A DNA stretch of 64,000 bases from Vagococcus jeotgali (lineage in GTDB: Bacteria; Bacillota; Bacilli; Lactobacillales; Vagococcaceae): contig NZ_CP142146.1 in assembly GCF_035918315.1 (NCBI RefSeq), forward strand, positions 62,001-126,000, written 5' to 3'. This document shows, in pieces, positions 1 through 64,000 of this stretch. A program made the position numbers and the translations under genes. Positions within the stretch are counted from its first letter, which is position 1; each line of letters begins with the position of its first letter. The notes beneath the pieces are model-generated. The model saw nothing but the letters and a program-made list of their open reading frames with translations, ran no database searches and was not told where the DNA came from.

Positions 1-41
1 TTTAAATCTAGCGATAGTCGAATACAATGGTTATGAGACAT
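1..41 (-). CDS. ISL3-family transposase, N-terminal fragment
   Basis: On the minus strand an ATG at 41 follows GAAAGGAAG with good spacing. The readable start is MSHNHCIRLSLDLK, which resembles the N-terminus of ISL3-family transposases as I remember them. Only about 13 codons are inside the window, so the call rests on this short match plus the ISL3-type end at 341. Whether the gene is intact cannot be seen. Confidence 0.5.
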   Translation of the reverse strand, partial: MSHNHCIRLSLDL

Positions 42-266
42 ACGAATCTTCCTTTCTAAATTTTGGTTTGGTCACTTTAATTTTAACGGGAAAGTTCGTA
101 TGTTTCTATTATTTTGTAAAAAAATAGATGCGAATGAATTTCTTCATCCACATCAAAAATTATACAACCATTAAAAAAGAGTATCTTATGGCTTCAAATC
201 TTTTAGTAATATGAGGATAAGAATTTTTATGATAAACGGCCTTGTCACAATTGAATAACTAAAAAA

Positions 267-303
267 GATGATGAATTTGAGAAAATTCTCAAATCCATCA
301 TCT
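267..303. terminator. Hairpin inside the ISL3 end
   Basis: Two 17-base arms (267-283 and 286-302) pair with one mismatch around a 2-base loop. It lies just inside the terminal repeat. Hairpins there are thought to block transcription entering an insertion sequence. No clear U-run follows, so terminator activity is inferred. Confidence 0.45.
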
Positions 304-341
304 TCAATATTTGTCTCATCAGTCCGATTTGACAAAGAGCC

Positions 342-1543
342 AAAAAAACACCATGGTAAAAATTCGTGTATCATTGAAGTAACTACTCAACAACGAAAGG
401 AATTTTTATCATGGCGCAAACTAAGAATAACACAAAGAAATCTAGTTATAAACATCTTTCCTTTAAGGAAAGACAGCTTATTGAAGTTTGGCATAATATG
501 GGGGACTCTAATAGAGAAATTGGTAAACGATTAGGCCGACACCATCAAACAATAAGTAATGAGCTCAAACGAGGAACAACAACGCAAATCAAAGAAAATA
601 AGAAAGCTAAACAACTCTATTTTGCTGATACGGGGCAAGCTAAATATATAGAAAACAGGAAACGCTGTGGTTCGAAATCTAAGCTAGTTAGTGCTGTTGA
701 TTTTATTAATTATGCCTGTAAACAAATCATAGACTTTAATTGGTCACCAGATGCAATTGTTGGTTTTATCAAGTCCTTAGGCACTTGGGATAAACCTCTT
801 GTTTCTACTAAAACACTTTACAATTATATTGATAAAGGATTTCTACCAGTCAGAAATCATCACCTCAAGATGAAAGTTAGACTATCACCTAAAAAGAAAA
901 GAAGTCATCAGCATAAAAAAGCTCTTGGAAAATCAATTGATGAACGACCTAGCAAAATTGATTCTAGACAAGAGTTTGGTCATTGGGAAATAGACAGTGT
1001 CATTGGTTCAAAATCTAAAGATGATAATGCTCTACTTACACTTGTTGAAAGAAAAACTCGCTACATGATTACTGTTGTTCTAGATGATCATACTGAAGAG
1101 TCTGTTAGTTACGCTATTAAACAGTTAAAATATGAGTTTGGAAGAGCCCGATTTAGTAGCATATTTCAATCGATTACTGCTGATAATGGCAGTGAGTTTA
1201 GCTCACTTGATGATACTCTGCAACAAATGACTGATATCTACTTTGCTCACCCTTATTCATCTTGGGAACGAGGAACAAACGAAAGACATAATGGTTTATT
1301 ACGGCAATTTGTTCCGAAAGGAACGCCTATCTGTCACTACTCAAAGCAGTTCATACAACTGGCTACTGAAAAAGTTAATCTTTTGCCGCGTAAAATTTTA
1401 GACTATAGACAACCAGCAACATTATTTTTAGAAGAAATTCAAAATCTCAAGATCAAAACATGTTGGTAAGTAAGGGTTTCAATAAAATAACACTGATATT
1501 TAGATATTTTTACCAGAGTGGCTAACTTAATGTTGCAATTTAG
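342..1543 (+). mobile_element. IS30-family element copy 1, left end missing
   Basis: Near-identical to the element at 3818-5048 from base 342 onward. It keeps the right end (AGAGTGGCTAACTTAATG around 1516-1533) but lacks the left terminal repeat, which copy 2 retains. The ISL3 end stops exactly where IS30 sequence begins, so ISL3 most likely inserted into the leader of this copy. Its right end truncates an IS3 orfA. The transposase is intact, but without a left repeat this copy should not move by itself. Confidence 0.85.
411..1469 (+). CDS. IS30-family transposase (copy 1)
   Basis: A 352-residue transposase, full length for the family. An N-terminal helix-turn-helix region (FKERQLIEVWHNMG, then GRHHQTISNELKRG) is followed by the DDE integrase core: D in HWEIDSV near residue 194, D in TADNGSEF near 258, and E in GTNERHNG near 291. 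The start ATG follows CGAAAGGAATTTTTATC. It differs from the copy at 3887-4945 at only three residues (R/K, H/N, D/N), so the two copies diverged recently. It is probably expressed, but acts on an element missing one end. Confidence 0.95.
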   Translation: MAQTKNNTKKSSYKHLSFKERQLIEVWHNMGDSNREIGKRLGRHHQTISNELKRGTTTQIKENKKAKQLYFADTGQAKYIENRKRCGSKSKLVSAVDFINYACKQIIDFNWSPDAIVGFIKSLGTWDKPLVSTKTLYNYIDKGFLPVRNHHLKMKVRLSPKKKRSHQHKKALGKSIDERPSKIDSRQEFGHWEIDSVIGSKSKDDNALLTLVERKTRYMITVVLDDHTEESVSYAIKQLKYEFGRARFSSIFQSITADNGSEFSSLDDTLQQMTDIYFAHPYSSWERGTNERHNGLLRQFVPKGTPICHYSKQFIQLATEKVNLLPRKILDYRQPATLFLEEIQNLKIKTCW

Positions 1544-1805
1544 AGCTTGTTTTCTTTTATTAATTCTCGTTCTTTTATAGATAATACGTTAGTATTACTG
1601 GGATCATCTTGTTGAATCCATTTACAAATTGTAGAGACACTAACGTTATATTCCTTTGATAAAGAGGTGGCTGAACGGCCACTGTGTTTAAGTAATATCA
1701 TTGATTGTTTAAATTCTTCTGAATATCTTTTAGTTGTCATAATAAAAAGTTCCTTTAATAGATTATATCATCGAACACTTTGTCCGTAATCTTATTATAA
1801 GAGCC
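1541..1805 (-). mobile_element. IS3-family remnant (5' end)
   Basis: The minus strand starts at 1805 with the terminal repeat GGCTCTTATAATAAGATTACGGAC, which is shared with the element at 9460. A leader and the beginning of orfA follow. Sequence stops at about 1541 where IS30 copy 1 begins, so orfB and the right end are lost here. Confidence 0.8.
1544..1740 (-). pseudogene. IS3 OrfA, truncated by IS30
   Basis: Begins MTTKRYSEEFKQSMILLKHS with the OrfA helix-turn-helix (SATSLSKEYNVSVSTICKWI) and is cut after about 64 residues, at KENK. The equivalent gene at 9525 continues into a leucine-zipper-like segment (RLKEENDI), so the C-terminal third is missing. The start is preceded by AAAGGAACTTTTTATT. 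It cannot make a functional transposase because OrfB is absent. Confidence 0.85.
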
Positions 1806-2046
1806 ATTTATTAAAATGTTTTACTAACAAATTTATCCATAAATAAAGTGTGCAGAAAACCTTATTTAATGGACACATGTATTAGTAAAAAAAGAAGGAG
1901 TAATAAATTATCAAGTCTACACCCCTATTGAGAACAAGCTACTAGGTACTAGTGAGTCAGGTAAGCTAAAAAATATCTAGGAAACATATAAGCATGAGTT
2001 CAATGAAATTTATGTCATTGGACTCATGCTTATAATATATATGTCA
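1806..2046. other. Short unassigned spacer between IS elements
   Basis: About 240 bases lie between the IS3 remnant and the IS256 remnant. One frame reads a 20-residue stretch (VYTPIENKLLGTSESGKL) ending in TAG near 1980, preceded by AAGAAGGAG but without a usable start codon. It may be the tail of a host gene destroyed by the insertions. A strong hairpin follows it. I recognise nothing else here. Confidence 0.35.
1988..2033. terminator. Bidirectional terminator-like hairpin
   Basis: Arms ATAAGCATGAGTTCAATGA and its near-perfect complement (one G-T mismatch) flank a short loop. The structure is followed by AT-rich sequence containing TTTTTT at 2045-2052. It is probably the original terminator of the lost gene upstream. 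Confidence 0.6.
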
Positions 2047-2136
2047 TTTTTTAAGGTTGCGTCAAGAATTATGTGTAAATGGAAAATCCATTCCATTATT
2101 AAATTAGAGAATTGATTCTAAAGTATCTTGAATTTC

Positions 2137-2628
2137 TTAAAATTCTTTATGTATCCTACCTAAAATGTTTTGATTATATTGATGGAATTGAGAAACAAGG
2201 AATCTATCTGAAGATTCTTCGTTAGGAAACTGCTCTTTTCTTTTTGTATATTTTTTTAACTGCTTATTAAATCCCTCAATCAACTTAGTTGAGTAAATAG
2301 TTCTTCTGATTGATGGTGGGAAGTTATAGAAAGTTAGTATAGCAGGATTCATGATTAATTTAACGACTCTTAGATATTACTTTTTCCATTTTTCTATCAT
2401 AAAAGCTACTTGTTCATTTGCTTCCTCTTTTGAAGAAGCTTGATAGATAGTTTTAAAAGAACGTGAGTTATTCCCATTACGGGAATTACCTGAATTAAAG
2501 CCGACACCATCATACTTTTCATAGTCAAGAAACGCTGTTAATTCAGCCTGTAATAATGAGTTGATAGCGATCTCTAGATGATGACGAAACAAATCATCTA
2601 ACTCACCTTTATTAATTAGTGTTTCCAT
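2137..2628 (-). pseudogene. IS256 transposase remnant with large internal deletion
   Basis: The N-terminal part starts METLINKGELDDLFRHHLE and runs to RSFKT. It then jumps directly to the C-terminal third (IYQASSKEEANEQVAFMIEK), skipping about 220 residues including two of the three catalytic acids. In the intact copy at 46513 the breakpoints both carry GTTTTAAA, so the deletion probably arose by slippage or recombination between short repeats. The frame also breaks between KWKK (2377) and the segment at 2352-2137 (MNPAILTFYNFPPSIRRTIY). The gene is dead. Confidence 0.9.
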
Positions 2629-2671
2629 AATTTCTGTAGTAAAATAGGATTTTCTTTTTTCTAACCGCCGA

Positions 2672-3724
2672 TTGTAAAATTAAGCTAGACAACTAAAAAA
2701 ATCATTTGTGATACACTCAAATTGTATTTCCAACCAAAGAAAACAAGGAGAGTGATCACAAATGACCTATACACATCTTACTACAGACGAGCTAGTTTTG
2801 ATAGAATCTTATTACCATCAAAATAAAAAAGGTACATACGTTGCGAAACAATTGAAACGAGCAAAACAGACTATCTATAATGTTTACAAAGCTTTTGATG
2901 AGGGGCTATCTGCACTAGATTTCTATAAAAGATACAAAAATAATAAAAAAAATTGTGGAAGACGTCCTATTTCTTTATCTGATGATGAAACAGAATACAT
3001 TCAAAAGAAGGTTGTTCAAGGATGGACTCCAGATGTCATTATTGGTCGTGCAGAGTTTCCTATTTCATGTTCTATCAGTACTATTTATAGATTATTTAAG
3101 CAAGGACTGTTTGATTTGACCACATTGCCTATGAAAGGTAAAAGGAAAGCGAATGGTTATAAAGAAAAAAGAGGCAAACAAGCCTTTAAAAGAACCATCG
3201 ATCAACGTAATAAGGACTATCAACTCTTTAATAATGAATTTGGTCACCTTGAAGGTGACACAATTGTTGGGAAAGACCATAAAAGTGCTGTTATCACACT
3301 CGTTGAAAGACTATCGAAAGTGATTATTACGTTAAAACCAATAGGCAGACGAGCAATAGATATCGAAAATAGTTTAAATAATTGGTTTAAAGAGTTTCCA
3401 TGCCATCTATTTAAATCAATCACATTCGATTGTGGTAAAGAATTTTCTAATTGGAAATCAATCAGCAATCTAAATGATATTGATATTTATTTTGCCGACC
3501 CAGGAACACCTTCACAACGAGGCTTAAATGAAAACTCTAATGGTTTATTACGTAAAGATGGCTTGCCTAAACAAATGGATTTCAACAAAGTTGAGGAATC
3601 TTTTATCCAATCTATCGCATCTAAAAGAAATAATATTCCTAGAAAATCATTAAACTATAAAACACCATTGGAAGTATTTTTGAGTTATGTAGACAACGAT
3701 ATTTTGTCTAGCTTAATTTGACAA
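2672..3724 (+). mobile_element. IS30-family element, second type, complete
   Basis: Terminal inverted repeats of about 21 bases, TTGTAAAATTAAGCTAGACA at 2672 and the complement of TTGTCTAGCTTAATTTGACA at 3704, differ at one position. Total length is about 1.05 kb, small but usual for IS30. It lies within the left end of the deleted IS256. The ends and the transposase look intact, so it may be mobile. It differs clearly in sequence from the two other IS30 copies nearby. Confidence 0.88.
2762..3721 (+). CDS. IS30-family transposase (second type)
   Basis: A 319-residue transposase starting MTYTHLTTDELVLIESYYHQ behind AACAAGGAGAGTGATCACAA. An N-terminal helix-turn-helix region (TYVAKQLKRAKQTIYNVYKA) is followed by a DDE core: D in GHLEGDTIVG near residue 165, D in ITFDCGKEFS near 222, and E in GLNENSNGLLR near 256. 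The stop codon lies in the right terminal repeat. No frameshift or internal stop is present. It shares only family-level similarity with the 352-residue IS30 transposases. Confidence 0.93.
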   Translation: MTYTHLTTDELVLIESYYHQNKKGTYVAKQLKRAKQTIYNVYKAFDEGLSALDFYKRYKNNKKNCGRRPISLSDDETEYIQKKVVQGWTPDVIIGRAEFPISCSISTIYRLFKQGLFDLTTLPMKGKRKANGYKEKRGKQAFKRTIDQRNKDYQLFNNEFGHLEGDTIVGKDHKSAVITLVERLSKVIITLKPIGRRAIDIENSLNNWFKEFPCHLFKSITFDCGKEFSNWKSISNLNDIDIYFADPGTPSQRGLNENSNGLLRKDGLPKQMDFNKVEESFIQSIASKRNNIPRKSLNYKTPLEVFLSYVDNDILSSLI

Positions 3725-3797
3725 ATGAAAAACCTAAATTTCTATTTACACAAAAGATTTTACGCTATCTTTTTTAAGTAAAATATCGAATTTTTAA

Positions 3798-3817
3798 AAG
3801 TATAATAAGTATCTAAA
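3798..3817 (+). repeat. 20-bp direct repeat flanking IS30 copy 2, left
   Basis: AAGTATAATAAGTATCTAAA here recurs with one change (T to A) at 5053-5072, just beyond the other end of IS30 copy 2. IS30 elements normally duplicate only 2-3 bases, so the repeat is longer than transposition explains. Confidence 0.7.
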
Positions 3818-5048
3818 TTGCAACATTAAGTTAGCCACTCTGGTAAAAATATCTAAATATCAGTGTTATTTTATTGAAACCCTTACTTACCAACATGTTT
3901 TGATCTTGAGATTTTGAATTTCTTCTAAAAACAATGTTGCTGGTTGTCTATAGTTTAAAATTTTACGCGGCAAAAGATTAACTTTTTCAGTAGCCAGTTG
4001 AATGAACTGCTTTGAATAGTTACAGATAGGCGTTCCTTTCGGAACAAATTGCCTTAATAAACCGTTATGTCTTTCGTTTGTTCCTCGTTCCCAAGATGAA
4101 TAAGGGTGGGCAAAGTAGATATCAGTCATTTGTTGCAGAGTATCATCAAGTGAGCTAAATTCACTGCCATTATCAGCAGTAATCGATTGGAATATGCTAC
4201 TAAATCGGGCTTTTCCAAACTCATATTTTAACTGTTTAATAGCGTAACTAACAGACTCTTCAGTATGATCATCTAGAACAACAGTAATCATGTAGCGAGT
4301 TTTTCTTTCAACAAGTGTAAGTAGAGCATTATCATCTTTAGATTTTGAACCAATGACACTGTCTATTTCCCAATGACCAAACTCTTGTCTAGAATCAATT
4401 TTGCTAGGTCGTTCATCAATTGATTTTCCAAGAGCTTTTTTATGCTGATGACTTCTTTTCTTTTTAGGTGATAGTCTAACTTTCATCTTGAGGTGATGAT
4501 TTCTGACTGGTAGAAATCCTTTATCAATATAATTGTAAAGTGTTTTAGTAGAAACAAGAGGTTTATCCCAAGTGCCTAAGGACTTGATAAAACCAACAAT
4601 TGCATCTGGTGACCAATTAAAGTCTATGATTTGTTTACAGGCATAATTAATAAAATCAACAGCACTAACTAGCTTAGATTTCGAACCACAGCGTTTCCTG
4701 TTTTCTATATATTTAGCTTGCCCCGTATCAGCAAAATAGAGTTGTTTAGCTTTCTTATTTTCTTTGATTTGCGTTGTTGTTCCTCGTTTGAGCTCATTAC
4801 TTATTGTTTGATGGTGTCGGCCTAATCGTTTACCAATTTCTCTATTAGAGTCCCCCATATTATGCCAAACTTCAATAAGCTGTCTTTCCTTAAAGGAAAG
4901 ATGTTTATAACTAGATTTCTTTGTGTTATTCTTAGTTTGCGCCATGATAAAAATTCCTTTCGTTGTTGAGTAGTTACTTCAATGATACACGAATTTTTAC
5001 CATGGTGTTTTTTTATTATTTTAGAGTGGCTAACTTGATTTTACAACT
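3818..5048 (-). mobile_element. IS30-family element copy 2, complete
   Basis: Both terminal repeats are present: the right end TTGCAACATTAAGTTAGCC (on the complement from about 3818) and the left end TTGTAAAATCAAGTTAGCC (on the complement from about 5046), both continuing into ACTCT. They match at most of about 24 positions. The element carries an intact transposase and lies immediately downstream of the beta-glucoside operon. Exact outer boundaries are uncertain by a few bases. Confidence 0.88.
3887..4945 (-). CDS. IS30-family transposase (copy 2)
   Basis: A 352-residue transposase with the same helix-turn-helix and DDE residues as the gene at 411-1469, differing at three positions. The start ATG at 4945 follows AAAGGAATTTTTATC. 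Because this copy keeps both terminal repeats it is the likely mobile member of the pair. It is transcribed in the same direction as the upstream bgl operon, so read-through from that operon is possible. Confidence 0.95.
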   Translation of the reverse strand: MAQTKNNTKKSSYKHLSFKERQLIEVWHNMGDSNREIGKRLGRHHQTISNELKRGTTTQIKENKKAKQLYFADTGQAKYIENRKRCGSKSKLVSAVDFINYACKQIIDFNWSPDAIVGFIKSLGTWDKPLVSTKTLYNYIDKGFLPVRNHHLKMKVRLSPKKKRSHQHKKALGKSIDERPSKIDSRQEFGHWEIDSVIGSKSKDDNALLTLVERKTRYMITVVLDDHTEESVSYAIKQLKYEFGKARFSSIFQSITADNGSEFSSLDDTLQQMTDIYFAHPYSSWERGTNERHNGLLRQFVPKGTPICNYSKQFIQLATEKVNLLPRKILNYRQPATLFLEEIQNLKIKTCW

Positions 5049-5052
5049 AAGC

Positions 5053-5072
5053 AAGTATAATAAGTAACTAAA
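5053..5072 (+). repeat. 20-bp direct repeat flanking IS30 copy 2, right
   Basis: AAGTATAATAAGTAACTAAA, partner of 3798-3817 with one mismatch. It lies between the IS end and the stop codon of the GH1 gene. Confidence 0.7.
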
Positions 5073-5083
5073 AAATTATATTT

Positions 5084-8375
<3,292 letters not shown>

Positions 8376-8376
8376 T

Positions 8377-9222
8377 TTAAGATTTCATCCTTTCTGTTAA
8401 TCGATTAATATGCATCATCAGATATGTTTCTTCATTTAAAGAAATATCAACATCAAATTCTTTCTGTACATATATTTTTATTTTTTGGACGACTTTAAAA
8501 GCTTCTGGATAAATTTGACTAATTTGTTGATACAAAGGTAACGTACTATCATCAGATCCTTGTATTTCTTTTTTTACTATCCTTCTAATAAAATACTGTA
8601 AATGAGTTGAAAACCTCATAAAATTTGTCGAACTCTCGTTAATAGTAATATGAAAATGCTTTTCAATAATTGAGATAATATCACTTAATGTTTGCATTTC
8701 TAATAATCGAGTAGATTTTTCATCCTTATTATTAACTAAATTAACAAAGTGTAAGGCAATTGACACGGCTTCATCATCAGGTATCATGATTTTCTTTTCT
8801 TCCTCAATCATCTTCAAACAATTAAAACCTACATCAAAATGTAAAGGATAAAATCTTTTAACATCCCATACTAATGGACTAGAAATAAATTGATTTTTTT
8901 CAGCTCTTTCAAGCAAAAATTCAAGGTGGTCAAGTAACGTTAATGTCATATAATCACTAATCTTCACATTTAAATTTTTTTCCGCTTCTTCAATCATTTT
9001 ATTGATTAAAATAATGTCGTTAGGATCTGATTTAGATAACAGATAGCTAAAATGCTCTAACATCTCATAAGAATCAAGAATATACATTTTATCAATTTCG
9101 GATTCCTTAATTAGTTGATTTTTCTTCTTTCGAAATCCTATTCCCTTTGAAACAATAAAAACTTCATGTCCACCCTTTTTTACTAATGCAACATTATTGT
9201 TAATTATCTGAACTATTTTCAT
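8377..9222 (-). CDS. licT: BglG/LicT-family transcriptional antiterminator
   Basis: A 281-residue RNA-binding regulator. The N-terminal co-antiterminator domain (MKIVQIINNNVALVKKGG through GIGFRKKK) binds the RAT hairpin. Two PTS regulation domains follow, PRD1 with histidine in LLDHLEF near residue 98 and PRD2 with histidines in THLQYFIRR and MHINRL. In the known family, phosphorylation of these histidines by PTS proteins sets activity according to sugar supply. Its own leader carries a RAT and an overlapping terminator (9241-9324), so it should autoregulate the operon. The start follows GGAAGGAGAAAAAATAA. The PTS gene begins one base after its stop. Confidence 0.95.
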   Translation of the reverse strand: MKIVQIINNNVALVKKGGHEVFIVSKGIGFRKKKNQLIKESEIDKMYILDSYEMLEHFSYLLSKSDPNDIILINKMIEEAEKNLNVKISDYMTLTLLDHLEFLLERAEKNQFISSPLVWDVKRFYPLHFDVGFNCLKMIEEEKKIMIPDDEAVSIALHFVNLVNNKDEKSTRLLEMQTLSDIISIIEKHFHITINESSTNFMRFSTHLQYFIRRIVKKEIQGSDDSTLPLYQQISQIYPEAFKVVQKIKIYVQKEFDVDISLNEETYLMMHINRLTERMKS

Positions 9223-9240
9223 TTATTTTTTCTCCTTCCT

Positions 9241-9324
9241 AAAAAAAGAACTCAAAAAAGCAAATAGGTTTATTTCATCCTAATCACTTTTCTGAGTTCT
9301 GCCTGATTTATCAGTAACATACCC
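9241..9324 (-). promoter_or_regulatory. RAT antiterminator overlapping an intrinsic terminator (LicT target)
   Basis: Read on the minus strand, GGGTATGTTACTGATAAATC then AGGCAGAACTCAG (9294-9324) matches the RAT pattern of LicT/SacY targets. Its 3' part is also the 5' arm of a terminator: AGAACTCAGAAAA at 9288-9300 pairs with CTTTTTTGAGTTCT at 9246-9260, followed by a run of T. Bound LicT would stabilise the RAT and prevent the terminator, allowing expression when beta-glucosides are present. Confidence 0.9.
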
Positions 9325-9385
9325 AAGTCTATTACTACGGCGCAATAGACTAGTTCTTCTTCTTTTTTATTATTATCTAAATAGT

Positions 9386-9423
9386 ATAATATCTTTTTTC
9401 ATTAATATTGTCAACGCTTTCTA
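9386..9423 (-). promoter_or_regulatory. Promoter of the bgl operon with overlapping cre
   Basis: On the minus strand TTGACA (9409-9414) and TATTAT (9386-9391) are separated by exactly 17 bases. TAGAAAGCGTTGACA (9409-9423) overlaps the -35 box and fits the cre consensus at most positions, suggesting CcpA repression when glucose is available. A small hairpin (AGTCTATT...AATAGACT) lies in the transcript between this promoter and the RAT. Confidence 0.82.
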
Positions 9424-9581
9424 TTAAAATTAGCTTCATCAAGAATTAGCACAATTATAGGCTCTTATAATAAGATTACGGACAAAGTGTTCGATGATAT
9501 AATCTATTAAAGGAGCTTTTTATTATGACAACTAAAAGATATTCAGAAGAATTTAAACAATCAATGATTTCACTTAAACAC

Positions 9582-9589
9582 AGTGGCCG
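9582..9589 (+). repeat. IS256 target duplication, left
   Basis: AGTGGCCG is repeated exactly at 10918-10925. The undisrupted orfA copy at 1541-1740 has this sequence once, which proves the insertion point. Confidence 0.95.
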
Positions 9590-10917
9590 GATAGCGTAAA
9601 ATATTTTGTGTAAATAGAAATTTAGGGTAGAAAAAGAGAAAGTCCATTCTGTAAAATTAAAGTTACGACACAGAAATTTTATAGGAGGACTTTCTCATGA
9701 CTCATTTTACTACAGAAATAATGGAAACACTAATTAATAAAGGTGATTTAGATGATTTATTTCGTCGTCATTTAGAACTCGCTATCAACTCATTATTACA
9801 GGCTGAATTAACAGCGTTTCTTGACTACGAAAAGTATGATAGAGCTGGATTTAATTCAGGTAATTCCCGCAATGGGAATTACTCACGTTCATTTAAAACA
9901 GAATATGGAGAATTAAATTTGGTGATTCCTAGAGATAGAAATGGAGAATTTTCCCAACAAACATTACCAGCCTATAAAAGAACCAATGATTCCTTAGAAA
10001 CTACTATTATTCAGCTGTTTAAAAAAGGGATCACTATGTCTGAAATCTCTGATCTAATTGAAAAAATGTATGGTCATTATTACACACCACAAACTATTTC
10101 AAACATGAGTAAAATCGTATCTGAAGATGTTTTAGCTTTTAAAGAAAGAACTTTAGAAGCTAAATACTCAGTCATTTTTATGGATGCTACTCATATTCCT
10201 TTAAAGAGACAAACCGTATCAAAAGAAGCCGTTTATATTGTGATAGGCATTCGATTGGATGGAACCAAAGAGGTTCTAGGATTTACTATTGCTCCAACCG
10301 AATCTGCTTATGTTTGGAAAGAGATACTTCAAGATTTAAAAGATCGTGGTTTAGAAGAGGTTTTATTAGTTGTAACTGATGGTTTAAGTGGTATTCACGA
10401 TAGTATCCATAGTGTCTATCCAAATGCTCAATTTCAACAATGTTGTGTCCATATCTCTAGAAATATTGCTCATAAGGTTCGTGTTAGTGATCGACAAGAA
10501 GTCTGTAATGATTTCAAATTGGTTTATCAAGCAGCTTCAAAAGAAGAAGCTATGAATCAAATAAGTTTTATGATAGATAAATGGAAAAAGCAGTATCCAC
10601 GAGTAGTTAAATTACTCTTGAATCCTGCTATATTAACTTTCTATAACTTCCCACCATCAATCAGAAGAACTATCTACTCAACTAACTTGATTGAGGGATT
10701 TAATAAACAGTTAAAAAAATATACAAAGAGAAAAGAACAATTTCCTAATGAAGAATCTCTGGAGAGATTCCTTGTTTCTCAGTTCAATGAATATAACCAA
10801 AAATTTTTAGGCAGAGTACATAAAGGATTTAAGGAAATACAAGATACATTAGAATCAATGTTTTAACTTAAAAAAATGGAATGGATTTTCCATTTACACA
10901 TAATTCTTGACGCAACC
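9590..10917 (+). mobile_element. IS256-family element, intact (copy A)
   Basis: 1328 bp with ends GATAGCGTAAAATATTTTG (9590) and the complement GGTTGCGTCAAGAATTATG (10917), sharing GCGT and GTGTAAAT. Flanked by the 8-bp duplication AGTGGCCG. Length, ends and duplication size all fit IS256. It carries one intact transposase. The copy at 46462-47789 has exactly the same length. Confidence 0.97.
9697..10866 (+). CDS. IS256-family transposase (copy A)
   Basis: A 389-residue mutator-type transposase. DDE acids are D in FMDATHIP near residue 163, D in VTDGLSG near 228, and E in NLIEGFNKQL near 332. The family-typical CCVH motif lies between (QQCCVHISRNIAH). The start ATG follows ATAGGAGGACTTTCTC, an excellent ribosome binding site. 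It is uninterrupted and bounded by perfect target repeats, so probably active recently. It is very close to the product at 46513-47682. Confidence 0.97.
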   Translation: MTHFTTEIMETLINKGDLDDLFRRHLELAINSLLQAELTAFLDYEKYDRAGFNSGNSRNGNYSRSFKTEYGELNLVIPRDRNGEFSQQTLPAYKRTNDSLETTIIQLFKKGITMSEISDLIEKMYGHYYTPQTISNMSKIVSEDVLAFKERTLEAKYSVIFMDATHIPLKRQTVSKEAVYIVIGIRLDGTKEVLGFTIAPTESAYVWKEILQDLKDRGLEEVLLVVTDGLSGIHDSIHSVYPNAQFQQCCVHISRNIAHKVRVSDRQEVCNDFKLVYQAASKEEAMNQISFMIDKWKKQYPRVVKLLLNPAILTFYNFPPSIRRTIYSTNLIEGFNKQLKKYTKRKEQFPNEESLERFLVSQFNEYNQKFLGRVHKGFKEIQDTLESMF

Positions 10918-10925
10918 AGTGGCCG
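10918..10925 (+). repeat. IS256 target duplication, right
   Basis: AGTGGCCG, exact partner of 9582-9589. Confidence 0.95.
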
Positions 10926-11347
10926 TTCAGCCACCTCTTCATCAAAGGAATATAACGTTAGTGTCTCTACAATTTGTAAATAGATTCAACAAGATGATCC
11001 TAGTAATACTAACATATTATCTATAAAAGAACGAGAATTAATAAAAGAAAATAAGCGGTTAAAGGAAGAAAATGATATTTGAAAGCGAGCGGCGGTGCTT
11101 TTGGCAAAAAGTTAATAAAACTAGGGAGAGAGACTGTTTTAAAGGTAGTCTCTCTTAATTTAAGTGCTGGACACCGCATTATTCGTATTTTAATGGTACT
11201 CAATATTCCTAGAACAACCTATAATGATTCTTCATTTATCTAAATGAGGAATACTAACATCAATTTTAAATCGAGTTAAAAGAAGATTAACTTGATTTAA
11301 TTATTTTATTCGACTATTTTTGTCCGTAATCTTGACACAAGAGCCGA

Positions 11348-11383
11348 AGAGACTGACTTTAGATTTACTGTGAGTCTCTTTTT
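11348..11383 (+). terminator. Intrinsic terminator
   Basis: AGAGACT pairs with AGTCTCT and is followed by TTTTTT. It lies between the IS3 right end and the dus gene and would stop read-through from the IS elements. Confidence 0.7.
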
Positions 11384-11479
11384 TATCTGTTTTCCTGACT
11401 TTACTTATCATGAAAATATACGTATACTGTTATGAGAATTTTAGAACAGTATGAAACCTTAAGAATGGAGAATACCGTG

Positions 11480-12436
11480 ATGACAGATAATTTTTGGCAA
11501 GAATTACCAAAACCTTTTTTTGTGTTAGCCCCAATGGAAGATGTGACAGATGTCGTCTTTAGACATGTGATAAAAGAAGCAGGAGCACCTGATGTTTTTT
11601 TTACAGAATTTACTAATTCAGATAGTTACTGTCACCCAGAAGGTCGTGATAGTGTGAGAGGTCGCTTAGTTTTTACAGAAGATGAACAGCCTGTAGTGGC
11701 CCATATTTGGGGAAATAATCCTGAGTATTTTTCTCAGATGAGTATGGATTTAAAAGAAATGGGATTTAAAGGAATTGATATTAACATGGGCTGTCCTGTT
11801 CCTAATGTGGCGACAAGAGGTAAGGGAAGTGGTTTGATTTTAAGACCAGATGTAGCAGCTGAGTTAATTCAAGCAGCAAAGGCAGGAGGTCTTCCTGTTA
11901 GTGTCAAAACACGCATTGGTTTTTATAAGGTTGATGAAATGGAAGAGTGGATAACACATATATTAGAACAAGATATTGCTAATTTATCAATCCACTTAAG
12001 AACGCGTGAAGAGATGAGTAAAGCAGACTCTCATTTTGAGCTGATTCCTCAAATATTAGCTATTCGTGACCGTGTTGCACCAAATACTTTCATTACGATT
12101 AATGGTGACATTATGGATCGTCAAATGGGGGTAGAGTTAGTTAAAGAGTACGGAGTTGATGGCGTGATGATTGGCCGAGGTGTCTTTAAAAATCCTTATG
12201 CCTTTGAAAAAGAGCCTAGGGAGCATTCCTCTAAAGAATTATTAGACTTATTACGATTACAATTAGATCTTCAAGATCATTATTCAAAAGAGGTCCCAAG
12301 ATCAATTGTTGGTTTGCATCGCTTTTTTAAAATTTATGTTAAGGGATTTCCTGGAGCAAGTGATTTAAGAGTGAAGTTGATGAATACCAAATCTACTGAC
12401 GAAGTACGGATAATTTTAGATGATTTTTTTAAATAG
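11480..12436 (+). CDS. dus: tRNA-dihydrouridine synthase
   Basis: An FMN-dependent enzyme of about 318 residues that reduces uridines of tRNA to dihydrouridine. Residues 8-25 ([18 protein letters not shown]) form the first strand of the FMN barrel. The catalytic cysteine lies in [24 protein letters not shown], a conserved H in SIHLRTREE, and late NGD and [11 protein letters not shown] motifs complete the active site. I place the start at ATG 11480 because AATGGAG lies 9 bases upstream; GTG 11477 is an alternative. The open frame extends to 11432 without ribosome-site support. It stands alone between IS3 debris and the sRNA cluster. Confidence 0.93.
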
Positions 12437-12594
12437 TAGAAAAAGAGTGTAAAAAGCTTTGTTAGTTAGATTAGTCCAATAATTATAAATTAATGACCAC
12501 TCATTATTTTTTTGATTATTGTTTCAATTTTTTAGACTTGTTCACATTTAAATTTTAAATAGGACACATTTTATTCGCAAGTAGGGGGTAATAT

Positions 12595-12712
12595 ATAGTT
12601 ACACAAGAAGACAAACCTAAAAATCTTTTTTTGTTTCTTTTATTTACCTCTTTTAAAGATAAATAAAAATCAATCTCTAAAAAAACAATTGGCCAAACCG
12701 TCAGTTGTTTTT
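12595..12712 (+). ncRNA. Candidate small RNA, diverged third paralog
   Basis: The same layout as the two RNAs at 12855 and 14579, more diverged. TTCGCA (12574) and TAGTTA are spaced 16 bases apart, as in the others. An AAGACAAACC-type unpaired leader follows, then a hairpin with arms TTTATTTA (12639-12646) and TAAATAAA (12660-12667) whose loop includes CCTC, a CT-rich linker, and a terminator with AACAATTG pairing with CAGTTGTT (one G-U), then seven T. Without the two better copies I would not have called it. Confidence 0.45.
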
Positions 12713-12715
12713 TTG
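12683..12715 (+). terminator. Intrinsic terminator of the third candidate sRNA
   Basis: AAACAATTG and CAGTTGTTT arms with a 10-base loop, followed by TTTTTTT. It is the only strong terminator between dus and the sRNA at 12855. Confidence 0.7.
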
Positions 12716-12821
12716 CTTTATAAATAGAGATGAATTTTATTAAGATTTTTTGACATTCATCAGTGTATTAAGATATTCTTAATATTTATTCATTAAATGT
12801 CTGATTTTACACCATAAAATA

Positions 12822-12849
12822 TTCACAACTTAAGGCTATGATATATGTA
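12822..12849 (+). promoter_or_regulatory. Promoter of sRNA copy 1
   Basis: TTCACA (12822-12827), a 16-base spacer and TATGTA (12844-12849). The same arrangement occurs before copy 2, and the block CTATGATATATGTATACC is identical in both, so this region is conserved more strongly than the surroundings. A shared regulator is possible. Confidence 0.55.
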
Positions 12850-12854
12850 TACCA

Positions 12855-12950
12855 ACAAAACAACCCAAACAAACTTTTTTAATTTATTTACTCCTCCAAA
12901 GTAAATAAACAACTCCTTTTTACCTCTAGCTTTTGCTAGAGGTTTTTTTA
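12855..12950 (+). ncRNA. Small RNA with anti-Shine-Dalgarno loop, copy 1
   Basis: A transcript of about 95 bases: a C/A-rich unpaired leader (CAACCCAAACAAAC), then a 9-bp hairpin TTTATTTAC / GTAAATAAA (12883-12891, 12901-12909) whose 9-base loop is TCCTCCAAA, a perfect anti-Shine-Dalgarno. A second CTCC motif (AACTCC, 12910-12915) follows, then a terminator CCTCTAGC-TTTT-GCTAGAGG with seven T. No convincing open reading frame is present. The layout resembles regulatory RNAs that pair with ribosome binding sites, such as streptococcal csRNAs; that comparison is inference. Confidence 0.72.
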
Positions 12951-12986
12951 TTACTTATTATATGAGTTGTTATGTTAATGAATCTA

Positions 12987-12994
12987 TTTATATT
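12987..12994 (+). repeat. ISL3 target duplication, left
   Basis: TTTATATT, repeated exactly at 14486-14493 on the other side of the ISL3 element. Confidence 0.92.
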
Positions 12995-14485
12995 GGCTCT
13001 TCGTCAAATCGTGTTGATATTTAAAAATTGATAAAATAAGGGCATTAGAAGAAGGGGGATTTTTCCTCCTTCTTCTTTTTAATTAAATTGAAATGATTGA
13101 CCTTGAATAAGGAAAATCCGTCGCTTAAAAGTTAAGAAATTTCGGTAACCATAGGCTGTTCGTTTGATAGCTTTGATTCGGTTGTTAATTCCTTCTAAAA
13201 AACCATTTGAATAAGAATAATTTAAAGCATTGGTAACACCTTGCCTGAAGGTTTGGAATGTTTTGAATTTGGCTTTAAATTCCTTAGGAAGCTCATTAGA
13301 GATAGAATGAGTTAATTCTAAAAATAAGTCTGAATCCTTTGTTTCATAAGCATATTTTAACTCTTGTATATAATCATATGCGATTTTTATAGTTGAGTTA
13401 TAGGAAAGAAGTTCTTCAATGACACCAACTTGTGTCATACTTTTATTGAAAAGAGGATAATTACTATATGTAGTGGCACTTAATTGACTAGAGTCTTTTA
13501 AAAATAGTTTCCAATATTTTTTTATTCTCCGGTATTGTTTTGCTTCTTCATTATCATAACGTTTTAATTGATTCATTTCTTTTATTCTTAGTTGATTAAA
13601 AGAACGATTGATATGCTGAATGATATGGAATCTATCTGTCACAATCTCTGCATGTGGAAATACAGTTTTAAGAAGGCCACCGTAGTTGGCATTCATATCC
13701 ATGACGAGAAACTTCACTTTTAACCGCTCTTTTCTGGAGTATTTCAGGAAGTACTTAATAAGAGAGAAGAGACGTCTATCTGGTAAAATATCAATAATCT
13801 TTTTACTTTCAGCATCAGCACAAATAAAGCTCATACCAGATTGACATGACTTAGTTGATTTAAATTCATCGACACATAGTACTTTTGGTAGATGTTGAAA
13901 GTTGGTTAGACAGTGGTTGGTAAAGTCGTATAAAACACGTTGTACCGTGTTATCAGAAACATGATGGAATCTAGCGATCTCTTTTCTTGAACGATCTTCT
14001 TTCAAATCTAAGGCGATTTGATACTTTAATGTTTTCGATATATGACAATAGTCATCGACTAACGCAGTATCAGCACTGAATGTTGTATGACATTCTTTAC
14101 ATAGATATCGTTCTCTTTTAAGTTCTAAATAAGTTGTGACCCTATTAAACTCTGGTAGTTGTGTTTTAGTAGTATAAGTACCATTTTTAACACACGTATT
14201 CTGATGACAAGAGGGGCATATTCTGTCTGGAGACGTTAGTCTTCCCCTTATTATATTTGAGCGTCTACCTCTAATAGTAGCCTCAGTTAACCAATCTTTT
14301 TCAAAAATAATAGATTTGTCTGTTAAATTAAGTAATTTTCTAGTATGATTATCCATGGGAACATCCTCCTAATAATTTGGTTTTTGTCGACTTTATTTTA
14401 TCATGTTTGGATGTTCCTTTTTGTATTTAAAAACAAAAAATCGTATTAATGGAAACTATCCATCAACACGATTTATTATAGACCC
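12995..14485 (-). mobile_element. ISL3-family element, intact, with 8-bp target duplication
   Basis: 1491 bp. Left end GGCTCTTCGTCAAATCGTG and right end complement GGGTCTATAATAAATCGTG share AAATCGTGTTGAT. TTTATATT is duplicated on both sides. It carries one intact transposase and a hairpin (about 13046-13080) between the transposase stop and the end. It inserted in the gap between two sRNA genes without damaging either. Confidence 0.95.
13079..14356 (-). CDS. ISL3-family transposase
   Basis: A 425-residue transposase with an N-terminal zinc-finger-like region (CPSCHQNTC and CKECHTTF near residues 47-88), a helix-turn-helix (SRKEIARFHHVSDNTVQRVL near 125-143) and the DDE core, including D in CVDEFKS near 164 and D in VMDMNANYGG near 222. 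The typical C-terminal SNGFLEGINNRIKAIKR follows. The ATG at 14356 is preceded by GGAGGATGTTCCC. The frame is intact and the ends match, so it should be functional. Confidence 0.95.
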   Translation of the reverse strand: MDNHTRKLLNLTDKSIIFEKDWLTEATIRGRRSNIIRGRLTSPDRICPSCHQNTCVKNGTYTTKTQLPEFNRVTTYLELKRERYLCKECHTTFSADTALVDDYCHISKTLKYQIALDLKEDRSRKEIARFHHVSDNTVQRVLYDFTNHCLTNFQHLPKVLCVDEFKSTKSCQSGMSFICADAESKKIIDILPDRRLFSLIKYFLKYSRKERLKVKFLVMDMNANYGGLLKTVFPHAEIVTDRFHIIQHINRSFNQLRIKEMNQLKRYDNEEAKQYRRIKKYWKLFLKDSSQLSATTYSNYPLFNKSMTQVGVIEELLSYNSTIKIAYDYIQELKYAYETKDSDLFLELTHSISNELPKEFKAKFKTFQTFRQGVTNALNYSYSNGFLEGINNRIKAIKRTAYGYRNFLTFKRRIFLIQGQSFQFN

Positions 14486-14493
14486 TTTATATT
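14486..14493 (+). repeat. ISL3 target duplication, right
   Basis: TTTATATT, exact partner of 12987-12994. Confidence 0.92.
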
Positions 14494-14545
14494 ATAAGTT
14501 TCTTAAACACTCTTCAAGATTTTTAACTAATTAGTTCATCGTTTA

Positions 14546-14573
14546 TTCATAAATTGAAGCTATGATATATGTA
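14546..14573 (+). promoter_or_regulatory. Promoter of sRNA copy 2
   Basis: TTCATA (14546-14551), a 16-base spacer and TATGTA (14568-14573), in register with copy 1. AAGCTATGATATATGTATAC is nearly identical to copy 1, while sequence further upstream is unrelated. Confidence 0.55.
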
Positions 14574-14578
14574 TACCA

Positions 14579-14676
14579 ACAAACAACCCAAACAAACTTT
14601 TTAATTTATTTACTCCTCCAAAGTAAATAGAACAACTCCTTTTTGCTCCTAGTGAAAGCTAGGAGCTTTTTTGTTG
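14579..14676 (+). ncRNA. Small RNA with anti-Shine-Dalgarno loop, copy 2
   Basis: Paralog of 12855-12950. The leader and hairpin are almost identical: TTTATTTAC (14605-14613), loop TCCTCCAAA, GTAAATAGA (14623-14631), where A to G keeps a U-G pair. AACAACTCC is conserved. The terminator arms differ from copy 1 (GCTCCTAG...CTAGGAGC instead of CCTCTAGC...GCTAGAGG) yet pair perfectly, so structure is kept while sequence changed. A run of six T follows. That pattern supports a real structured RNA. Confidence 0.72.
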
Positions 14677-14768
14677 TTATAATTGAAAAGGTAAAGATAT
14701 TTTCATGGATAAAAACATAAGAGATTGATACAATAGGTGAGTTGAGTAGTATTAGGAGGAGAGTTATA

Positions 14769-15059
14769 ATGAAATCAATGGATGCTATTAATCAATTTAG
14801 AGATGAACGTAACTGGAGACAATTCCATAAAGAAAAAGACTTAGCTATTTCTATTTCTTTAGAAGCTAATGAATTATTAGAGTTGTTTCAATGGAAAGAT
14901 AATGAAGAAGCTAGGCTACAAACTGAGCGACTTGAAGAAGAATTAGCAGACGTATTAATCTATGCTTATATGATGGCAGATAATTTAGGATTTGACATTA
15001 ATGAAATAATTGCGAAAAAATTAATAAAAAATGCTGAAAAATATCCTTTAGATAAATAA
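14769..15059 (+). CDS. MazG-like nucleotide pyrophosphohydrolase
   Basis: A 96-residue all-alpha NTP pyrophosphatase of the MazG/RS21-C6 type, predicted to hydrolyse non-canonical or excess nucleoside triphosphates to monophosphates. The metal-binding pattern is visible: SLEANELLELFQW near residues 31-43 (E-x2-E) and EELADVLIYAYMMAD near 60-74 (E-x3-D). The start ATG at 14769 follows TTAGGAGGAGAGTTATA, much better than the upstream in-frame start at 14742. It is close upstream of the GtrB-type gene but has its own ribosome site; no functional link is evident. Confidence 0.85.
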   Translation: MKSMDAINQFRDERNWRQFHKEKDLAISISLEANELLELFQWKDNEEARLQTERLEEELADVLIYAYMMADNLGFDINEIIAKKLIKNAEKYPLDK

Positions 15060-15117
15060 GTGGGTTTGTTATGATGATTAGAGTTAAAAGGTGAGTAATT
15101 TATTAAAGGAGAAAAAC

Positions 15118-16080
15118 ATGTCAAAAGAATTATTATCCGTGGTGGTTCCTTGTTATAACGAAGAAGAGACTATTATGCCTTTTATTGAAAAGATGAAGGA
15201 AATAGAGGCAGAGTTACCACAATTAGATATAGAGTACTGGTTTGTTAATGATGGATCAAAAGATAAAACTCTCTCAGTTCTAAGGGAGATATCGACTGCA
15301 TCAGATTCATATAACTATTTATCTTTTTCAAGAAACTTTGGGAAAGAATCTGCCCTTTATGCAGGTTTAGAACATGCTAGAGGGGATTATGTGACTGTAA
15401 TGGATGTGGATTTACAAGACCCACCAGAGCTACTACCTAAGATGTATCATATCATTAAAGAAGATGATTATGACTGCATAGGGACAAGGCGTGTGACACG
15501 AGAGGGTGAGCCTAAAATCAGGTCCTTTTTTGCCCGTAAGTTTTATCAAATTATTAACAAGATTTCAAATATCGAAATTGTAGATGGTGCTAGGGACTAC
15601 CGCTTGATGACTAGACAAATGGTCAATGCTATTTTGGAATTAAAAGAAGTGAATCGTTTTTCAAAAGGTATTTTTAGTTGGGTAGGGTTTGATACTTATT
15701 ATTTAGAGTTTGAAAATGTTGAAAGAACTGAAGGGGAAACTTCTTGGTCATTTTGGAGTTTATTTAAATATTCTATTGATGGTATTATTTCATTTTCAGA
15801 ATTTCCTTTAATGTTGTCTGCTATTGTTGGCTTATTTTCTTTTGTTGTAGCTATTATTGCCTTAATATTTATTATTGTTAGGGCTTTGATATTGGGAGAC
15901 CCTACACAAGGATGGCCTTCATTAGTTTGTATCATTTTAGCACTAGGTGGGTTGCAATTGTTGAGTCTAGGTATTGTGGGTCAATACTTGGGGAAAACCT
16001 TTTTAGAGACGAAAAAACGACCTATCTACGTGTTAAAGGAAGAGAAAATCAACCCAAGAGGTGATGAAGATGGACTTTAA
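15118..16080 (+). CDS. GtrB/CsbB-type membrane glycosyltransferase (GT2)
   Basis: A 320-residue glycosyltransferase of the bactoprenol-glucosyltransferase type. In known systems it transfers a sugar from a nucleotide donor to undecaprenyl phosphate on the inner face of the membrane. The N-terminal GT-A domain starts SVVVPCYNEEET and contains the DxD region DVDLQDPPE. Two hydrophobic segments near residues 235-260 and 270-295 anchor the C-terminus. The start at 15118 is fixed by AAAGGAGAAAAAC; the frame opens at 15091 without such a site. The next gene overlaps its end by 11 bases, indicating coupled translation with the YfhO-like partner. Confidence 0.9.
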   Translation: MSKELLSVVVPCYNEEETIMPFIEKMKEIEAELPQLDIEYWFVNDGSKDKTLSVLREISTASDSYNYLSFSRNFGKESALYAGLEHARGDYVTVMDVDLQDPPELLPKMYHIIKEDDYDCIGTRRVTREGEPKIRSFFARKFYQIINKISNIEIVDGARDYRLMTRQMVNAILELKEVNRFSKGIFSWVGFDTYYLEFENVERTEGETSWSFWSLFKYSIDGIISFSEFPLMLSAIVGLFSFVVAIIALIFIIVRALILGDPTQGWPSLVCIILALGGLQLLSLGIVGQYLGKTFLETKKRPIYVLKEEKINPRGDEDGL

Positions 16081-17887
16081 AGTGCCGCCAAAATTACGCC
16101 AATTGCTACCAGGATTGATGATTATGGTGATTGCCCTAGTTATTTTATTACCTCAAATATATACAAAATTTGTACCAGTAGGATCAGATATTACTTTTCA
16201 CTACAATCGGTTTTACGATATTTATCAGCAATTAGAGACTGGAAAATTTAATTATTATCAATCGATTTATGGGTTTAATAGTAGTGGTCGTATCATTAAT
16301 GCTCTCTATGGTTATGATATGGCATTTTTTCATGGTGTATTGCTTTGGATGACTAAATCATGGTTAAAAATGCAACTTATTTCCTCTTTTAGTTGCTTAG
16401 TTATAGCAGGAAGTGGTATGTATGTGTTAATGAGAAAATTAAATATTATGACTATTTTCTCTCTAGTTGGTGCAGCTATGTACATGTCTGCATCACCTGT
16501 CATGTATTATATTAGAGCACTTGGTTTTTCTGGTTGGGGATCAGCGATGCTACCTTGGATATTTATTCCAGCTATTAGAGTGATTCAGAATAAAAATAAG
16601 CCTATTAATCCAGTTTACTTAGGGTTAATAATGAGTATTATAATGAATACACATATGTTAAGTGCTGTGTTAGCTGTATTGGCTATCATACCTTTTTTCT
16701 TAATTGGTTTTATTCAGACTCATCAGAAAAAGCAGTTTATAATTGATTTAATACTATCTATTTTACTATTTGTTGTATTATCTTTAAATACGTTAGTTGC
16801 TTATGCAGATGTGTTTTTATCTAACAGTATATTACAACCCTTTATTCCTAAAGTATTTTTAGATAATACAATGACGTTATCAATTACGGATAATTATAAT
16901 AACACTAATTTAGGTTTACTATTTGGATGTATGTTTGTATTCCAAATTGTTTATACAGTATTGAATTGGAAACAGTACTCCTTAGTCGAAAAACTAATGG
17001 TTTCTATAGGTTCAGTATTTTTATTTATATCTTCATCTCTTATGCCTTGGGATATATTAGTAAAACATATTTCGGCTCTAACAATTTTTCAATTTGCTTT
17101 TCGATTTGCAGCTATTTCATATATTCTGTTATTAGCCAGTTTGATGTTGACAGTTAATCATTTTTACCGCACATCGTCTCATCAAAAAGAAAAAATATTT
17201 CTGACAGTTATCCTGACTTTAGGGATATTAGTTATATCAGGTGCTAATACAGTCTCTCATAAAAATGCCAAAAAATGGTATGACGATCCTGTGTCTATGG
17301 GGAATAATAAGGAGAATATGCTTGAACATAATCCAGATGTGATACGTCAAAAACTAAGAAGCTCTGATTTAACTCAGGCCTTTGATTTGATTGCTAAAGG
17401 GACACCAGATTATTTGCCTATTCATGATGAATATGATAGCGCGTATGTATATAAGCATTTTTCACCTTATTCAACGTATCTAAATGAAATCTTTCATAAT
17501 CAGGCTGGATATAACCATGAGGTACTACCAGATGGGCGCTTGAAAGTTACTTGGAATACCTCTAAGGGAGATGTGAGTCGGCAAGTTCCTGTCATTATTT
17601 ATGGGCATAGTACAGTAGAGTTGAACGGGGAAAAGGTAACTAGGCAAGACTATCATACTTCAGAGATTGGTAGTTTAGTTATTTCTAGTATCCCTGGTGA
17701 GAATGAAGTGATTATTGGTTATAAACCATGGATAAATATGACCATTGTCTTAGTAATAAAGATAATAGGATATCTATTTGTATTGGTTTACGTGATCTTT
17801 GATATAAGGCGAATTATTAGGGATAAAAAACTTCATCGATCTCGGACTTACAAACGTAAACGAAAATATCATAAACAGTCATCGTAA
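16070..17887 (+). CDS. YfhO-like polytopic membrane protein (putative GT-C glycosyltransferase)
   Basis: About 605 residues, with a short cytoplasmic N-terminus, roughly a dozen hydrophobic segments, a soluble domain near residues 410-560, and a last membrane segment before a very basic tail (RTYKRKRKYHKQ). The first outside loop has GSDITFHYNRFYD, the position where GT-C enzymes carry catalytic acids. CsbB-YfhO type pairs glycosylate lipoteichoic or wall polymers using the lipid-linked sugar. Overlap with the GtrB-like gene supports that role here. It is shorter than typical YfhO (about 850 residues), so the substrate is uncertain. Start 16070 is chosen for AAGAGG 8 bases upstream. Confidence 0.75.
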   Translation: MDFKVPPKLRQLLPGLMIMVIALVILLPQIYTKFVPVGSDITFHYNRFYDIYQQLETGKFNYYQSIYGFNSSGRIINALYGYDMAFFHGVLLWMTKSWLKMQLISSFSCLVIAGSGMYVLMRKLNIMTIFSLVGAAMYMSASPVMYYIRALGFSGWGSAMLPWIFIPAIRVIQNKNKPINPVYLGLIMSIIMNTHMLSAVLAVLAIIPFFLIGFIQTHQKKQFIIDLILSILLFVVLSLNTLVAYADVFLSNSILQPFIPKVFLDNTMTLSITDNYNNTNLGLLFGCMFVFQIVYTVLNWKQYSLVEKLMVSIGSVFLFISSSLMPWDILVKHISALTIFQFAFRFAAISYILLLASLMLTVNHFYRTSSHQKEKIFLTVILTLGILVISGANTVSHKNAKKWYDDPVSMGNNKENMLEHNPDVIRQKLRSSDLTQAFDLIAKGTPDYLPIHDEYDSAYVYKHFSPYSTYLNEIFHNQAGYNHEVLPDGRLKVTWNTSKGDVSRQVPVIIYGHSTVELNGEKVTRQDYHTSEIGSLVISSIPGENEVIIGYKPWINMTIVLVIKIIGYLFVLVYVIFDIRRIIRDKKLHRSRTYKRKRKYHKQSS

Positions 17888-17888
17888 T

Positions 17889-17939
17889 AAAAAGAGATCC
17901 AAAAACGTTATAGAATAATGTTTTTGGATCTCTTTTTTT
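17889..17939. terminator. Bidirectional intrinsic terminator
   Basis: AAAGAGATCCAAAAAC (17891-17906) pairs perfectly with 17920-17935 and is flanked by A-run and T-run. It serves the convergent YfhO-like and NMT1-like genes; the T-run overlaps the stop of the latter. Confidence 0.9.
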
Positions 17940-18774
17940 AATGTGAAAAAGTCTTAAAAATACCTTCGTCACTAGTTGTCTTTTTTGTGATTTCTAAAGT
18001 ATTTAACATCCAGTTTTGACACAGGTTAAAGTCATGTACTGAATAATTTTGTTGCGGTTCGAAAACAAAACTTTCATAAGTTTTAGCTTTTTTATGATCT
18101 AGCTTACAATGTTGTGCAATTAAAGAAATTTTTTCTTGATTTGTTTTTGAGTTAAAATAATGAGCAGCATCCTCAAGAGCCAAGTGGAAATTTTTAACCG
18201 TTTGAGGGAACCTTTCAATAAACCGCTTATCAAAGCACCACATGACAAAACAGGCATCAATCTCATTAGAGTGCCAAATTATTTCTGTATTTTCTTGAGA
18301 TAACACTTGGGTAATAAAAGGTTCAATAGCAACTAAGGCTTGAATATCACCATTTTCTAAAGCAGCCATTCTCTCGTACGTGTTATTAATAAAGTGGTAG
18401 CTAGTAGGTGGCAACAGTGTATTTAAATAAGTATCTACAAAAAATCTGAATAAACCAGTTCGGTTAATGCCTACTGTTAATTCGGGTAAATCTTGCCAGT
18501 TAGTTACTCCAACGAGTTGGATAGTACGAGTTAAGGTAGAGGTAATCATCGCCTCTTTACCTTCATCTTGATAATAGAAATAAAAAGTAGTATCTCCCAT
18601 AATGGCATCTACTTGATTTTCTAGAAAAGCTTTTTTACCATTAAAAACAAAATCATCAGATAATGTTAAATCAACACTAACTTGGTAATTATCAAATATA
18701 CCTAATTCCTTAGCTAATATCACTGGTAAAACTAGGGGATTCATTCTATTTTGTTGCAAACGAATGGTATTCAT
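17938..18774 (-). CDS. NMT1/SsuA-like periplasmic-binding-fold protein without signal peptide
   Basis: 278 residues beginning MNTIRLQQNRMNPLVLPVIL with no signal peptide or lipobox. The pattern (LAKELGIFDNYQVSVDL, DAIMGDTTFYFYYQDEG, NGDIQALVAIEPF) is that of type-2 binding folds such as SsuA, THI5/NMT1 and also the cytoplasmic enzymes MqnA/MqnD. Lack of export suggests an enzyme or intracellular sensor instead of a transporter receptor. It lies 4 bases after a UbiA-type gene and is preceded by GAAAGGATGATTTA. Pairing with a prenyltransferase recalls quinone pathways, but I see no specific catalytic motif and cannot assign a reaction. Confidence 0.6.
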   Translation of the reverse strand: MNTIRLQQNRMNPLVLPVILAKELGIFDNYQVSVDLTLSDDFVFNGKKAFLENQVDAIMGDTTFYFYYQDEGKEAMITSTLTRTIQLVGVTNWQDLPELTVGINRTGLFRFFVDTYLNTLLPPTSYHFINNTYERMAALENGDIQALVAIEPFITQVLSQENTEIIWHSNEIDACFVMWCFDKRFIERFPQTVKNFHLALEDAAHYFNSKTNQEKISLIAQHCKLDHKKAKTYESFVFEPQQNYSVHDFNLCQNWMLNTLEITKKTTSDEGIFKTFSH

Positions 18775-18778
18775 TAAA

Positions 18779-19722
18779 TCATCCTTTCAATAAGTAGATA
18801 CTGATTAAAAAACACAAACTCATAACTGTATGAAATGAGCGAATAAGAAGTAAAGGTCGTGGACCAAATTCTCGCCCCATTTCTGGATAGACATTTTGGA
18901 TAGTGATATATTCTTTAAGCCACCTGATATACCCATCATAATAAAATAAGCCAAACCCTATGAGTGACTGCCACCAAGTGAGGACAGTTAAGCTTAAAAA
19001 AAGCCAACTTAGTAGTAGTAGTATAAATTCTGGGATGACGAGTAAAATAGAGTTCCTAAAGCCGATGATGTGTGGCAAAGTAACTCTAATTCCCTTATCT
19101 TTATCATAATCACCAGTGTTATTAGTAGACATTAAAAAGACTGTCATTAACATGCAAATAAGAGCATAAAGAAAAGCTGGTAGAGGTAGATGGCTAGCTT
19201 GCAAATAAAAAGCAATCAAGGAACTTAAAAAACCAACCAATAACCCAGAAATAATTTCTCCCACAGGTAAAGTTAGATATGGCCATGTGAATAGGTGATA
19301 GCCCCAATTAATCCTACAACTCCGAATAAAAGTAGTAATAAACTTTTTGTTAGATAAACTAGTAGTAAGCCAGATAAGCCTCCAAGTCCTATCCAAGCTA
19401 AAAGAACAAGACAAGCATCTAGAAAAGTGGCATCCCCTCGCACTAAACCTTCGCTGCCAAGGTGATGAGTAAAGGTATCATTGTTTTCTTCTTGTTTTAA
19501 GTAAGCACGTATTTCATTAGCAACATTAGCTACAATATTAAATGAAAACCCAGAGATGAAAAAGATGATTATAAACCACCAGTTAATATGACTCGTTAAA
19601 TAAGCTGCAAAAAGGCTACTGCTTAAAATGGGTAAACCTGTAGCAAATCCTGTTCTAAGCTCCATAACGGTGTAAGCTCTTTTAGGAAAGCCAAGTCCCC
19701 AGCGTATGAATGAAGTCATCAT
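18779..19722 (-). pseudogene. UbiA-family prenyltransferase, frameshifted
   Basis: Two overlapping frames make one MenA/UbiA-like protein of about 314 residues with some eight membrane segments. The first frame (from 19722) carries NIVANVANEIRAYLKQEENN, equivalent to the first aspartate-rich motif but poor in Asp. The second carries NNTGDYDKDKGIRVTLPHII, a good second motif. They join near 19280, where TYSHG must continue into PYLTLPVGE; one base appears to be missing around 19279-19283. It could be a real inactivation, a sequencing error or programmed frameshifting. The family attaches a prenyl chain to an aromatic acceptor in the membrane. It overlaps the upstream permease stop by one base. 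Confidence 0.8.
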
Positions 19723-20549
19723 TATAATTTAACACTTCCTTCTAATTGATGGTTGGCCATATAGCTTTGTAAACATAAGTAAATAATTAACATAGGTATG
19801 ATGCTTAGTACGATACAAGCAGATATGATTTCCCAATTGGTTTGATAAGGACCTACAAAGCGGAAAATAGCAGTGGAAACAGTGGGTAACTCACTACTAG
19901 GCATATATAAATAAGGAATATAAAAATCATTGTAGATACTTAGCATTTTAAGTAGGATAACAGTCACAGTAGCTGGCCTTAACAAAGGGAAAATAACTTT
20001 AGTGTAAATCGTCCAAAAAGAAGCCCCGTCCATCATTGCTGCTTGATCAAGCTCTATAGGTAGTTGCTCCATATTTTGTAAATATAAATAAACCATAGTG
20101 ACATCTGCCCCAATATATAATACAACAGGAGCCCATATAGTGTTGTATAAATGAAGAGTGGTCATGATTTTAAATGTCCCTACTTGTGTTATTACCATGG
20201 GTGTGGAAGAGACCAAGAAATAGAAAAATAAAATCATTTTTTTTCCTTTGAAATGAAATCGATGACAAACATAAGCTATCATAGAGCCAATAAAGACACT
20301 ACCTAAAACACTTAAGAAAATAATAAAAAATGTTACTAAAAAGCTCCTTAAAAGGTGTCCTTCGTGAATAGCCTTACTATAATTAGTTAGATAAAGAAAG
20401 CTATCTGGCCAGTGGATACCTTGTTTATTATGGAACTCTTCATGGGTCATAAATGAGCCAAATAATAAAATACTAATAGGAAAGAGAATAATAAAGGCCC
20501 ATAGGAGTAAACTAAGGTATTTTGTGACTATTCCAATTTTTTTAATCAT
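19722..20549 (-). CDS. Sugar ABC transporter permease (MalG/CUT1 type)
   Basis: 275 residues, six predicted membrane segments, with the EAA-loop motif QAAMMDGASFWTIYTKVIFP near residues 170-190 that contacts the ATPase. It resembles CUT1 inner-membrane permeases for oligosaccharides. Its ATG overlaps the stop of the preceding permease gene by 4 bases, and its own stop overlaps the UbiA start. No ATPase gene is in the operon, so it would need a shared MsmX-like ATPase from elsewhere. Confidence 0.9.
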   Translation of the reverse strand: MIKKIGIVTKYLSLLLWAFIILFPISILLFGSFMTHEEFHNKQGIHWPDSFLYLTNYSKAIHEGHLLRSFLVTFFIIFLSVLGSVFIGSMIAYVCHRFHFKGKKMILFFYFLVSSTPMVITQVGTFKIMTTLHLYNTIWAPVVLYIGADVTMVYLYLQNMEQLPIELDQAAMMDGASFWTIYTKVIFPLLRPATVTVILLKMLSIYNDFYIPYLYMPSSELPTVSTAIFRFVGPYQTNWEIISACIVLSIIPMLIIYLCLQSYMANHQLEGSVKL

Positions 20550-21427
20550 TTGCTTACTCCTTTTTTTCTAATGATTTGCTGAAAAGCACTTAGTAATAAA
20601 ATAAGTAGAGTTACTAGTACAGACAAGCTTGATGCAATACCATATTTTTTTTGATCAAAGGCTAGTTTTGTGGCTTTTACGACAATTGTACTTGTTCCAT
20701 TAGAGCCATTCGTCATAATGAAGGGAATATCAAAAACTGAGACAACCCCGATAATGAGTAAGAGGGTATTTAAATGAATAATTTTTTGTGTTAAGGGAAT
20801 AGTAACGTCTCTTGTCTTTTGCCATAAAGAAGCCCCTTCAAGTTGGCAGTATTCATAGTATTGTTTCGGAATAGACTGGATAGCTCCGTAGTATAGTAAA
20901 AAGCTTATACCTAAATGTCGCCATAAAGAGATGCTACTAAGAGTGATGTTAACTTGATCAGGATCTCCTAACCAAAAACGCTTAAACCTTCCGAGTTGAA
21001 TTATTGTTAGAAAACTATCAAAAGGACCATCTGGACTTAAAAATAAACGAAACATCATAGCGACAGCCACACTACTAATCAAAGTGGGGATAATAAAAAG
21101 CGTTTTAAAAAAGGACATTCCAATTGTTTTTTCTGAGAGAATGACAGCGAAATAGTAAGCTATTACCATTTGAAGTAGACCTGCTACTAAATAATAAAAA
21201 TTCACACGTAAGCTTTGCAGATAAATGGGATCACTTAAAATTGTGTAATAATTTTTAAAACCAACATAGTTATAGTCCCAACCAATTCCATTCCATGAAG
21301 TAAAACTTAAATAAATTAGATGAATGATCGGTAATAAGCCAAAAATAGTTAAAAAAGTAAGTGGTATAAAAAGAAAGAGAAACAGAGTCACCCGTTTCTC
21401 CTTGTTTCCTAGTGATATATTAGTCAT
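20546..21427 (-). CDS. Sugar ABC transporter permease (MalF/CUT1 type)
   Basis: About 293 residues starting MTNISLGNKEKRVTLF at an ATG inside the last codons of the binding-protein gene (ATGACTAA overlap), which points to translational coupling. The frame opens upstream to 21511, but that extension overlaps the binding protein heavily and has no ribosome site. Six membrane segments are seen, and the EAA motif reads YCQLEGASLWQKTRDVTIP near residue 200. It pairs with the next permease to form the channel. Confidence 0.88.
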   Translation of the reverse strand: MTNISLGNKEKRVTLFLFLFIPLTFLTIFGLLPIIHLIYLSFTSWNGIGWDYNYVGFKNYYTILSDPIYLQSLRVNFYYLVAGLLQMVIAYYFAVILSEKTIGMSFFKTLFIIPTLISSVAVAMMFRLFLSPDGPFDSFLTIIQLGRFKRFWLGDPDQVNITLSSISLWRHLGISFLLYYGAIQSIPKQYYEYCQLEGASLWQKTRDVTIPLTQKIIHLNTLLLIIGVVSVFDIPFIMTNGSNGTSTIVVKATKLAFDQKKYGIASSLSVLVTLLILLLSAFQQIIRKKGVSK

Positions 21428-22697
21428 TATGTTGTTCTGCTTCTTGCCATTTTTTTGAAAGTTGTGCAATGTAATCATCGTAAGATTCATTTTTATCAGG
21501 ATATAATCCAATGTTAATGGTTTTTTGTAAGACGTCAGTTAAACGAGATACGCCCACTTCATCGGCGATTTTAGCATAGGCATCGTTGACTTCTGGTGTT
21601 TCGGTTGCCACAGTTAAAATGACATGACTATTATCTACTACTTCTTTTTGTTCAGGAGATAAATCACTAATCTTGTTTGGCATCCCGTTTAAATCTTTAG
21701 CGTATCCACTAGCGCTTGAGTCAAAAAATTCTACAAAGGCTTTAGCAGTCTCTTTATTTTTAGAGTGTTTGTTAATACCAATAACAGCAGGAGCTCCTAG
21801 AGGTAGGCTTCTTCTGCCATCTGTTTCTACTGGGAAATTCATAATAGCAATTGGATCTTTTGTTAATTTTTGAATACCAGCAACTTCTTGTGAGCCGTTC
21901 ATGAGCATAGCGACTTTTCCATCGGCTAAATCTTGGAAAGCTTTTTGTGAATCCATTGTTACTGGATCAGGTTCGATTAAACCATTTGATGACATGGTAT
22001 AAAATAAATCCATTACCTCACGAATGGGTTGTCCCTTAGCAAAAGCATCACCTGCCTCAAGGGTTTTTGTTTTATATTGTTCTCCGCCAAAAGAAGTCAG
22101 AGCACCTGCCCAAACAGCTACAGCTTGATAGTTTGTATAAAAGGGAGTTGCATCTGTTTTTTCTTTAATGGTTTTAAGGTTATTAACAAATTCAGCTGTT
22201 GTTTTTGGGATATCAGTAATGCCAGCATCTCTTAAGACTTTTTCATTGTAAATAAAACCAAGAGAATTAAGAGCCACAGGTAGTCCGTAGACTTGATCAT
22301 CAAAATCTGCTTCTCTAACATCTAAATACTTATCTTGAAGCTCAGGAATAGTACCAAGGGATTCGAAGTAATTAGGATACTCAGCACGATTTCCTGCCAT
22401 TGAAAAGGGAATAAATAAAACATCACCATAATCACCACTATTTAACCTAGTAGTCACAGTCGAATCATAATCGGCAATATTTTCAAAATGAACAGCTGTC
22501 ACGTCTGGATTTTCTTCAATAAATTTATCTTCAATGGTTTTAAAAATAGCATCTCCATCTGTTCGGTTAGTTAACACAGTAATCTCCCCAGCGATGTTTT
22601 CTGTCGTTTTTTCTTCTTTAGATGTGTCACTCTTACCACAAGCACCTAATAAAAAAGTAGTCATCAGTATGACACTTAATGTTTTCTTTAAAGACAT
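21420..22697 (-). CDS. Sugar ABC transporter substrate-binding lipoprotein
   Basis: 425 residues. The N-terminus MSLKKTLSVILMTTFLLGAC is a lipoprotein signal with lipobox LGAC. The mature protein is a family-1 solute-binding protein (ITVLTNRTDGDAIFKTIEDK, later KVAMLMNGSQEV and GAPAVIGINKHSKNKETA). It captures a sugar outside the cell and delivers it to the two permeases downstream. It is first in the operon and divergent from the YieK-like/GH1 genes, which suggests the imported sugar is a glucoside or amino-sugar oligomer, although nothing in the sequence names it. Confidence 0.9.
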   Translation of the reverse strand: MSLKKTLSVILMTTFLLGACGKSDTSKEEKTTENIAGEITVLTNRTDGDAIFKTIEDKFIEENPDVTAVHFENIADYDSTVTTRLNSGDYGDVLFIPFSMAGNRAEYPNYFESLGTIPELQDKYLDVREADFDDQVYGLPVALNSLGFIYNEKVLRDAGITDIPKTTAEFVNNLKTIKEKTDATPFYTNYQAVAVWAGALTSFGGEQYKTKTLEAGDAFAKGQPIREVMDLFYTMSSNGLIEPDPVTMDSQKAFQDLADGKVAMLMNGSQEVAGIQKLTKDPIAIMNFPVETDGRRSLPLGAPAVIGINKHSKNKETAKAFVEFFDSSASGYAKDLNGMPNKISDLSPEQKEVVDNSHVILTVATETPEVNDAYAKIADEVGVSRLTDVLQKTINIGLYPDKNESYDDYIAQLSKKWQEAEQHND

Positions 22698-22929
22698 GTC
22701 TAAACCTTCTTTCTATTAATGATAACGCTCATCTTTTTCATTATAACTAAAAATAAAAATGAATTATATAGTTTTTGTGTTTTTTTTCTCAAACTAACCT
22801 AATATAAACATTTATTTATGGTGTAAAAGTTGTCATGTCAACTTTTTTATTCTTTTATCTTTTTTATAAAATAAGATAATAAATGAACAAAGTGATATTT
22901 GTGAGCGAACAATAAAGAAATCATATCGA

Positions 22930-22958
22930 TTGACATGGGAATGTTCCCACAATATAGA
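22930..22958 (+). promoter_or_regulatory. Promoter with palindromic operator in the spacer
   Basis: TTGACA (22930-22935), 17 bases, TATAGA (22953-22958). The spacer contains TGGGAATGTTCCCA, an almost perfect palindrome placed where a bound repressor would block RNA polymerase. It drives the YieK-like and GH1 genes. The spacer palindrome does not look like cre, so another regulator encoded elsewhere is implied. Confidence 0.75.
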
Positions 22959-22996
22959 CTCTTTTTATAAACGATTTATAGATAGGGGAGAATGCT

Positions 22997-23734
22997 ATGA
23001 GAATTATTGTCACAAAAGATTATCAAGAGTTGGGTAATGTTACAGCACAACATTTATTAGGTACAATGTTTGGTAACCAAAATAGAGTAAATTTAGCTAT
23101 TACAGCAGGTGCGACACCAAAATCTACTTATGAGCAACTAGTTCCTGAGATTAGAGACAAAGCTTATTTAAATCATGTTCATTATTATAATTTTGATGAA
23201 ATTCCTTATAAAAAAACACAACGTGATGGTATAACACTAAGTGCTTTGAAGGCACAATATTTTGAGCCAGCTAATATAAGTGAGTCTAACATCCATCCTC
23301 TGACTGTAGATGATGTGACAAACTTTGATCAAGACATACAAGATGCTGGAGGACTTGATTTAATTTTAATGGGGATAGGGGAGGATGGCCATTTTTGTGG
23401 CAATATGCCTGGTACAACACAGATGAATGATCTAACGACTCTAGTACCTTGTACACCAGAAATGAAGAGCTTACTTGCTAATATGTTAGGCTCAATTGAT
23501 GAGGCACCTGATGAGTATGTGACAATGGGCCCTCAAAGTGTGATGCGAGCTAAGCAATTGGTGTTGATTGCCAATGGGAAACACAAAGCAGAGATTATGA
23601 AAAAATTATTAACTGAAAATATAAGTTCAGATCTACCAGCTAGTATTTTAACACTTCATCCTAACTTAGTGATTATTATGGATGAAGAAGCGGCTTCTTT
23701 AGTACCTGAAGATAGATTAGAATCAGCTAGATAA
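22997..23734 (+). CDS. NagB/RpiA-fold sugar isomerase or lactonase family (YieK-like)
   Basis: 245 residues of the glucosamine-6-phosphate deaminase/6-phosphogluconolactonase superfamily. Phosphate-binding TAGATPKSTYEQL (near 36-48), NFDEIPYK (near 70) and GIGEDGHFCGNMPGTT (near 127-142) are visible. The last motif keeps DGH but has GNMPG in place of the FNEPG of true deaminases, as in E. coli YieK by my recollection. It probably acts on a sugar phosphate released by the adjacent 6-phospho-beta-glucosidase. The start follows GATAGGGGAGAATGCT. The two genes share one promoter and are 40 bases apart. Confidence 0.75.
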   Translation: MRIIVTKDYQELGNVTAQHLLGTMFGNQNRVNLAITAGATPKSTYEQLVPEIRDKAYLNHVHYYNFDEIPYKKTQRDGITLSALKAQYFEPANISESNIHPLTVDDVTNFDQDIQDAGGLDLILMGIGEDGHFCGNMPGTTQMNDLTTLVPCTPEMKSLLANMLGSIDEAPDEYVTMGPQSVMRAKQLVLIANGKHKAEIMKKLLTENISSDLPASILTLHPNLVIIMDEEAASLVPEDRLESAR

Positions 23735-23750
23735 TAAGTGAAAATGATAA

Positions 23751-25199
<1,449 letters not shown>

Positions 25200-25202
25200 A
25201 TA

Positions 25203-25240
25203 AAAAATCGTATGAATAGATCACTATTCATACGATTTTT
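25203..25240. terminator. Bidirectional intrinsic terminator
   Basis: A perfect 17-bp stem (25203-25219 with 25224-25240) with a 4-base loop, A-run on one side and T-run on the other. It separates the convergent GH1 and nitroreductase genes. Confidence 0.93.
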
Positions 25241-25245
25241 TATGC

Positions 25246-25842
25246 CTATTTGAATGTTTTAAATCGATTAGTGGAATCCATATATTCCTTTTCAAGAGCA
25301 GGAGACTTAATAGAACCAATCACAAGTTGTGCTTTTAATTTCCAAGATGATGGAATAGACCACTCTTTGGCGACAGCTTCATCAATAATTGGATTGTAAT
25401 GTTGTAAATTAGCTCCTATATTTTCATCAGACAAGGCTGTCCATACATTTGTTTGAGTAAGGCCGCTAGCTTGTTCAGACCAAACTGGGAAGTTATCTGC
25501 ATACAGTGGAAATTGTTCTTGTAATCCTTTAACAATATCTGTGTCTTCAAAGAATAATAGAGTTCCTTTTCCATCAGCAAATCCCTTTAATTTTTCTTGT
25601 GTACTTGGAAATACTTCTGTCGGAGTCAGGGGTTTTAATGCTGATTCAGTGATGTCCCACAGTTTATGATGAGCATCATTAAATAGGAAAATCACACGTT
25701 GGGTTTGTGAGTTAAATGCCGTTGGAGATTCTTTGACGACTTCCTTTACAATATCTTCAATTTGTTCTTCATTTAATGGTGTTTCTTTCCCTAAATGGTA
25801 AATTGAGCGACGATTTTTTAATGAGTTAATAAATGTTGTCAT
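25246..25842 (-). CDS. Nitroreductase-family protein (Frm2/Hbn1-like)
   Basis: 198 residues starting MTTFINSLKNRRSIYHLG, the FMN-binding N-terminus of nitroreductase-like oxidoreductases, followed by ESPTAFNSQTQRVIFLF and NVWTALSDENIGANLQHYNP, typical of the small Frm2-like branch. It is likely an FMN enzyme reducing nitro or quinone compounds in the cytoplasm. AAAAGGAATGACATAT precedes ATG 25842; the open frame runs on to 26043 but that part has no coding character. It is a single gene, convergent with GH1. Confidence 0.85.
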   Translation of the reverse strand: MTTFINSLKNRRSIYHLGKETPLNEEQIEDIVKEVVKESPTAFNSQTQRVIFLFNDAHHKLWDITESALKPLTPTEVFPSTQEKLKGFADGKGTLLFFEDTDIVKGLQEQFPLYADNFPVWSEQASGLTQTNVWTALSDENIGANLQHYNPIIDEAVAKEWSIPSSWKLKAQLVIGSIKSPALEKEYMDSTNRFKTFK

Positions 25843-26131
25843 ATATGTCATTCCTTTTCTTTTAAGTTTATAAACAGGAGTATACCAGCTAATTTTTAGT
25901 AAGTAAAACATTGTGCTTACGAAAAAGAAGTGAAATGATATATTATCTAGATCACTTACTATCATATTGATAAATTTATTTCCCCTAGACATAGTAGAGT
26001 AGAGCATATAAAATCTATGATGAGGTTGCTTTTTAAAAGCCATTTAAAGTATAATTACTTCTGTATGTATAGTCGTATAATATGTTAAAATTATTATGAT
26101 TGTATTGAAAATAGTTATTAGGAGAATAAAG
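25843..26131. other. Intergenic region between divergent genes
   Basis: About 290 bases with no gene. TATAAT at 26076-26081 is a likely -10 for the glycopolymer operon, with TTACTT at 26055-26060 only 15 bases upstream, so the -35 is weak. I find no riboswitch or terminator. Confidence 0.5.
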
Positions 26132-29100
26132 TTGAATAAAATAAAAATAACATCTATTATGCCTGTTTATAATGTTGAGGAATATATATCTGATGCACTA
26201 GACTCAGTTATTAGTCAAATAGATAAGAACATTGAGTTAGAAATTATTATAGTTGATGATGGTTCCACAGATATGACTAAAGATATTATTCGGGATTATC
26301 AAAAAGAATATGACTTCATAAAATTATTTGAATATGATCAGATAGGACCAGGACAAGCAAGAAATGTTGCGATGCTAGATGCTACAGGTGATTATATAGC
26401 TTTTATAGATGGTGATGATATATTATATCCAAAATCATATCAAAAATTATTGAACTCTGCACAATTAAATGATGCTGATATTGTTGTAGGTAATGTATCG
26501 AGATTTGATTCAACAAGAAAATTCTTTTTAAGTGGTTTACACAAAAAAATATTTTCTGATGAAAAAATAGGTACCAATATTGTTGGATGCCCTAGTCTAC
26601 TATTTGACACGACTTCTTGGAATAAGTTATTTAAAGCATCATTCTTAAAGGAAAATAAAATTACGTTTCCAGAAGGTATTTTATATGAGGATATTCCGTT
26701 TAATATGGAAGCTCACTTTAAATCATCAACTACGAATATAATTATGGATTACGTTTACAAGTGGCAATTACGAAATGATAGCAATAAGTCTATTACACAA
26801 TCTAGAGTTGATAAAAATAACATGTTGGATCGATTTACAGCAATGAAAAAATTTAATGAAATTATGATTTCCCAACAGATTGTTGATCAATCATTTATTG
26901 AAAAGAAAGAGCTTAAAGAGCTTGAAATAGATTTAAAATTATTTTTAGATCAGTTAAATGATGCTGACGATGAGTATTTTGAATTATTTTCCAAAGAATT
27001 AAGTCATTATATAGCCAATATGCAAACGGATGTGTTTTATACGAAGTTGGCAAATGCTGTTCGGATTAGATATCTTTTAGTTGTTGAAAATCGTAGGGAA
27101 GATCTGATACGTTTTAATGCAAATATGGCTGAGTATCATTTGCTTAGAAATGATATCGTAGAAAGTAAGGTTATGAAGAATATATCCAATACCCTATATG
27201 AAGAATTTCTAGATGAGTCATACTTTGATGTGACATCTGATGTAACCCCTATTACTAAGATAAAGAGTGTTTGTTGGAATGATACAACAATAACTATTAC
27301 TGGATTAGCCTTTTTAAGGTACTTAGATACTGATAGCACCGTTAAAATGTCAGCTCAATTAGAAACGCTAGAAGGGGACAAGGTAGTAACTGTTCCAATT
27401 AATATATTTAAAGACAAATCACATACTCAAATTTATGGTGGTGGTAAACAAAAATATTTAGTGAAGCGTTTGTATAATTATGATTACTCTGGTTACATGA
27501 TTGATATAGATATATCAAATCCACTTATTCAACAAGTAGTAAAAGAAGATTGTCTTGTTAAAGTGACACTGTCTAATAAAGGGTTTAGTGGTGATTTTTA
27601 TTTATCTAATCCAACTAAAGGGTTAAAAGTTCGACCAAAAGATAAAGTCATAGATAATATTGTATACAGCGTTGAATATAATAAACAGTGGCAATTAAAG
27701 CTGACAACGACTAAAATTGGTGCTTTTGTAGAAACTGTTGTAGTTCGTAATGACCAGATAACTATTGAGGGAGAATTAATTAGTCAAACAGCTAGAACTA
27801 TGAATTTGATAAACTATTCATTTGATTATATTGTGGAACCAACTGAAGAAAGTACAATTTTAGGAAATCGTTTCACTCTGGTTTTTAATTTATCTGATAT
27901 AGCTGAGTTAGAGTTCAAAGAGAACTTTTATTTACAGTTTATTTCAGATGACATTGAGCATTATAAAGTGGAAGTAACTGATGAATTTCAGCTGACTTTT
28001 TTTAAACATGGTCTAAATGAGGTTTGTGTAAATAAAACACGAAATAAGTTATTACAGATTTATATGGTTGATAATATTCAAGCTAAATTATTGGACTTTA
28101 AGATAGTATCTGAGCAAAAATATGTTACAAAGGTTCAATTTGATGTTTATCAAGAATTAGATGGAATCACTTCAACTAGCGAGCTGAGTTTTAGTATTAT
28201 AGGATCTAGGAATAGTGCTGGCTTAGCAATGCTGCTTAAACCCCATAATATTAATGTACTTGAATCGGGAGTAATACTAAGTTATGTAGTCTCTATAAAA
28301 GCAGCTGACTTGTATAGGTTTGGTAATTCATCATGGCAATTCTTACAAGCTTCTATAATAGATGGTTATACTACCAAGAGAAGGATAGTCAGTGAACAAT
28401 TCGGAGCAAAAAAACATTGGCACATTTTAAAAAATAACTTTACGCTATCTGAAAATCATCGACATGAGGTTCAGTTGGCATCAGGTTTAAAAAAGGAATA
28501 TTTTGAAAAGGGACCTAGAAGAAAGAAATTTTTAATGGATTACTTATATCCATTCTTTAGAAAACTGCCTCAAAAGAAAAAAATGGTGATGTTTGAAGCT
28601 TATTGGGGAAAATCATATAGTTGTAATCCTAAAGCTATGTATGAATATCTCGAAGAAAATTATCCAGAGTATACCAGTGTATGGAGCTTAAACAATCCTT
28701 ATGATGATATTAAAGGTAAAGCTATTAAAGTTCGAAGAAATAGTTGGCGTTACTATTATTATTTAGCACGTAGTAAATATTTTATAAATAATGTCAATTG
28801 GCCTAATCAGTATGAGAAACGTGAACATAGTATAGAGGTACAAACACTACACGGAACATTTCTAAAAACTATGGGACTTGATGTAGAAAATGAAGTGAAA
28901 ACACCCCAGCAGTTAGAAGGCTTTAGAAAACGTCATAGTCGTTGGGATTATCTAGTCTCACCAAGTCAATTCATGACGGATATTGCTAGACGTGTATTCG
29001 AATTTGACAAGGAAGTTATTGAGTATGGTTTCCCTAGAAATGATGTATTAGTGGACGAAAAAGAACATGAAAGGTTAGCTAAACAAGTAAGAGAAGCACT

Positions 29101-29656
29101 TAGTATCCCTAAAGATAAAAAAATTATTTTATATGCACCAACATATCGAAACAAGAGTGGCTTTAATTTTAAACTGGATATAGAACGTATGAAGGAAGAG
29201 TTATCAGATGAGTACGTATTGCTAGTCAGATTACATTATTTTGTTGCTAAATCTTTAGATTTAGTTAATGATGGCTTTGTTTATAATGTCTGTAACTACC
29301 CAGATGTCCAAGAGTTATTATTGATAACAGATATCTTGATGACAGATTATTCTTCGATCATGTTTGATTATGCTAATTTAAATCGTCCTATGATATTTTT
29401 CACCTATGATTTAGAGTATTACCGGGATGTATTGAGAGGGATGTATTTAAATTTTGAAATGGAAGCGCCAGGAAGACTTTGCAAAGAAACAGATGAATTA
29501 ATTGACTCATTAAAAGATCTGGATACTTACCAAAAACAATATGCTTCTAAATTATTAGATTTTAGAGAAAAATATAATGAATTTGAAACAGGAGAGGCAT
29601 CTAAAGAAATATTTAAAATAATATTTAATGAAAATAAAAATGATAAAGGAAGATAA
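26132..29656 (+). CDS. Fusion of GT2 glycosyltransferase and TagF-like CDP-glycerol glycerophosphotransferase
   Basis: About 1174 residues. The N-terminal GT-A glycosyltransferase (residues 1-230) has ITSIMPVYNVEEYISDALD, VDDGSTD and DGDDILY. A beta-rich middle (roughly 350-780) has no motif I know. The C-terminal third (about 810-1165) is TagF-like: HGTFLKTMG, YAPTYRNKSG, LLVRLHY and TDYSSIMFDYANLNRPMIFF. Such enzymes polymerise glycerol- or ribitol-phosphate chains on the cytoplasmic face; the fused GT would add sugars. TTG 26132 is chosen because TAGGAGAATAAA precedes it; ATG 26096 has no ribosome site. First gene of a four-gene operon. The polymer itself is unknown. Confidence 0.85.
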   Translation: MNKIKITSIMPVYNVEEYISDALDSVISQIDKNIELEIIIVDDGSTDMTKDIIRDYQKEYDFIKLFEYDQIGPGQARNVAMLDATGDYIAFIDGDDILYPKSYQKLLNSAQLNDADIVVGNVSRFDSTRKFFLSGLHKKIFSDEKIGTNIVGCPSLLFDTTSWNKLFKASFLKENKITFPEGILYEDIPFNMEAHFKSSTTNIIMDYVYKWQLRNDSNKSITQSRVDKNNMLDRFTAMKKFNEIMISQQIVDQSFIEKKELKELEIDLKLFLDQLNDADDEYFELFSKELSHYIANMQTDVFYTKLANAVRIRYLLVVENRREDLIRFNANMAEYHLLRNDIVESKVMKNISNTLYEEFLDESYFDVTSDVTPITKIKSVCWNDTTITITGLAFLRYLDTDSTVKMSAQLETLEGDKVVTVPINIFKDKSHTQIYGGGKQKYLVKRLYNYDYSGYMIDIDISNPLIQQVVKEDCLVKVTLSNKGFSGDFYLSNPTKGLKVRPKDKVIDNIVYSVEYNKQWQLKLTTTKIGAFVETVVVRNDQITIEGELISQTARTMNLINYSFDYIVEPTEESTILGNRFTLVFNLSDIAELEFKENFYLQFISDDIEHYKVEVTDEFQLTFFKHGLNEVCVNKTRNKLLQIYMVDNIQAKLLDFKIVSEQKYVTKVQFDVYQELDGITSTSELSFSIIGSRNSAGLAMLLKPHNINVLESGVILSYVVSIKAADLYRFGNSSWQFLQASIIDGYTTKRRIVSEQFGAKKHWHILKNNFTLSENHRHEVQLASGLKKEYFEKGPRRKKFLMDYLYPFFRKLPQKKKMVMFEAYWGKSYSCNPKAMYEYLEENYPEYTSVWSLNNPYDDIKGKAIKVRRNSWRYYYYLARSKYFINNVNWPNQYEKREHSIEVQTLHGTFLKTMGLDVENEVKTPQQLEGFRKRHSRWDYLVSPSQFMTDIARRVFEFDKEVIEYGFPRNDVLVDEKEHERLAKQVREALSIPKDKKIILYAPTYRNKSGFNFKLDIERMKEELSDEYVLLVRLHYFVAKSLDLVNDGFVYNVCNYPDVQELLLITDILMTDYSSIMFDYANLNRPMIFFTYDLEYYRDVLRGMYLNFEMEAPGRLCKETDELIDSLKDLDTYQKQYASKLLDFREKYNEFETGEASKEIFKIIFNENKNDKGR

Positions 29657-29657
29657 G

Positions 29658-31535
29658 ATGAAGAAAAATATAATGAACCAGTTTCTTTTAGGAATAATAT
29701 TATTATCAAATATAATGCCACTAACAGTAATTGCTCAGGAAGAAGACACGGTTATAAAACATAATCATTCAACTGAAGAAGTATTATCGGACTCAACCTC
29801 TAGTTCAGATTTTATTATTCCAGAGTTGGAACAGACAGAATCTAGTGAGGTTATGGTAGAGGAGACAACAAAAGAGAATGAGGCATCTATAGATACAACT
29901 GACTCAGAAAACTTAAGTGACAGTACAGTTGTAAATGAGGAGTTATCAAGTACTCAACTAAAAGAATCAGATATAGAAGCAAAAATAACTTCTGATTTAG
30001 ATAATAATGCCGGAGTTAAAGTGACACCTTACGAACAGAGAATATACAAGAAAAATTGGGATATTTGGAACAAACCATATGTGTCAGGTGCTAAGTCAGT
30101 TGATAAATCTACAAAATATTTTGAACAAATAGTGACAGTAACTAGAGAAGCAAGCTCTAACAATACAGTCTATGTACTTATCAAGGTAGATAATAAAGAG
30201 ATAGGTTGGATTAATAAAGGTGCCATAGATTCTGTAGACCCACTATACACAAAAGAAGGTATATTGGTAGAAAACACATATAAATATATAACCAAAAATA
30301 ATTGGGATATTTGGAGTGAACCTTATAAGTCAGGTGTTAAAAAAGTTAAGAACACATCAGAGTATTTAAATGAGAAAGTTTTGTTTACTAGAAGAGCTAA
30401 GACGACATCAGGTACATATGTAAAAATATGGGTTTATCGTGATGGGAGATATCAATACATTGGGTGGTTGAATGAAACCGGGTTATCAAACTCTATTCCA
30501 GAAATTAATCAAATGTCGGGTGTTTTAATACCAAATACCTATGGAGAGATTCTTAAAAGTAATTGGGATATCTGGGAACGTCCATATAAACCAGGAACCA
30601 AATCTGTAGCAAATACAAGTAATTATAAAAATCAGACACTTTTATTTACGAGAAAGTCAGTGACTAATTCAGGTACTTATTATAAAATGTGGGCAAAGAA
30701 AAATGGAAGTTACCAATTCGTTGGTTGGGTATCTGATAAAGGGACAACATTATTAGATAAAATTGAATATAAAAAGTCAGTTTTAGTTCCTATGAAAAAA
30801 GTAAGCAAGAAAAATTGGACATTGTGGAATAGTCCATATGTATATGGATCCAAACAAAAAGGAAATTCTTCTACGTATTATGGGAAGAATGTACAAATTG
30901 TAGCTGAGGCAAAAACAAATTATGGTATTTACTATGAGATTACATCATTTGGAAAATCAATTGGATGGATAAATAAGGATGGATTAAGTGGTTTAGGTAA
31001 CGAGGTCATTGTTCCTTTGATTCAAGCTAACCAGATTAACACGGCTGGCTATGCACCTAGTGGTTGTGCTGCTTGTGCTGCCTATACAGTATTACATTCT
31101 AAAAATGTTGCAATGAATCGGAACTTAACATGGTTTTATAATAATCTACCTTTACATTCAAGTAATCCTGATTTAGGTCAGATTGGTAGTCCTTGGAATT
31201 ATAGTGAGTTTAAGGCAGTTATTTCTCCAGTAGGACTAAACAATTTTATGAAATCTCTAGGAGGAAATTCACAAAATATTACAGGACAATCAATGAGCTA
31301 TGTAAAAAAAGAGCTACAAATGGGAAATCCCGTTTTATTTTGGGGAAGAGTAGGTTTAAGTGATACATCTAACTCACTAACAACACACGTTATGATTTTT
31401 ACTGGATATAAAGATGGATATTATTTAGTGCAAGATCCAGCGCTAACTGGATCAAATCATAGGAGATGGTTTAGCGAGAAACGTGTCAATGATTATATGG
31501 CTATTAAAGGTCGTAAAATGGTAGTCGTGAGATAG
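29658..31535 (+). CDS. Secreted protein with four GW modules and a C39-like peptidase domain
   Basis: 625 residues. A signal peptide (MKKNIMNQFLLGIILLSNIM, cleavage likely near VIAQ-EE) is followed by an acidic Ser/Thr/Glu-rich linker to about residue 120. Four GW/SH3-like repeats start near residues 128, 208, 294 and 378, each with NWDIW or NWTLW and ending in GWI/GWL/GWV. The C-terminus (450-620) is a C39-like cysteine peptidase: YAPSGCAACAAYTVLHS, TTHVMIFTGYKDGYY, VQDPA. GW modules bind lipoteichoic acid in known proteins, so it is probably held at the cell surface. The start follows AAAGGAAGATAAG, one base after the TagF stop. Natural substrate unknown. Confidence 0.85.
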   Translation: MKKNIMNQFLLGIILLSNIMPLTVIAQEEDTVIKHNHSTEEVLSDSTSSSDFIIPELEQTESSEVMVEETTKENEASIDTTDSENLSDSTVVNEELSSTQLKESDIEAKITSDLDNNAGVKVTPYEQRIYKKNWDIWNKPYVSGAKSVDKSTKYFEQIVTVTREASSNNTVYVLIKVDNKEIGWINKGAIDSVDPLYTKEGILVENTYKYITKNNWDIWSEPYKSGVKKVKNTSEYLNEKVLFTRRAKTTSGTYVKIWVYRDGRYQYIGWLNETGLSNSIPEINQMSGVLIPNTYGEILKSNWDIWERPYKPGTKSVANTSNYKNQTLLFTRKSVTNSGTYYKMWAKKNGSYQFVGWVSDKGTTLLDKIEYKKSVLVPMKKVSKKNWTLWNSPYVYGSKQKGNSSTYYGKNVQIVAEAKTNYGIYYEITSFGKSIGWINKDGLSGLGNEVIVPLIQANQINTAGYAPSGCAACAAYTVLHSKNVAMNRNLTWFYNNLPLHSSNPDLGQIGSPWNYSEFKAVISPVGLNNFMKSLGGNSQNITGQSMSYVKKELQMGNPVLFWGRVGLSDTSNSLTTHVMIFTGYKDGYYLVQDPALTGSNHRRWFSEKRVNDYMAIKGRKMVVVR

Positions 31536-31555
31536 TTAGAGAGAAGGTGATGACA

Positions 31556-32359
31556 GTGTCTAAATATAGTATATCTATTTTGGGTAGTTGTGTTTCTAGA
31601 GATTTATTCAACAGCCATTTTGTTAGTAATTACGATGCACAATTTGAAGTATTAAGTGACCAACAGCATATGAGTATAATATCTTTAATGTCCCCTCCCT
31701 TGTCAAAAAATCTATCAGATATTTCAGGTGATATAACGACGTTTTATAAACACAATTTTCAACGAGACTTAAATAAAAATTACTTAGAAGAATTGAAGTA
31801 TAATCCACCAGAGTTTTTGTTGATAGATTTTTATACAGATGCTTTTTACGGAACAGTTGAAGAAAAAAGTGGCAGCTATATTACAAATAAGTTATGGCAG
31901 TACAAGAAATTAGGTTGTTATCGTGAGTTAGAAATAGGTAAAGAGTATTCAGTATACAATAATTCGCTTGAATTTATTGAGTTATGGAAAAACTATTTTG
32001 ATCTATTTATGGTGTTTATTAATGAATACTGTCCGAAGACTAAAATTATTATTAATAAGGCAAAGTTCGTTAATCGGTATCTAGATAGCAAGAAGGATAA
32101 GATGGTTACTATCTCAGATGTTACGGATGATAAGTGGAAAGCATTTCATATTGATCGTTTTAATATTATTTGGAATTTATTTGATACATATGCGATTGAA
32201 AAATATAATTTAGATTCAATTGATTTTGATATGAATACTTATTATGGTGACCCTTTTCATAAGTGGGGGCTATTCTATGTACATTATAATCAGGAATTTT
32301 ATAATGATACATATCAAAAATTATTAATCATTGCTGATAGGAGTAAATGTGAATGCTAA
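31556..32359 (+). CDS. DUF6270-like protein
   Basis: About 267 residues, cytoplasmic, no membrane segment. It begins SKYSISILGSCVSRDLFN; the ILGSCVSRD motif is the hallmark I associate with DUF6270 proteins, which often sit among capsule or teichoic-acid genes and look SGNH-hydrolase-like. Late D and H residues (YGDPFHKWG, FYVHYNQ) could complete such a site, but that is inference. GTG 31556 is chosen with GAGAAGG 8 bases upstream; ATG 31550 is an alternative. It lies between the GW protein and a lipoprotein and may modify the polymer made by the TagF fusion. Confidence 0.65.
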   Translation: MSKYSISILGSCVSRDLFNSHFVSNYDAQFEVLSDQQHMSIISLMSPPLSKNLSDISGDITTFYKHNFQRDLNKNYLEELKYNPPEFLLIDFYTDAFYGTVEEKSGSYITNKLWQYKKLGCYRELEIGKEYSVYNNSLEFIELWKNYFDLFMVFINEYCPKTKIIINKAKFVNRYLDSKKDKMVTISDVTDDKWKAFHIDRFNIIWNLFDTYAIEKYNLDSIDFDMNTYYGDPFHKWGLFYVHYNQEFYNDTYQKLLIIADRSKCEC

Positions 32360-32841
32360 AGCCTTTGGGAAATGTATTAATGATATTAGTTTGCTTTACT
32401 TTATTAAGTGCATGTAAAATTAGCGGTAAAAAGGAAGAAAGTTATTTAGAGGACTCTGTCTCTAAAAATGATTATTTTTTACCAGAAACTACAAAAGATA
32501 ATATCAGTACTAGTATCGGATCTGCTAATTTCGAGTTTAAAGTTACTCCAGATAACCCTGAAGTCATCATTAAAAATGAAGATGTAGAACATGTAGTCAT
32601 CGATGTTAAATTATCAGGTTTTTTAGAAGACGATTTATTCATTTATGTTGATGATATTTTGATAGAGCGAAGGAAAAATGATGCTAAAAATATTAGTATT
32701 CCTCTATCTAATATGGTTTTTGCAGTTACACCAGGACAACATGTTTTAACAATTTCTCAATATGAAAGTAATGATGAGGAAAACAAATTAATAAATAGTA
32801 TCTCGAAAAATTACAATGTGGTTTTTGAAAAAGAGAAGTGA
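32353..32841 (+). CDS. Small lipoprotein of the glycopolymer operon
   Basis: 162 residues. The N-terminus MLKPLGNVLMILVCFTLLSA ends in a lipobox (LLSAC), so the mature protein is lipid-anchored outside the membrane. The remainder is beta-rich and acidic (FEFKVTPDNPEVIIKNEDVE, LSGFLEDDLFIYVDD), with an immunoglobulin-like look but no motif I recognise. Its ATG overlaps the preceding gene by 7 bases, so the two are translationally coupled. It probably works with the GW/C39 protein at the surface. Function unknown. IS3 debris starts 40 bases after its stop. Confidence 0.75.
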   Translation: MLKPLGNVLMILVCFTLLSACKISGKKEESYLEDSVSKNDYFLPETTKDNISTSIGSANFEFKVTPDNPEVIIKNEDVEHVVIDVKLSGFLEDDLFIYVDDILIERRKNDAKNISIPLSNMVFAVTPGQHVLTISQYESNDEENKLINSISKNYNVVFEKEK

Positions 32842-32931
32842 TGACAAGAATATTTTATACTTAAAAAAGAGACTTTATGTAGTGCACCCCTAAAGTTAGA
32901 CCAAAAAATCTAACTTTAGGGGTGTATTTTT

Positions 32932-33017
32932 ATGACAAAATATGATTATAACTTTAAGGTTAAGGTTGTCCAAGAGTATCTTAGAGATGATGTTAGTTAC
33001 TCTGAATTGGCAACACT
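32932..33017 (+). pseudogene. IS150-type OrfA, N-terminal fragment
   Basis: Reads MTKYDYNFKVKVVQEYLRDD then VSYSELATLF and breaks off where the next element begins. It is the first helix-turn-helix of an IS150-type OrfA. The second half resumes near 35005; about 100 bases between are missing. Confidence 0.75.
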
Positions 33018-33074
33018 TTTCTGTACAAAAATTATAAGGTCTTTATTTTATTTAGATAGTTATTCTATGTTCTG

Positions 33075-33872
33075 CTAAATAGCCTGTTTCAACTCCCAAT
33101 CTAAACGGTAATTAATCGGGGATTGATAGCCAAGCTTGCCATGTTTTCTAAACTTGTTCCACCAATTGACATAATCCATTAACTCATATTGTAGTTCAAA
33201 CAATGAGTCAAAAGATTGTTGGTAAATAAACTCAATTTTAAAAGCTCGATAGGTTGCTTCTGCCACAGCGTTGTCATAGGAACAACCAGGACGTGATAAA
33301 GATCATTTTATCTGAAACACATCCAATAATTCATCAATACTTTGGTTATCAAATTCTTTTCCTCGGTCTGTATGAAAAATTTCAACATCATCTAATGGCT
33401 GTTTAATCGTTCCGATTGCCTGTAACACAAGATCCACAGATTTGTTAGGACCACTAGAATGCCCAACTATTTCTAGGTTGAACAAATCGAGAATAAAGCA
33501 GACATAATGCCACTTTTTGCCTACTTTAACATAGGTTAAATCTGTCACTAAAGCTTCCATAGGTTGCATTTTATCAAATTGACGTGATAAAACATTATCG
33601 ATTTTCTGTTCATTTTTACTCGTTGCTTGAGGCTTAAATTTCAGTGTTGTGTAGCTTGAAATGAAATTAAACTTATTCATGATTCGTCGTATCCTTCTTC
33701 TTGAAACAATTAATCCTTGATCGTTTAAATCATCTTTAATTCTTCTTGCTCCATAGGAGTTACGGCTATCTGTAAATGACTCAATGACTGCTTTTTCAAC
33801 AATAGCTTCTGATTTTTTTCTTTTGACTTCATAATAATAAGCCCCACGAGAAATTTCTAATTTTCGACACAT
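33075..33872 (-). pseudogene. IS3 OrfB of element C, one nonsense codon
   Basis: The N-terminal HTH_21 part (MCRKLEISRGAYYYEVKRKK) is followed by an rve integrase core with D in ALVTDLTYVKVG, D in FHTDRGKEFD, and the C-terminal part (AEATYRAFKIEFIYQQ, YVNWWNKFRKHGKLGYQSP). One TGA at about 33300 interrupts IK*SLSRPGCSYDNAVAE; the frame is otherwise open through it, so this is a point mutation, not a deletion. OrfB is normally made by -1 frameshifting from OrfA. Confidence 0.87.
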
Positions 33873-33899
33873 CGCTGATACACTATACTTCTTTTTGTT

Positions 33900-34204
33900 T
33901 TCCCTAACAACTTCTACTTTCGTCCGAATATCAGCGCCGCTTGCTTTAAAATATCATTCTCCATCATCAGTTCTTTATTTAGTTTTCGTCATTCACGCAA
34001 CTCTTTTTCTTCTGGTGTCAAATTATCTTTCTCTTTGAATGATCCTGACTGGTTATATTGTTTTACCCATTTATCAAAGGTTGATGGTGTCAGGTCATAT
34101 TCTCTTAAAATATCTTTTCTAGGTTTTCCTGATTTATACAGTTCCACCATTTGTTTCTTAAATGATTCTTTGAAGGTCCGTCTTGGTTTTCTGTTAGTTG
34201 TCAT
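33900..34204 (-). pseudogene. IS3 OrfA of element C, one nonsense codon
   Basis: Starts MTTNRKPRRTFKESFKKQMV with a helix-turn-helix (RKDILREYDLTPSTFDKWVK). A TGA at 33989 interrupts KELRE*RKLNKELMMEND; beyond it the frame continues to the normal end LKQAALIFGRK. The homologous OrfA at 34637 reads through the same place with a sense codon. Confidence 0.85.
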
Positions 34205-34309
34205 GAAATAAGCTCCTACTTTGTTTTTTATTAAGTATAAACACCTTATCTTTATTGTTCAACTAAGTGTAACCTATTCAGGTCGACTAGCTGTAAATAG
34301 TCGATTTAA

Positions 34310-34601
34310 TTTGTTTGGAGTCAATGATTGATTGGATGAACCTGAATAAACCTGAATAAACCTTAAAATAAGCTAATGTATACGTAGAATGCAAATTAAA
34401 TTTAGTCATAATTTGTTTAATCTTTTTCCTAGAAAGTTGAATATTTTTGTCTTGAAGTGATTTTTTTAATCGTCTTGTTCCATAACTTTGACGGTTATCA
34501 TAAAAAGCTTCTACCACTGATAATTCAATAGCGGGATCCACTAATTTTTCTTTATTTTTATAGTAGTAAGTTGCTCTTGAAATGCCTAAACAATGACACA
34601 T
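34310..34601 (-). pseudogene. IS3 OrfB of element B, N-terminal fragment
   Basis: Reads MCHCLGISRATYYYKNKEKL, then SYGTRRLKKSLQDKNIQLSR and MTKFNLHSTYTLAYF before running into repeated ACCTGAATAAACC sequence and unrelated codons near 34345. The integrase core is missing, so it is inactive. Confidence 0.8.
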
Positions 34602-34636
34602 CGCTGATATGGAATATTTATGTTTATTGTCAGTAA

Positions 34637-34927
34637 TTACTTGTCTTTTCGTCCAAATATCAGCGCTGCTTGCTTTAAAATATCATTTTCCATTTCTAAC
34701 GTTTTTAATTTTTTTCGCATTTCTTTTAGCTCTCTTTGTTCATCAGCCAAATTATCTTTTTCGCTAAAAGAATCAGATTGCGTTGATTGACGAATCCACT
34801 TATCAAATGCTGAAGGTGTTAACTCGTATTCTCTAATAATATCTATACGTGGCTTTCCAGCTCGATAAAGATCAACCATTTGTTGCTTAAATTCTTTGGT
34901 AAAAGTACGTCTTATTCGTTTTGACAT
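34637..34927 (-). CDS. IS3-family OrfA (element B), intact
   Basis: 96 residues: helix-turn-helix (RIDIIREYELTPSAFDKWIR) and a C-terminal leucine-zipper-like coiled coil (ELKEMRKKLKTLEMENDILK) ending QAALIFGRKDK. The frame is complete with its own start. OrfA alone binds the IS ends but cannot transpose, and its OrfB partner is truncated, so any expressed protein would be only a potential inhibitor. Confidence 0.8.
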   Translation of the reverse strand: MSKRIRRTFTKEFKQQMVDLYRAGKPRIDIIREYELTPSAFDKWIRQSTQSDSFSEKDNLADEQRELKEMRKKLKTLEMENDILKQAALIFGRKDK

Positions 34928-35004
34928 GAAAAATTCTTCCAGTGTGTTTTCTTATAATTATCACACCTTAATTTTTCTGTCTAGTCAAGGGTAACTTACC
35001 CACT

Positions 35005-35394
35005 GTTAAAAAAGATAAAACTTACTCTATTCAATTTAAATTAAATGCGATAGAGTTATATCTATCAAGTAAGAAAACCTATCAAGAAACCGCTAATGCC
35101 TTAAATATGAACAACTTTTCTCTTATCGCGAATTGGTTAAGGCAATTTAAAGAAAAAGGGATCGATGGGCTTTCTAGAATGAAAGGTCGTCCACCAAAAA
35201 TGTCTAAAGATAAAACGAATGATTTAACCAAATCAGATAAAGCTAAAATTAAAGAATTAGAATCACAGTTACTTACGCTAGAAATAGAGAATGCTTATTT
35301 AAAAGAATTGAGGAAGCTAAGAAAGCAGGAAGAAAAACAACGAATGAAACTATCTCGTCCATCATCTTTAGCCTCCGAAGAAAATTCAAATTAA
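35005..35394 (+). pseudogene. IS150-type OrfA, C-terminal fragment
   Basis: Continues the OrfA begun at 32932: KTYSIQFKLNAIELYLSSKK (second helix-turn-helix), NNFSLIANWLRQFKEKGIDG, then a coiled coil (KIKELESQLLTLEIENAYLK) and the normal end. A few codons of OrfB (FKLTDLLATINFRLKMAM) follow, then the right terminal repeat, so nearly all of OrfB has been deleted. Confidence 0.8.
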
Positions 35395-35530
35395 CCGATC
35401 TTCTTGCGACCATTAATTTTCGGCTAAAAATGGCAATGTAAGAACATAAAAAAGGAGTAGATTTCTCTACTCCGAAAAGGTCTAACTTTTAGCGTTCACT
35501 ACACTTCGATAGATTTTATAGGTTTTTAAT

Positions 35531-36307
35531 TTAAAAAATCAACTGCCAACCATTATACAAATTAACAACTAATACAAAAATAATAACGCCTTGATAAATA
35601 TGTCTCACTATAGAATCTGGTAATCTCCCGCTTAAACTCGCTCCTAAAAAACCACCAATGATAGCTGAAGGAATAATGTAGTAGAGCATAGTCAAATCGT
35701 ATCCTACCAAAGACCCACCTAAAATAATCGTTAAAATCTTAGCTAATTGAGAAAAGAATATAATAATAATTGAGTAAACAGTCGCATCTTTGATAGGAAA
35801 ACTAAATAGCATCATCAAAATAGCCACATTAATTGGCCCACCACCAATACCTAGAAGACTAGCTAAAAAGCCAAGAAACCATCCAATCAAAATAAGTACT
35901 AAGGGATTTGATAAAGAATAATTTTTCCAGTGAGAGACACTATAAAAATAGGAAAATAAAAGAGTAATCACAGTTAAAATGATCTGTATAAGTTGTACTT
36001 CTTTATCACTTTGAAAGAGATGAAGTAAAAAGTCAAAAGCAATATTGCCTGTGATCCCTCCTAAAACTGATCCTAATGATAGAAGTAATGCGTTAGACCA
36101 ATTAATGTTGATCCCATTTTTAACTTGCTTATATGTGGATATAACAGACATGGTCAAAACAGCGACACTTGAATAAAAAGAAATAGCATAGAGAGGGTGA
36201 AAATTAATTAAATCAAAAAGAGGTTTGATAATTACCCCGCCTCCCATACCAGAAATAGCTCCAATACTATTTGCGATAATAATGATAATAGCGTAAATAA
36301 ATCCCAT
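35531..36307 (-). CDS. TauE/SafE-family membrane transporter
   Basis: 258 residues, about eight hydrophobic segments in two halves, each with a glycine-rich motif (GAISGMGGGVIIKP near residues 17-30, and SLLGIGGGPINVA near 148-160), the hallmark of the TauE/SafE permease family. Members export or import sulfite, sulfoacetate or other small organosulfur anions; the substrate here is unknown. The ATG at 36307 follows AAAAGGTGACAAG. Single gene, divergent from the alpha-glucoside operon, 3' end next to IS3 debris. Confidence 0.88.
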   Translation of the reverse strand: MGFIYAIIIIIANSIGAISGMGGGVIIKPLFDLINFHPLYAISFYSSVAVLTMSVISTYKQVKNGININWSNALLLSLGSVLGGITGNIAFDFLLHLFQSDKEVQLIQIILTVITLLFSYFYSVSHWKNYSLSNPLVLILIGWFLGFLASLLGIGGGPINVAILMMLFSFPIKDATVYSIIIIFFSQLAKILTIILGGSLVGYDLTMLYYIIPSAIIGGFLGASLSGRLPDSIVRHIYQGVIIFVLVVNLYNGWQLIF

Positions 36308-36484
36308 CTTGTCACCTTTTTTCTAAATTGTTTACCTCCATATTATGTTAAATAGTAAAAATAAGCAAGGTTTATTATAAGTTAATCAAGCTAACCCCAC
36401 TTCTTTAGAAATGATGGAATTTTTCCCAGCCTTTGACACTAAGTATCTAGTAAATGATATTAATTTCTAAAGGCGTGTCACATA

Positions 36485-36513
36485 TTGAATAGAAAGCGTT
36501 TTAGATATATATT
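36485..36513 (+). promoter_or_regulatory. Promoter with internal cre, alpha-glucoside operon
   Basis: TTGAAT (36485-36490), 17 bases, TATATT (36508-36513). TAGAAAGCGTTTTAGA (36490-36505) lies between the boxes and closely fits cre, so CcpA should block this promoter when a preferred sugar is present. Confidence 0.8.
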
Positions 36514-36549
36514 TTGTATATCAACAAATGAAAGGGGTTGCACATAAAT

Positions 36550-38145
36550 ATGATGGAAAAAGTTCAACGGTTTGGTGGTGCAATGTTTACACCTGTTCTT
36601 TTATTCTCATTTTCAGGTTTGATGGTATCACTGGCTATTATTTGTAAAAATCCATTGCTAGTTGGAAGTATCGCTAACGATGGAACAGTTTGGTTTAATA
36701 GTTGGTCCATTATTGAGAATGGAGCCTGGACAGTTTTTAACCAAATGGAATTATTATTTGTGATTGGTTTACCAATTGGTCTTGCTAAAAAAGCGAATGC
36801 AAGAGCAGTCATGGAGGCTTTCGTCATTTATCTAACTTTCCAATACTTCGTCAGTGGTATGTTGGAATATTTTGGTTCATTTTTTGGAGTGGATTTCACT
36901 CAAGAGGTAGGCGGAGTTAGTGGTTTGAAAATGATTGCAGGTATTAAGACACTTGATACAGGAATTATTGGTGCAATTGTTATTTCTGGTTTGGTCGTCT
37001 ATATCCATAATCGGTTCTTCGACACGAAATTACCAGATTTTCTAGGAATTTTCCAAGGATCATCTTTAGTTGTGATTATCGGATTTTTCGTGATGTTACC
37101 CATTGCATTTATCACAGCATTCTTTTGGCCGAAACTTCAAATGGGGATTAACTCCACACAAGTTTTCTTAGCCAATGCTGGTGTCATCGGAGTATTTATT
37201 TACACTTTCTTAGAGCGGATACTTATTCCAACAGGCTTGCATCACTTTGTTTATTCGCCATTTGTTTATGGTCCAGCTGTTGTACCAGAGGGAATCACAA
37301 AAGCATGGATAGGTCATTTAAACGAGTATGCTTCTATGACAACACCGCTTAAAGAATTGTTCCCTGAAGGTGGGTTTGCTCTTCATGGAAATGGTAAAAT
37401 GTTTGGTTCATTAGGTATTGCTGCAGCATTTTACGCAACATCTTTAAAAGAAAATAAGCAAAAAGTATTATCTATTCTAGTACCAGTTACACTAACAGCC
37501 TTTTTAGCTGGGATTACTGAACCATTAGAATTTACATTCTTATTTATTTCACCATTGTTATTTGTGATACATGCACTCTTGTCAGCGTTAATGGCTGCAA
37601 CGATGTATGCCTTTGGTGTTGTTGGTGATATGGGTGGTGGTTTCTTAGATTTACTAGCTAAAAACTGGATTCCATTATTTGCTAATCATAAAGTAGAGAT
37701 ATTTACACAATTAATTATAGGATTATTGTTCTCGGCTATTTATTTCTTTATCTTTAGATTTTTGATAATCAAGATGGACTTACCAACACCAGGTAGAGAA
37801 TTAGAAAAAGAAGGCGTTCAATTATTCACTAAAAAAGATTACAAAGAAAAACAAGCTAATCAAAAAGGAAATACTACATCTGCAGTCAGCGGTGAGACAA
37901 ATCAGTATTTAGATAAGGCTGCTATTTATCTAGAAGCTTTAGGTGGGGCTGATAATATTGAAAAAGTGACTAATTGTGCGACTAGGTTAAGAGTGACTGT
38001 TCACGATGATAGTTTAGTCGGCAATGATGCTTTGTTTAGAGAAGGTGGTGCCCACGGGGTTGTTCGTAATGGAAAAGCCCTTCAAGTTATTGTTGGTTTA
38101 TCTGTTCCTCAAGTAAGAGAGCAGTTTGAAAAATTATTAGGTTAA
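36550..38145 (+). CDS. Alpha-glucoside (maltose-type) PTS EIICB
   Basis: About 531 residues. The EIIC membrane domain (1-420) has GLPIGLAKKANARAVMEAF, LERILIPTGLHHFVYSPF and GITEPLEFTF, as in glucose/maltose-type EIIC. After a linker, the EIIB domain carries the phospho-cysteine in VTNCATRLRV near residue 476. It takes up and phosphorylates maltose or a similar alpha-glucoside. No EIIA domain is fused; a separate EIIA is encoded at 40789. The start at 36550 (or 36553) is 12 bases after AAAGGGG; an in-frame TTG at 36538 touches that site and is unlikely. The GH4 gene follows after 39 bases. Confidence 0.92.
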   Translation: MMEKVQRFGGAMFTPVLLFSFSGLMVSLAIICKNPLLVGSIANDGTVWFNSWSIIENGAWTVFNQMELLFVIGLPIGLAKKANARAVMEAFVIYLTFQYFVSGMLEYFGSFFGVDFTQEVGGVSGLKMIAGIKTLDTGIIGAIVISGLVVYIHNRFFDTKLPDFLGIFQGSSLVVIIGFFVMLPIAFITAFFWPKLQMGINSTQVFLANAGVIGVFIYTFLERILIPTGLHHFVYSPFVYGPAVVPEGITKAWIGHLNEYASMTTPLKELFPEGGFALHGNGKMFGSLGIAAAFYATSLKENKQKVLSILVPVTLTAFLAGITEPLEFTFLFISPLLFVIHALLSALMAATMYAFGVVGDMGGGFLDLLAKNWIPLFANHKVEIFTQLIIGLLFSAIYFFIFRFLIIKMDLPTPGRELEKEGVQLFTKKDYKEKQANQKGNTTSAVSGETNQYLDKAAIYLEALGGADNIEKVTNCATRLRVTVHDDSLVGNDALFREGGAHGVVRNGKALQVIVGLSVPQVREQFEKLLG

Positions 38146-38169
38146 TAAAATAAATATATAATAAATTAA

Positions 38170-39516
<1,347 letters not shown>

Positions 39517-39521
39517 TGTGC

Positions 39522-39566
39522 TACCTCCCTTTTATGATTGGGGTATAATGAAAATAAAGGGGAGGT
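39522..39566 (+). promoter_or_regulatory. Hairpin covering the ribosome binding site of the RpiR gene
   Basis: ACCTCCCTTT (39523-39532) can pair with AAAGGGGAGGT (39556-39566) with one bulged base, which would hide GGGGAGG, the ribosome site for the gene at 39573. TATAAT lies in the loop (39544-39549) but has no matching -35. It may act as attenuator or terminator between GH4 and the regulator. Confidence 0.45.
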
Positions 39567-39572
39567 TATTTT

Positions 39573-40337
39573 ATGAATTTACAGCAATTAGTCCATCAAC
39601 ATGCAGATGCTTTGAGTGATTTAGAGCAAGATATTATCCAATATATTATGGAAAATCCTAAGGAAGTCCAAAATATCAGTATCGCATGTTTATCTGATAA
39701 ATTACATGTTTCAAAGTCTTCTGTTTTAAGGTTATCAAAAAAGTTAGGTTTCTCAGGTTTTTCAGAATTTAAATATTACTTGAGACAAGAATCAGAAAAA
39801 ACTAATATTAAACCTGATGATGGTGAAATTTATGACAAACAACTCTCAGATATTATTCAAACACTAAATTTTTTAAAAACAGTTGATTTTTTACCTATTA
39901 ACGAGCTGTTATATCATAGTAAAACGATTTATTGCTACTCGACAGGATTTTCGCAAAAAAAGCCTTTAGAGGAATTTTTTAAAATGATGTTATCTTTAGG
40001 CAAGAGGGTCTTAATTTTACCAAATAAAACAGAATTAGATATGGCCATGCCAATGATTACCAGGGAAGATTGTGTCATTATCGCCTCAGTTAGTGGTGAA
40101 ACACCAGCGATTAAAGAGAATTTAACGACATTGAAATTTAGAGGGATTGAAACCATTACTTTCACTTTACCTGGAAATAATTATTTTGCTAGAAATAGTA
40201 GCTATCATTTAAATTATTATTGCACACCTTTTTCAGTTGGGATAGATAAAGATGATTCCTTGTCTTTAATTAGCCTACATTGTTTAGTAGATTTCTTATT
40301 TCGCTCTTACACAACTTATAAACTACTGGAGGAATGA
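39573..40337 (+). CDS. RpiR/MurR-family sugar-phosphate regulator
   Basis: 254 residues. An N-terminal RpiR-type helix-turn-helix (NISIACLSDKLHVSKSSVLR, then LSKKLGFSGFSEFKYYLRQE) is followed by a SIS sugar-phosphate-binding domain (YCYSTGFSQKKPLEEFFKMM, DCVIIASVSGETPAIKENLT). By position it should control the alpha-glucoside operon in response to a phosphorylated sugar. The ribosome site GGGGAGG may be sequestered by the hairpin at 39522. Its stop overlaps the next reading frame. Confidence 0.9.
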   Translation: MNLQQLVHQHADALSDLEQDIIQYIMENPKEVQNISIACLSDKLHVSKSSVLRLSKKLGFSGFSEFKYYLRQESEKTNIKPDDGEIYDKQLSDIIQTLNFLKTVDFLPINELLYHSKTIYCYSTGFSQKKPLEEFFKMMLSLGKRVLILPNKTELDMAMPMITREDCVIIASVSGETPAIKENLTTLKFRGIETITFTLPGNNYFARNSSYHLNYYCTPFSVGIDKDDSLSLISLHCLVDFLFRSYTTYKLLEE

Positions 40338-40339
40338 GC

Positions 40340-40792
40340 ATGTTTCGTTTATCTAAGAAGACCCTAAATAATCTATTAATAGCCTACTGGGTCATTGTAC
40401 CTCTATCTTTTTATTTATATATTGTCATGACAACATTCAAATATAATATTTCTTTAAGTGATCTATTACGTAGCACACCATTATTAAATGTCGCTGTTTT
40501 AATTAGTTCATTACTTATCATTCAGTTAGCTGTGTTCTTGTATGTGAAATCTATTTCGAGTAGTAAAAATGGTTTGTTAGGTCATTTTTTATGGTTTGTG
40601 ATGGCACAACAAATACTTACTGGCAATATCATTGGTGCAGGTATTGTCTTTTTCTATGAAAGACAACTCCCATATTTAGAAGAAAAGCAAACATTAGGTG
40701 AAAAAATACTGGTCGTGAGCTCGTGTATTTTCATTAGCTTGATTAGTTTATTGATCATCTTTATTACATTTAGAACGAAAGGAAGATCATGA
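40340..40792 (+). CDS. Small membrane protein of the alpha-glucoside operon, unknown function
   Basis: About 150 residues with four hydrophobic segments (near 11-32, 45-69, 81-105 and 119-143) and basic ends. No motif I recognise. ATG 40340 has GGAGGA 7 bases upstream; ATG 40334 lies right against that site. It sits between the regulator and EIIA with 4-base overlaps on the downstream side, so it is part of the operon. It might assist the PTS permease, but nothing in the sequence shows it. Confidence 0.7.
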   Translation: MFRLSKKTLNNLLIAYWVIVPLSFYLYIVMTTFKYNISLSDLLRSTPLLNVAVLISSLLIIQLAVFLYVKSISSSKNGLLGHFLWFVMAQQILTGNIIGAGIVFFYERQLPYLEEKQTLGEKILVVSSCIFISLISLLIIFITFRTKGRS

Positions 40793-41259
40793 TGTTATCT
40801 TTATTTAAGAAGAAAAAAAAGGAAGAAGTCACAAGCCCAATTGATGGAGAAGTTATTGAGCTTAATCAGGTAAGTGACCCTGTATTTTCAGAAGGTATGA
40901 TGGGGCCAGGATTTGCAGTTATCCCAAATTCTGATACTATTTTTTCACCAATTACTGGGGTAGTAACGAATATTTTTCCAACAAAACATGCCATTACGAT
41001 TGAAGGTAAGGACTGTAGTGTTTTGGTTCATATTGGAATTGATACAGTCGATTTAGGTGGTGAGGGTTTTCAGATCAAAGTTACTGAAAACCAGAAAGTC
41101 AACCAAGACACGATACTTGCTACATATGACCGAGATTTTATAAAATCAAAAGGTAAGGAAGATACGGTAATGGTATTGTTTCCAGAGATGAGTGACACAT
41201 TTACTATTAAAGTTGGGCCATCAAGACACGGAGACGGTTTAATTCATTTTTTAAAATAG
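40789..41259 (+). CDS. Stand-alone PTS EIIA (glucose type)
   Basis: 156 residues. Glucose-type EIIA with TSPIDGEVIELNQVSDPVF, FPTKHAITIEG (first histidine) and the phospho-histidine in VLVHIGIDTVDLGGEGF near residue 83. It should pass phosphate from HPr to the EIICB at 36550, which lacks an EIIA domain. The basic N-terminus (LFKKKKKEE) is unusual and might aid membrane association. The start overlaps the preceding stop by 4 bases; AAAGGAAGATC is the ribosome site. Last gene of the operon. Confidence 0.93.
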   Translation: MMLSLFKKKKKEEVTSPIDGEVIELNQVSDPVFSEGMMGPGFAVIPNSDTIFSPITGVVTNIFPTKHAITIEGKDCSVLVHIGIDTVDLGGEGFQIKVTENQKVNQDTILATYDRDFIKSKGKEDTVMVLFPEMSDTFTIKVGPSRHGDGLIHFLK

Positions 41260-41283
41260 TTAATTTATCATTTATACATATAA

Positions 41284-41334
41284 ATAGCGACCTCTAAAAT
41301 TTAGACCCAAAATCTAACTTTTAGAGATCGCTAT
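41284..41334. repeat. Long hairpin resembling a fused IS3 end
   Basis: ATAGCGACCTCTAAAATTTAG (41284 onward) and its near-complement (ending 41334) form a stem of about 23 bp. TAGCG-C-TCTAAA-TTAGACC resembles the terminal repeat at 32880, which also folds on itself. It could be a solo IS3 end or an operon terminator. Confidence 0.55.
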
Positions 41335-41359
41335 AAATTTGTAATTTTTAATACCTTAA

Positions 41360-41467
41360 TTACATGCTGTTATCTTTAACGGGTATATCAGCAAATAAAC
41401 TCAAGATATTTCCATCAATATCTTTGATCATAGCATAACGTTGATTCCAAAAGGCATCCCATGGTTC
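41360..41467 (-). pseudogene. VOC (glyoxalase-like) protein, C-terminal fragment
   Basis: The minus strand reads [20 protein letters not shown] then ILSLFADIP, with a stop at 41360. This is the typical last strand pair of a vicinal-oxygen-chelate protein. It has no start and breaks into P-type ATPase sequence at about 41468. Confidence 0.7.
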
Positions 41468-41815
41468 TTTAAAAGAGTAAAAGTTGCCATGATTGGAGAC
41501 GGAATCAATGATGCCCCGTCTTTAGCTACAGCAGATGTAGGGATTACTATGGGGGCAGCTGGAACTGATGTAGCCCTAGAAACAGCTGATATTGCGTTGA
41601 TGGGTGATGATTTAGAGAAATTACCATTTTTAATTAAGTTAAGTCGTAAAACACTTAGAATTATTAAACAAAACATCACATTCTCTCTAGTGATTAAATT
41701 ACTTGCTCTTTTACTGATTATTCCAGGTTGGCTAACACTTTGGATAGCCATTGTAGCTGATATGGGAGCTACTTTGATTGTGACAATGAATAGTTTGAGA
41801 TCTTCTTCATATTGA
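41468..41815 (+). pseudogene. Heavy-metal P-type ATPase, C-terminal fragment
   Basis: Reads [20 protein letters not shown] then [20 protein letters not shown] and ends NSLR plus foreign residues. [10 protein letters not shown] is the hinge motif of P-type ATPases, and the last two membrane helices ([36 protein letters not shown]) match CadA/ZntA-like pumps. Everything upstream, including the phosphorylation site, is missing. It is wedged between a VOC tail and an acetyltransferase gene on the opposite strand. Confidence 0.85.
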
Positions 41816-42260
41816 AAGCCAAGTTTTAATAATAATGATTTGGAGTTGGCATTTAGAGGGTGATGTCCAGCCTTCAATGTATCAACATTGATCTTAGTGA
41901 AACTATAGTCAATGATGGGTTGACTTGCTTCATAAAAAAGTCCTTTTCCCAGTAATTTTTTCGCAAATGAAAGCCTAATTCATAAGTATTTTTTTGATTG
42001 GAAACTGGGACTAAACCACAACAGCCAATCAAGTATTGTGTTTCTAAACAAAAGATGGGGAAATATTGAACGTTGTAAAGCATCTGGTTTTTTATCTCAC
42101 GCTTGAGTCTAGATTCAATAGCTTGTGTTGTGTAGTGACCATTTTTTGAAATAAATTGAGTAACATCAGAGTCTCCCCAGAGTTTATCAGCTAAGTCTAA
42201 ATCATGTTTATTCCAGTTAGAAAATCCTATCCGTGCCGTTTTCAAAAAATAAGATCTCAT
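41812..42260 (-). pseudogene. GNAT acetyltransferase, frameshifted and 3'-truncated
   Basis: A RimJ/RimL-type GNAT starting MRSYFLKTARIGFSNWNKHD. After LGFHLRKNYWEK the frame fails: one A appears missing from an A-run (complement of 41944-41947), and the other frame continues GLFYEASQPIIDYSFTKINV, then [10 protein letters not shown]. The C-terminus is replaced by the P-type ATPase fragment. It is unlikely to be active. The ATG overlaps the stop of an upstream minus-strand fragment (GFTNKQIATEYEYDTKNWKS, ending near 42263). Confidence 0.8.
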
Positions 42261-42441
42261 TTAGTAAGATTTCCAGTTTTTAGTATCATATTCATATTCT
42301 GTGGCAATTTGTTTGTTGGTAAAACCTTGATATATCAGGATGATACTAAATGTGTCAGAAAAAAATCGTCATGATATTGGTACTGTCTTTTCTTTTTTTA
42401 AATATATTGTCATAATAAAAGTGAGGAGGAGGAGTTATATC

Positions 42442-43059
42442 ATGAATATTGCTGAAACTGTTAAAAAATACCGTAATGAGAAAAAACTGACACAAGAGCA
42501 ATTAGCCAAAGAATTAAATGTTTCAAGGTCAGCTGTATCTAGTTGGGAAGTTGGGAGGAATTATCCTGATTTAGAGATGTTAGTATCTATCAGTGATTTA
42601 TTCGGTATTTCTTTAGATGAGTTATTACGAGAGGATAACCAAGTTTTAGAAAAAATTACAGAGGACACTCAGATTAGAAAAAAACAGACTAAAAAAATCA
42701 AATGGCTGATGATAGGTATCATATGTTTAATATTAATGATTCTATTCATTAGCTTCCAGAGTCCTAATAATCAATTTATTTCAAAGTCAGATCAAATTGA
42801 ATCGATTGGTGTGACAAAAGATCATAAATTACTGGTAACAACGGAATTACCATTTTATAAAAGCATTACTTCCTATGCAACGAATGAAAAAGTAGATAAT
42901 CCAAATATCGTAGAGCTTAGAATAGGTACTAAGATTGATTTAAGTTTTAAAAATAATGAAAGTGTCGAGATAAGTCCTTTCTCGTACCCGGAGATGACAG
43001 ATATTCATTTTGTAAATGGCTATGGTGACATGTTTAAGACATATAAAGTGAATCCGTAA
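42442..43059 (+). CDS. XRE-family regulator with a membrane segment
   Basis: 205 residues. The N-terminal Cro/CI-type helix-turn-helix (LTQEQLAKELNVSRSAVSSW, then GRNYPDLEMLVSISDLF) is followed by a lysine-rich link, one membrane segment (WLMIGIICLILMILFISF near residues 93-110) and an extracytoplasmic domain of about 90 residues with no known motif. It may sense an outside signal through the membrane. The start is fixed by GAGGAGGAGGAGTTATATC; the frame opens upstream at 42340 without a site. Target unknown. Confidence 0.85.
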   Translation: MNIAETVKKYRNEKKLTQEQLAKELNVSRSAVSSWEVGRNYPDLEMLVSISDLFGISLDELLREDNQVLEKITEDTQIRKKQTKKIKWLMIGIICLILMILFISFQSPNNQFISKSDQIESIGVTKDHKLLVTTELPFYKSITSYATNEKVDNPNIVELRIGTKIDLSFKNNESVEISPFSYPEMTDIHFVNGYGDMFKTYKVNP

Positions 43060-43135
43060 GCGTTTCAATTAGTTTCTTAAATAGAAATAGCGTATACTAA
43101 GAGTAAGATATTAGTCTGTTTGGAGGTGAGTTAAG

Positions 43136-43327
43136 ATGTCGAATGATAATCCGGTTATTACTAACGTTCCAACGCCAGACCCTGAAGTGACAAAAGAGTT
43201 ACATCAAGAAATTATTTTAGAAGAAAACTATACTCAAGCTCTCATTGATGGTTTAAAAAAAGAGAACTTTAGTATTATCTTACCTGACGAGGTTAAGGTG
43301 AAAGACAAGAAGAAGGGAAGGGAGTAG
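43136..43327 (+). CDS. Small acidic protein, unknown
   Basis: 63 residues, MSNDNPVITNVPTPDPEVTK at the start and a basic end (KVKDKKKGRE). No signal peptide, membrane segment or cysteine. A strong ribosome site TTTGGAGGTGAGTTAAG precedes the ATG, and TATACT about 45 bases upstream is a plausible -10, so I consider it a real gene. It is 76 bases downstream of the XRE regulator and may be its target; that is inference. Confidence 0.6.
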   Translation: MSNDNPVITNVPTPDPEVTKELHQEIILEENYTQALIDGLKKENFSIILPDEVKVKDKKKGRE

Positions 43328-43473
43328 GGGTTGTACTTTGAAATAAGTAGTTGTAGTTAAAATACCATTCCCTTTATTTTCTATTATATTGGATAAAGAC
43401 GTGACTTGAGATAAAAAACATCAATTTTTTTAAAGGTTGTTGTAGATGTTGATAAAATCAATGATTAATACAT

Positions 43474-43507
43474 ATAAGGCTAATTTAAATCAATAAATTA
43501 GCCTTAT
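43474..43507 (+). terminator. Intrinsic terminator
   Basis: A perfect 13-bp stem, ATAAGGCTAATTT (43474-43486) with 43495-43507, then TTTGTT. It lies about 150 bases after the small acidic gene. Confidence 0.75.
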
Positions 43508-43563
43508 TTTGTTAGCGTTTTCGTTCCGTGGTATAGTAAAATTATAAAAAAGGAGGCAATCAA

Positions 43564-43772
43564 ATGTTATAAAAGAAGATGAATCACAGGGAAAAGGAGT
43601 ACAAAAAACATCTAAAGATAGTAATAGTGTTACAGAAAATACTAAATCGCAAGAAAAAGTATTACTAAAAACATCAGAAGATAAGAATAATTTTATTAAG
43701 ATTATAGGCTTATTGCTGGTAAGCGCAATTTTATTTTTTAAAAAAGGGATTTTTTTTAATGAACAGAAATAA
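43564..43772 (+). pseudogene. Remnant of a small cell-wall-anchored protein
   Basis: AAAAAGGAGGCAATCAA precedes an ATG that stops at once (ATG TTA TAA). One base over, the frame runs NVIKEDESQGKGVQKTSKDS, then LLKTSEDKN, a hydrophobic segment (FIKIIGLLLVSAILFF) and a basic end. That is the layout of a sortase signal with a decayed LPXTG (LLKTS). It looks like a shortened, frameshifted small LPXTG protein such as those of WxL gene clusters. Confidence 0.55.
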
Positions 43773-43860
43773 TTTGTACTATTGTTTGACGATCATACTA
43801 GTAGTATTTTTTAGTAATCAGATTATACATGAGAATGAAATGATAGAACCTCTGAATTAA
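43759..43860 (+). pseudogene. Signal-peptide fragment, possible secreted-protein remnant
   Basis: 33 residues, MNRNNLYYCLTIILVVFFSN then QIIHENEMIEPLN. A signal-peptide-like start is cut short by TAA. It overlaps the anchor remnant by 14 bases, the arrangement expected for the next gene of a surface-protein cluster. No mature domain is left. Confidence 0.4.
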
Positions 43861-43958
43861 ATAATGATATATTTTATGCTTGTTTAATTTACCAATTCAT
43901 ATTGAGAGGGATACTAGAAATGAGTTTTAGCTGCTTTAAAATTTTATAAAATAAAAAA

Positions 43959-44009
43959 TAACCTCCCGTAAAAATAATCATACTTACTGATTATTTTTAC
44001 GGGAGGTTA
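43959..44009 (-). terminator. Strong intrinsic terminator
   Basis: A perfect 22-bp stem (43959-43980 with 43988-44009), 7-base loop. On the minus strand it is followed by TTTTTTATTTTATA, so it best terminates leftward transcription. No convincing leftward gene remains here, only an 80-codon frame at 44040-44282 without a ribosome site. Confidence 0.8.
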
Positions 44010-44235
44010 ATAGTTAAAACAGATTTAAAAAGTGATGATTTAGTAGGTAATGAAAATTGAAAAATCTTGTTCAGTATTAAAGATTCTTTCTAGACAGGTT
44101 TGGTCACTTTCAATGTAGAAATAATACATCTTATTATATTTAAAGCTTAAGCAATATTCGGGAAAAGGTGTTAGTTTTTCAACTGAAAAATCAATCATTT
44201 TATCAAAAGGGATATATGGAGGAGTTAGATCATAT

Positions 44236-45363
44236 ATGGCGACTGTTAAGGTAAGTTCATCCAAAACGTGTGCAAATGCCATTAATTACGCTAAAAACAA
44301 GGCTGTTGTCATGAATGGACTCAATGTAGACCCCAAATATGCGATTGGTCAAATGGAGCATGTTCGTCATGTTTATGATAAAACAGACGGTGTTCAAGCT
44401 CATTTATTTATTCAGTCATTCGCCCCTGGAGAAGTTACACCACAGCAAGCAAATGACATAGGAATAGAATTTGCTCAAGCCATTTCTGAAGATAAACACT
44501 ATCAAGTAGCTATTTATATGCACAACGATACAAAACATATTCATAATCACTTAGTTTTAAATGCTGTTGATTTTGAAACTGGTTTAAAGTACCAACAATC
44601 ATTTGATGTCAAACGAGTACGAGAACTGAGCGATCAAATTTGCGAGAAACATGATTTATCTGTCATTTATTATGAACAAGCTGATACGAAGCCTATTTCA
44701 GAGATTAAGGCTAAAGAAAAAGGTCACTTTATTTGGAAAGATGAACTTAGAGAACGAATCACTTTAGTTTTAAATGACCCACATTCTGTTGACTTAGAAA
44801 GTTTAAAAAAAAGAGCCACTGATTACAATTTAGATATTCGTTTCAGAGGAAAGGGTGTTAGTTATGCCTTTGTTGATTCCAACGGAAAAAAACGAATTTC
44901 AAGAGGAGCTAAATTAGGAGACAATTATAATATCGATGAGATTCACTCTAGTTTAAGATACAATAAATCCTTAGCAGACCAAGCTTTAAAAGAGTTTGAT
45001 CTAGAACCTATTGATCAAGAAATTAAAGCTAAAGAGAGACAAGTCTCTACTCTTAAAAAGAAGATAGAAGAACTTCAACCGTCTATAAAACTCTATCGAA
45101 AATGGGAAGTCCATTTACACACACTCTCTCAAAAACGTTTCAAGTTCATTCAATTTAAAGAAAAAGCACAGAATATAAGCGAGATTGAGAAATTAACAAA
45201 TAAAGTTAATAAAAATAAACCTGTCTACGATAAACTGATTACAGAATCTCGTGAATTAACGATTGAAAAAGAGCGATTAATTAAAAATATTGCTAATCTA
45301 AAAGAAAGACGTTTTAGTATTCAAAAAAGAGAAAAATTAAGAAACAAGCAGTTAGAAGAATGA
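44236..45363 (+). CDS. Plasmid-type relaxase (MobA/VirD2-like)
   Basis: 375 residues. The N-terminal relaxase domain begins MATVKVSSSKTCANAINYAK and has the metal-binding HxH motif in DTKHIHNHLVLNAV near residues 97-110. It nicks plasmid DNA at oriT to start conjugative transfer. The C-terminal half is a long coiled coil (about 250-375). The start follows ATATGGAGGAGTTAGATC. A TGA at 45361 ends it, but the same frame stays open and continues FSMNRVKQLDKEIRSTHQPQ to SRGMSR at 45456, so the last 30 residues may have been lost by a nonsense mutation. No other transfer gene is nearby; an integrated plasmid remnant is likely. Confidence 0.88.
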   Translation: MATVKVSSSKTCANAINYAKNKAVVMNGLNVDPKYAIGQMEHVRHVYDKTDGVQAHLFIQSFAPGEVTPQQANDIGIEFAQAISEDKHYQVAIYMHNDTKHIHNHLVLNAVDFETGLKYQQSFDVKRVRELSDQICEKHDLSVIYYEQADTKPISEIKAKEKGHFIWKDELRERITLVLNDPHSVDLESLKKRATDYNLDIRFRGKGVSYAFVDSNGKKRISRGAKLGDNYNIDEIHSSLRYNKSLADQALKEFDLEPIDQEIKAKERQVSTLKKKIEELQPSIKLYRKWEVHLHTLSQKRFKFIQFKEKAQNISEIEKLTNKVNKNKPVYDKLITESRELTIEKERLIKNIANLKERRFSIQKREKLRNKQLEE

Positions 45364-45466
45364 TTCAGCATGAATCGAGTTAAACAACTTGATAAAGAAA
45401 TACGCTCAACTCATCAGCCACAAACAAAGCAACGTTCAAGAGGTATGAGTCGTTAACATAATTAGC

Positions 45467-45494
45467 TTACAAAATTAGCTAATTATGTTACAAT
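45467..45494 (+). promoter_or_regulatory. Promoter of the antisense RNA of the Fst-type locus
   Basis: TTACAA (45467-45472), a 16-base spacer and TACAAT (45489-45494). It overlaps an inverted repeat AACATAATTAGCT / AGCTAATTATGTT (about 45455-45490). Confidence 0.65.
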
Positions 45495-45500
45495 AATAGT

Positions 45501-45570
45501 GCGAAACGAGATTATGTCTAGCATTTAGACACCAAAAAGCCACCCTATTGCGAGTAGGGTGGCTTTTCTT
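45501..45570 (+). ncRNA. Antisense RNA (RNA II-like) of a type I toxin-antitoxin locus
   Basis: A predicted transcript of about 70 bases from the promoter at 45467 to the shared terminator. It contains TCTAGCATTTAGACACC (45517-45533) and ACGAGATTA (45506-45514). Both recur as direct repeats across the toxin start (45701-45717, 45687-45695), so this RNA is complementary to the toxin mRNA at its translation start, as in the par locus of pAD1. Confidence 0.7.
45535..45567. terminator. Bidirectional terminator shared by toxin and antisense RNAs
   Basis: AAAAGCCACCCT (45535-45546) pairs with AGGGTGGCTTTT (45556-45567), giving A-run and T-run on both strands. In Fst-type loci the two convergent RNAs end in such a common terminator. 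Confidence 0.88.
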
Positions 45571-45621
45571 TTCGCTGTTGCGAATCAGCGTTGGAACTAG
45601 TGACAACTGCTTGATTATCTT

Positions 45622-45708
45622 CTAATCATCTAGCCAATGATCAACTAAAATTAATATTAGTCCCACTAAAAGTGGTGCGATAACCAACGAGATTAAATTT
45701 TCTAACAT
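45622..45708 (-). CDS. Fst/Par-type small membrane toxin
   Basis: 28 residues: MLENLISLVIAPLLVGLILI then LVDHWLDD. One membrane helix with the conserved core SLVIAPLLVG and a charged end closely matches Fst-type toxins (Fst itself reads SLVIAPIFVG in this part). The start is preceded by AAAGGGGGTGTCTAG. CCCC just upstream can pair with this GGGG and hide the ribosome site, as in known Fst mRNAs. Together with the antisense RNA and direct repeats it forms a type I toxin-antitoxin locus that stabilises plasmids. It lies next to the relaxase remnant and may be a leftover of the same plasmid. Confidence 0.88.
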   Translation of the reverse strand: MLENLISLVIAPLLVGLILILVDHWLDD

Positions 45709-45762
45709 CTAGACACCCCCTTTAGGGGCAGTTGCCGTTGATTAGTATATCATAAAAAAGAC

Positions 45763-45798
45763 AATTCATTTAAAGTTACTGATAACTTTAAATGAATT
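45763..45798. repeat. Perfect inverted repeat upstream of the toxin
   Basis: AATTCATTTAAAGTTA (45763-45778) and TAACTTTAAATGAATT (45783-45798) pair perfectly around CTGA. It sits just upstream of the toxin promoter region (-10 TATACT near 45742 on the minus strand). Operator or terminator cannot be distinguished. Confidence 0.6.
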
Positions 45799-45846
45799 AA
45801 AATAACAGTAAGAGCGAATGAAACTAAATAAATTTCACTAACTAAA

Positions 45847-45884
45847 AAAAAGCAGAACCTTGATTTAACAAGGTTCTGCTTTTT
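45847..45884. terminator. Bidirectional intrinsic terminator
   Basis: A perfect 16-bp stem AAAAAGCAGAACCTTG (45847-45862) with 45869-45884, flanked by A- and T-runs. It is followed by sequence sharing GAGATTATGTCTA with the antisense-RNA region, so it may be part of a second, decayed locus of the same kind. Confidence 0.8.
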
Positions 45885-45978
45885 GATTTTGGGTAGACAA
45901 GTGCGTTTTCACAATCTCATCGTCTGAAACCGTTGGTATGACTGTAACGGTTAAATAGAGATTATGTCTACCTATGCG

Positions 45979-46503
45979 TTAAATAACCAATTCAAGTATT
46001 TCAGTAGAACGAATTTTACCTAGTTGATCTCTCCAATTATCATTTATTATTTTTATAGTTTTAAATCCAACTGATTTATACAAATTCAATGCCTTAAAAT
46101 TTTCAGGAGCTACTCCTATTTCGATTCTTTTTACATTGTTTTGAGTTTCAATTATTTTTAATCCTTCTAAAAGAGATTTTCTTCCATATCCTTTTCCTTG
46201 ATAGCTACATTCTCCTATTTTGATATCAAAAGTGTATGTATCATTGGATATTTTAGAATATGCAAATTCTCCTATTTCTATTCCTGATTCACTTAAAATA
46301 ATCAAAAATTCAGAATTATCAGTATCTTGATATTTTTTTACAGCTTGGTAAATTTCATTTTTGTTTATTTCCAATCCCTTAGGAAAACCGACAGATGACA
46401 TTATACTCCCATTAGTCCACCATTCATGAATCTTATCAATATCTTTTTCTTCTGCTTTTCTGGTTGCGTCAAGAATTATGTGTAAATGGAAAATCCATTC
46501 CAT
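45979..46503 (-). CDS. GNAT acetyltransferase whose 5' end was replaced by IS256
   Basis: 174 residues as an open frame. The real GNAT sequence starts at RKAEEKDIDKIHEWWTNGSI and includes the acetyl-CoA loop region (GKGYGRKSLLEGLKII near residues 106-121) and a normal end. The first 14 residues (MEWIFHLHIILDAT) are encoded by the terminal repeat of the adjacent IS256. The native start and ribosome site are lost, and no ribosome site precedes the new ATG, so expression is doubtful. Only about five native residues seem to be missing, so a translated protein could still fold. Substrate unknown. Confidence 0.8.
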   Translation of the reverse strand: MEWIFHLHIILDATRKAEEKDIDKIHEWWTNGSIMSSVGFPKGLEINKNEIYQAVKKYQDTDNSEFLIILSESGIEIGEFAYSKISNDTYTFDIKIGECSYQGKGYGRKSLLEGLKIIETQNNVKRIEIGVAPENFKALNLYKSVGFKTIKIINDNWRDQLGKIRSTEILELVI

Positions 46504-47789
46504 TATTTTAAGTTAAAACATTGATTCTAATGTATCTTGAATTTCCTTAAATCCTTTATGCACTCTACCTAAAAACTTTTGGTTATATTCATTGAACTGA
46601 GAAACAAGGAATCTCTCCAGAGATTCTTCATTAGGAAATTGTTCTTTTCTCTTTGTATATTTTTTTAACTGTTTATTGAATCCCTCAATCAAGTTAGTTG
46701 AGTAGATAGTTCTTCTGATTGATGGCGGGAAGTTATAGAAAGTTAATATAGCAGGATTCATGAGTAACTTCACAACTCGTGGATACTGCTTTTTCCATTT
46801 TTCTGTCATAAAAGTTACTTGTTCAATTGCTTCCTCTTTTGAAAGAGCTTGATAGACAGTTTTAAAATCATCACAGATTTCTTTTCTATCCTTAACACGA
46901 ACTTTATGAGCAATATTTCTAGAGACATGAACACAACATTGTTGAAATTGAGCATTTGGATAGACACTATGGATGCTATCGTGAATACTGCTTAAACCAT
47001 CAGTTACAACTAATAAAACCTCTTCTAAACCACGGTCTTTTAGGTCTTGAAGTATCTCTTTCCAAATGTAGGCAGATTCAGTTGGAGCAATAGTAAATCC
47101 TAGAACTTCTTTGGTTCCATCTAACCGGATACCAATTACTATGTAAATAGCTTCTTTTGCTACGGTTTTCCTTTTTACTGGAATATGAGTAGCATCCATA
47201 AAAATAACTGAGTATTTAGCCTCTAAAGTTCTTTCTTTAAAAGCTAAAACATCTTCAGATACAATTTTACTTATGTTTGAAATAGTTTGTGGCGTGTAAT
47301 AATGACCATACATCTTTTCAATTAAATCAGAGATTTCAGACATCGTTATTCCTTTTTGAAATAGCTGAATAATAGTCGTTTCTAAAGAGTCATTGGTTCT
47401 TTTATAAGCAGGTAATGTTTGTTGAGAAAACTCACCATTCCTATCTCTAGGGATTACTAAATTTAGTTCTCCATACTCCGTTTTAAATGAACGTGAATAA
47501 TTCCCATTTCGGGAATTACCTGAATTAAATCCAGATCTATCATATTTTTCATAGTCAAGAAATGCTGTCAGTTCAGCTTTTAATAATGAATTAATAGCTA
47601 GCTCTAGATGATGGCGAAACAAATCATCCAAATCACCTTTATTGATTAGTGTTTCCATAATTTCTGTAGTAAAATTATTCATGAGAAAGTCCTCCTATAA
47701 AATTTTTGTGTGGTAACTTTAATTTTACAGAATGGACTTTCTTTTTTTCTACCCTAAATTTCTATTTACACAAAATATTTTACGCTATC
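46462..47789 (-). mobile_element. IS256-family element, intact (copy B), no target duplication
   Basis: 1328 bp, ends GGTTGCGTCAAGAATTATG at 46462 and TTTTACGCTATC at 47789, the same as copy A. The 8 bases outside (GCTTTTCT on the left, AACTTGGT on the right) do not match, so the flanks are no longer those of the original insertion. A deletion or recombination next to the element is likely; the lost DNA includes the start of the GNAT gene. Confidence 0.95.
46513..47682 (-). CDS. IS256-family transposase (copy B)
   Basis: 389 residues, starting MNNFTTEIMETLINKGDLDD. All three catalytic acids are in place (FMDATHIP, VTDGLSS, NLIEGFNK). It differs from copy A at scattered residues through the whole length, so the two arrived separately or diverged some time ago. 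The ribosome site TAGGAGGACTTTCTC is kept. The frame is intact. Confidence 0.97.
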   Translation of the reverse strand: MNNFTTEIMETLINKGDLDDLFRHHLELAINSLLKAELTAFLDYEKYDRSGFNSGNSRNGNYSRSFKTEYGELNLVIPRDRNGEFSQQTLPAYKRTNDSLETTIIQLFQKGITMSEISDLIEKMYGHYYTPQTISNISKIVSEDVLAFKERTLEAKYSVIFMDATHIPVKRKTVAKEAIYIVIGIRLDGTKEVLGFTIAPTESAYIWKEILQDLKDRGLEEVLLVVTDGLSSIHDSIHSVYPNAQFQQCCVHVSRNIAHKVRVKDRKEICDDFKTVYQALSKEEAIEQVTFMTEKWKKQYPRVVKLLMNPAILTFYNFPPSIRRTIYSTNLIEGFNKQLKKYTKRKEQFPNEESLERFLVSQFNEYNQKFLGRVHKGFKEIQDTLESMF

Positions 47790-47885
47790 AACTTGGTATA
47801 ATGCCACTTTATGTTAACTACTGACTTATTATATTATTTAATGTTATACTTCAAAAAAATAATATAATTAAGGAGACTTCCTGAT

Positions 47886-48350
47886 ATGACTATCAAAATT
47901 ATTGTTGAGCAATTTAATATATACAACAATTCAGAACTTGATGTTTATGATTATGATTTATCATTTAGAGCAAATAACGATATTCCAAAGTTTCAAATTA
48001 GATTTTATGTAAATAGTCCTTATTTTTCAGAAAATATTAATGGTGACATTCAATTTTCAAGAAATACTCGTCGTAAATTCAATGAATTTAAAGCTTTATT
48101 TTGTAAAAAACATGGCGCAATTTATGATAATCCCAGTAGGATAGATAATTCTTTAGACTTGATGAACACTACAATAAACTCACTAAAAGAAAGCTTAAAT
48201 AAATCATTTTTAATTCCTGGGGAAATAGAAATAGATACCATAGAGTTATTAGGTAATTGGGAAGTGTACCATAGTTCTGATAATTCAGAACTTGCTAATC
48301 TATTTGAAAAACAACTAATGGATGAATTAAGTAAGAAAGGAATCAAGTAA
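47886..48350 (+). CDS. Hypothetical protein
   Basis: 154 residues, MTIKIIVEQFNIYNNSELDV. No signal peptide or membrane segment; a soluble alpha/beta protein with an acidic helical end (DNSELANLFEKQLMDELSKK). I recognise no family. ATAATTAAGGAGACTTCCTGAT gives a very good ribosome site and a good terminator follows at 48428, so it is probably a real single gene. It lies between two IS256-type elements in accessory DNA. Confidence 0.6.
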   Translation: MTIKIIVEQFNIYNNSELDVYDYDLSFRANNDIPKFQIRFYVNSPYFSENINGDIQFSRNTRRKFNEFKALFCKKHGAIYDNPSRIDNSLDLMNTTINSLKESLNKSFLIPGEIEIDTIELLGNWEVYHSSDNSELANLFEKQLMDELSKKGIK

Positions 48351-48427
48351 ACTTGTCATAACGTCAAATATGTAAACTCTAACGTATTTAAGGGAAAAAG
48401 ACAGATAAATCACCTTAGAAAATATTT

Positions 48428-48460
48428 AAAGCCCTCAGAACAGTTCTGAGGGCTTTTGAC
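48428..48460 (+). terminator. Intrinsic terminator
   Basis: AAAGCCCTCAGA (48428-48439), a short loop, TCTGAGGGCTTT (48445-48456). It ends the hypothetical gene at 47886 and directly abuts the next IS256-type element. Confidence 0.85.
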
Positions 48461-48512
48461 TGGGTTTGTCAAGTTAAGTGTGTAAATTCTTTAAAAATAA
48501 AAATAGAAACTC

Positions 48513-48620
48513 AATTTGACAATGAGTCGTCCTGTGATAATCTCTAGGAATAAGAGGGTATTTTTAATAAACCTCTTGTCCCGATAAAAAATCGCAGGAC
48601 GAGAGACTCGTTGTCAAATT
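48513..48620. repeat. 108-bp imperfect palindrome inside the IS256-type end
   Basis: AATTTGACAATGAGTC plus GTCCTGTGAT pairs with ATCGCAGGAC plus GACTCGTTGTCAAATT, with 4 extra bases on one side. An inner AAGAGG / CCTCTT pair is also present. It could be a small non-autonomous element inserted in the IS or a structured 3' region. Confidence 0.65.
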
Positions 48621-48642
48621 TTATATGTCTCACTTATTTTGA

Positions 48643-49884
48643 TTAGTAACGATTATATTTTTCGACACGTTTTGAAAAAGAGTCGTTGACCGTTAATTGG
48701 TTAAGCACCATAGCCCAATTATGAACATGCCCACCTTCCCATTTACTTTGAAGTTCTTTCACTCGAAGATATAATAGCTTAAGAAGGGCATTCTCATTAG
48801 GGAAAGCTCCTTTTTTAGTTACCTTGCGGAAACTAGAGTGAACACTTTCTACAGCATTTGTCGTGTACATTATTTTTCGAATAGCTGAGCCGTAATCAAA
48901 TAATTGTTCGACATGGTGGAAATTTCTTTTCCAAACATCAATAGCTCCAGGATAGACTGCCCACTTTGTTTGAAAGGTATCAAAAGCTGTTTGAGCCGCT
49001 TTTAAAGAGGAGGCACTGTAAAAAGACTTCATATCCTTACAAACCTCTTTATAACTTTTACTTGGCACATAACGAAGGGCATTTCTAACTAAATGGACCA
49101 GACAACGTTGAACGACAACACCTGGGAAAATAGCTTTGGCTCCATTTTCAAGCCCTGATACACCATCCATTGAAATAAACAAAATATCTTCAACGCCACG
49201 CTCTTTAATCTCATCAAAAATCTGCATCCATCTATTTTTCGATTCTGTTTGATTTAGCCAAAGACCTAGAATTTCTTTATTTCCTTTTAAATCATAACCA
49301 AGAATTGTATACACCGCACATTCTTTCACTTCATAATTTTCTCTTAGAGTGACATACATACAATCGACAAACAAGAAGGCATAGCATTTGGCCAGAGGTC
49401 TGATTTGCCATTCCTCAAGTTCTGGTAATATTTGATCTGTGATATCCGACACCATATCATGAGAAATAGTAAAACCATAAATATCTTCAATTGTCGAGGC
49501 AATATCTCGTTGACTCATGCCTTTGGCATACATAGAAAGAACTTTTCCTTCAATACTTGAAACGTCTCTGCTTCTTTTAGGAATAATTTCTGGCTCAAAA
49601 GAAGCGTCTCTATCTCTAGGAACCTGAATGTCTAATTCACCAAAACTTGTTTTTAATTTTTTATTTCCATATCCATTCCGTCTGTTTTGAGTTTCTTTTT
49701 CTTGTCTTGACTGATTCTCATAACCTAAATGATTATCTAATTCTCCACGAAGCATTGCTTCAAACATCGGTCCAAAAACATCTTTTAGGGCTTCTTGCAT
49801 GTCTTCAACCGATTCTGGTTGATAGGCATCAATAATTGATTGAGCTAACTTCGCTGATTTTTGATCTTTTTTCTTTTTTGTCAT
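48643..49884 (-). CDS. IS256-family transposase, second type
   Basis: 413 residues. DDE acids: D in LFVDCMYVTL near residue 175, D in SMDGVSGLE near 237, E in NAVESVHSSFRK near 344; the RCLVHLVRNAL motif lies between. It is only distantly similar to the 389-residue IS256 transposases in this window. The start follows TTAAAGGAGTGGTAAGTC. The frame is intact. Confidence 0.95.
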   Translation of the reverse strand: MTKKKKDQKSAKLAQSIIDAYQPESVEDMQEALKDVFGPMFEAMLRGELDNHLGYENQSRQEKETQNRRNGYGNKKLKTSFGELDIQVPRDRDASFEPEIIPKRSRDVSSIEGKVLSMYAKGMSQRDIASTIEDIYGFTISHDMVSDITDQILPELEEWQIRPLAKCYAFLFVDCMYVTLRENYEVKECAVYTILGYDLKGNKEILGLWLNQTESKNRWMQIFDEIKERGVEDILFISMDGVSGLENGAKAIFPGVVVQRCLVHLVRNALRYVPSKSYKEVCKDMKSFYSASSLKAAQTAFDTFQTKWAVYPGAIDVWKRNFHHVEQLFDYGSAIRKIMYTTNAVESVHSSFRKVTKKGAFPNENALLKLLYLRVKELQSKWEGGHVHNWAMVLNQLTVNDSFSKRVEKYNRY

Positions 49885-49982
49885 GACTTACCACTCCTTT
49901 AATCTATTGTAAAAAAAGAAAAACCGCGAAGCAACCCACTACCTAGGATGGTAGGTTACTTACACGGTTTATATTACACTCT

Positions 49983-50212
49983 CGGATATATGTAATTCCA
50001 TCTAAGGATTGTTTAACCAAGTCATATAATATCAACTGGTCTTTCGTAAAAATCAACAAATAAGATTTCCTACTAAAATACTCCCAAAGATAAGCCCCAC
50101 TTCCTCTTAATTGCAAGGTAGGTCGCCAGCTTTTTTCAGCTATAAAATAATTAGAATTTGGAATTTCACCTAGGTTTCTGATTAACTCTTCGATATTTTC
50201 TTTTGTTTCCAT
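49983..50212 (-). pseudogene. Unknown gene, 3' end cut off by IS256
   Basis: Starts METKENIEELIRNLGEIPNS behind ATTAGGAGGATAAT and reads WRPTLQLRGSGAYLWEYFSR, then SYLLIFTKDQLILYDLVKQS and ends its own sequence at ITYIRE. The last 11 codons of the open frame (CNINRVSNLPS) come from the IS. The pattern looks like a small beta-rich domain with part missing. I recognise no family with confidence. Confidence 0.7.
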
Positions 50213-50258
50213 ATTATCCTCCTAATCAACCTATGAAGCTATACTTAGGATGTTAGCT

Positions 50259-53090
50259 TTAGTGATTTAGAAAATCAAATAAGGAGTACTGAATAGGTGT
50301 GTCTAGTTTAAGTATCATTTTGACAAGAGATTTTTTCTTATCAGAGCTAATCGTGATTTCTTCTTGTGTAAATGAAGCAATATCTGGTTTGACCTGACCA
50401 AGATAATAAAAATCTGTCCCATGATCATCATGTTTTTTTATAAAAAAATGAACCGGGATATCTTGACCACGCTCTCTTAAAAAGGTAACCTCAGGGCTAT
50501 TTAAATTTCTTGGTGCTTTTGAGAACCAAAGGATAGTTTGTGGATCAAGCAAGGCATCTTCATAAGCCACTAAGGAACCTTTAAAATCTTCCCCTTTTTC
50601 TAACGTTACAAATATGACAAAATGATCGTCATTACGAGTATAGCCACCAATATTTTGATCAACCATTTGCTTTTTCCAATTTAAAACTCGTAATACATCA
50701 CGTCTACGGTATTTTTGATATAAGGTAAGAGGTTGTTTTGTGTAATGAGTAAATGATAAGGCAAGTCCAGTTTTGATTAAATCACGTAAATACCTAACAA
50801 AAACAGGATTTTCTCTAGCTAATAAAAAATGAGGTGTTAATTGTCCCTCTTCATTAATGAAAGCAGCTTGTTCATAAGATTTTTTTTGACTACCTACATA
50901 AAACTGAGTTGATAATGTCCGGATAACAGAGTCAATAGTTTCTGAGTTTGTATTTAAGTTATATTCTTTTAGATAGTCAACTATATCTTGTTTTGATATG
51001 TGTTTTTTAATATGCAACAATTCGTTTAAGATAATTAAATCATGTGGTCTAATGCTAGGTAATAACTCAGCTGTGACAAAATTTAGAAATGAAGTATCAT
51101 TTTCTGATAAGGTGTCAGTTTCTTCTTTAATTTTAACTAAAAAATCGTAATAGTTTTTACTTTTTGAAGCCATCATGACAGGGTCTACCCAATTTTGTTC
51201 AAAATAATCAAATAAAGTAGGAGTACGATTTAAACGATTTTTTAAGGAGAAGTAAAGTTGTTTTAGCATAGCCATAGAATCTAATTTAGCTGCGTCAATA
51301 GATTCAAAAATTCGTTCTTTAGCAATACTTTCAAAATTAATTGCTGATAGGCCAGAAATATAATTTGTATCAAAGGTATCTTTACGTAGATTGTTTTTGT
51401 TAAGTGAGTCATCTCCAGACAAAGCCATAGGAATCATGTAATTATTTTTATAGTTTCCAATGAAATCAATGACAGTGACAAATTCTTTGTTAGGGTATTT
51501 TCTAAGACCACGACCTAATTGTTGGATAAAAATAATGTTAGATTGGGTGTTTCTTAACATAATGACTTGATTAATCATAGGGATATCAATTCCCTCATTA
51601 AAAATATCTACAGTAAAAATATATTTAATAGATCCTTTTTCTAATTGTTGAATCGTGTCTTCCCTAGTTTTCATAGAATCCTCTCCACTTAAATAAGCAG
51701 AAGGGAGCCCTTGTTTAGTAAATAGGTGAGCCAGTTCTTTTGCTTCCCTCACTTGACTACAAAAAACTAACCCTTTAACTTGTGATCCGGAATGACCGTA
51801 ATAAGTGATTTTATCAATGAGAAATTTAACACGTTCTGTATCAGTTAGGTGGTAGAGTTCAGTTGTCTCAGAGATGACCTCTCCTTGGTATTCAAAATCA
51901 GTCACACCAAAGTAGTGAAAAGGACAAAGTAAGTTTTCTTCTAAGGCATCTTTTAATCTAATTTCATAAGCTGTGTTGTAGTCAAATAATTCAAAAATAT
52001 TAAACCCATCTGTTCGTTCAGGTGTTGCTGTCATTCCTAGTAAAAAGTTAGGGGAGAAATAATCAATCACCTTAGTATAAGACGTAGCTCCGGCTCTGTG
52101 TACTTCATCAATTAAGATATAGTCAAAATAATCTGGAGCAAAATCTTGTTTTATTTGTTCTTTAGAGATCGTTTGTATGGTTGCAAATAAATATTTAGCA
52201 TTAATCTCTTTTTTTGTACCAGAGAGAATACCAAAGTCAGAATCAGCTCCACCGATTATTTTCTTAAAAGATTCTTTGGCTGTGTTTAATATTTGTTCTC
52301 TATGAACAATGAAAAGCATACGACGCGGTTTAGCTTGTAAGACATCAAAAGCAGCGAGGTAGGTTTTACCAGTACCTGTGGCTGAGATGACAAGAGCGCG
52401 CTTTTTTCCTTCTTCTCTAATTGTTTTGAGGTTTGTTAGAGCTTTTTTTTGCATCATATTTGGGGCAATATAATCTAATTTTTCTTCATTAAGGATACTA
52501 GGAGTAAAAGAAACAGGTAGATGGGTTTCTTTATATGTATCTATCCACTCTTTAGTTAAAGGAGTAGATTCACGCCACTCCTCTGTCATGGCTTGTCTGA
52601 CTTGATGAATCAACTCACCACTCTCAAAAGAAGTCAGACGCAAGTTCCATTCATAATTTTCTTTTAAAGCACTCATCGTTAAATTTGAGCTACCAATAAT
52701 CAAAGTATGAAATGCTTCTTTTTCAAATAGATAACCCTTTGCATGAAAACCTGGCTTTTTAGAAAGTCTGACTTCTAAGTTTGGAATATTCAAAAGGGAC
52801 TCAAACATTAGAGGATCATTAAAATTTAAATAAGTTGAGGTGACTAACCGACCTGTGACACCTTTTTTAGCTAGATCAGATAGTTGGGCCTTGATACTGT
52901 TTAACCCGCTTTGTGTGATAAAAGCAACTGAAAAAAAGAAATGAGAACATTGTTCAACTTCAGCTTGTAGCGTGTTGAGTAGAAATTGTTGTTTATCAGG
53001 TTGATTAATAATTAGTGTGGTGTCATAAGTAGAGCCTGGTATTGTTTGATCAATAAAAGCATGTTTTAATGAACGCTCTAATAATTCCAT
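50259..53090 (-). CDS. DEAD/DEAH helicase with PLD-like nuclease domain and DUF3427
   Basis: 943 residues. The N-terminal phospholipase-D-like domain has HAKGYLFEKEAFHTLIIGSS plus N near residues 116-136 (HxK...GSxN). The SF2 helicase core follows: Walker A in SATGTGKTYLAAF near 238, LIDEVHRAGA near 326, MTATPERTDG near 355, FIQQLGRGLRKYP near 528. The last 300 residues are DUF3427-like. A nuclease-type domain joined to a DNA translocase suggests work on DNA ends or foreign DNA; the family's role is not established as far as I know. It directly follows a NUDIX gene (2-base gap), so the two are expressed together. The PLD domain shows one HxK site, so two would have to dimerise. Confidence 0.88.
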   Translation of the reverse strand: MELLERSLKHAFIDQTIPGSTYDTTLIINQPDKQQFLLNTLQAEVEQCSHFFFSVAFITQSGLNSIKAQLSDLAKKGVTGRLVTSTYLNFNDPLMFESLLNIPNLEVRLSKKPGFHAKGYLFEKEAFHTLIIGSSNLTMSALKENYEWNLRLTSFESGELIHQVRQAMTEEWRESTPLTKEWIDTYKETHLPVSFTPSILNEEKLDYIAPNMMQKKALTNLKTIREEGKKRALVISATGTGKTYLAAFDVLQAKPRRMLFIVHREQILNTAKESFKKIIGGADSDFGILSGTKKEINAKYLFATIQTISKEQIKQDFAPDYFDYILIDEVHRAGATSYTKVIDYFSPNFLLGMTATPERTDGFNIFELFDYNTAYEIRLKDALEENLLCPFHYFGVTDFEYQGEVISETTELYHLTDTERVKFLIDKITYYGHSGSQVKGLVFCSQVREAKELAHLFTKQGLPSAYLSGEDSMKTREDTIQQLEKGSIKYIFTVDIFNEGIDIPMINQVIMLRNTQSNIIFIQQLGRGLRKYPNKEFVTVIDFIGNYKNNYMIPMALSGDDSLNKNNLRKDTFDTNYISGLSAINFESIAKERIFESIDAAKLDSMAMLKQLYFSLKNRLNRTPTLFDYFEQNWVDPVMMASKSKNYYDFLVKIKEETDTLSENDTSFLNFVTAELLPSIRPHDLIILNELLHIKKHISKQDIVDYLKEYNLNTNSETIDSVIRTLSTQFYVGSQKKSYEQAAFINEEGQLTPHFLLARENPVFVRYLRDLIKTGLALSFTHYTKQPLTLYQKYRRRDVLRVLNWKKQMVDQNIGGYTRNDDHFVIFVTLEKGEDFKGSLVAYEDALLDPQTILWFSKAPRNLNSPEVTFLRERGQDIPVHFFIKKHDDHGTDFYYLGQVKPDIASFTQEEITISSDKKKSLVKMILKLDTPIQYSLFDFLNH

Positions 53091-53092
53091 GA

Positions 53093-53497
53093 TTATCTCC
53101 TTATATATAATTTAATTAGTTTTTTAACAGCAGGTATGTCAGCCGGGGCCCAGTTTAGTTTGCTTATCTCTTTTTTAGTACTTACCCAATTTATATCCTC
53201 GTGTTCAGTTAATATTGGTTCACCTGATATTAAGTGGCAAATAAAGGTTGTAAGGGTAACTTCTCCAAAATCATATAGATAAGTTGTTATTTCAAAAGGT
53301 TCTATTTGAATGGTAGGCTCAATATGTAATTCTTCAATTAACTCTCTTTTTAAGGCTTCATGGGGTGTTTCATGTCTTTCGACTTTACCACCAGGAAATT
53401 CCCAGTAACCACCTAAGGATTTATCCATTGCTCTTTGTGCACATAATATTTTTTCATCTCGAAAAATAATGGCACCAACTACATCGATTTTTTTCAA
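53093..53497 (-). CDS. NUDIX hydrolase, MutT-like
   Basis: 134 residues. The NUDIX box spans residues 36-58, opening with GGKVERHETPHEALKR and closing ELIEELHIE, with all key Gly, Glu and Arg residues. MKKIDVVGAIIFRDEKILCA at the start and WEFPGGK are typical of 8-oxo-dGTP/CTP diphosphatases of the MutT type. It probably removes oxidised or unwanted nucleotides. The start is preceded by TTGGAGGGAGTAT. Operon with the PLD-helicase gene. Confidence 0.9.
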   Translation of the reverse strand: MKKIDVVGAIIFRDEKILCAQRAMDKSLGGYWEFPGGKVERHETPHEALKRELIEELHIEPTIQIEPFEITTYLYDFGEVTLTTFICHLISGEPILTEHEDINWVSTKKEISKLNWAPADIPAVKKLIKLYIRR

Positions 53498-53876
53498 TAT
53501 ACTCCCTCCAAGTATTCTATGTTGTCATATAGTTATTCTACCAGCATTAATTGAATAAGAGTAGATCTGTCAGAGATAACTTACTATGATCTATTACAGC
53601 AAGCAAAGAAATCGGTTGCATACTACAATGGATATCATTTATTATAGTATATAAACACATATCATGATTTAAATAATATCAACCGTCTTTACATGTTTTG
53701 TCTATACCAATAATTAAGAAACTTGCTATTATAGCCTTTGTAATTAGGTCTAATTAACTTAAATTGATATAATTTGAAAGCGGTTTAATCTGATACCGGT
53801 AACATTAAAAAAACGGTTGCGTAACATTGTTAAAAGACCTATGATGAAAGTATGAAAAACATAGGGGGTTATTTAA
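53498..53876. promoter_or_regulatory. Divergent control region of the maltodextrin operon
   Basis: No gene in 380 bases. Toward malE: TTGTTA (53827-53832) and TATGAA (53851-53856), spacing 18. TTGAAAGCGGTTTAA (53774-53788) resembles cre. TACCGGTA (53794-53801) is a perfect palindrome, and AAACGGTTGCGTAAC (53811-53825) with ATCGGTTGCATAC near 53611 resemble LacI-family half sites. Regulation by CcpA and a MalR-type repressor is likely. Confidence 0.65.
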
Positions 53877-55151
53877 GTGAAGAATAAGTGGAAAAAATTT
53901 GGTACTGGTTTGTTGCTAGGTGCATCTATGTTAGCTTTAGTGGCTTGTGGGTCATCTTCATCTAAAGATAAAGATGGTGGTACAAAAGATGCAGAGGCAA
54001 GTAAAGAATTATCCGTTTCAGTTGATAAAGGCTATGTGAAGTATATTGAAGGAATCAAAGGTGATTTTGAAAAAGAAAATGATATCACAATCAAAGTGAT
54101 TGAAAAAGATATGTTTGAACAGCTAGAGGCTTTGACATTAGATGGACCTGCTGGTAAAGCCCCTGATGTGATGATGTCAGCTTATGATAGATTAGGGCCA
54201 CTTGGTCAACAAGGTCATTTAGCACAAGTTAAATTATCAGATGACTCATTTTATAATGAAAATGATAAAAAACAAGTGACAGTTGATGGCGAGTTTTACG
54301 GAGCACCTGCTGTTGTAGAAACGCTAGTCATGTTCTATAACAAAGACTTAATCACAGAAGCACCAAAAACATTTAAAGAGGTAGAAGCCTTATCAAAAGA
54401 TGAAAAATACAATTTTAAAGATGAAAGTGGTAAAAATGTTGGGTTCTTAGCTAAATGGACTGATTTCTACTTTGCTTACGGTTTGATTTCTGGTTACGGT
54501 GGTTACATCTTTGGTGATGATGGTACTAATCCAGAAGATATCGGCTTAAATAGCAAGGGTGCTGTTGAGGGGATTCAATATGCAACAGATTGGTTCCAAA
54601 ATGTTTGGCCAAAAGGTATGTTAGATATTAAGAGTGCTGGTGATTTTGTCACAAATCAGTTTACAGAAGGTAAAACAGCTGCCATTATTGATGGACCTTG
54701 GGCTGCTAAAGGCTACACTGATGCTGATGTAAATTACGGTGTGAGTAAAATTCCAACATTAGATAATGGTAATCCCTATGAAGCCTTTGGCGGAGGTAAA
54801 GCTTGGGTTGTAAGTAACTATTCTACAAATAAAGATATGTCTCAAAAATTCTTAGATTACGTCACAAATGAGAAAAATCAAACAACTCTTTATGATGATA
54901 CAAAAGAAATTCCAGCTAATAATAAATCAAGAGAAGCTGCTGCTAAATCAGATGATGAATTAACAAAAGCTGTTATTGAACAATATGAAAGTGCAAAACC
55001 AATGCCTAACATTCCAGAAATGGCTGAAGTATGGGCTGGTGGTGAAAACTTAATGTTTGATGCAGGTTCTGGTAAACAAACACCTCAAGAAGCGGCAGAT
55101 GCAGCCGTGAAAATTATTAAAGAAAATATTCAACAAAAATACGGTGAATAA
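53877..55151 (+). CDS. malE: Maltose/maltodextrin-binding lipoprotein
   Basis: 424 residues. The signal MKNKWKKFGTGLLLGASMLA is followed by lipobox ALVAC, so the protein is lipid-anchored outside. The binding domain has DVMMSAYDRLGPLGQQGHLA, FYGAPAVVETLVMFYNKDLI, KTAAIIDGPWAAKGY and NIPEMAEVWAGGENLMFDAG, the usual maltodextrin-binding pattern. GTG is the start, with ATAGGGGG 8 bases upstream. First gene of a five-gene operon with two permeases and a cytoplasmic amylase. Confidence 0.94.
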   Translation: MKNKWKKFGTGLLLGASMLALVACGSSSSKDKDGGTKDAEASKELSVSVDKGYVKYIEGIKGDFEKENDITIKVIEKDMFEQLEALTLDGPAGKAPDVMMSAYDRLGPLGQQGHLAQVKLSDDSFYNENDKKQVTVDGEFYGAPAVVETLVMFYNKDLITEAPKTFKEVEALSKDEKYNFKDESGKNVGFLAKWTDFYFAYGLISGYGGYIFGDDGTNPEDIGLNSKGAVEGIQYATDWFQNVWPKGMLDIKSAGDFVTNQFTEGKTAAIIDGPWAAKGYTDADVNYGVSKIPTLDNGNPYEAFGGGKAWVVSNYSTNKDMSQKFLDYVTNEKNQTTLYDDTKEIPANNKSREAAAKSDDELTKAVIEQYESAKPMPNIPEMAEVWAGGENLMFDAGSGKQTPQEAADAAVKIIKENIQQKYGE

Positions 55152-55208
55152 GTGAGTTAGCGGCAAAGGAAACTTTGTCGTTTTCTTTCTTAAATAAGGA
55201 GGATTAGT

Positions 55209-56510
55209 ATGGATCAAAAAGAGCAACCTGGAAGAGTTAAAAAAGCAATGCTACTATCTATTATTCCAGGATTGGGACAAATTTATAACAAACAAATATT
55301 TAAAGGAGTTATCTTCTTACTTATCTTTATCGCCTTTGTAATTGAGATGATTACTATGGGATTTGGTGCTTTTGAAGGGTTTATTACATTAGGACATAAC
55401 TCAATGGATGATCACTCATTATTCTTAATGATTGAAGGAACACTTCAAATTATTATAACAGCTATTTTTATTTTATTTTATGTCATTAACATTCGTGATG
55501 CTAAAGTCATTGCTAAACGTCTTGTTTTAGGAGAAAAAATTAATACGACAGCTAAAGAAACTCTACATGCTATGAGTGATGAGGGGTTTCCATATTTACT
55601 AACATTACCAGCATATCTTGTTATGACGGTATCGATTATTTTTCCAGTGTTAGTGACTTTATTTATGGCATTTACTAATTATGATTTTAAACATATTCCG
55701 CCAGCATCATTGATTGACTGGGTTGGGTTTAAAAACTTTTATAGTATTTTCTTTTTAAGTAGCTACCGTGCTACTTTTGGAGCTGTATTTAGTTGGACCG
55801 TGATTTGGACAGTGCTTGCTTCAACTCTTCAGATTTGTTTAGGGGTATTGACAGCTGTTGTAGCAAATCAAAGTTTCATTAAAGGAAAACGTCTATTTGG
55901 AGTTATTTTCTTATTACCTTGGGCAGTGCCTGCCTTTATCACGATTATGAGTTTTTCTAATATTTTTAATGATAGTATCGGAGCGATAAACACACAAGTT
56001 ATTCCCTTTTTAAATAACATTCCCCTTGTTGACATCGCTCCGAAACCTTGGAAAACCGATCCATTTTGGACAAAAACTGCGATTATTATGATCCAAGGAT
56101 GGTTAGGTTTTCCGTATATTTATGTCATGGTAAGTGGGATATTACAATCAATTCCCAATGAATTATATGAAGCAGCTAAAATTGATGGAGCTAATGCTTT
56201 TCAAAGGTTTAAAACGATTACAATGCCGATGATTTTATTTGTGGCAGCACCAATTTTTGTCACACAATATACTGGTAACTTTAATAACTTCTCAATGATT
56301 TACCTATTTAATAATGGTGGACCAGGCAGTGTTGGTGGTGGTGCAGGGTCAACTGATATTTTAATTTCATGGATCTATAAATTAACAACAGGAAATGCAC
56401 CACAATACTCAGTGGCAGCCGCTGTGACTTTGATTATTTCATTCATTGTTATCGGTATTTCCTTAATTATCTTTAAGAAAACAAATTCCTTTAATATGGA
56501 GGATAACTAA
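55209..56510 (+). CDS. malF: Maltodextrin ABC permease
   Basis: 433 residues, eight membrane segments. An extra N-terminal pair ([20 protein letters not shown], and near residues 70-97) is followed by the six-segment permease core. The EAA motif [20 protein letters not shown] lies near residue 318. Forms the channel with the next gene. Ribosome site AAGGAGGATTAGT. No ATPase gene is present in the operon; a shared MsmX is likely. Confidence 0.94.
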
Positions 56511-56511
56511 T

Positions 56512-57360
56512 ATGACTCTTAAAAAAACAGTAAAACGCCAAGATTTTTGGCCTAAAGTCTTTACCTATCTATTTTTGATTATTTTATCTGTTATTGTGGT
56601 TTATCCAATTTTAATTACAGTAAGTACTGCTTTTAAAGCAGGGAATGTGAGTGCTTTTACTTTAGATTTTGGTGGGAAATATACGTTGCGAAACTTTAGT
56701 CGTCTATTTGAGGAAACTTTATATGGCAAATGGTATTTTAATACTTTAGTTATTGCTATTTCAACTATGGTGGTTCAAGTTGCTGTGATTACCTTAGCAG
56801 GTTACACCTATAGTCGTTACCGATTTATTGGAAGAAAATTTAGTTTAAAATTCTTTCTAATTATTCAAATGGTACCAACGATGGCTGCTCTAACAGCCTT
56901 TTATGTGATGGCTTTATTACTTAATGCTTTAGATAAACCGTGGTTTTTAACTCTGATTTATATCGGAGGGGGAATTCCAATGAATACTTGGCTTATGAAG
57001 GGGTATTTTGATACTGTCCCAATTGATTTAGATGAATCAGCCAAATTAGATGGTGCTGGTCATTTTAGAATTTTCTGGCAGATAATTTTACCACTTGTAA
57101 AACCAATGATTGCTGTTCAAGCTTTGTGGGCCTTTATGGGACCATTTGGTGATTACATGTTAGCTAGATTCTTACTACGTACGCCAGAAAAAATTACAGT
57201 TGCCGTTGGACTACAGGGGTTTGTCAGTAACGCTCAAGATCAACAAGTGACATTGTTTGCAGCAGGTGCTATTTTAATTGCTCTTCCAATTTCAATCTTG
57301 TTCTTCTTCTTACAAAAAAACTTTGTCTCTGGTCTAATTGCTGGAGGAACAAAAGGATAG
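56512..57360 (+). CDS. malG: Maltodextrin ABC permease
   Basis: 282 residues, six membrane segments, EAA motif [20 protein letters not shown] near residue 175. MalG-type partner of the preceding permease, starting one base after its stop with GGAGGATAACT as ribosome site. The end [12 protein letters not shown] is the conserved MalG tail. Confidence 0.94.
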
Positions 57361-57369
57361 GAGAAACTT

Positions 57370-58215
57370 ATGAAACCATTAACATTTCCCATGAACTATT
57401 TTGCAAATACTCTGACACCTACAAAGATGTTTACTGGTAGAAAAAACTTATCTATTTGGCAAATGTTTGTTGTGTTTATCTTTTTATTCTTTTTAATGAT
57501 GAATCCTGTTGTTTTAAAAGGGGGTATTTCGCTACAAGTCAATCTTGAAGATGCTCTTCCTGGTTCTTTAGAAGCATTGAATCAAGCAGATATGTTAGCT
57601 ATTCATGAATTAAATATCCAAGATAGTCTATCTAAAGACGTGACTTCTGGTCAAAAAAGTGAACATGTCTATGTGAGTACGACTCAAGTGCCAAAAGGAC
57701 GTTATCACAATGCTCTTGTTTTTCAAAATAAAACTATGCAGGTTTTTGGAAATGACGGTCAAAATGTTACCTTACATTACACTTCTGGGTGGAATTTAAA
57801 TCAGTATAAAAATACGGGACAGCTAGATAAATTCTTAAATCAAGCATGGCAAGAACAAACGGCTGGTTACCGTCGAGTAATGGGGATCTTACTTAATGGT
57901 TTTGTGTTATTCCTAAATTTAATCATGTTAGTTTTTATAGCTAGTTTATTTTTATGGATGACCAAAAAAAGTCATATATCGTCTATTGAAACTTACAAAG
58001 AATCAGTAAATTTAACATTAAATGCTTTATTTCTTGGAACGCTAGTCGCAGTTATTTTTAGTTTTTTTAGCTTTAATGTGATGACAATGGTAGCTATTCA
58101 AAGTTTTGGTCTAATTCTAGCTTATCTATTAATTTTCTTAAAAACAAAATTAAATGATCAATATGTTTCAAATCAACAAGTAACACACACATTAAATATG
58201 AAAGAGGGTCGTTAA
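57370..58215 (+). CDS. DUF1189-family membrane protein (MalA-like)
   Basis: 281 residues with a hydrophobic segment near residue 30-48, an extracytoplasmic domain to about 170, and three further membrane segments near 172-195, 214-238 and 240-258. Proteins of this family (DUF1189) are repeatedly found next to maltodextrin transport genes in streptococci and enterococci, as here, but their biochemical role is unknown. Start after AGGAGAAACTT. The amylase gene follows 4 bases later. Confidence 0.82.
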   Translation: MKPLTFPMNYFANTLTPTKMFTGRKNLSIWQMFVVFIFLFFLMMNPVVLKGGISLQVNLEDALPGSLEALNQADMLAIHELNIQDSLSKDVTSGQKSEHVYVSTTQVPKGRYHNALVFQNKTMQVFGNDGQNVTLHYTSGWNLNQYKNTGQLDKFLNQAWQEQTAGYRRVMGILLNGFVLFLNLIMLVFIASLFLWMTKKSHISSIETYKESVNLTLNALFLGTLVAVIFSFFSFNVMTMVAIQSFGLILAYLLIFLKTKLNDQYVSNQQVTHTLNMKEGR

Positions 58216-58219
58216 TAAT

Positions 58220-59983
58220 ATGGAAAGAGCAGCACTACTACATCGTCCTGAAAGTGAATATGCTTACTTAAAATCAAGAACAGAGATGCACATTAGACTT
58301 AGAACCAAAAAAGATGATGTTAAAGAGGTATACATACTAAAGGGTGATCCTTATTTAATTGATCAAGATAAATGGTATCAAGAAGAAACACCCATGTTAA
58401 AAATTGCTTCAACAGATGATTATGATTATTGGTTTATCTCAGTTACTGCTAAACACCAACGTTTACAATATGCTTTTCATGTTCTTGGAGTAGATGGTGA
58501 TGATGTTTTTTACGGAGATCGTGGTTTGTTTGACTATCATCAAGACGTGATTAGTACTGCAGGTAATTATTTTAGAATGCCTTATTTTCAAGAAGCAGAT
58601 ATGTTTAAAGAGCCTAAATGGGTAAAAGAAACTGTCTGGTATCAAATATTTCCAGAGCGATTTGCTAATGGGGATACAAGTAATGATCCAAAAGGTACTC
58701 TACCTTGGGGTAGTAAAGACCCATCTCGTGAGGATTTCTTTGGAGGGGATTTACAAGGGGTAATTGATCATCTAGATTATTTAAAGGATTTAGGGATTAA
58801 TGGGCTTTATTTTTGTCCAGTATTTAAAGCGATGTCCAATCACAAATATGACACGATTGATTATTATGACATAGATCCAGATTTTGGTGACAAAGAGACT
58901 TTCAAAATATTAGTTCAAGAAGCTCATAAACGTGGCATTCGTGTCATGCTTGATGCGGTATTTAATCATATTGGTTATGCTTCAAAAGAATTCCAAGACG
59001 TAGTTGAACACGGCGAAAAATCAAAATATAAAGACTGGTTCTATATTCATGACTATCCCGTTGAGTTTGGTATAGGAGGGAATACGGAGGGGTCTGAATT
59101 GATTCATTATGATACTTTTGCATTCACTCCTATGATGCCAAAATTAAACACAACTAACCCTGAAGTGGCAGCTTATTTACTTGATATTGCTACTTATTGG
59201 ATTGAAGAATTTGATATTGATGCTTGGAGATTAGATGTAGCAAATGAGGTAGACCACCGTTTTTGGAAGAAATTTTATGAGGCCACAACAGCTCTAAAAC
59301 CAGATTTTTATATTTTAGGTGAGATTTGGCATTCTTCTCAGCGCTGGCTTGAAGGTGATGAGTTCCATGCAGTGATGAACTATGCTTATACAGAAACGAT
59401 TTTAAATTTCTTTGTACAAAAAAATATATCTGCTACAAAGCTAGCTAGTGGATTGTATGAGCAGTTAATGCTATACCGCGAGCAAACCAATCAAGTTATG
59501 TTTAACTGTTTAGATTCTCATGATACAGCTAGATTATTAACACTTAGTGATGGAGATAAAGATATTGCTAAGATGACATTAGCCTTTACTTTTTTACAAC
59601 AAGGCTCACCTTGTATCTATTACGGAACAGAAGTTGGTATGACAGGTGGTAATGATCCAGACTGTCGTAAATGTATGATTTGGGATGAAGAACAACAAGA
59701 TAGAGTTTTCTTTGAATTTATGAAGGACTTAATTCATTTAAGACATGAGTATCAAGAAGTACTATCTGATGGTCAATTAATTTTTGATGTGTTAGATAAT
59801 GAAGAACGTGTTGTTGTCTTTAGTCGCAAGTCAGATAAGGGGATTATCACAGGTTACTTTAATGCAGGTAGTCATTTATTTGAAGCAAAAGCTGATGGTA
59901 AAGTAGTCTTAAGTCAACAAGCAGAAGTTTCTATGGATAAATTAGTTATTGAACCAAAGGGGTTTGTGGTAACTTATAATTAA
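58220..59983 (+). CDS. Maltogenic amylase/neopullulanase (GH13)
   Basis: 587 residues without signal peptide, so cytoplasmic. An N-terminal beta domain (1-120) as in GH13_20 enzymes is followed by the barrel from WYQIFPERFANGD. Catalytic residues: D in DAWRLDVANEVD near 339, E in ILGEIWHSS near 368, D in LDSHDTARLL near 435. It degrades imported maltodextrins or cyclodextrins to maltose and glucose. The start follows AGAGGGTCGTTAATAAT. Last gene of the operon, followed by a terminator. Confidence 0.93.
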   Translation: MERAALLHRPESEYAYLKSRTEMHIRLRTKKDDVKEVYILKGDPYLIDQDKWYQEETPMLKIASTDDYDYWFISVTAKHQRLQYAFHVLGVDGDDVFYGDRGLFDYHQDVISTAGNYFRMPYFQEADMFKEPKWVKETVWYQIFPERFANGDTSNDPKGTLPWGSKDPSREDFFGGDLQGVIDHLDYLKDLGINGLYFCPVFKAMSNHKYDTIDYYDIDPDFGDKETFKILVQEAHKRGIRVMLDAVFNHIGYASKEFQDVVEHGEKSKYKDWFYIHDYPVEFGIGGNTEGSELIHYDTFAFTPMMPKLNTTNPEVAAYLLDIATYWIEEFDIDAWRLDVANEVDHRFWKKFYEATTALKPDFYILGEIWHSSQRWLEGDEFHAVMNYAYTETILNFFVQKNISATKLASGLYEQLMLYREQTNQVMFNCLDSHDTARLLTLSDGDKDIAKMTLAFTFLQQGSPCIYYGTEVGMTGGNDPDCRKCMIWDEEQQDRVFFEFMKDLIHLRHEYQEVLSDGQLIFDVLDNEERVVVFSRKSDKGIITGYFNAGSHLFEAKADGKVVLSQQAEVSMDKLVIEPKGFVVTYN

Positions 59984-59984
59984 A

Positions 59985-60025
59985 TAAAAAAACGAGGTTG
60001 ACTTTTGTAGTCATCCTCGTTTTTG
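59985..60025. terminator. Bidirectional intrinsic terminator
   Basis: AAAAACGAGGTTGACT (59988-60003) pairs with AGTCATCCTCGTTTTT (60009-60024), one mismatch, A- and T-runs on both sides. It serves the mal operon and the convergent HdeD gene. Confidence 0.9.
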
Positions 60026-60031
60026 ATTTAA

Positions 60032-60556
60032 TTAACGAAAAGCATAAGTGATTTCTGTGATACCAAATAACATAAAGTAAAAACCTACTAAGAAGCTTAG
60101 TGTTAAACCAGCTGTTGCAGGGCTAAGTAATAACATAATCCCAACAATAACTCCTAAGATACAAACAATGATTGTAAACCAGTAGTATCCTTCACCAGCA
60201 GCTTTTACTGAGCTAGCTGTAAATAATCCAACGATTGAATCAATTAAGAACCATAAAGCAAAGATAACTGAAATAGCAACCATACCAGCACCAACGTTGA
60301 ATAATAATAGTAATCCAATGATGATATCAAAAATACCCATGACAATAGGCATTGTTGTTGCCCAACCAGTATATTGTCTTAAACGGCGTCTAAAGAATAA
60401 TTCAAAAATTCCTTTAACAACTGCGATAATACCAAATACAATGACTAAACTTTCTAATGTTGATGATGGATCTTGAAAAGCAATTAGTGATACGATAATA
60501 AATAAAATTCCTAGTAAGAATGACCACCAGTCAAATCCTGTTTTTTCTGTTGACAT
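60032..60556 (-). CDS. HdeD-like membrane protein (DUF308)
   Basis: 174 residues with six membrane segments in three repeated pairs, e.g. FLLGILFIIVSLIAF, SLVIVFGIIAVVKGIFELFF and WFTIIVCILGVIVGIMLLL, the DUF308/HdeD pattern. HdeD of E. coli is linked to acid resistance, but Gram-positive members are uncharacterised. Ribosome site AGAGGAGAGATTTTT. Single gene; 27 bases upstream lies the end of the dipeptidase pseudogene, same strand. Confidence 0.88.
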   Translation of the reverse strand: MSTEKTGFDWWSFLLGILFIIVSLIAFQDPSSTLESLVIVFGIIAVVKGIFELFFRRRLRQYTGWATTMPIVMGIFDIIIGLLLLFNVGAGMVAISVIFALWFLIDSIVGLFTASSVKAAGEGYYWFTIIVCILGVIVGIMLLLSPATAGLTLSFLVGFYFMLFGITEITYAFR

Positions 60557-60583
60557 AAAAATCTCTCCTCTAATTTTTTATAG

Positions 60584-61899
60584 TTAATATTGTTGAGTGA
60601 TACTATAAACATTTTCAATCGATTTTTGAATGATATGGTTAAGTATCAGTTTGTTTTGTTTCTCTAAGAAGTTAATTAATTCTTCAGAATTTAGTAATGA
60701 AATAGCAGTATCAGTTGAATAGATAAATTGTTGAACATATTGCCTATTAGCATCAAGGAATTCATTAATCAATTTTTGCCGCTGTGCTAATGGCAATTTT
60801 AGTATAATCTCTTTTAACTTGGATAGGCTCTCTTGAATGGAGTCTGGAAAACGATATTTAGGAATTTTAGTAACATTTGTATATTGTGGAATATATGGAT
60901 CAAGTGGACTAAAGCCAATATTAGTCCAAAAGATACTTGAGACACCTTCATTTAATTGAGAGCGAATATTGAAAATATACGATGCGACATCCTGACTAAT
61001 TGCAGTGATAGTGTCAGGAGTATCCTCTTCTTTAAATAAAGAAGAGTAAAACATATAGTGTGGACGCAATGAACAAATAACGTCAATCAACCTTAGTCTT
61101 GATGTCGTTTGAAATAAAAATGGTAGATAGTCAGAATGGACTAAAGACTCATCAGACATTAGAAACGCATAGGTCAACTGGGCTCCTCGGTGAGCTTCTT
61201 GTTGTTTGTTACCAAAAATATCACGTACATTCCAAGTGGTTGGATTGGTGTTTAAGTGATGGCGGATAACAAAACGCTCAATATTATCAGAAGTCAAAAC
61301 GTTTAGCGAATCACTAAAATCAATGTGTTCCTGAGATAATTGATTTGTAATAATGGCACATGAATTATCAGGAATACGTTGCGCGATCCAGTGATGGCCA
61401 GTGAGAATCTCCATATACCAAACATCTTGATTGTCACTAAAAGCAACGGCACTTCGACCGTTAGAACCATAAAGGTGAATCAAATTACCAAGGTATTCCA
61501 CTCCTTCTTTTGCCGAATGGACGTAAGGAATGACACTATGTAGTAGCATATCATTACTTAGACCATGGTCTACAAAAGGATCAAAGGCCAATGCTTTATT
61601 GCTACCTCTTAGGTTTGGAATAACAATCATAGTAACGTTATTTTCATTTATACCACCATCATCAAACTTGTGTTGGTCATCATCTACATGAGTTGAAACA
61701 GTTTGATAGCGTAAAGCTCGTTTTGGTAGAGGAACTGTTATACCAGTTATCTTTGAAGTGAGTGTCTTTGTTTGATGACCACTCTCAGAAAAGGCACGTA
61801 AGGTAACTGGGTTATCGGCTTTTTTCTATCTATTAATTTTGCAACAACAGTTGATTCGTCAATGGTTGCTTGTTTACCAACTAATATTGTTGTCTCCAT
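60584..61899 (-). pseudogene. pepD: C69-family dipeptidase (PepD), frameshifted and missing the catalytic cysteine
   Basis: The minus strand starts METTILVGKQATIDESTVVA at 61899 behind AAGGAGGAATGAG. In active C69 dipeptidases this reads CTTI with an N-terminal nucleophile Cys; here the Cys position is Glu. The frame fails near 61827 (KLIDRKK, then ADNPVTLRAFSESGHQ in another frame) and continues to the normal end as a 348-codon stretch (VIPNLRGSNKALAFDPFVDH onward). So two independent lesions inactivate it. Its substrate would have been dipeptides in the cytoplasm. Confidence 0.88.
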
Positions 61900-62221
61900 C
61901 TCATTCCTCCTTATCATTAAGTTATGTCAAGGTAACTAACATCTACTGAATGTGCTATTAACTAAATTAAAGAATTACTTCTATCTTAATTCTATAAAAT
62001 TAAGAGTTCCTTAAATTACTCTTTTATGTCGCAACCTTAGGCAAAAAAAAGCACATTATATTAAGATGAGAGGGAGTTTACTAGAAAAAAAGTCTTATTT
62101 TTGGTAATAGATAGCTTAAAAAGGATTGGATTTTACTAATAAATAAAGATTGTTAAGTTTTTTGAAATCGTTTACTATTGATAGTGAGGTACTAATTGAA
62201 GGAAAAGGATGTGTCAAAAGT
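61900..62221. other. Intergenic region between divergent genes
   Basis: About 320 bases. The frame of the downstream gene is open from TTG 62150 but without ribosome site there. I see no clear terminator, repeat or RNA gene; AT-rich promoter sequence is likely. Confidence 0.5.
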
Positions 62222-63133
62222 ATGGTAAAACGTCTAATCAGTGCTAATCCAAGTGAGATTAGCCAAATGACAGCAAGTGAGCTTAAGCAAAGCATTAAGG
62301 CAAGCGATGGTCGTGTTATTTTAAGTGAGAATGTGGTGCTTCATGAACCGATTGTAGGAGATATCACAGCTACCGAGTTAGCCAGAGCTTTTGGAGCTGA
62401 TATGATTTTATTAAATGGTTTTGATATGTTTCAACCTCAAATATCAGGACTGTATGGGTACGGAAGTAATGTAGTAAGCGAGCATACTTTAGAAGATTTA
62501 CAAAAATTAGTTCATATGCCAATTGGTTTGAATTTAGAGCCAGTAGATAAAGCGGCCAACATGACTGAAGGTCGAATTGATATTCCAAAGGGGCGTTGTG
62601 CTAGCGTAGAAACATTTAAGAAAGCTAGTGAATTAGGTTTTGATTTTGTACTATTAACCGGAAATCCAGGTGTTGGGGTAACTAATGAGGCTATTATTAA
62701 AGCTGTTTCTTTAGCAAAAGAGCATTTTAGTGGTTTGGTGATTGCTGGGAAAATGCATAGTGCAGGTGTTGATGAGCCTGTAGTTTCTATAGAGGCTATT
62801 AAAGCATTTATTAAGGCTGGGGCTGATATGATTTTAGTGCCAGCAGTAGGGACAGTACCAGGAGTAAGAGATGAGCATATTATAGAAGTCATTGATTATG
62901 CTCACAAACATGGGGTCTTAGTCATTAGTGCTATTGGGACGAGTCAAGAAAGCTCAGATGAAGAAACCATTCGTCAAATTGGTTTACACAATAAAATGTT
63001 GGGGGTAGACATTCAACATATTGGTGATGCTAACATGGGACTTGTGGGTATTCGTAATATTCAAGTGTTGTCAGATGCTATTCGTGGGTCAAGGCATACG
63101 GTTTCTAGAATGGCTAGATCAGTGAATAGATAA
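62222..63133 (+). CDS. DUF7916-like TIM-barrel protein, unknown function
   Basis: About 303 residues starting MVKRLISANPSEISQMTASE. A barrel-like alternation of strands and helices with glycine motifs (VLLTGNPGVGVTNEAIIKAV, LVIAGKMHSAGVDEP, ADMILVPAVGTVPGVRDEHI, HIGDANMGLVGIRN). I believe it belongs to DUF7916, related to phosphosugar or PEP-mutase-like barrels, but no reaction is known to me. ATG 62222 is chosen by family start; AAGGAAAAGG lies 12 bases upstream, a weak fit. TTG 62150 is an alternative start. It stands alone. Confidence 0.7.
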   Translation: MVKRLISANPSEISQMTASELKQSIKASDGRVILSENVVLHEPIVGDITATELARAFGADMILLNGFDMFQPQISGLYGYGSNVVSEHTLEDLQKLVHMPIGLNLEPVDKAANMTEGRIDIPKGRCASVETFKKASELGFDFVLLTGNPGVGVTNEAIIKAVSLAKEHFSGLVIAGKMHSAGVDEPVVSIEAIKAFIKAGADMILVPAVGTVPGVRDEHIIEVIDYAHKHGVLVISAIGTSQESSDEETIRQIGLHNKMLGVDIQHIGDANMGLVGIRNIQVLSDAIRGSRHTVSRMARSVNR

Positions 63134-63176
63134 TAAAAGTCTGATGTTAAGCAAAGCATTATCAGTTAAAATAGTT

Positions 63177-63182
63177 TATAAT
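63177..63182 (+). promoter_or_regulatory. -10 box of the gene at 63221
   Basis: TATAAT 39 bases before the start codon; GTTAAA at 63165-63170 is too close to be a -35, and no good -35 is seen. Confidence 0.4.
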
Positions 63183-63220
63183 AGAGATACAAAAAGAAAA
63201 GTCATGATGGAGGAATCGTA

Positions 63221-63757
63221 ATGTTTGAGCAAAAAAAAGTTTATAAAAGTATGGAGAATCGCCAATTTACCTCTGAGAGTTTATTAGCTGAATTAGAAGA
63301 ATTAAAAGCGTTTCAATTTGAGGATGTTTCCTACACGGGTATTAGCTTGAATATTGATATGCTAATTACCCAATACTTAAGAGATGACCACTTTAATTTA
63401 ATAGAAGTGAAAGGTGGTATTGCTAAAAAAAGTTTTGACTTATGGTACAAAGATCTATGTTTAGCTATTGAGATTTATAATCGATTCGCAGTCTATACAC
63501 AAGCATATTTTAGAGATTACGTGGAACAAGCTAATGCTTATGAAGCACAAACAGGTTTTAGTAACACATCTAAAGAGTTTAAAGAATATTTTGAACAAGG
63601 TAACTCTATGTATTTCCATGATGTTCTTCACTTAGTTTTTGACTTATCACGAAAAATTGATTTAAGTATAGATGATTTCAATGAAGCAATTGTTTATGAA
63701 GGACTAAACAAAGCCGATTATCCATTACCAGAAAAATTAGTATTTGAAGGTAAATAA
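63221..63757 (+). CDS. Hypothetical protein
   Basis: 178 residues, MFEQKKVYKSMENRQFTSES. Soluble, helix-rich and acidic, with many aromatic residues (FDLWYKDLCLAIEIYNRFAV, YTQAYFRDYVEQANAYEAQT). No signal peptide, membrane segment or known motif. GATGGAGGAATCGTA is a strong ribosome site and a good terminator follows, so the gene is real. Function unknown. Confidence 0.75.
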   Translation: MFEQKKVYKSMENRQFTSESLLAELEELKAFQFEDVSYTGISLNIDMLITQYLRDDHFNLIEVKGGIAKKSFDLWYKDLCLAIEIYNRFAVYTQAYFRDYVEQANAYEAQTGFSNTSKEFKEYFEQGNSMYFHDVLHLVFDLSRKIDLSIDDFNEAIVYEGLNKADYPLPEKLVFEGK

Positions 63758-63778
63758 CAAGTTTTCGCGCATAAAAAT

Positions 63779-63816
63779 AAATGTCTATCTAACACGGCTA
63801 AGTTAGGTAGACATTT
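63779..63816 (+). terminator. Intrinsic terminator
   Basis: AAATGTCTATCTAAC (63779-63793) pairs with GTTAGGTAGACATTT (63802-63816), one G-T, then TTTTT. Beyond it, to 64000, I see no gene. Confidence 0.85.
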
Positions 63817-64000
63817 TTGAAAATGACTAGCATTTAATATCATTCATCATCGTCGAAAGAGAATTGGGAAAATCTTTACATGTATGTTTTGAATTGGAAT
63901 TAAACACCAATTATTTTATTTGTTGCTTATGTGCCGAATCATCCCCTTTGCTTTTTTTAAACATTAATTAGTTATTTTTTAGTAAAAAATAAGAAAATTT

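Follow-up and report, generated by a model that had tools for sequence, protein, structure and literature searches.

A four-gene block on the chromosome of Vagococcus jeotgali probably makes and chemically tags a second teichoic-acid-like wall polymer, and supplies a secreted enzyme that docks there. In its arrangement the operon is probably a compact relative of the teichoic acid locus of Listeria. It was found in a stretch of 64,000 nucleotides (contig NZ_CP142146.1, positions 62,001 to 126,000), hereafter the window, to which all coordinates refer unless the chromosome is named.

Organization of the operon

The block (26132-32841, + strand) consists of four packed ORFs encoding a GT2-middle-TagF polymerase, a GW/C39 protein, a DUF6270 protein and a small lipoprotein. 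These genes, their domains and the flanking features are as follows.

25246-26043, divergent, upstream of the operon: nitroreductase-family gene (Pfam)
26132-29656, +: polymerase, 1174 aa, TTG start preceded by AGGAG
26156-26539, +: GT2 domain of the polymerase (Pfam PF00535, residues 9-136, E 9e-32)
27269-28501, +: middle region of the polymerase, matching no known family
28547-29629, +: TagF-type phosphotransferase domain (Glyphos_transf/TagF, PF04464, residues 806-1166, E 5e-115)
29658-31535, +: GW/C39 secreted-type protein, 625 aa, ATG at 29658
30030-30227, +: GW module 1 (PF13457)
30273-30485, +: GW module 2 (PF13457)
30540-30740, +: GW module 3, the weakest (E 1.7e-4, 23.4 bits against a cut-off of 21)
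30804-30986, +: GW module 4 (PF13457)
31032-31442, +: C39-like domain (Peptidase_C39_2, residues 459-595, E 5e-11)
31547-32359, +: DUF6270 protein, 270 aa, GTG start with an ATG one codon later
32353-32841, +: small lipoprotein, 162 aa, with a 7-nt overlap with the end of the DUF6270 frame
32878-35503, downstream of the operon: IS3-type remnant of 2.6 kb with 25-nt imperfect inverted ends

The spacing of 1, 11 and -7 nt confirms the initial annotation, which had described four genes packed with gaps of 1-20 bases or overlaps. No RNA family reached its gathering score within 22000-37000, and promoter-like sites (46 versus 47.7 in shuffles) and terminator-like sites (3 versus 2.0) were about as frequent as in shuffled sequence. 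The operon DNA gave no match in PLSDB plasmids at megablast sensitivity. TagGH-type transporter and LCP genes are encoded outside the operon, at about 1613.6-1618.6 kb of the chromosome, where an ABC2_membrane permease and a LytR_cpsA_psr protein are found together with an ATPase for which TagH-type models score highest in NCBIfam (316 bits versus a cut-off of 320).

Conservation of the block in relatives

The four-gene set is not a product of chance, since a second genome of the genus (G006) holds all four genes in identical order and with a spacing of 6, 28 and -4, which also supports the earlier view of a single operon-like block. Identity between the two genomes amounts to 62 % for the polymerase, 61 % for the DUF6270 protein, 78 % over residues 118-625 and 44 % over 52-192 for the GW/C39 protein, and 38 % over 24-160 for the lipoprotein. 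At the DNA level the two blocks resemble each other in three large segments within about 26115-32308; for the lipoprotein, resemblance is seen only between the proteins. The block of G006 adjoins prfC, a gene that lies elsewhere on the chromosome of V. jeotgali. The initial annotation had considered that its reading would fall if the gene order were unique to this strain or if the four genes were found apart in relatives. G006 disposes of the first of these. The second holds in part: the full set is present in 2 of the 14 genus genomes and subsets are found elsewhere, such as a Terribacillus locus (L140) with polymerase and DUF6270 genes overlapping by 8 nt beside two LCP genes, or G009 and G010, in which the polymerase is accompanied by C39 or GW proteins without DUF6270.

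Such a distribution has to be weighed against a looser scenario, in which the locus is a surface-polysaccharide hot spot where envelope genes accumulate, without functional ties of the C39 protein or the lipoprotein to the polymer. The neighbourhood of prfC in relatives does carry varied envelope genes, which in G006 include GH25, VanY and beta-lactamase-like secreted proteins, and lipoprotein-C39 pairs without DUF6270 occur in G005 and G004, with lipoproteins unlike that of the operon by profile. However, order and tight spacing are kept in two genomes with different neighbours, and a GW or C39 gene lies within 5 kb downstream in 4/4 genus genomes with a full-length polymerase. The hot-spot scenario is accordingly regarded as rather unlikely, even if it is the best placed of the alternatives considered here.

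The polymerase

A teichoic-acid-type polymerase, as had been proposed, is supported by the TagF domain (E 5e-115) and by the match to the TagF structure 3l7i (4e-96), which we take to be the S. epidermidis enzyme; other PDB sequence matches are Cps3D (8qoy, 1e-39) and TarL (8va1). Residues invariant in 4/4 homologues (alignment A1) include D42, D43, D93, D95, E186, D187, H907 and H1035, as well as the GT2 signature residues W163-K165, and the N-terminal domain displays a DxD-type motif (D93-x-D95). H907 aligns with a position occupied by His in 3l7i and by Asn in 3l7j, and H1035 with the histidine of the RMHYL motif of TagF; both are presumably the catalytic histidines of the TagF-like domain.

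The description of the enzyme as bifunctional should be softened to a prediction. The TagF chain of 3l7i aligns twice to the polymerase, at residues 5-193 (E 8e-13) and 805-1168, and its own GT2-like N-terminus retains similar motifs, so that a GT2-like N-terminus alone is no proof of sugar transfer. This double alignment favors the view of a plain TagF, with a structural GT2 part and an unglycosylated poly-alditol phosphate as product, everything else being as in the reading preferred here. Nonetheless, the signatures D42/D43, D93/D95, W163-K165 and E186/D187 are invariant in 4/4 homologues, a point tempered by the similarity of the TagF N-terminus, and the GT2 part also matches the glycosyltransferase chains 5hea (GalT1) and 5tze (presumably TarS). 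Moreover, GT-A and TagF parts unite both activities in Gram-negative capsule polymerases, where they constitute an established enzyme family (PMC5974469). A plain TagF is therefore considered unlikely, and a GT2-TagF enzyme with both activities is preferred. The likeness to the capsule polymerases described in PMC5974469 resides in an N-terminal GT-A and a TagF-like phosphotransferase in one chain; the operon enzyme differs in its Gram-positive origin and in a linker of no known family, whereas the majority of those capsule polymerases contain a TPR-rich domain.

This middle region has no noteworthy sequence match in the PDB (one at E 1), and the structure prediction that the initial annotation had suggested for it was carried out and gave an unusable AF2 model (pLDDT 40, pTM 0.26). 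By profile, the region did not match the N-terminal portions of eight fusion proteins that contain DUF6270 (hhalign probability 0.2), and relatives of the region appeared in only 2/348 genomes of the class, both already within the search profile.

The DUF6270 protein

The third gene product is assigned to DUF6270 (PF19786, E 2e-27 in Pfam), has no match to acyltransferase-3 (PF01757) in Pfam and no signal-like N-terminus by eye. No relative by sequence was found in the PDB, and in the literature searched no paper naming DUF6270 was found. Its AF2 model (pLDDT 85.9, pTM 0.87) is predicted to adopt the alpha/beta/alpha fold of SGNH enzymes, in support of the SGNH-like character assigned earlier: Foldseek returned ten matches at E 1e-4 to 1e-3, and a VIA search placed EstL5, PatB and other SGNH/GDSL enzymes at Z 11.6 to 11.4, behind a part of the phage N4 tail chain in first rank (Z 11.7). 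Five residues (G13, C15, D94, H246 and Y252) are invariant in 17/17 DUF6270 sequences (alignment A5). Block I, which in SGNH enzymes is GDS with a Ser nucleophile, reads G-x-C in all 17 (GSC, with Cys15), and this Cys variant restricts the claim to SGNH by fold. In block V, His246 is invariant but no conserved Asp stands three residues earlier in the 17 sequences, so that DxxH is lacking; nor does this alignment contain an invariant Asn, D94 being invariant. The acid is also absent in many CE2 esterases, according to PMC9487903. The protein thus resembles the superfamily of PatB, DltD and GSCFA (PMC9487903) in predicted fold, N-terminal G-x-nucleophile and C-terminal His, and departs from it in Cys for Ser, the missing DxxH Asp and an apparently cytoplasmic location; DUF6270 is not named among the families examined in the SGNH table of that article. 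A WcbI-like fold was considered because WcbI, a mainly helical protein of largely novel fold, has a Cys near CoA (PMC4104973). WcbI was absent among the 50 matches listed in either fold search.

Gene-neighbourhood analysis linked the family to teichoic acid genes: TagF or TagGH genes occur close to DUF6270 in 48/65 loci and 12/16 genera versus 1/37 control windows, in a sample in which 46/65 loci come from two genera (g15 and g38) that appear Listeria-like by a gene order resembling that of L. monocytogenes NCTC7974 and by a 693-aa six-GW protein of the size of LygA. With the profiles used here, neither TagF nor TagGH is nearby in the other 17/65, and the DUF6270 gene of L. monocytogenes adjoins eut/cob genes; it follows that DUF6270 use is not confined to teichoic acids. 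In one of the neighbourhoods examined (L120), a YfhO-like label for a 700-aa protein was dropped, as Pfam identifies it as PMT_2.

Acyltransferase-3 O-acyltransferases of surface polymers belong to a different family from DUF6270 but are found near the same type of polymerase. Seven full-length GT2-middle-TagF loci were found, with DUF6270 in four and acyltransferase-3 in three (G009, G010 and a S. nepalensis plasmid), never both. More broadly, acyltransferase-3 occurs in 0/65 DUF6270 stretches versus 4/12 TagF stretches without DUF6270 (it is absent from the remaining 8/12), as judged with a profile built from four of the same genes counted. On these grounds, the DUF6270 protein is proposed to be a cytoplasmic teichoic acid O-acyltransferase. 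A cytoplasmic esterase or phosphodiesterase that removes a group, trimming the polymer or its lipid-linked precursor for editing, release or recycling, would agree with the many GDSL/SGNH esterases or lipases among the fold matches listed, and a Cys nucleophile fits hydrolysis as well as transfer. Yet the mutual exclusion of DUF6270 and acyltransferase-3 is easier to explain by the addition of a group, and removal is held to be improbable relative to acyl transfer.

The family also occurs in phage. Brochothrix phage NF5 carries a DUF6270 gene between endolysin and integrase, an interval that is a usual place for genes changing the phage receptor; this carriage is compatible with group removal or addition alike. 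A contig profile search with a smaller DUF6270 alignment returned 2 named loci, and two scans of viral contigs returned 1 and 0 loci.

The GW/C39 protein and the lipoprotein

The second gene product comprises a signal-like N-terminus (by eye), a Ser/Thr/Glu-rich linker, four GW modules (E 1e-32 in Pfam, in agreement with GW_glycos_SH3 of NCBIfam) and a C-terminal C39-like domain. Q459, C470, H577 and D593 are invariant in 7/7 sequences (alignment A2) and provide the Cys-His-Asp triad and upstream Gln that we take to define the C39-type motif. The GW modules match InlB (1m9s) and Lmo1076 (5jqc), the latter of which we take to be Auto. By a PF13457 search, such modules occur in the V. jeotgali genome only in this protein and inside the TagF-GT-B enzyme of the main locus. 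In Listeria, GW proteins and autolysins bind galactosylated (glycosylated) wall teichoic acid (WTA), and GW autolysin genes adjoin the WTA glycosylation cluster (PMC10335673). The earlier proposal that the modules are of a kind that docks on such a polymer is supported, by analogy, by these matches and this precedent. L-rhamnosylated WTA shows no binding to LygA or Auto according to the same source, and GW modules therefore do not bind every teichoic acid.

The lipoprotein has a lipobox-like LLSAC (by eye), no family above the Pfam cut-off and, apart from itself, a single match at E <= 0.001 among the 14 genus genomes, that of G006. The suggestion that it displays the polymer found no support. 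G005 and G004 also have a small lipoprotein gene next to a C39 gene, in loci that lack DUF6270; these lipoproteins were discarded as homologues of the operon lipoprotein (profile probability 5 %, only the signal region aligned). An inhibitor or immunity-like partner of the C39 protein, by which genes 2 and 4 would form a hydrolase-control pair, would account for small lipoprotein genes beside C39 genes in four loci (the window, G006, G005 and G004), but the 5 % comparison of the two lipoprotein pairs and n=4 make this the least likely of the alternatives.

Comparison with the Listeria locus

The WTA locus of Listeria (aut / ispC / lygA) shares with the operon TagF-type enzymes and a gene for a GW cell-wall enzyme. 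Listeria-like loci contain TagGH and other sugar genes, whereas in V. jeotgali the exporter is elsewhere, four genes only are present and a lipoprotein is added. Their GW protein is a glucosaminidase (4/4 tested) instead of a C39-like protein, and their DUF6270 protein has an extra N-terminal part of about 415 aa (one scanned), in contrast to the 270 aa of the operon protein. In L. monocytogenes NCTC7974 itself, no DUF6270 is annotated in the WTA locus, the one match in the record lying by the eut/cob genes. The statement that no described pathway has such a composition is not supported: GT2-TagF, TagGH, a GW protein and DUF6270 stand together in 11/65 DUF6270 loci, all in the two Listeria-like genera, and precedents exist in the GT-A/TagF polymerase family (PMC5974469) and in GW autolysins as clients of WTA (PMC10335673).

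A working model and its implications

The computations show the parts and their order, the preservation of the block in two genomes, the tie of DUF6270 to teichoic acid genes, an SGNH-type model and conserved active-site residues. From these we infer the following activities, polymer structure, docking target and lipoprotein role. The GT2-TagF enzyme would elongate a glycosyl-alditol-phosphate polymer in the cytoplasm, its GT2 part adding the sugar and its TagF part alditol phosphate from CDP-alditol. Before the chain leaves the cytoplasm, the DUF6270 enzyme, with its predicted SGNH fold and putative Cys/His active site, would modify it, O-acyl transfer being the likeliest reaction. The TagGH-type transporter and the LCP protein, whose genes lie outside the operon, would then carry the polymer out and attach it to the wall. 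Once finished, the polymer may serve as docking site for the four GW modules of the secreted C39-like protein, which may cut a wall or protein bond at that place. The lipoprotein would be anchored in the membrane in an accessory role, perhaps that of regulating the C39 protein. The chances appear evenly balanced that the operon is a movable accessory teichoic-acid module of a 'polymer plus cognate client' kind.

A broader joint reading is offered tentatively, its parts together being doubtful. The DUF6270 proteins would be cytoplasmic acyltransferases of a new Cys-SGNH class acting on teichoic acid chains before export, would replace the usual membrane acyltransferase-3 and would be carried by temperate phage for receptor change; GW modules would be general polymer readers, both in cytoplasmic TagF-GT-B synthases, where they would hold the growing chain, and in exported enzymes, which they would dock on the completed chain; and the operon would be a minimal transferable polymer-plus-client unit.

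If right, this would give the DUF6270 family a testable function and phage carriage a reason. It would also offer a small model, four genes in size, in which to study the synthesis of polymers whose backbone contains sugar, as in type II wall teichoic acid, whose pathway was called little known in 2018 (PMC5974469). Finally, GW modules inside synthases would allow a direct test of whether one module recognizes the polymer both within the cell and on its surface.

A packed block with differing neighbours

The initial annotation had described a packed block of four genes, and this was confirmed by the open reading frames, by the spacing of 1, 11 and -7 nt between consecutive genes and by their Pfam and NCBIfam domains:

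26132-29656, plus strand, GT2-middle-TagF polymerase (domains by Pfam and NCBIfam)
29658-31535, plus strand, GW/C39 protein (GW by Pfam and NCBIfam, C39 by Pfam alone)
31547-32359, plus strand, DUF6270 protein (domain by Pfam)
32353-32841, plus strand, lipoprotein (no Pfam or NCBIfam domain)

The block is bounded on its 5' side by a divergent nitroreductase-family gene and on its 3' side by a 2.6-kb IS3-type remnant (window 32878-35503). This remnant has imperfect inverted ends of 25 nt and contains several disrupted frames resembling transposases; it may consist of more than one element, one nested in another. Around the operon region (window 411-4945, 9697-10866, 44236-45363 and 48643-49884) there are transposase genes of the IS30 and IS256 types and a relaxase-like frame with a weak SAG1250-type match (56 bits vs a cut-off of 575).

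Among 14 genomes of the genus, that of the window (G000) included, the full-length polymerase was found in four (G000, G006, G009, G010), C39 matches in six, the lipoprotein in two, and DUF6270 above the family cut-off also in two (G000 and G006), leaving out a weak match in G007 interrupted by three stops. All four genes are present in G006 in the same order. DNA similarity between this locus and the window consists of three large pieces, starting about 17 nt upstream of the polymerase start and ending near the DUF6270 end; the lipoproteins are alike at the protein level only. In G006 the block adjoins prfC, while in G000 the block (88,132-94,841) and prfC (1,575,649-1,577,226) are separated by 1.48 Mb along the contig of 2,016,295 bases, or by 0.53 Mb if the contig is circular. 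The block order is thus kept amid differing neighbours. The site beside prfC is variable in the genus: TagF proteins are encoded there in L075, L076, L078 and L079 (from G006, G009, G011 and G002, respectively), with GW or C39 protein genes in most of these stretches and additional GH25, VanY-like and beta-lactamase-like proteins in L075.

Polymerase and C39 protein

In sequence comparison with PDB chains, the TagF part of the polymerase matched TagF itself (3l7i, 4e-96 with the whole protein), the capsule polymerase Cps3D (8qoy, 1e-39) and TarL (8va1), and H907 aligned to a position occupied by His in 3l7i and by Asn in a 3l7j chain. The GT2 part matched 5hea (GalT1) and 5tze. TagF 3l7i aligned to the GT2 part too (E 8e-13), and for this reason the alternative that the GT2 part is structural was retained. 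A low-confidence model and its strands, the single basis here, hint that the middle region may be beta-rich.

A working cysteine peptidase would fit the C39 domain, in which residues Q459, C470, H577 and D593 are invariant in 7/7 proteins. The protein likely has a wall-directed role, since the G006 locus includes GH25, VanY and beta-lactamase-like proteins; in the G003 stretch with C39, our own profiles found no polymer gene.

Linkage of DUF6270 to teichoic acid genes

The idea that the four genes serve a single pathway was supported in part. DUF6270 was followed through 65 loci above the cut-off, 53 from 246 genomes of the order and 12 more from 398 genomes of the class, each read with about 10 kb per side, contig permitting. 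TagF or the teichoic acid transporter genes TagG/TagH were present in 48 of them, covering 12 of 16 genera, vs 1 of 37 control stretches at fixed positions in 19 of the same genomes with long contigs (Fisher p 3e-13, kinship ignored). Two Listeria-like genera supply 46 of the 65 loci (34 positive); outside them, 14/19 are positive. Removing L204 and L205, two positive loci of one genus whose DUF6270 was missed by our own profile, leaves 46/63 loci and 11/15 genera. L134 was scored negative, yet a later Pfam scan found an adjacent TagF-family protein above the cut-off (60 bits). The TagG/TagH profile seeds were chosen by eye from L120; the best NCBIfam matches of the ATPase seed are TagH-type models (319.4 bits vs a cut-off of 320 for one), and tagH is annotated in the same gene order in L. 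monocytogenes. In a Terribacillus contig (L140), two LCP wall ligase genes are followed by the same polymerase type (41 % identity over almost full length) and by DUF6270, which overlaps it by 8 nt. A 483-aa DUF6270 protein of L. monocytogenes (L144:7989-9440) is encoded between ethanolamine and cobalamin genes, away from teichoic acid genes.

The closest known system

It had been stated that no described pathway of such a composition was known, a claim that is not supported, as Listeria-type loci are a close known system. In 11/65 stretches (10 from one Listeria-like genus, 1 from the other), DUF6270 is accompanied by a single-frame GT2-TagF, by TagG/TagH and by a GW protein. The gene order of L120 and L121 runs from a pyruvate-carboxylase-like gene (by eye) through a lipoprotein-like gene, TagG, TagH and a glucosaminidase (693 aa, six GW modules) to DUF6270, which is on the opposite strand; then come a GT2-type gene, a gene for 700 aa (PMT_2-type by Pfam in L120), the 774-aa GT2-TagF, a protein of 336 aa and finally galU. 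The DUF6270 protein has an additional N-terminal part of about 415 aa, without a Pfam family in L120 (L120:10132-12138, residues 1-415). The 336-aa protein (L120:17953-18963) lies directly 3' of GT2-TagF with an overlapping start, and had no Pfam match. Pfam identified the GW protein as a glucosaminidase at each of the four such loci tested (L120, L121, L124, L180).

One study describes LygA as an autolysin of 693 aa with six GW domains, reports binding of LygA and Auto to WTA that is galactosylated but not to WTA that is rhamnosylated, and places lygA, ispC and aut next to the WTA glycosylation cluster (PMC10335673). Another reports that surface anchoring of InlB and Ami depends on WTA sugar (PMC7238011). 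Given that the Listeria-type locus, which shares GT2-TagF, a GW protein and DUF6270 with the window, is the closest known system, the operon is best seen as a variation on an existing system rather than a new kind.

DUF6270 fold and possible acyl transfer

In 17 aligned DUF6270 proteins G13, C15, D94, H246 and Y252 are invariant. The best AF2 model, built on four sequences, reached pLDDT 85.9 and pTM 0.87 (the other four, pLDDT 80 to 55). Foldseek gave ten matches at E < 1e-3, mostly SGNH/GDSL-type hydrolases plus an acetyltransferase domain, one of the ten being a designed scaffold, with TM-scores of 0.3-0.5 and rmsd of 7-12 A. With VIA-align, the top match was part of a phage N4 tail chain (Z 11.7), followed by EstL5 (Z 11.6) and two PatB enzymes (Z 11.5), among others; the 50 matches listed are mostly esterases, lipases, acylhydrolases or peptidoglycan O-acetyltransferases. 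Because the block I Ser is replaced by Cys and the DxxH Asp is absent, DUF6270 counts as SGNH through its predicted fold and lacks the SGNH signature. Inspection by eye showed no signal-like N-terminus, so cytoplasmic action is expected.

Full-length GT2-middle-TagF polymerases were found at seven loci (the window, G006, G009, G010, G021, Terribacillus and an S. nepalensis plasmid), four with DUF6270 and no acyltransferase-3 (AT3) and three with AT3 and no DUF6270, an exact split with a chance of 1 in 35 if the two were independent, given four and three. Across 85 stretches, each 10 kb or longer, AT3 was present in 0/65 with DUF6270 (the linkage set minus L204 and L205, plus L140 and L141) vs 4/12 with TagF but without DUF6270, counted with a profile made from the same four AT3 genes; it was found in 0/37 controls. 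This split offers a lead that DUF6270 may perform acyl transfer. Replacement of one by the other is a lead and not a proof owing to the circularity of the profile, to L128 and L141 being one contig, and to the distance of about 6 kb between AT3 and the polymerase in the S. nepalensis plasmid.

DUF6270 is also carried by Brochothrix phage NF5, whose genes include an integrase and a CI-like repressor. Its DUF6270 gene (L142:4962-5771; L245:4971-5771), whose product is 48 % identical to that of the window, is flanked by endolysin and integrase, an interval that in phages is a frequent site of genes altering the host surface.

GW modules inside TagF-type enzymes

Four of the five GW matches in G000 belong to the GW/C39 protein of the operon. 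The fifth (40.9 bits, cut-off 21) is internal to a TagF-GW-GT-B enzyme of 1180 aa encoded at the main teichoic acid locus, and Pfam confirmed GW in this and the three other TagF-type proteins tested:

L088:13963-17505 (G000:C1:1608862-1612404), minus strand, TagF-GW-GT-B enzyme of the window's genome
L083:3448-6786, TagF-GT-B synthase with GW inside
L146:6463-10068, TagF-GT-B synthase with GW inside
L201:5904-9527, TagF-GT-B synthase with GW inside

In a local scan, GW matches were found in 14/113 distinct TagF-type ORFs, some with low scores; as overlapping stretches gave some proteins more than once, these come down to 11 proteins from 11 genomes or records, 9 belonging to this genus. TagF-GT-B synthases with GW show no signal-like N-terminus by eye, and occur in the window's genome, in relatives, in a Peribacillus plasmid and in another family. 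In L201 the enzyme lies 107 nt upstream of a DUF6270 gene interrupted by a stop. In the set of papers searched, GW modules and TagF appeared together in one paper, in unrelated mentions. This twofold use of GW modules, together with the tie between DUF6270 and teichoic acid assembly, for which a concrete chemistry open to testing is proposed, is the most useful outcome of the analysis.
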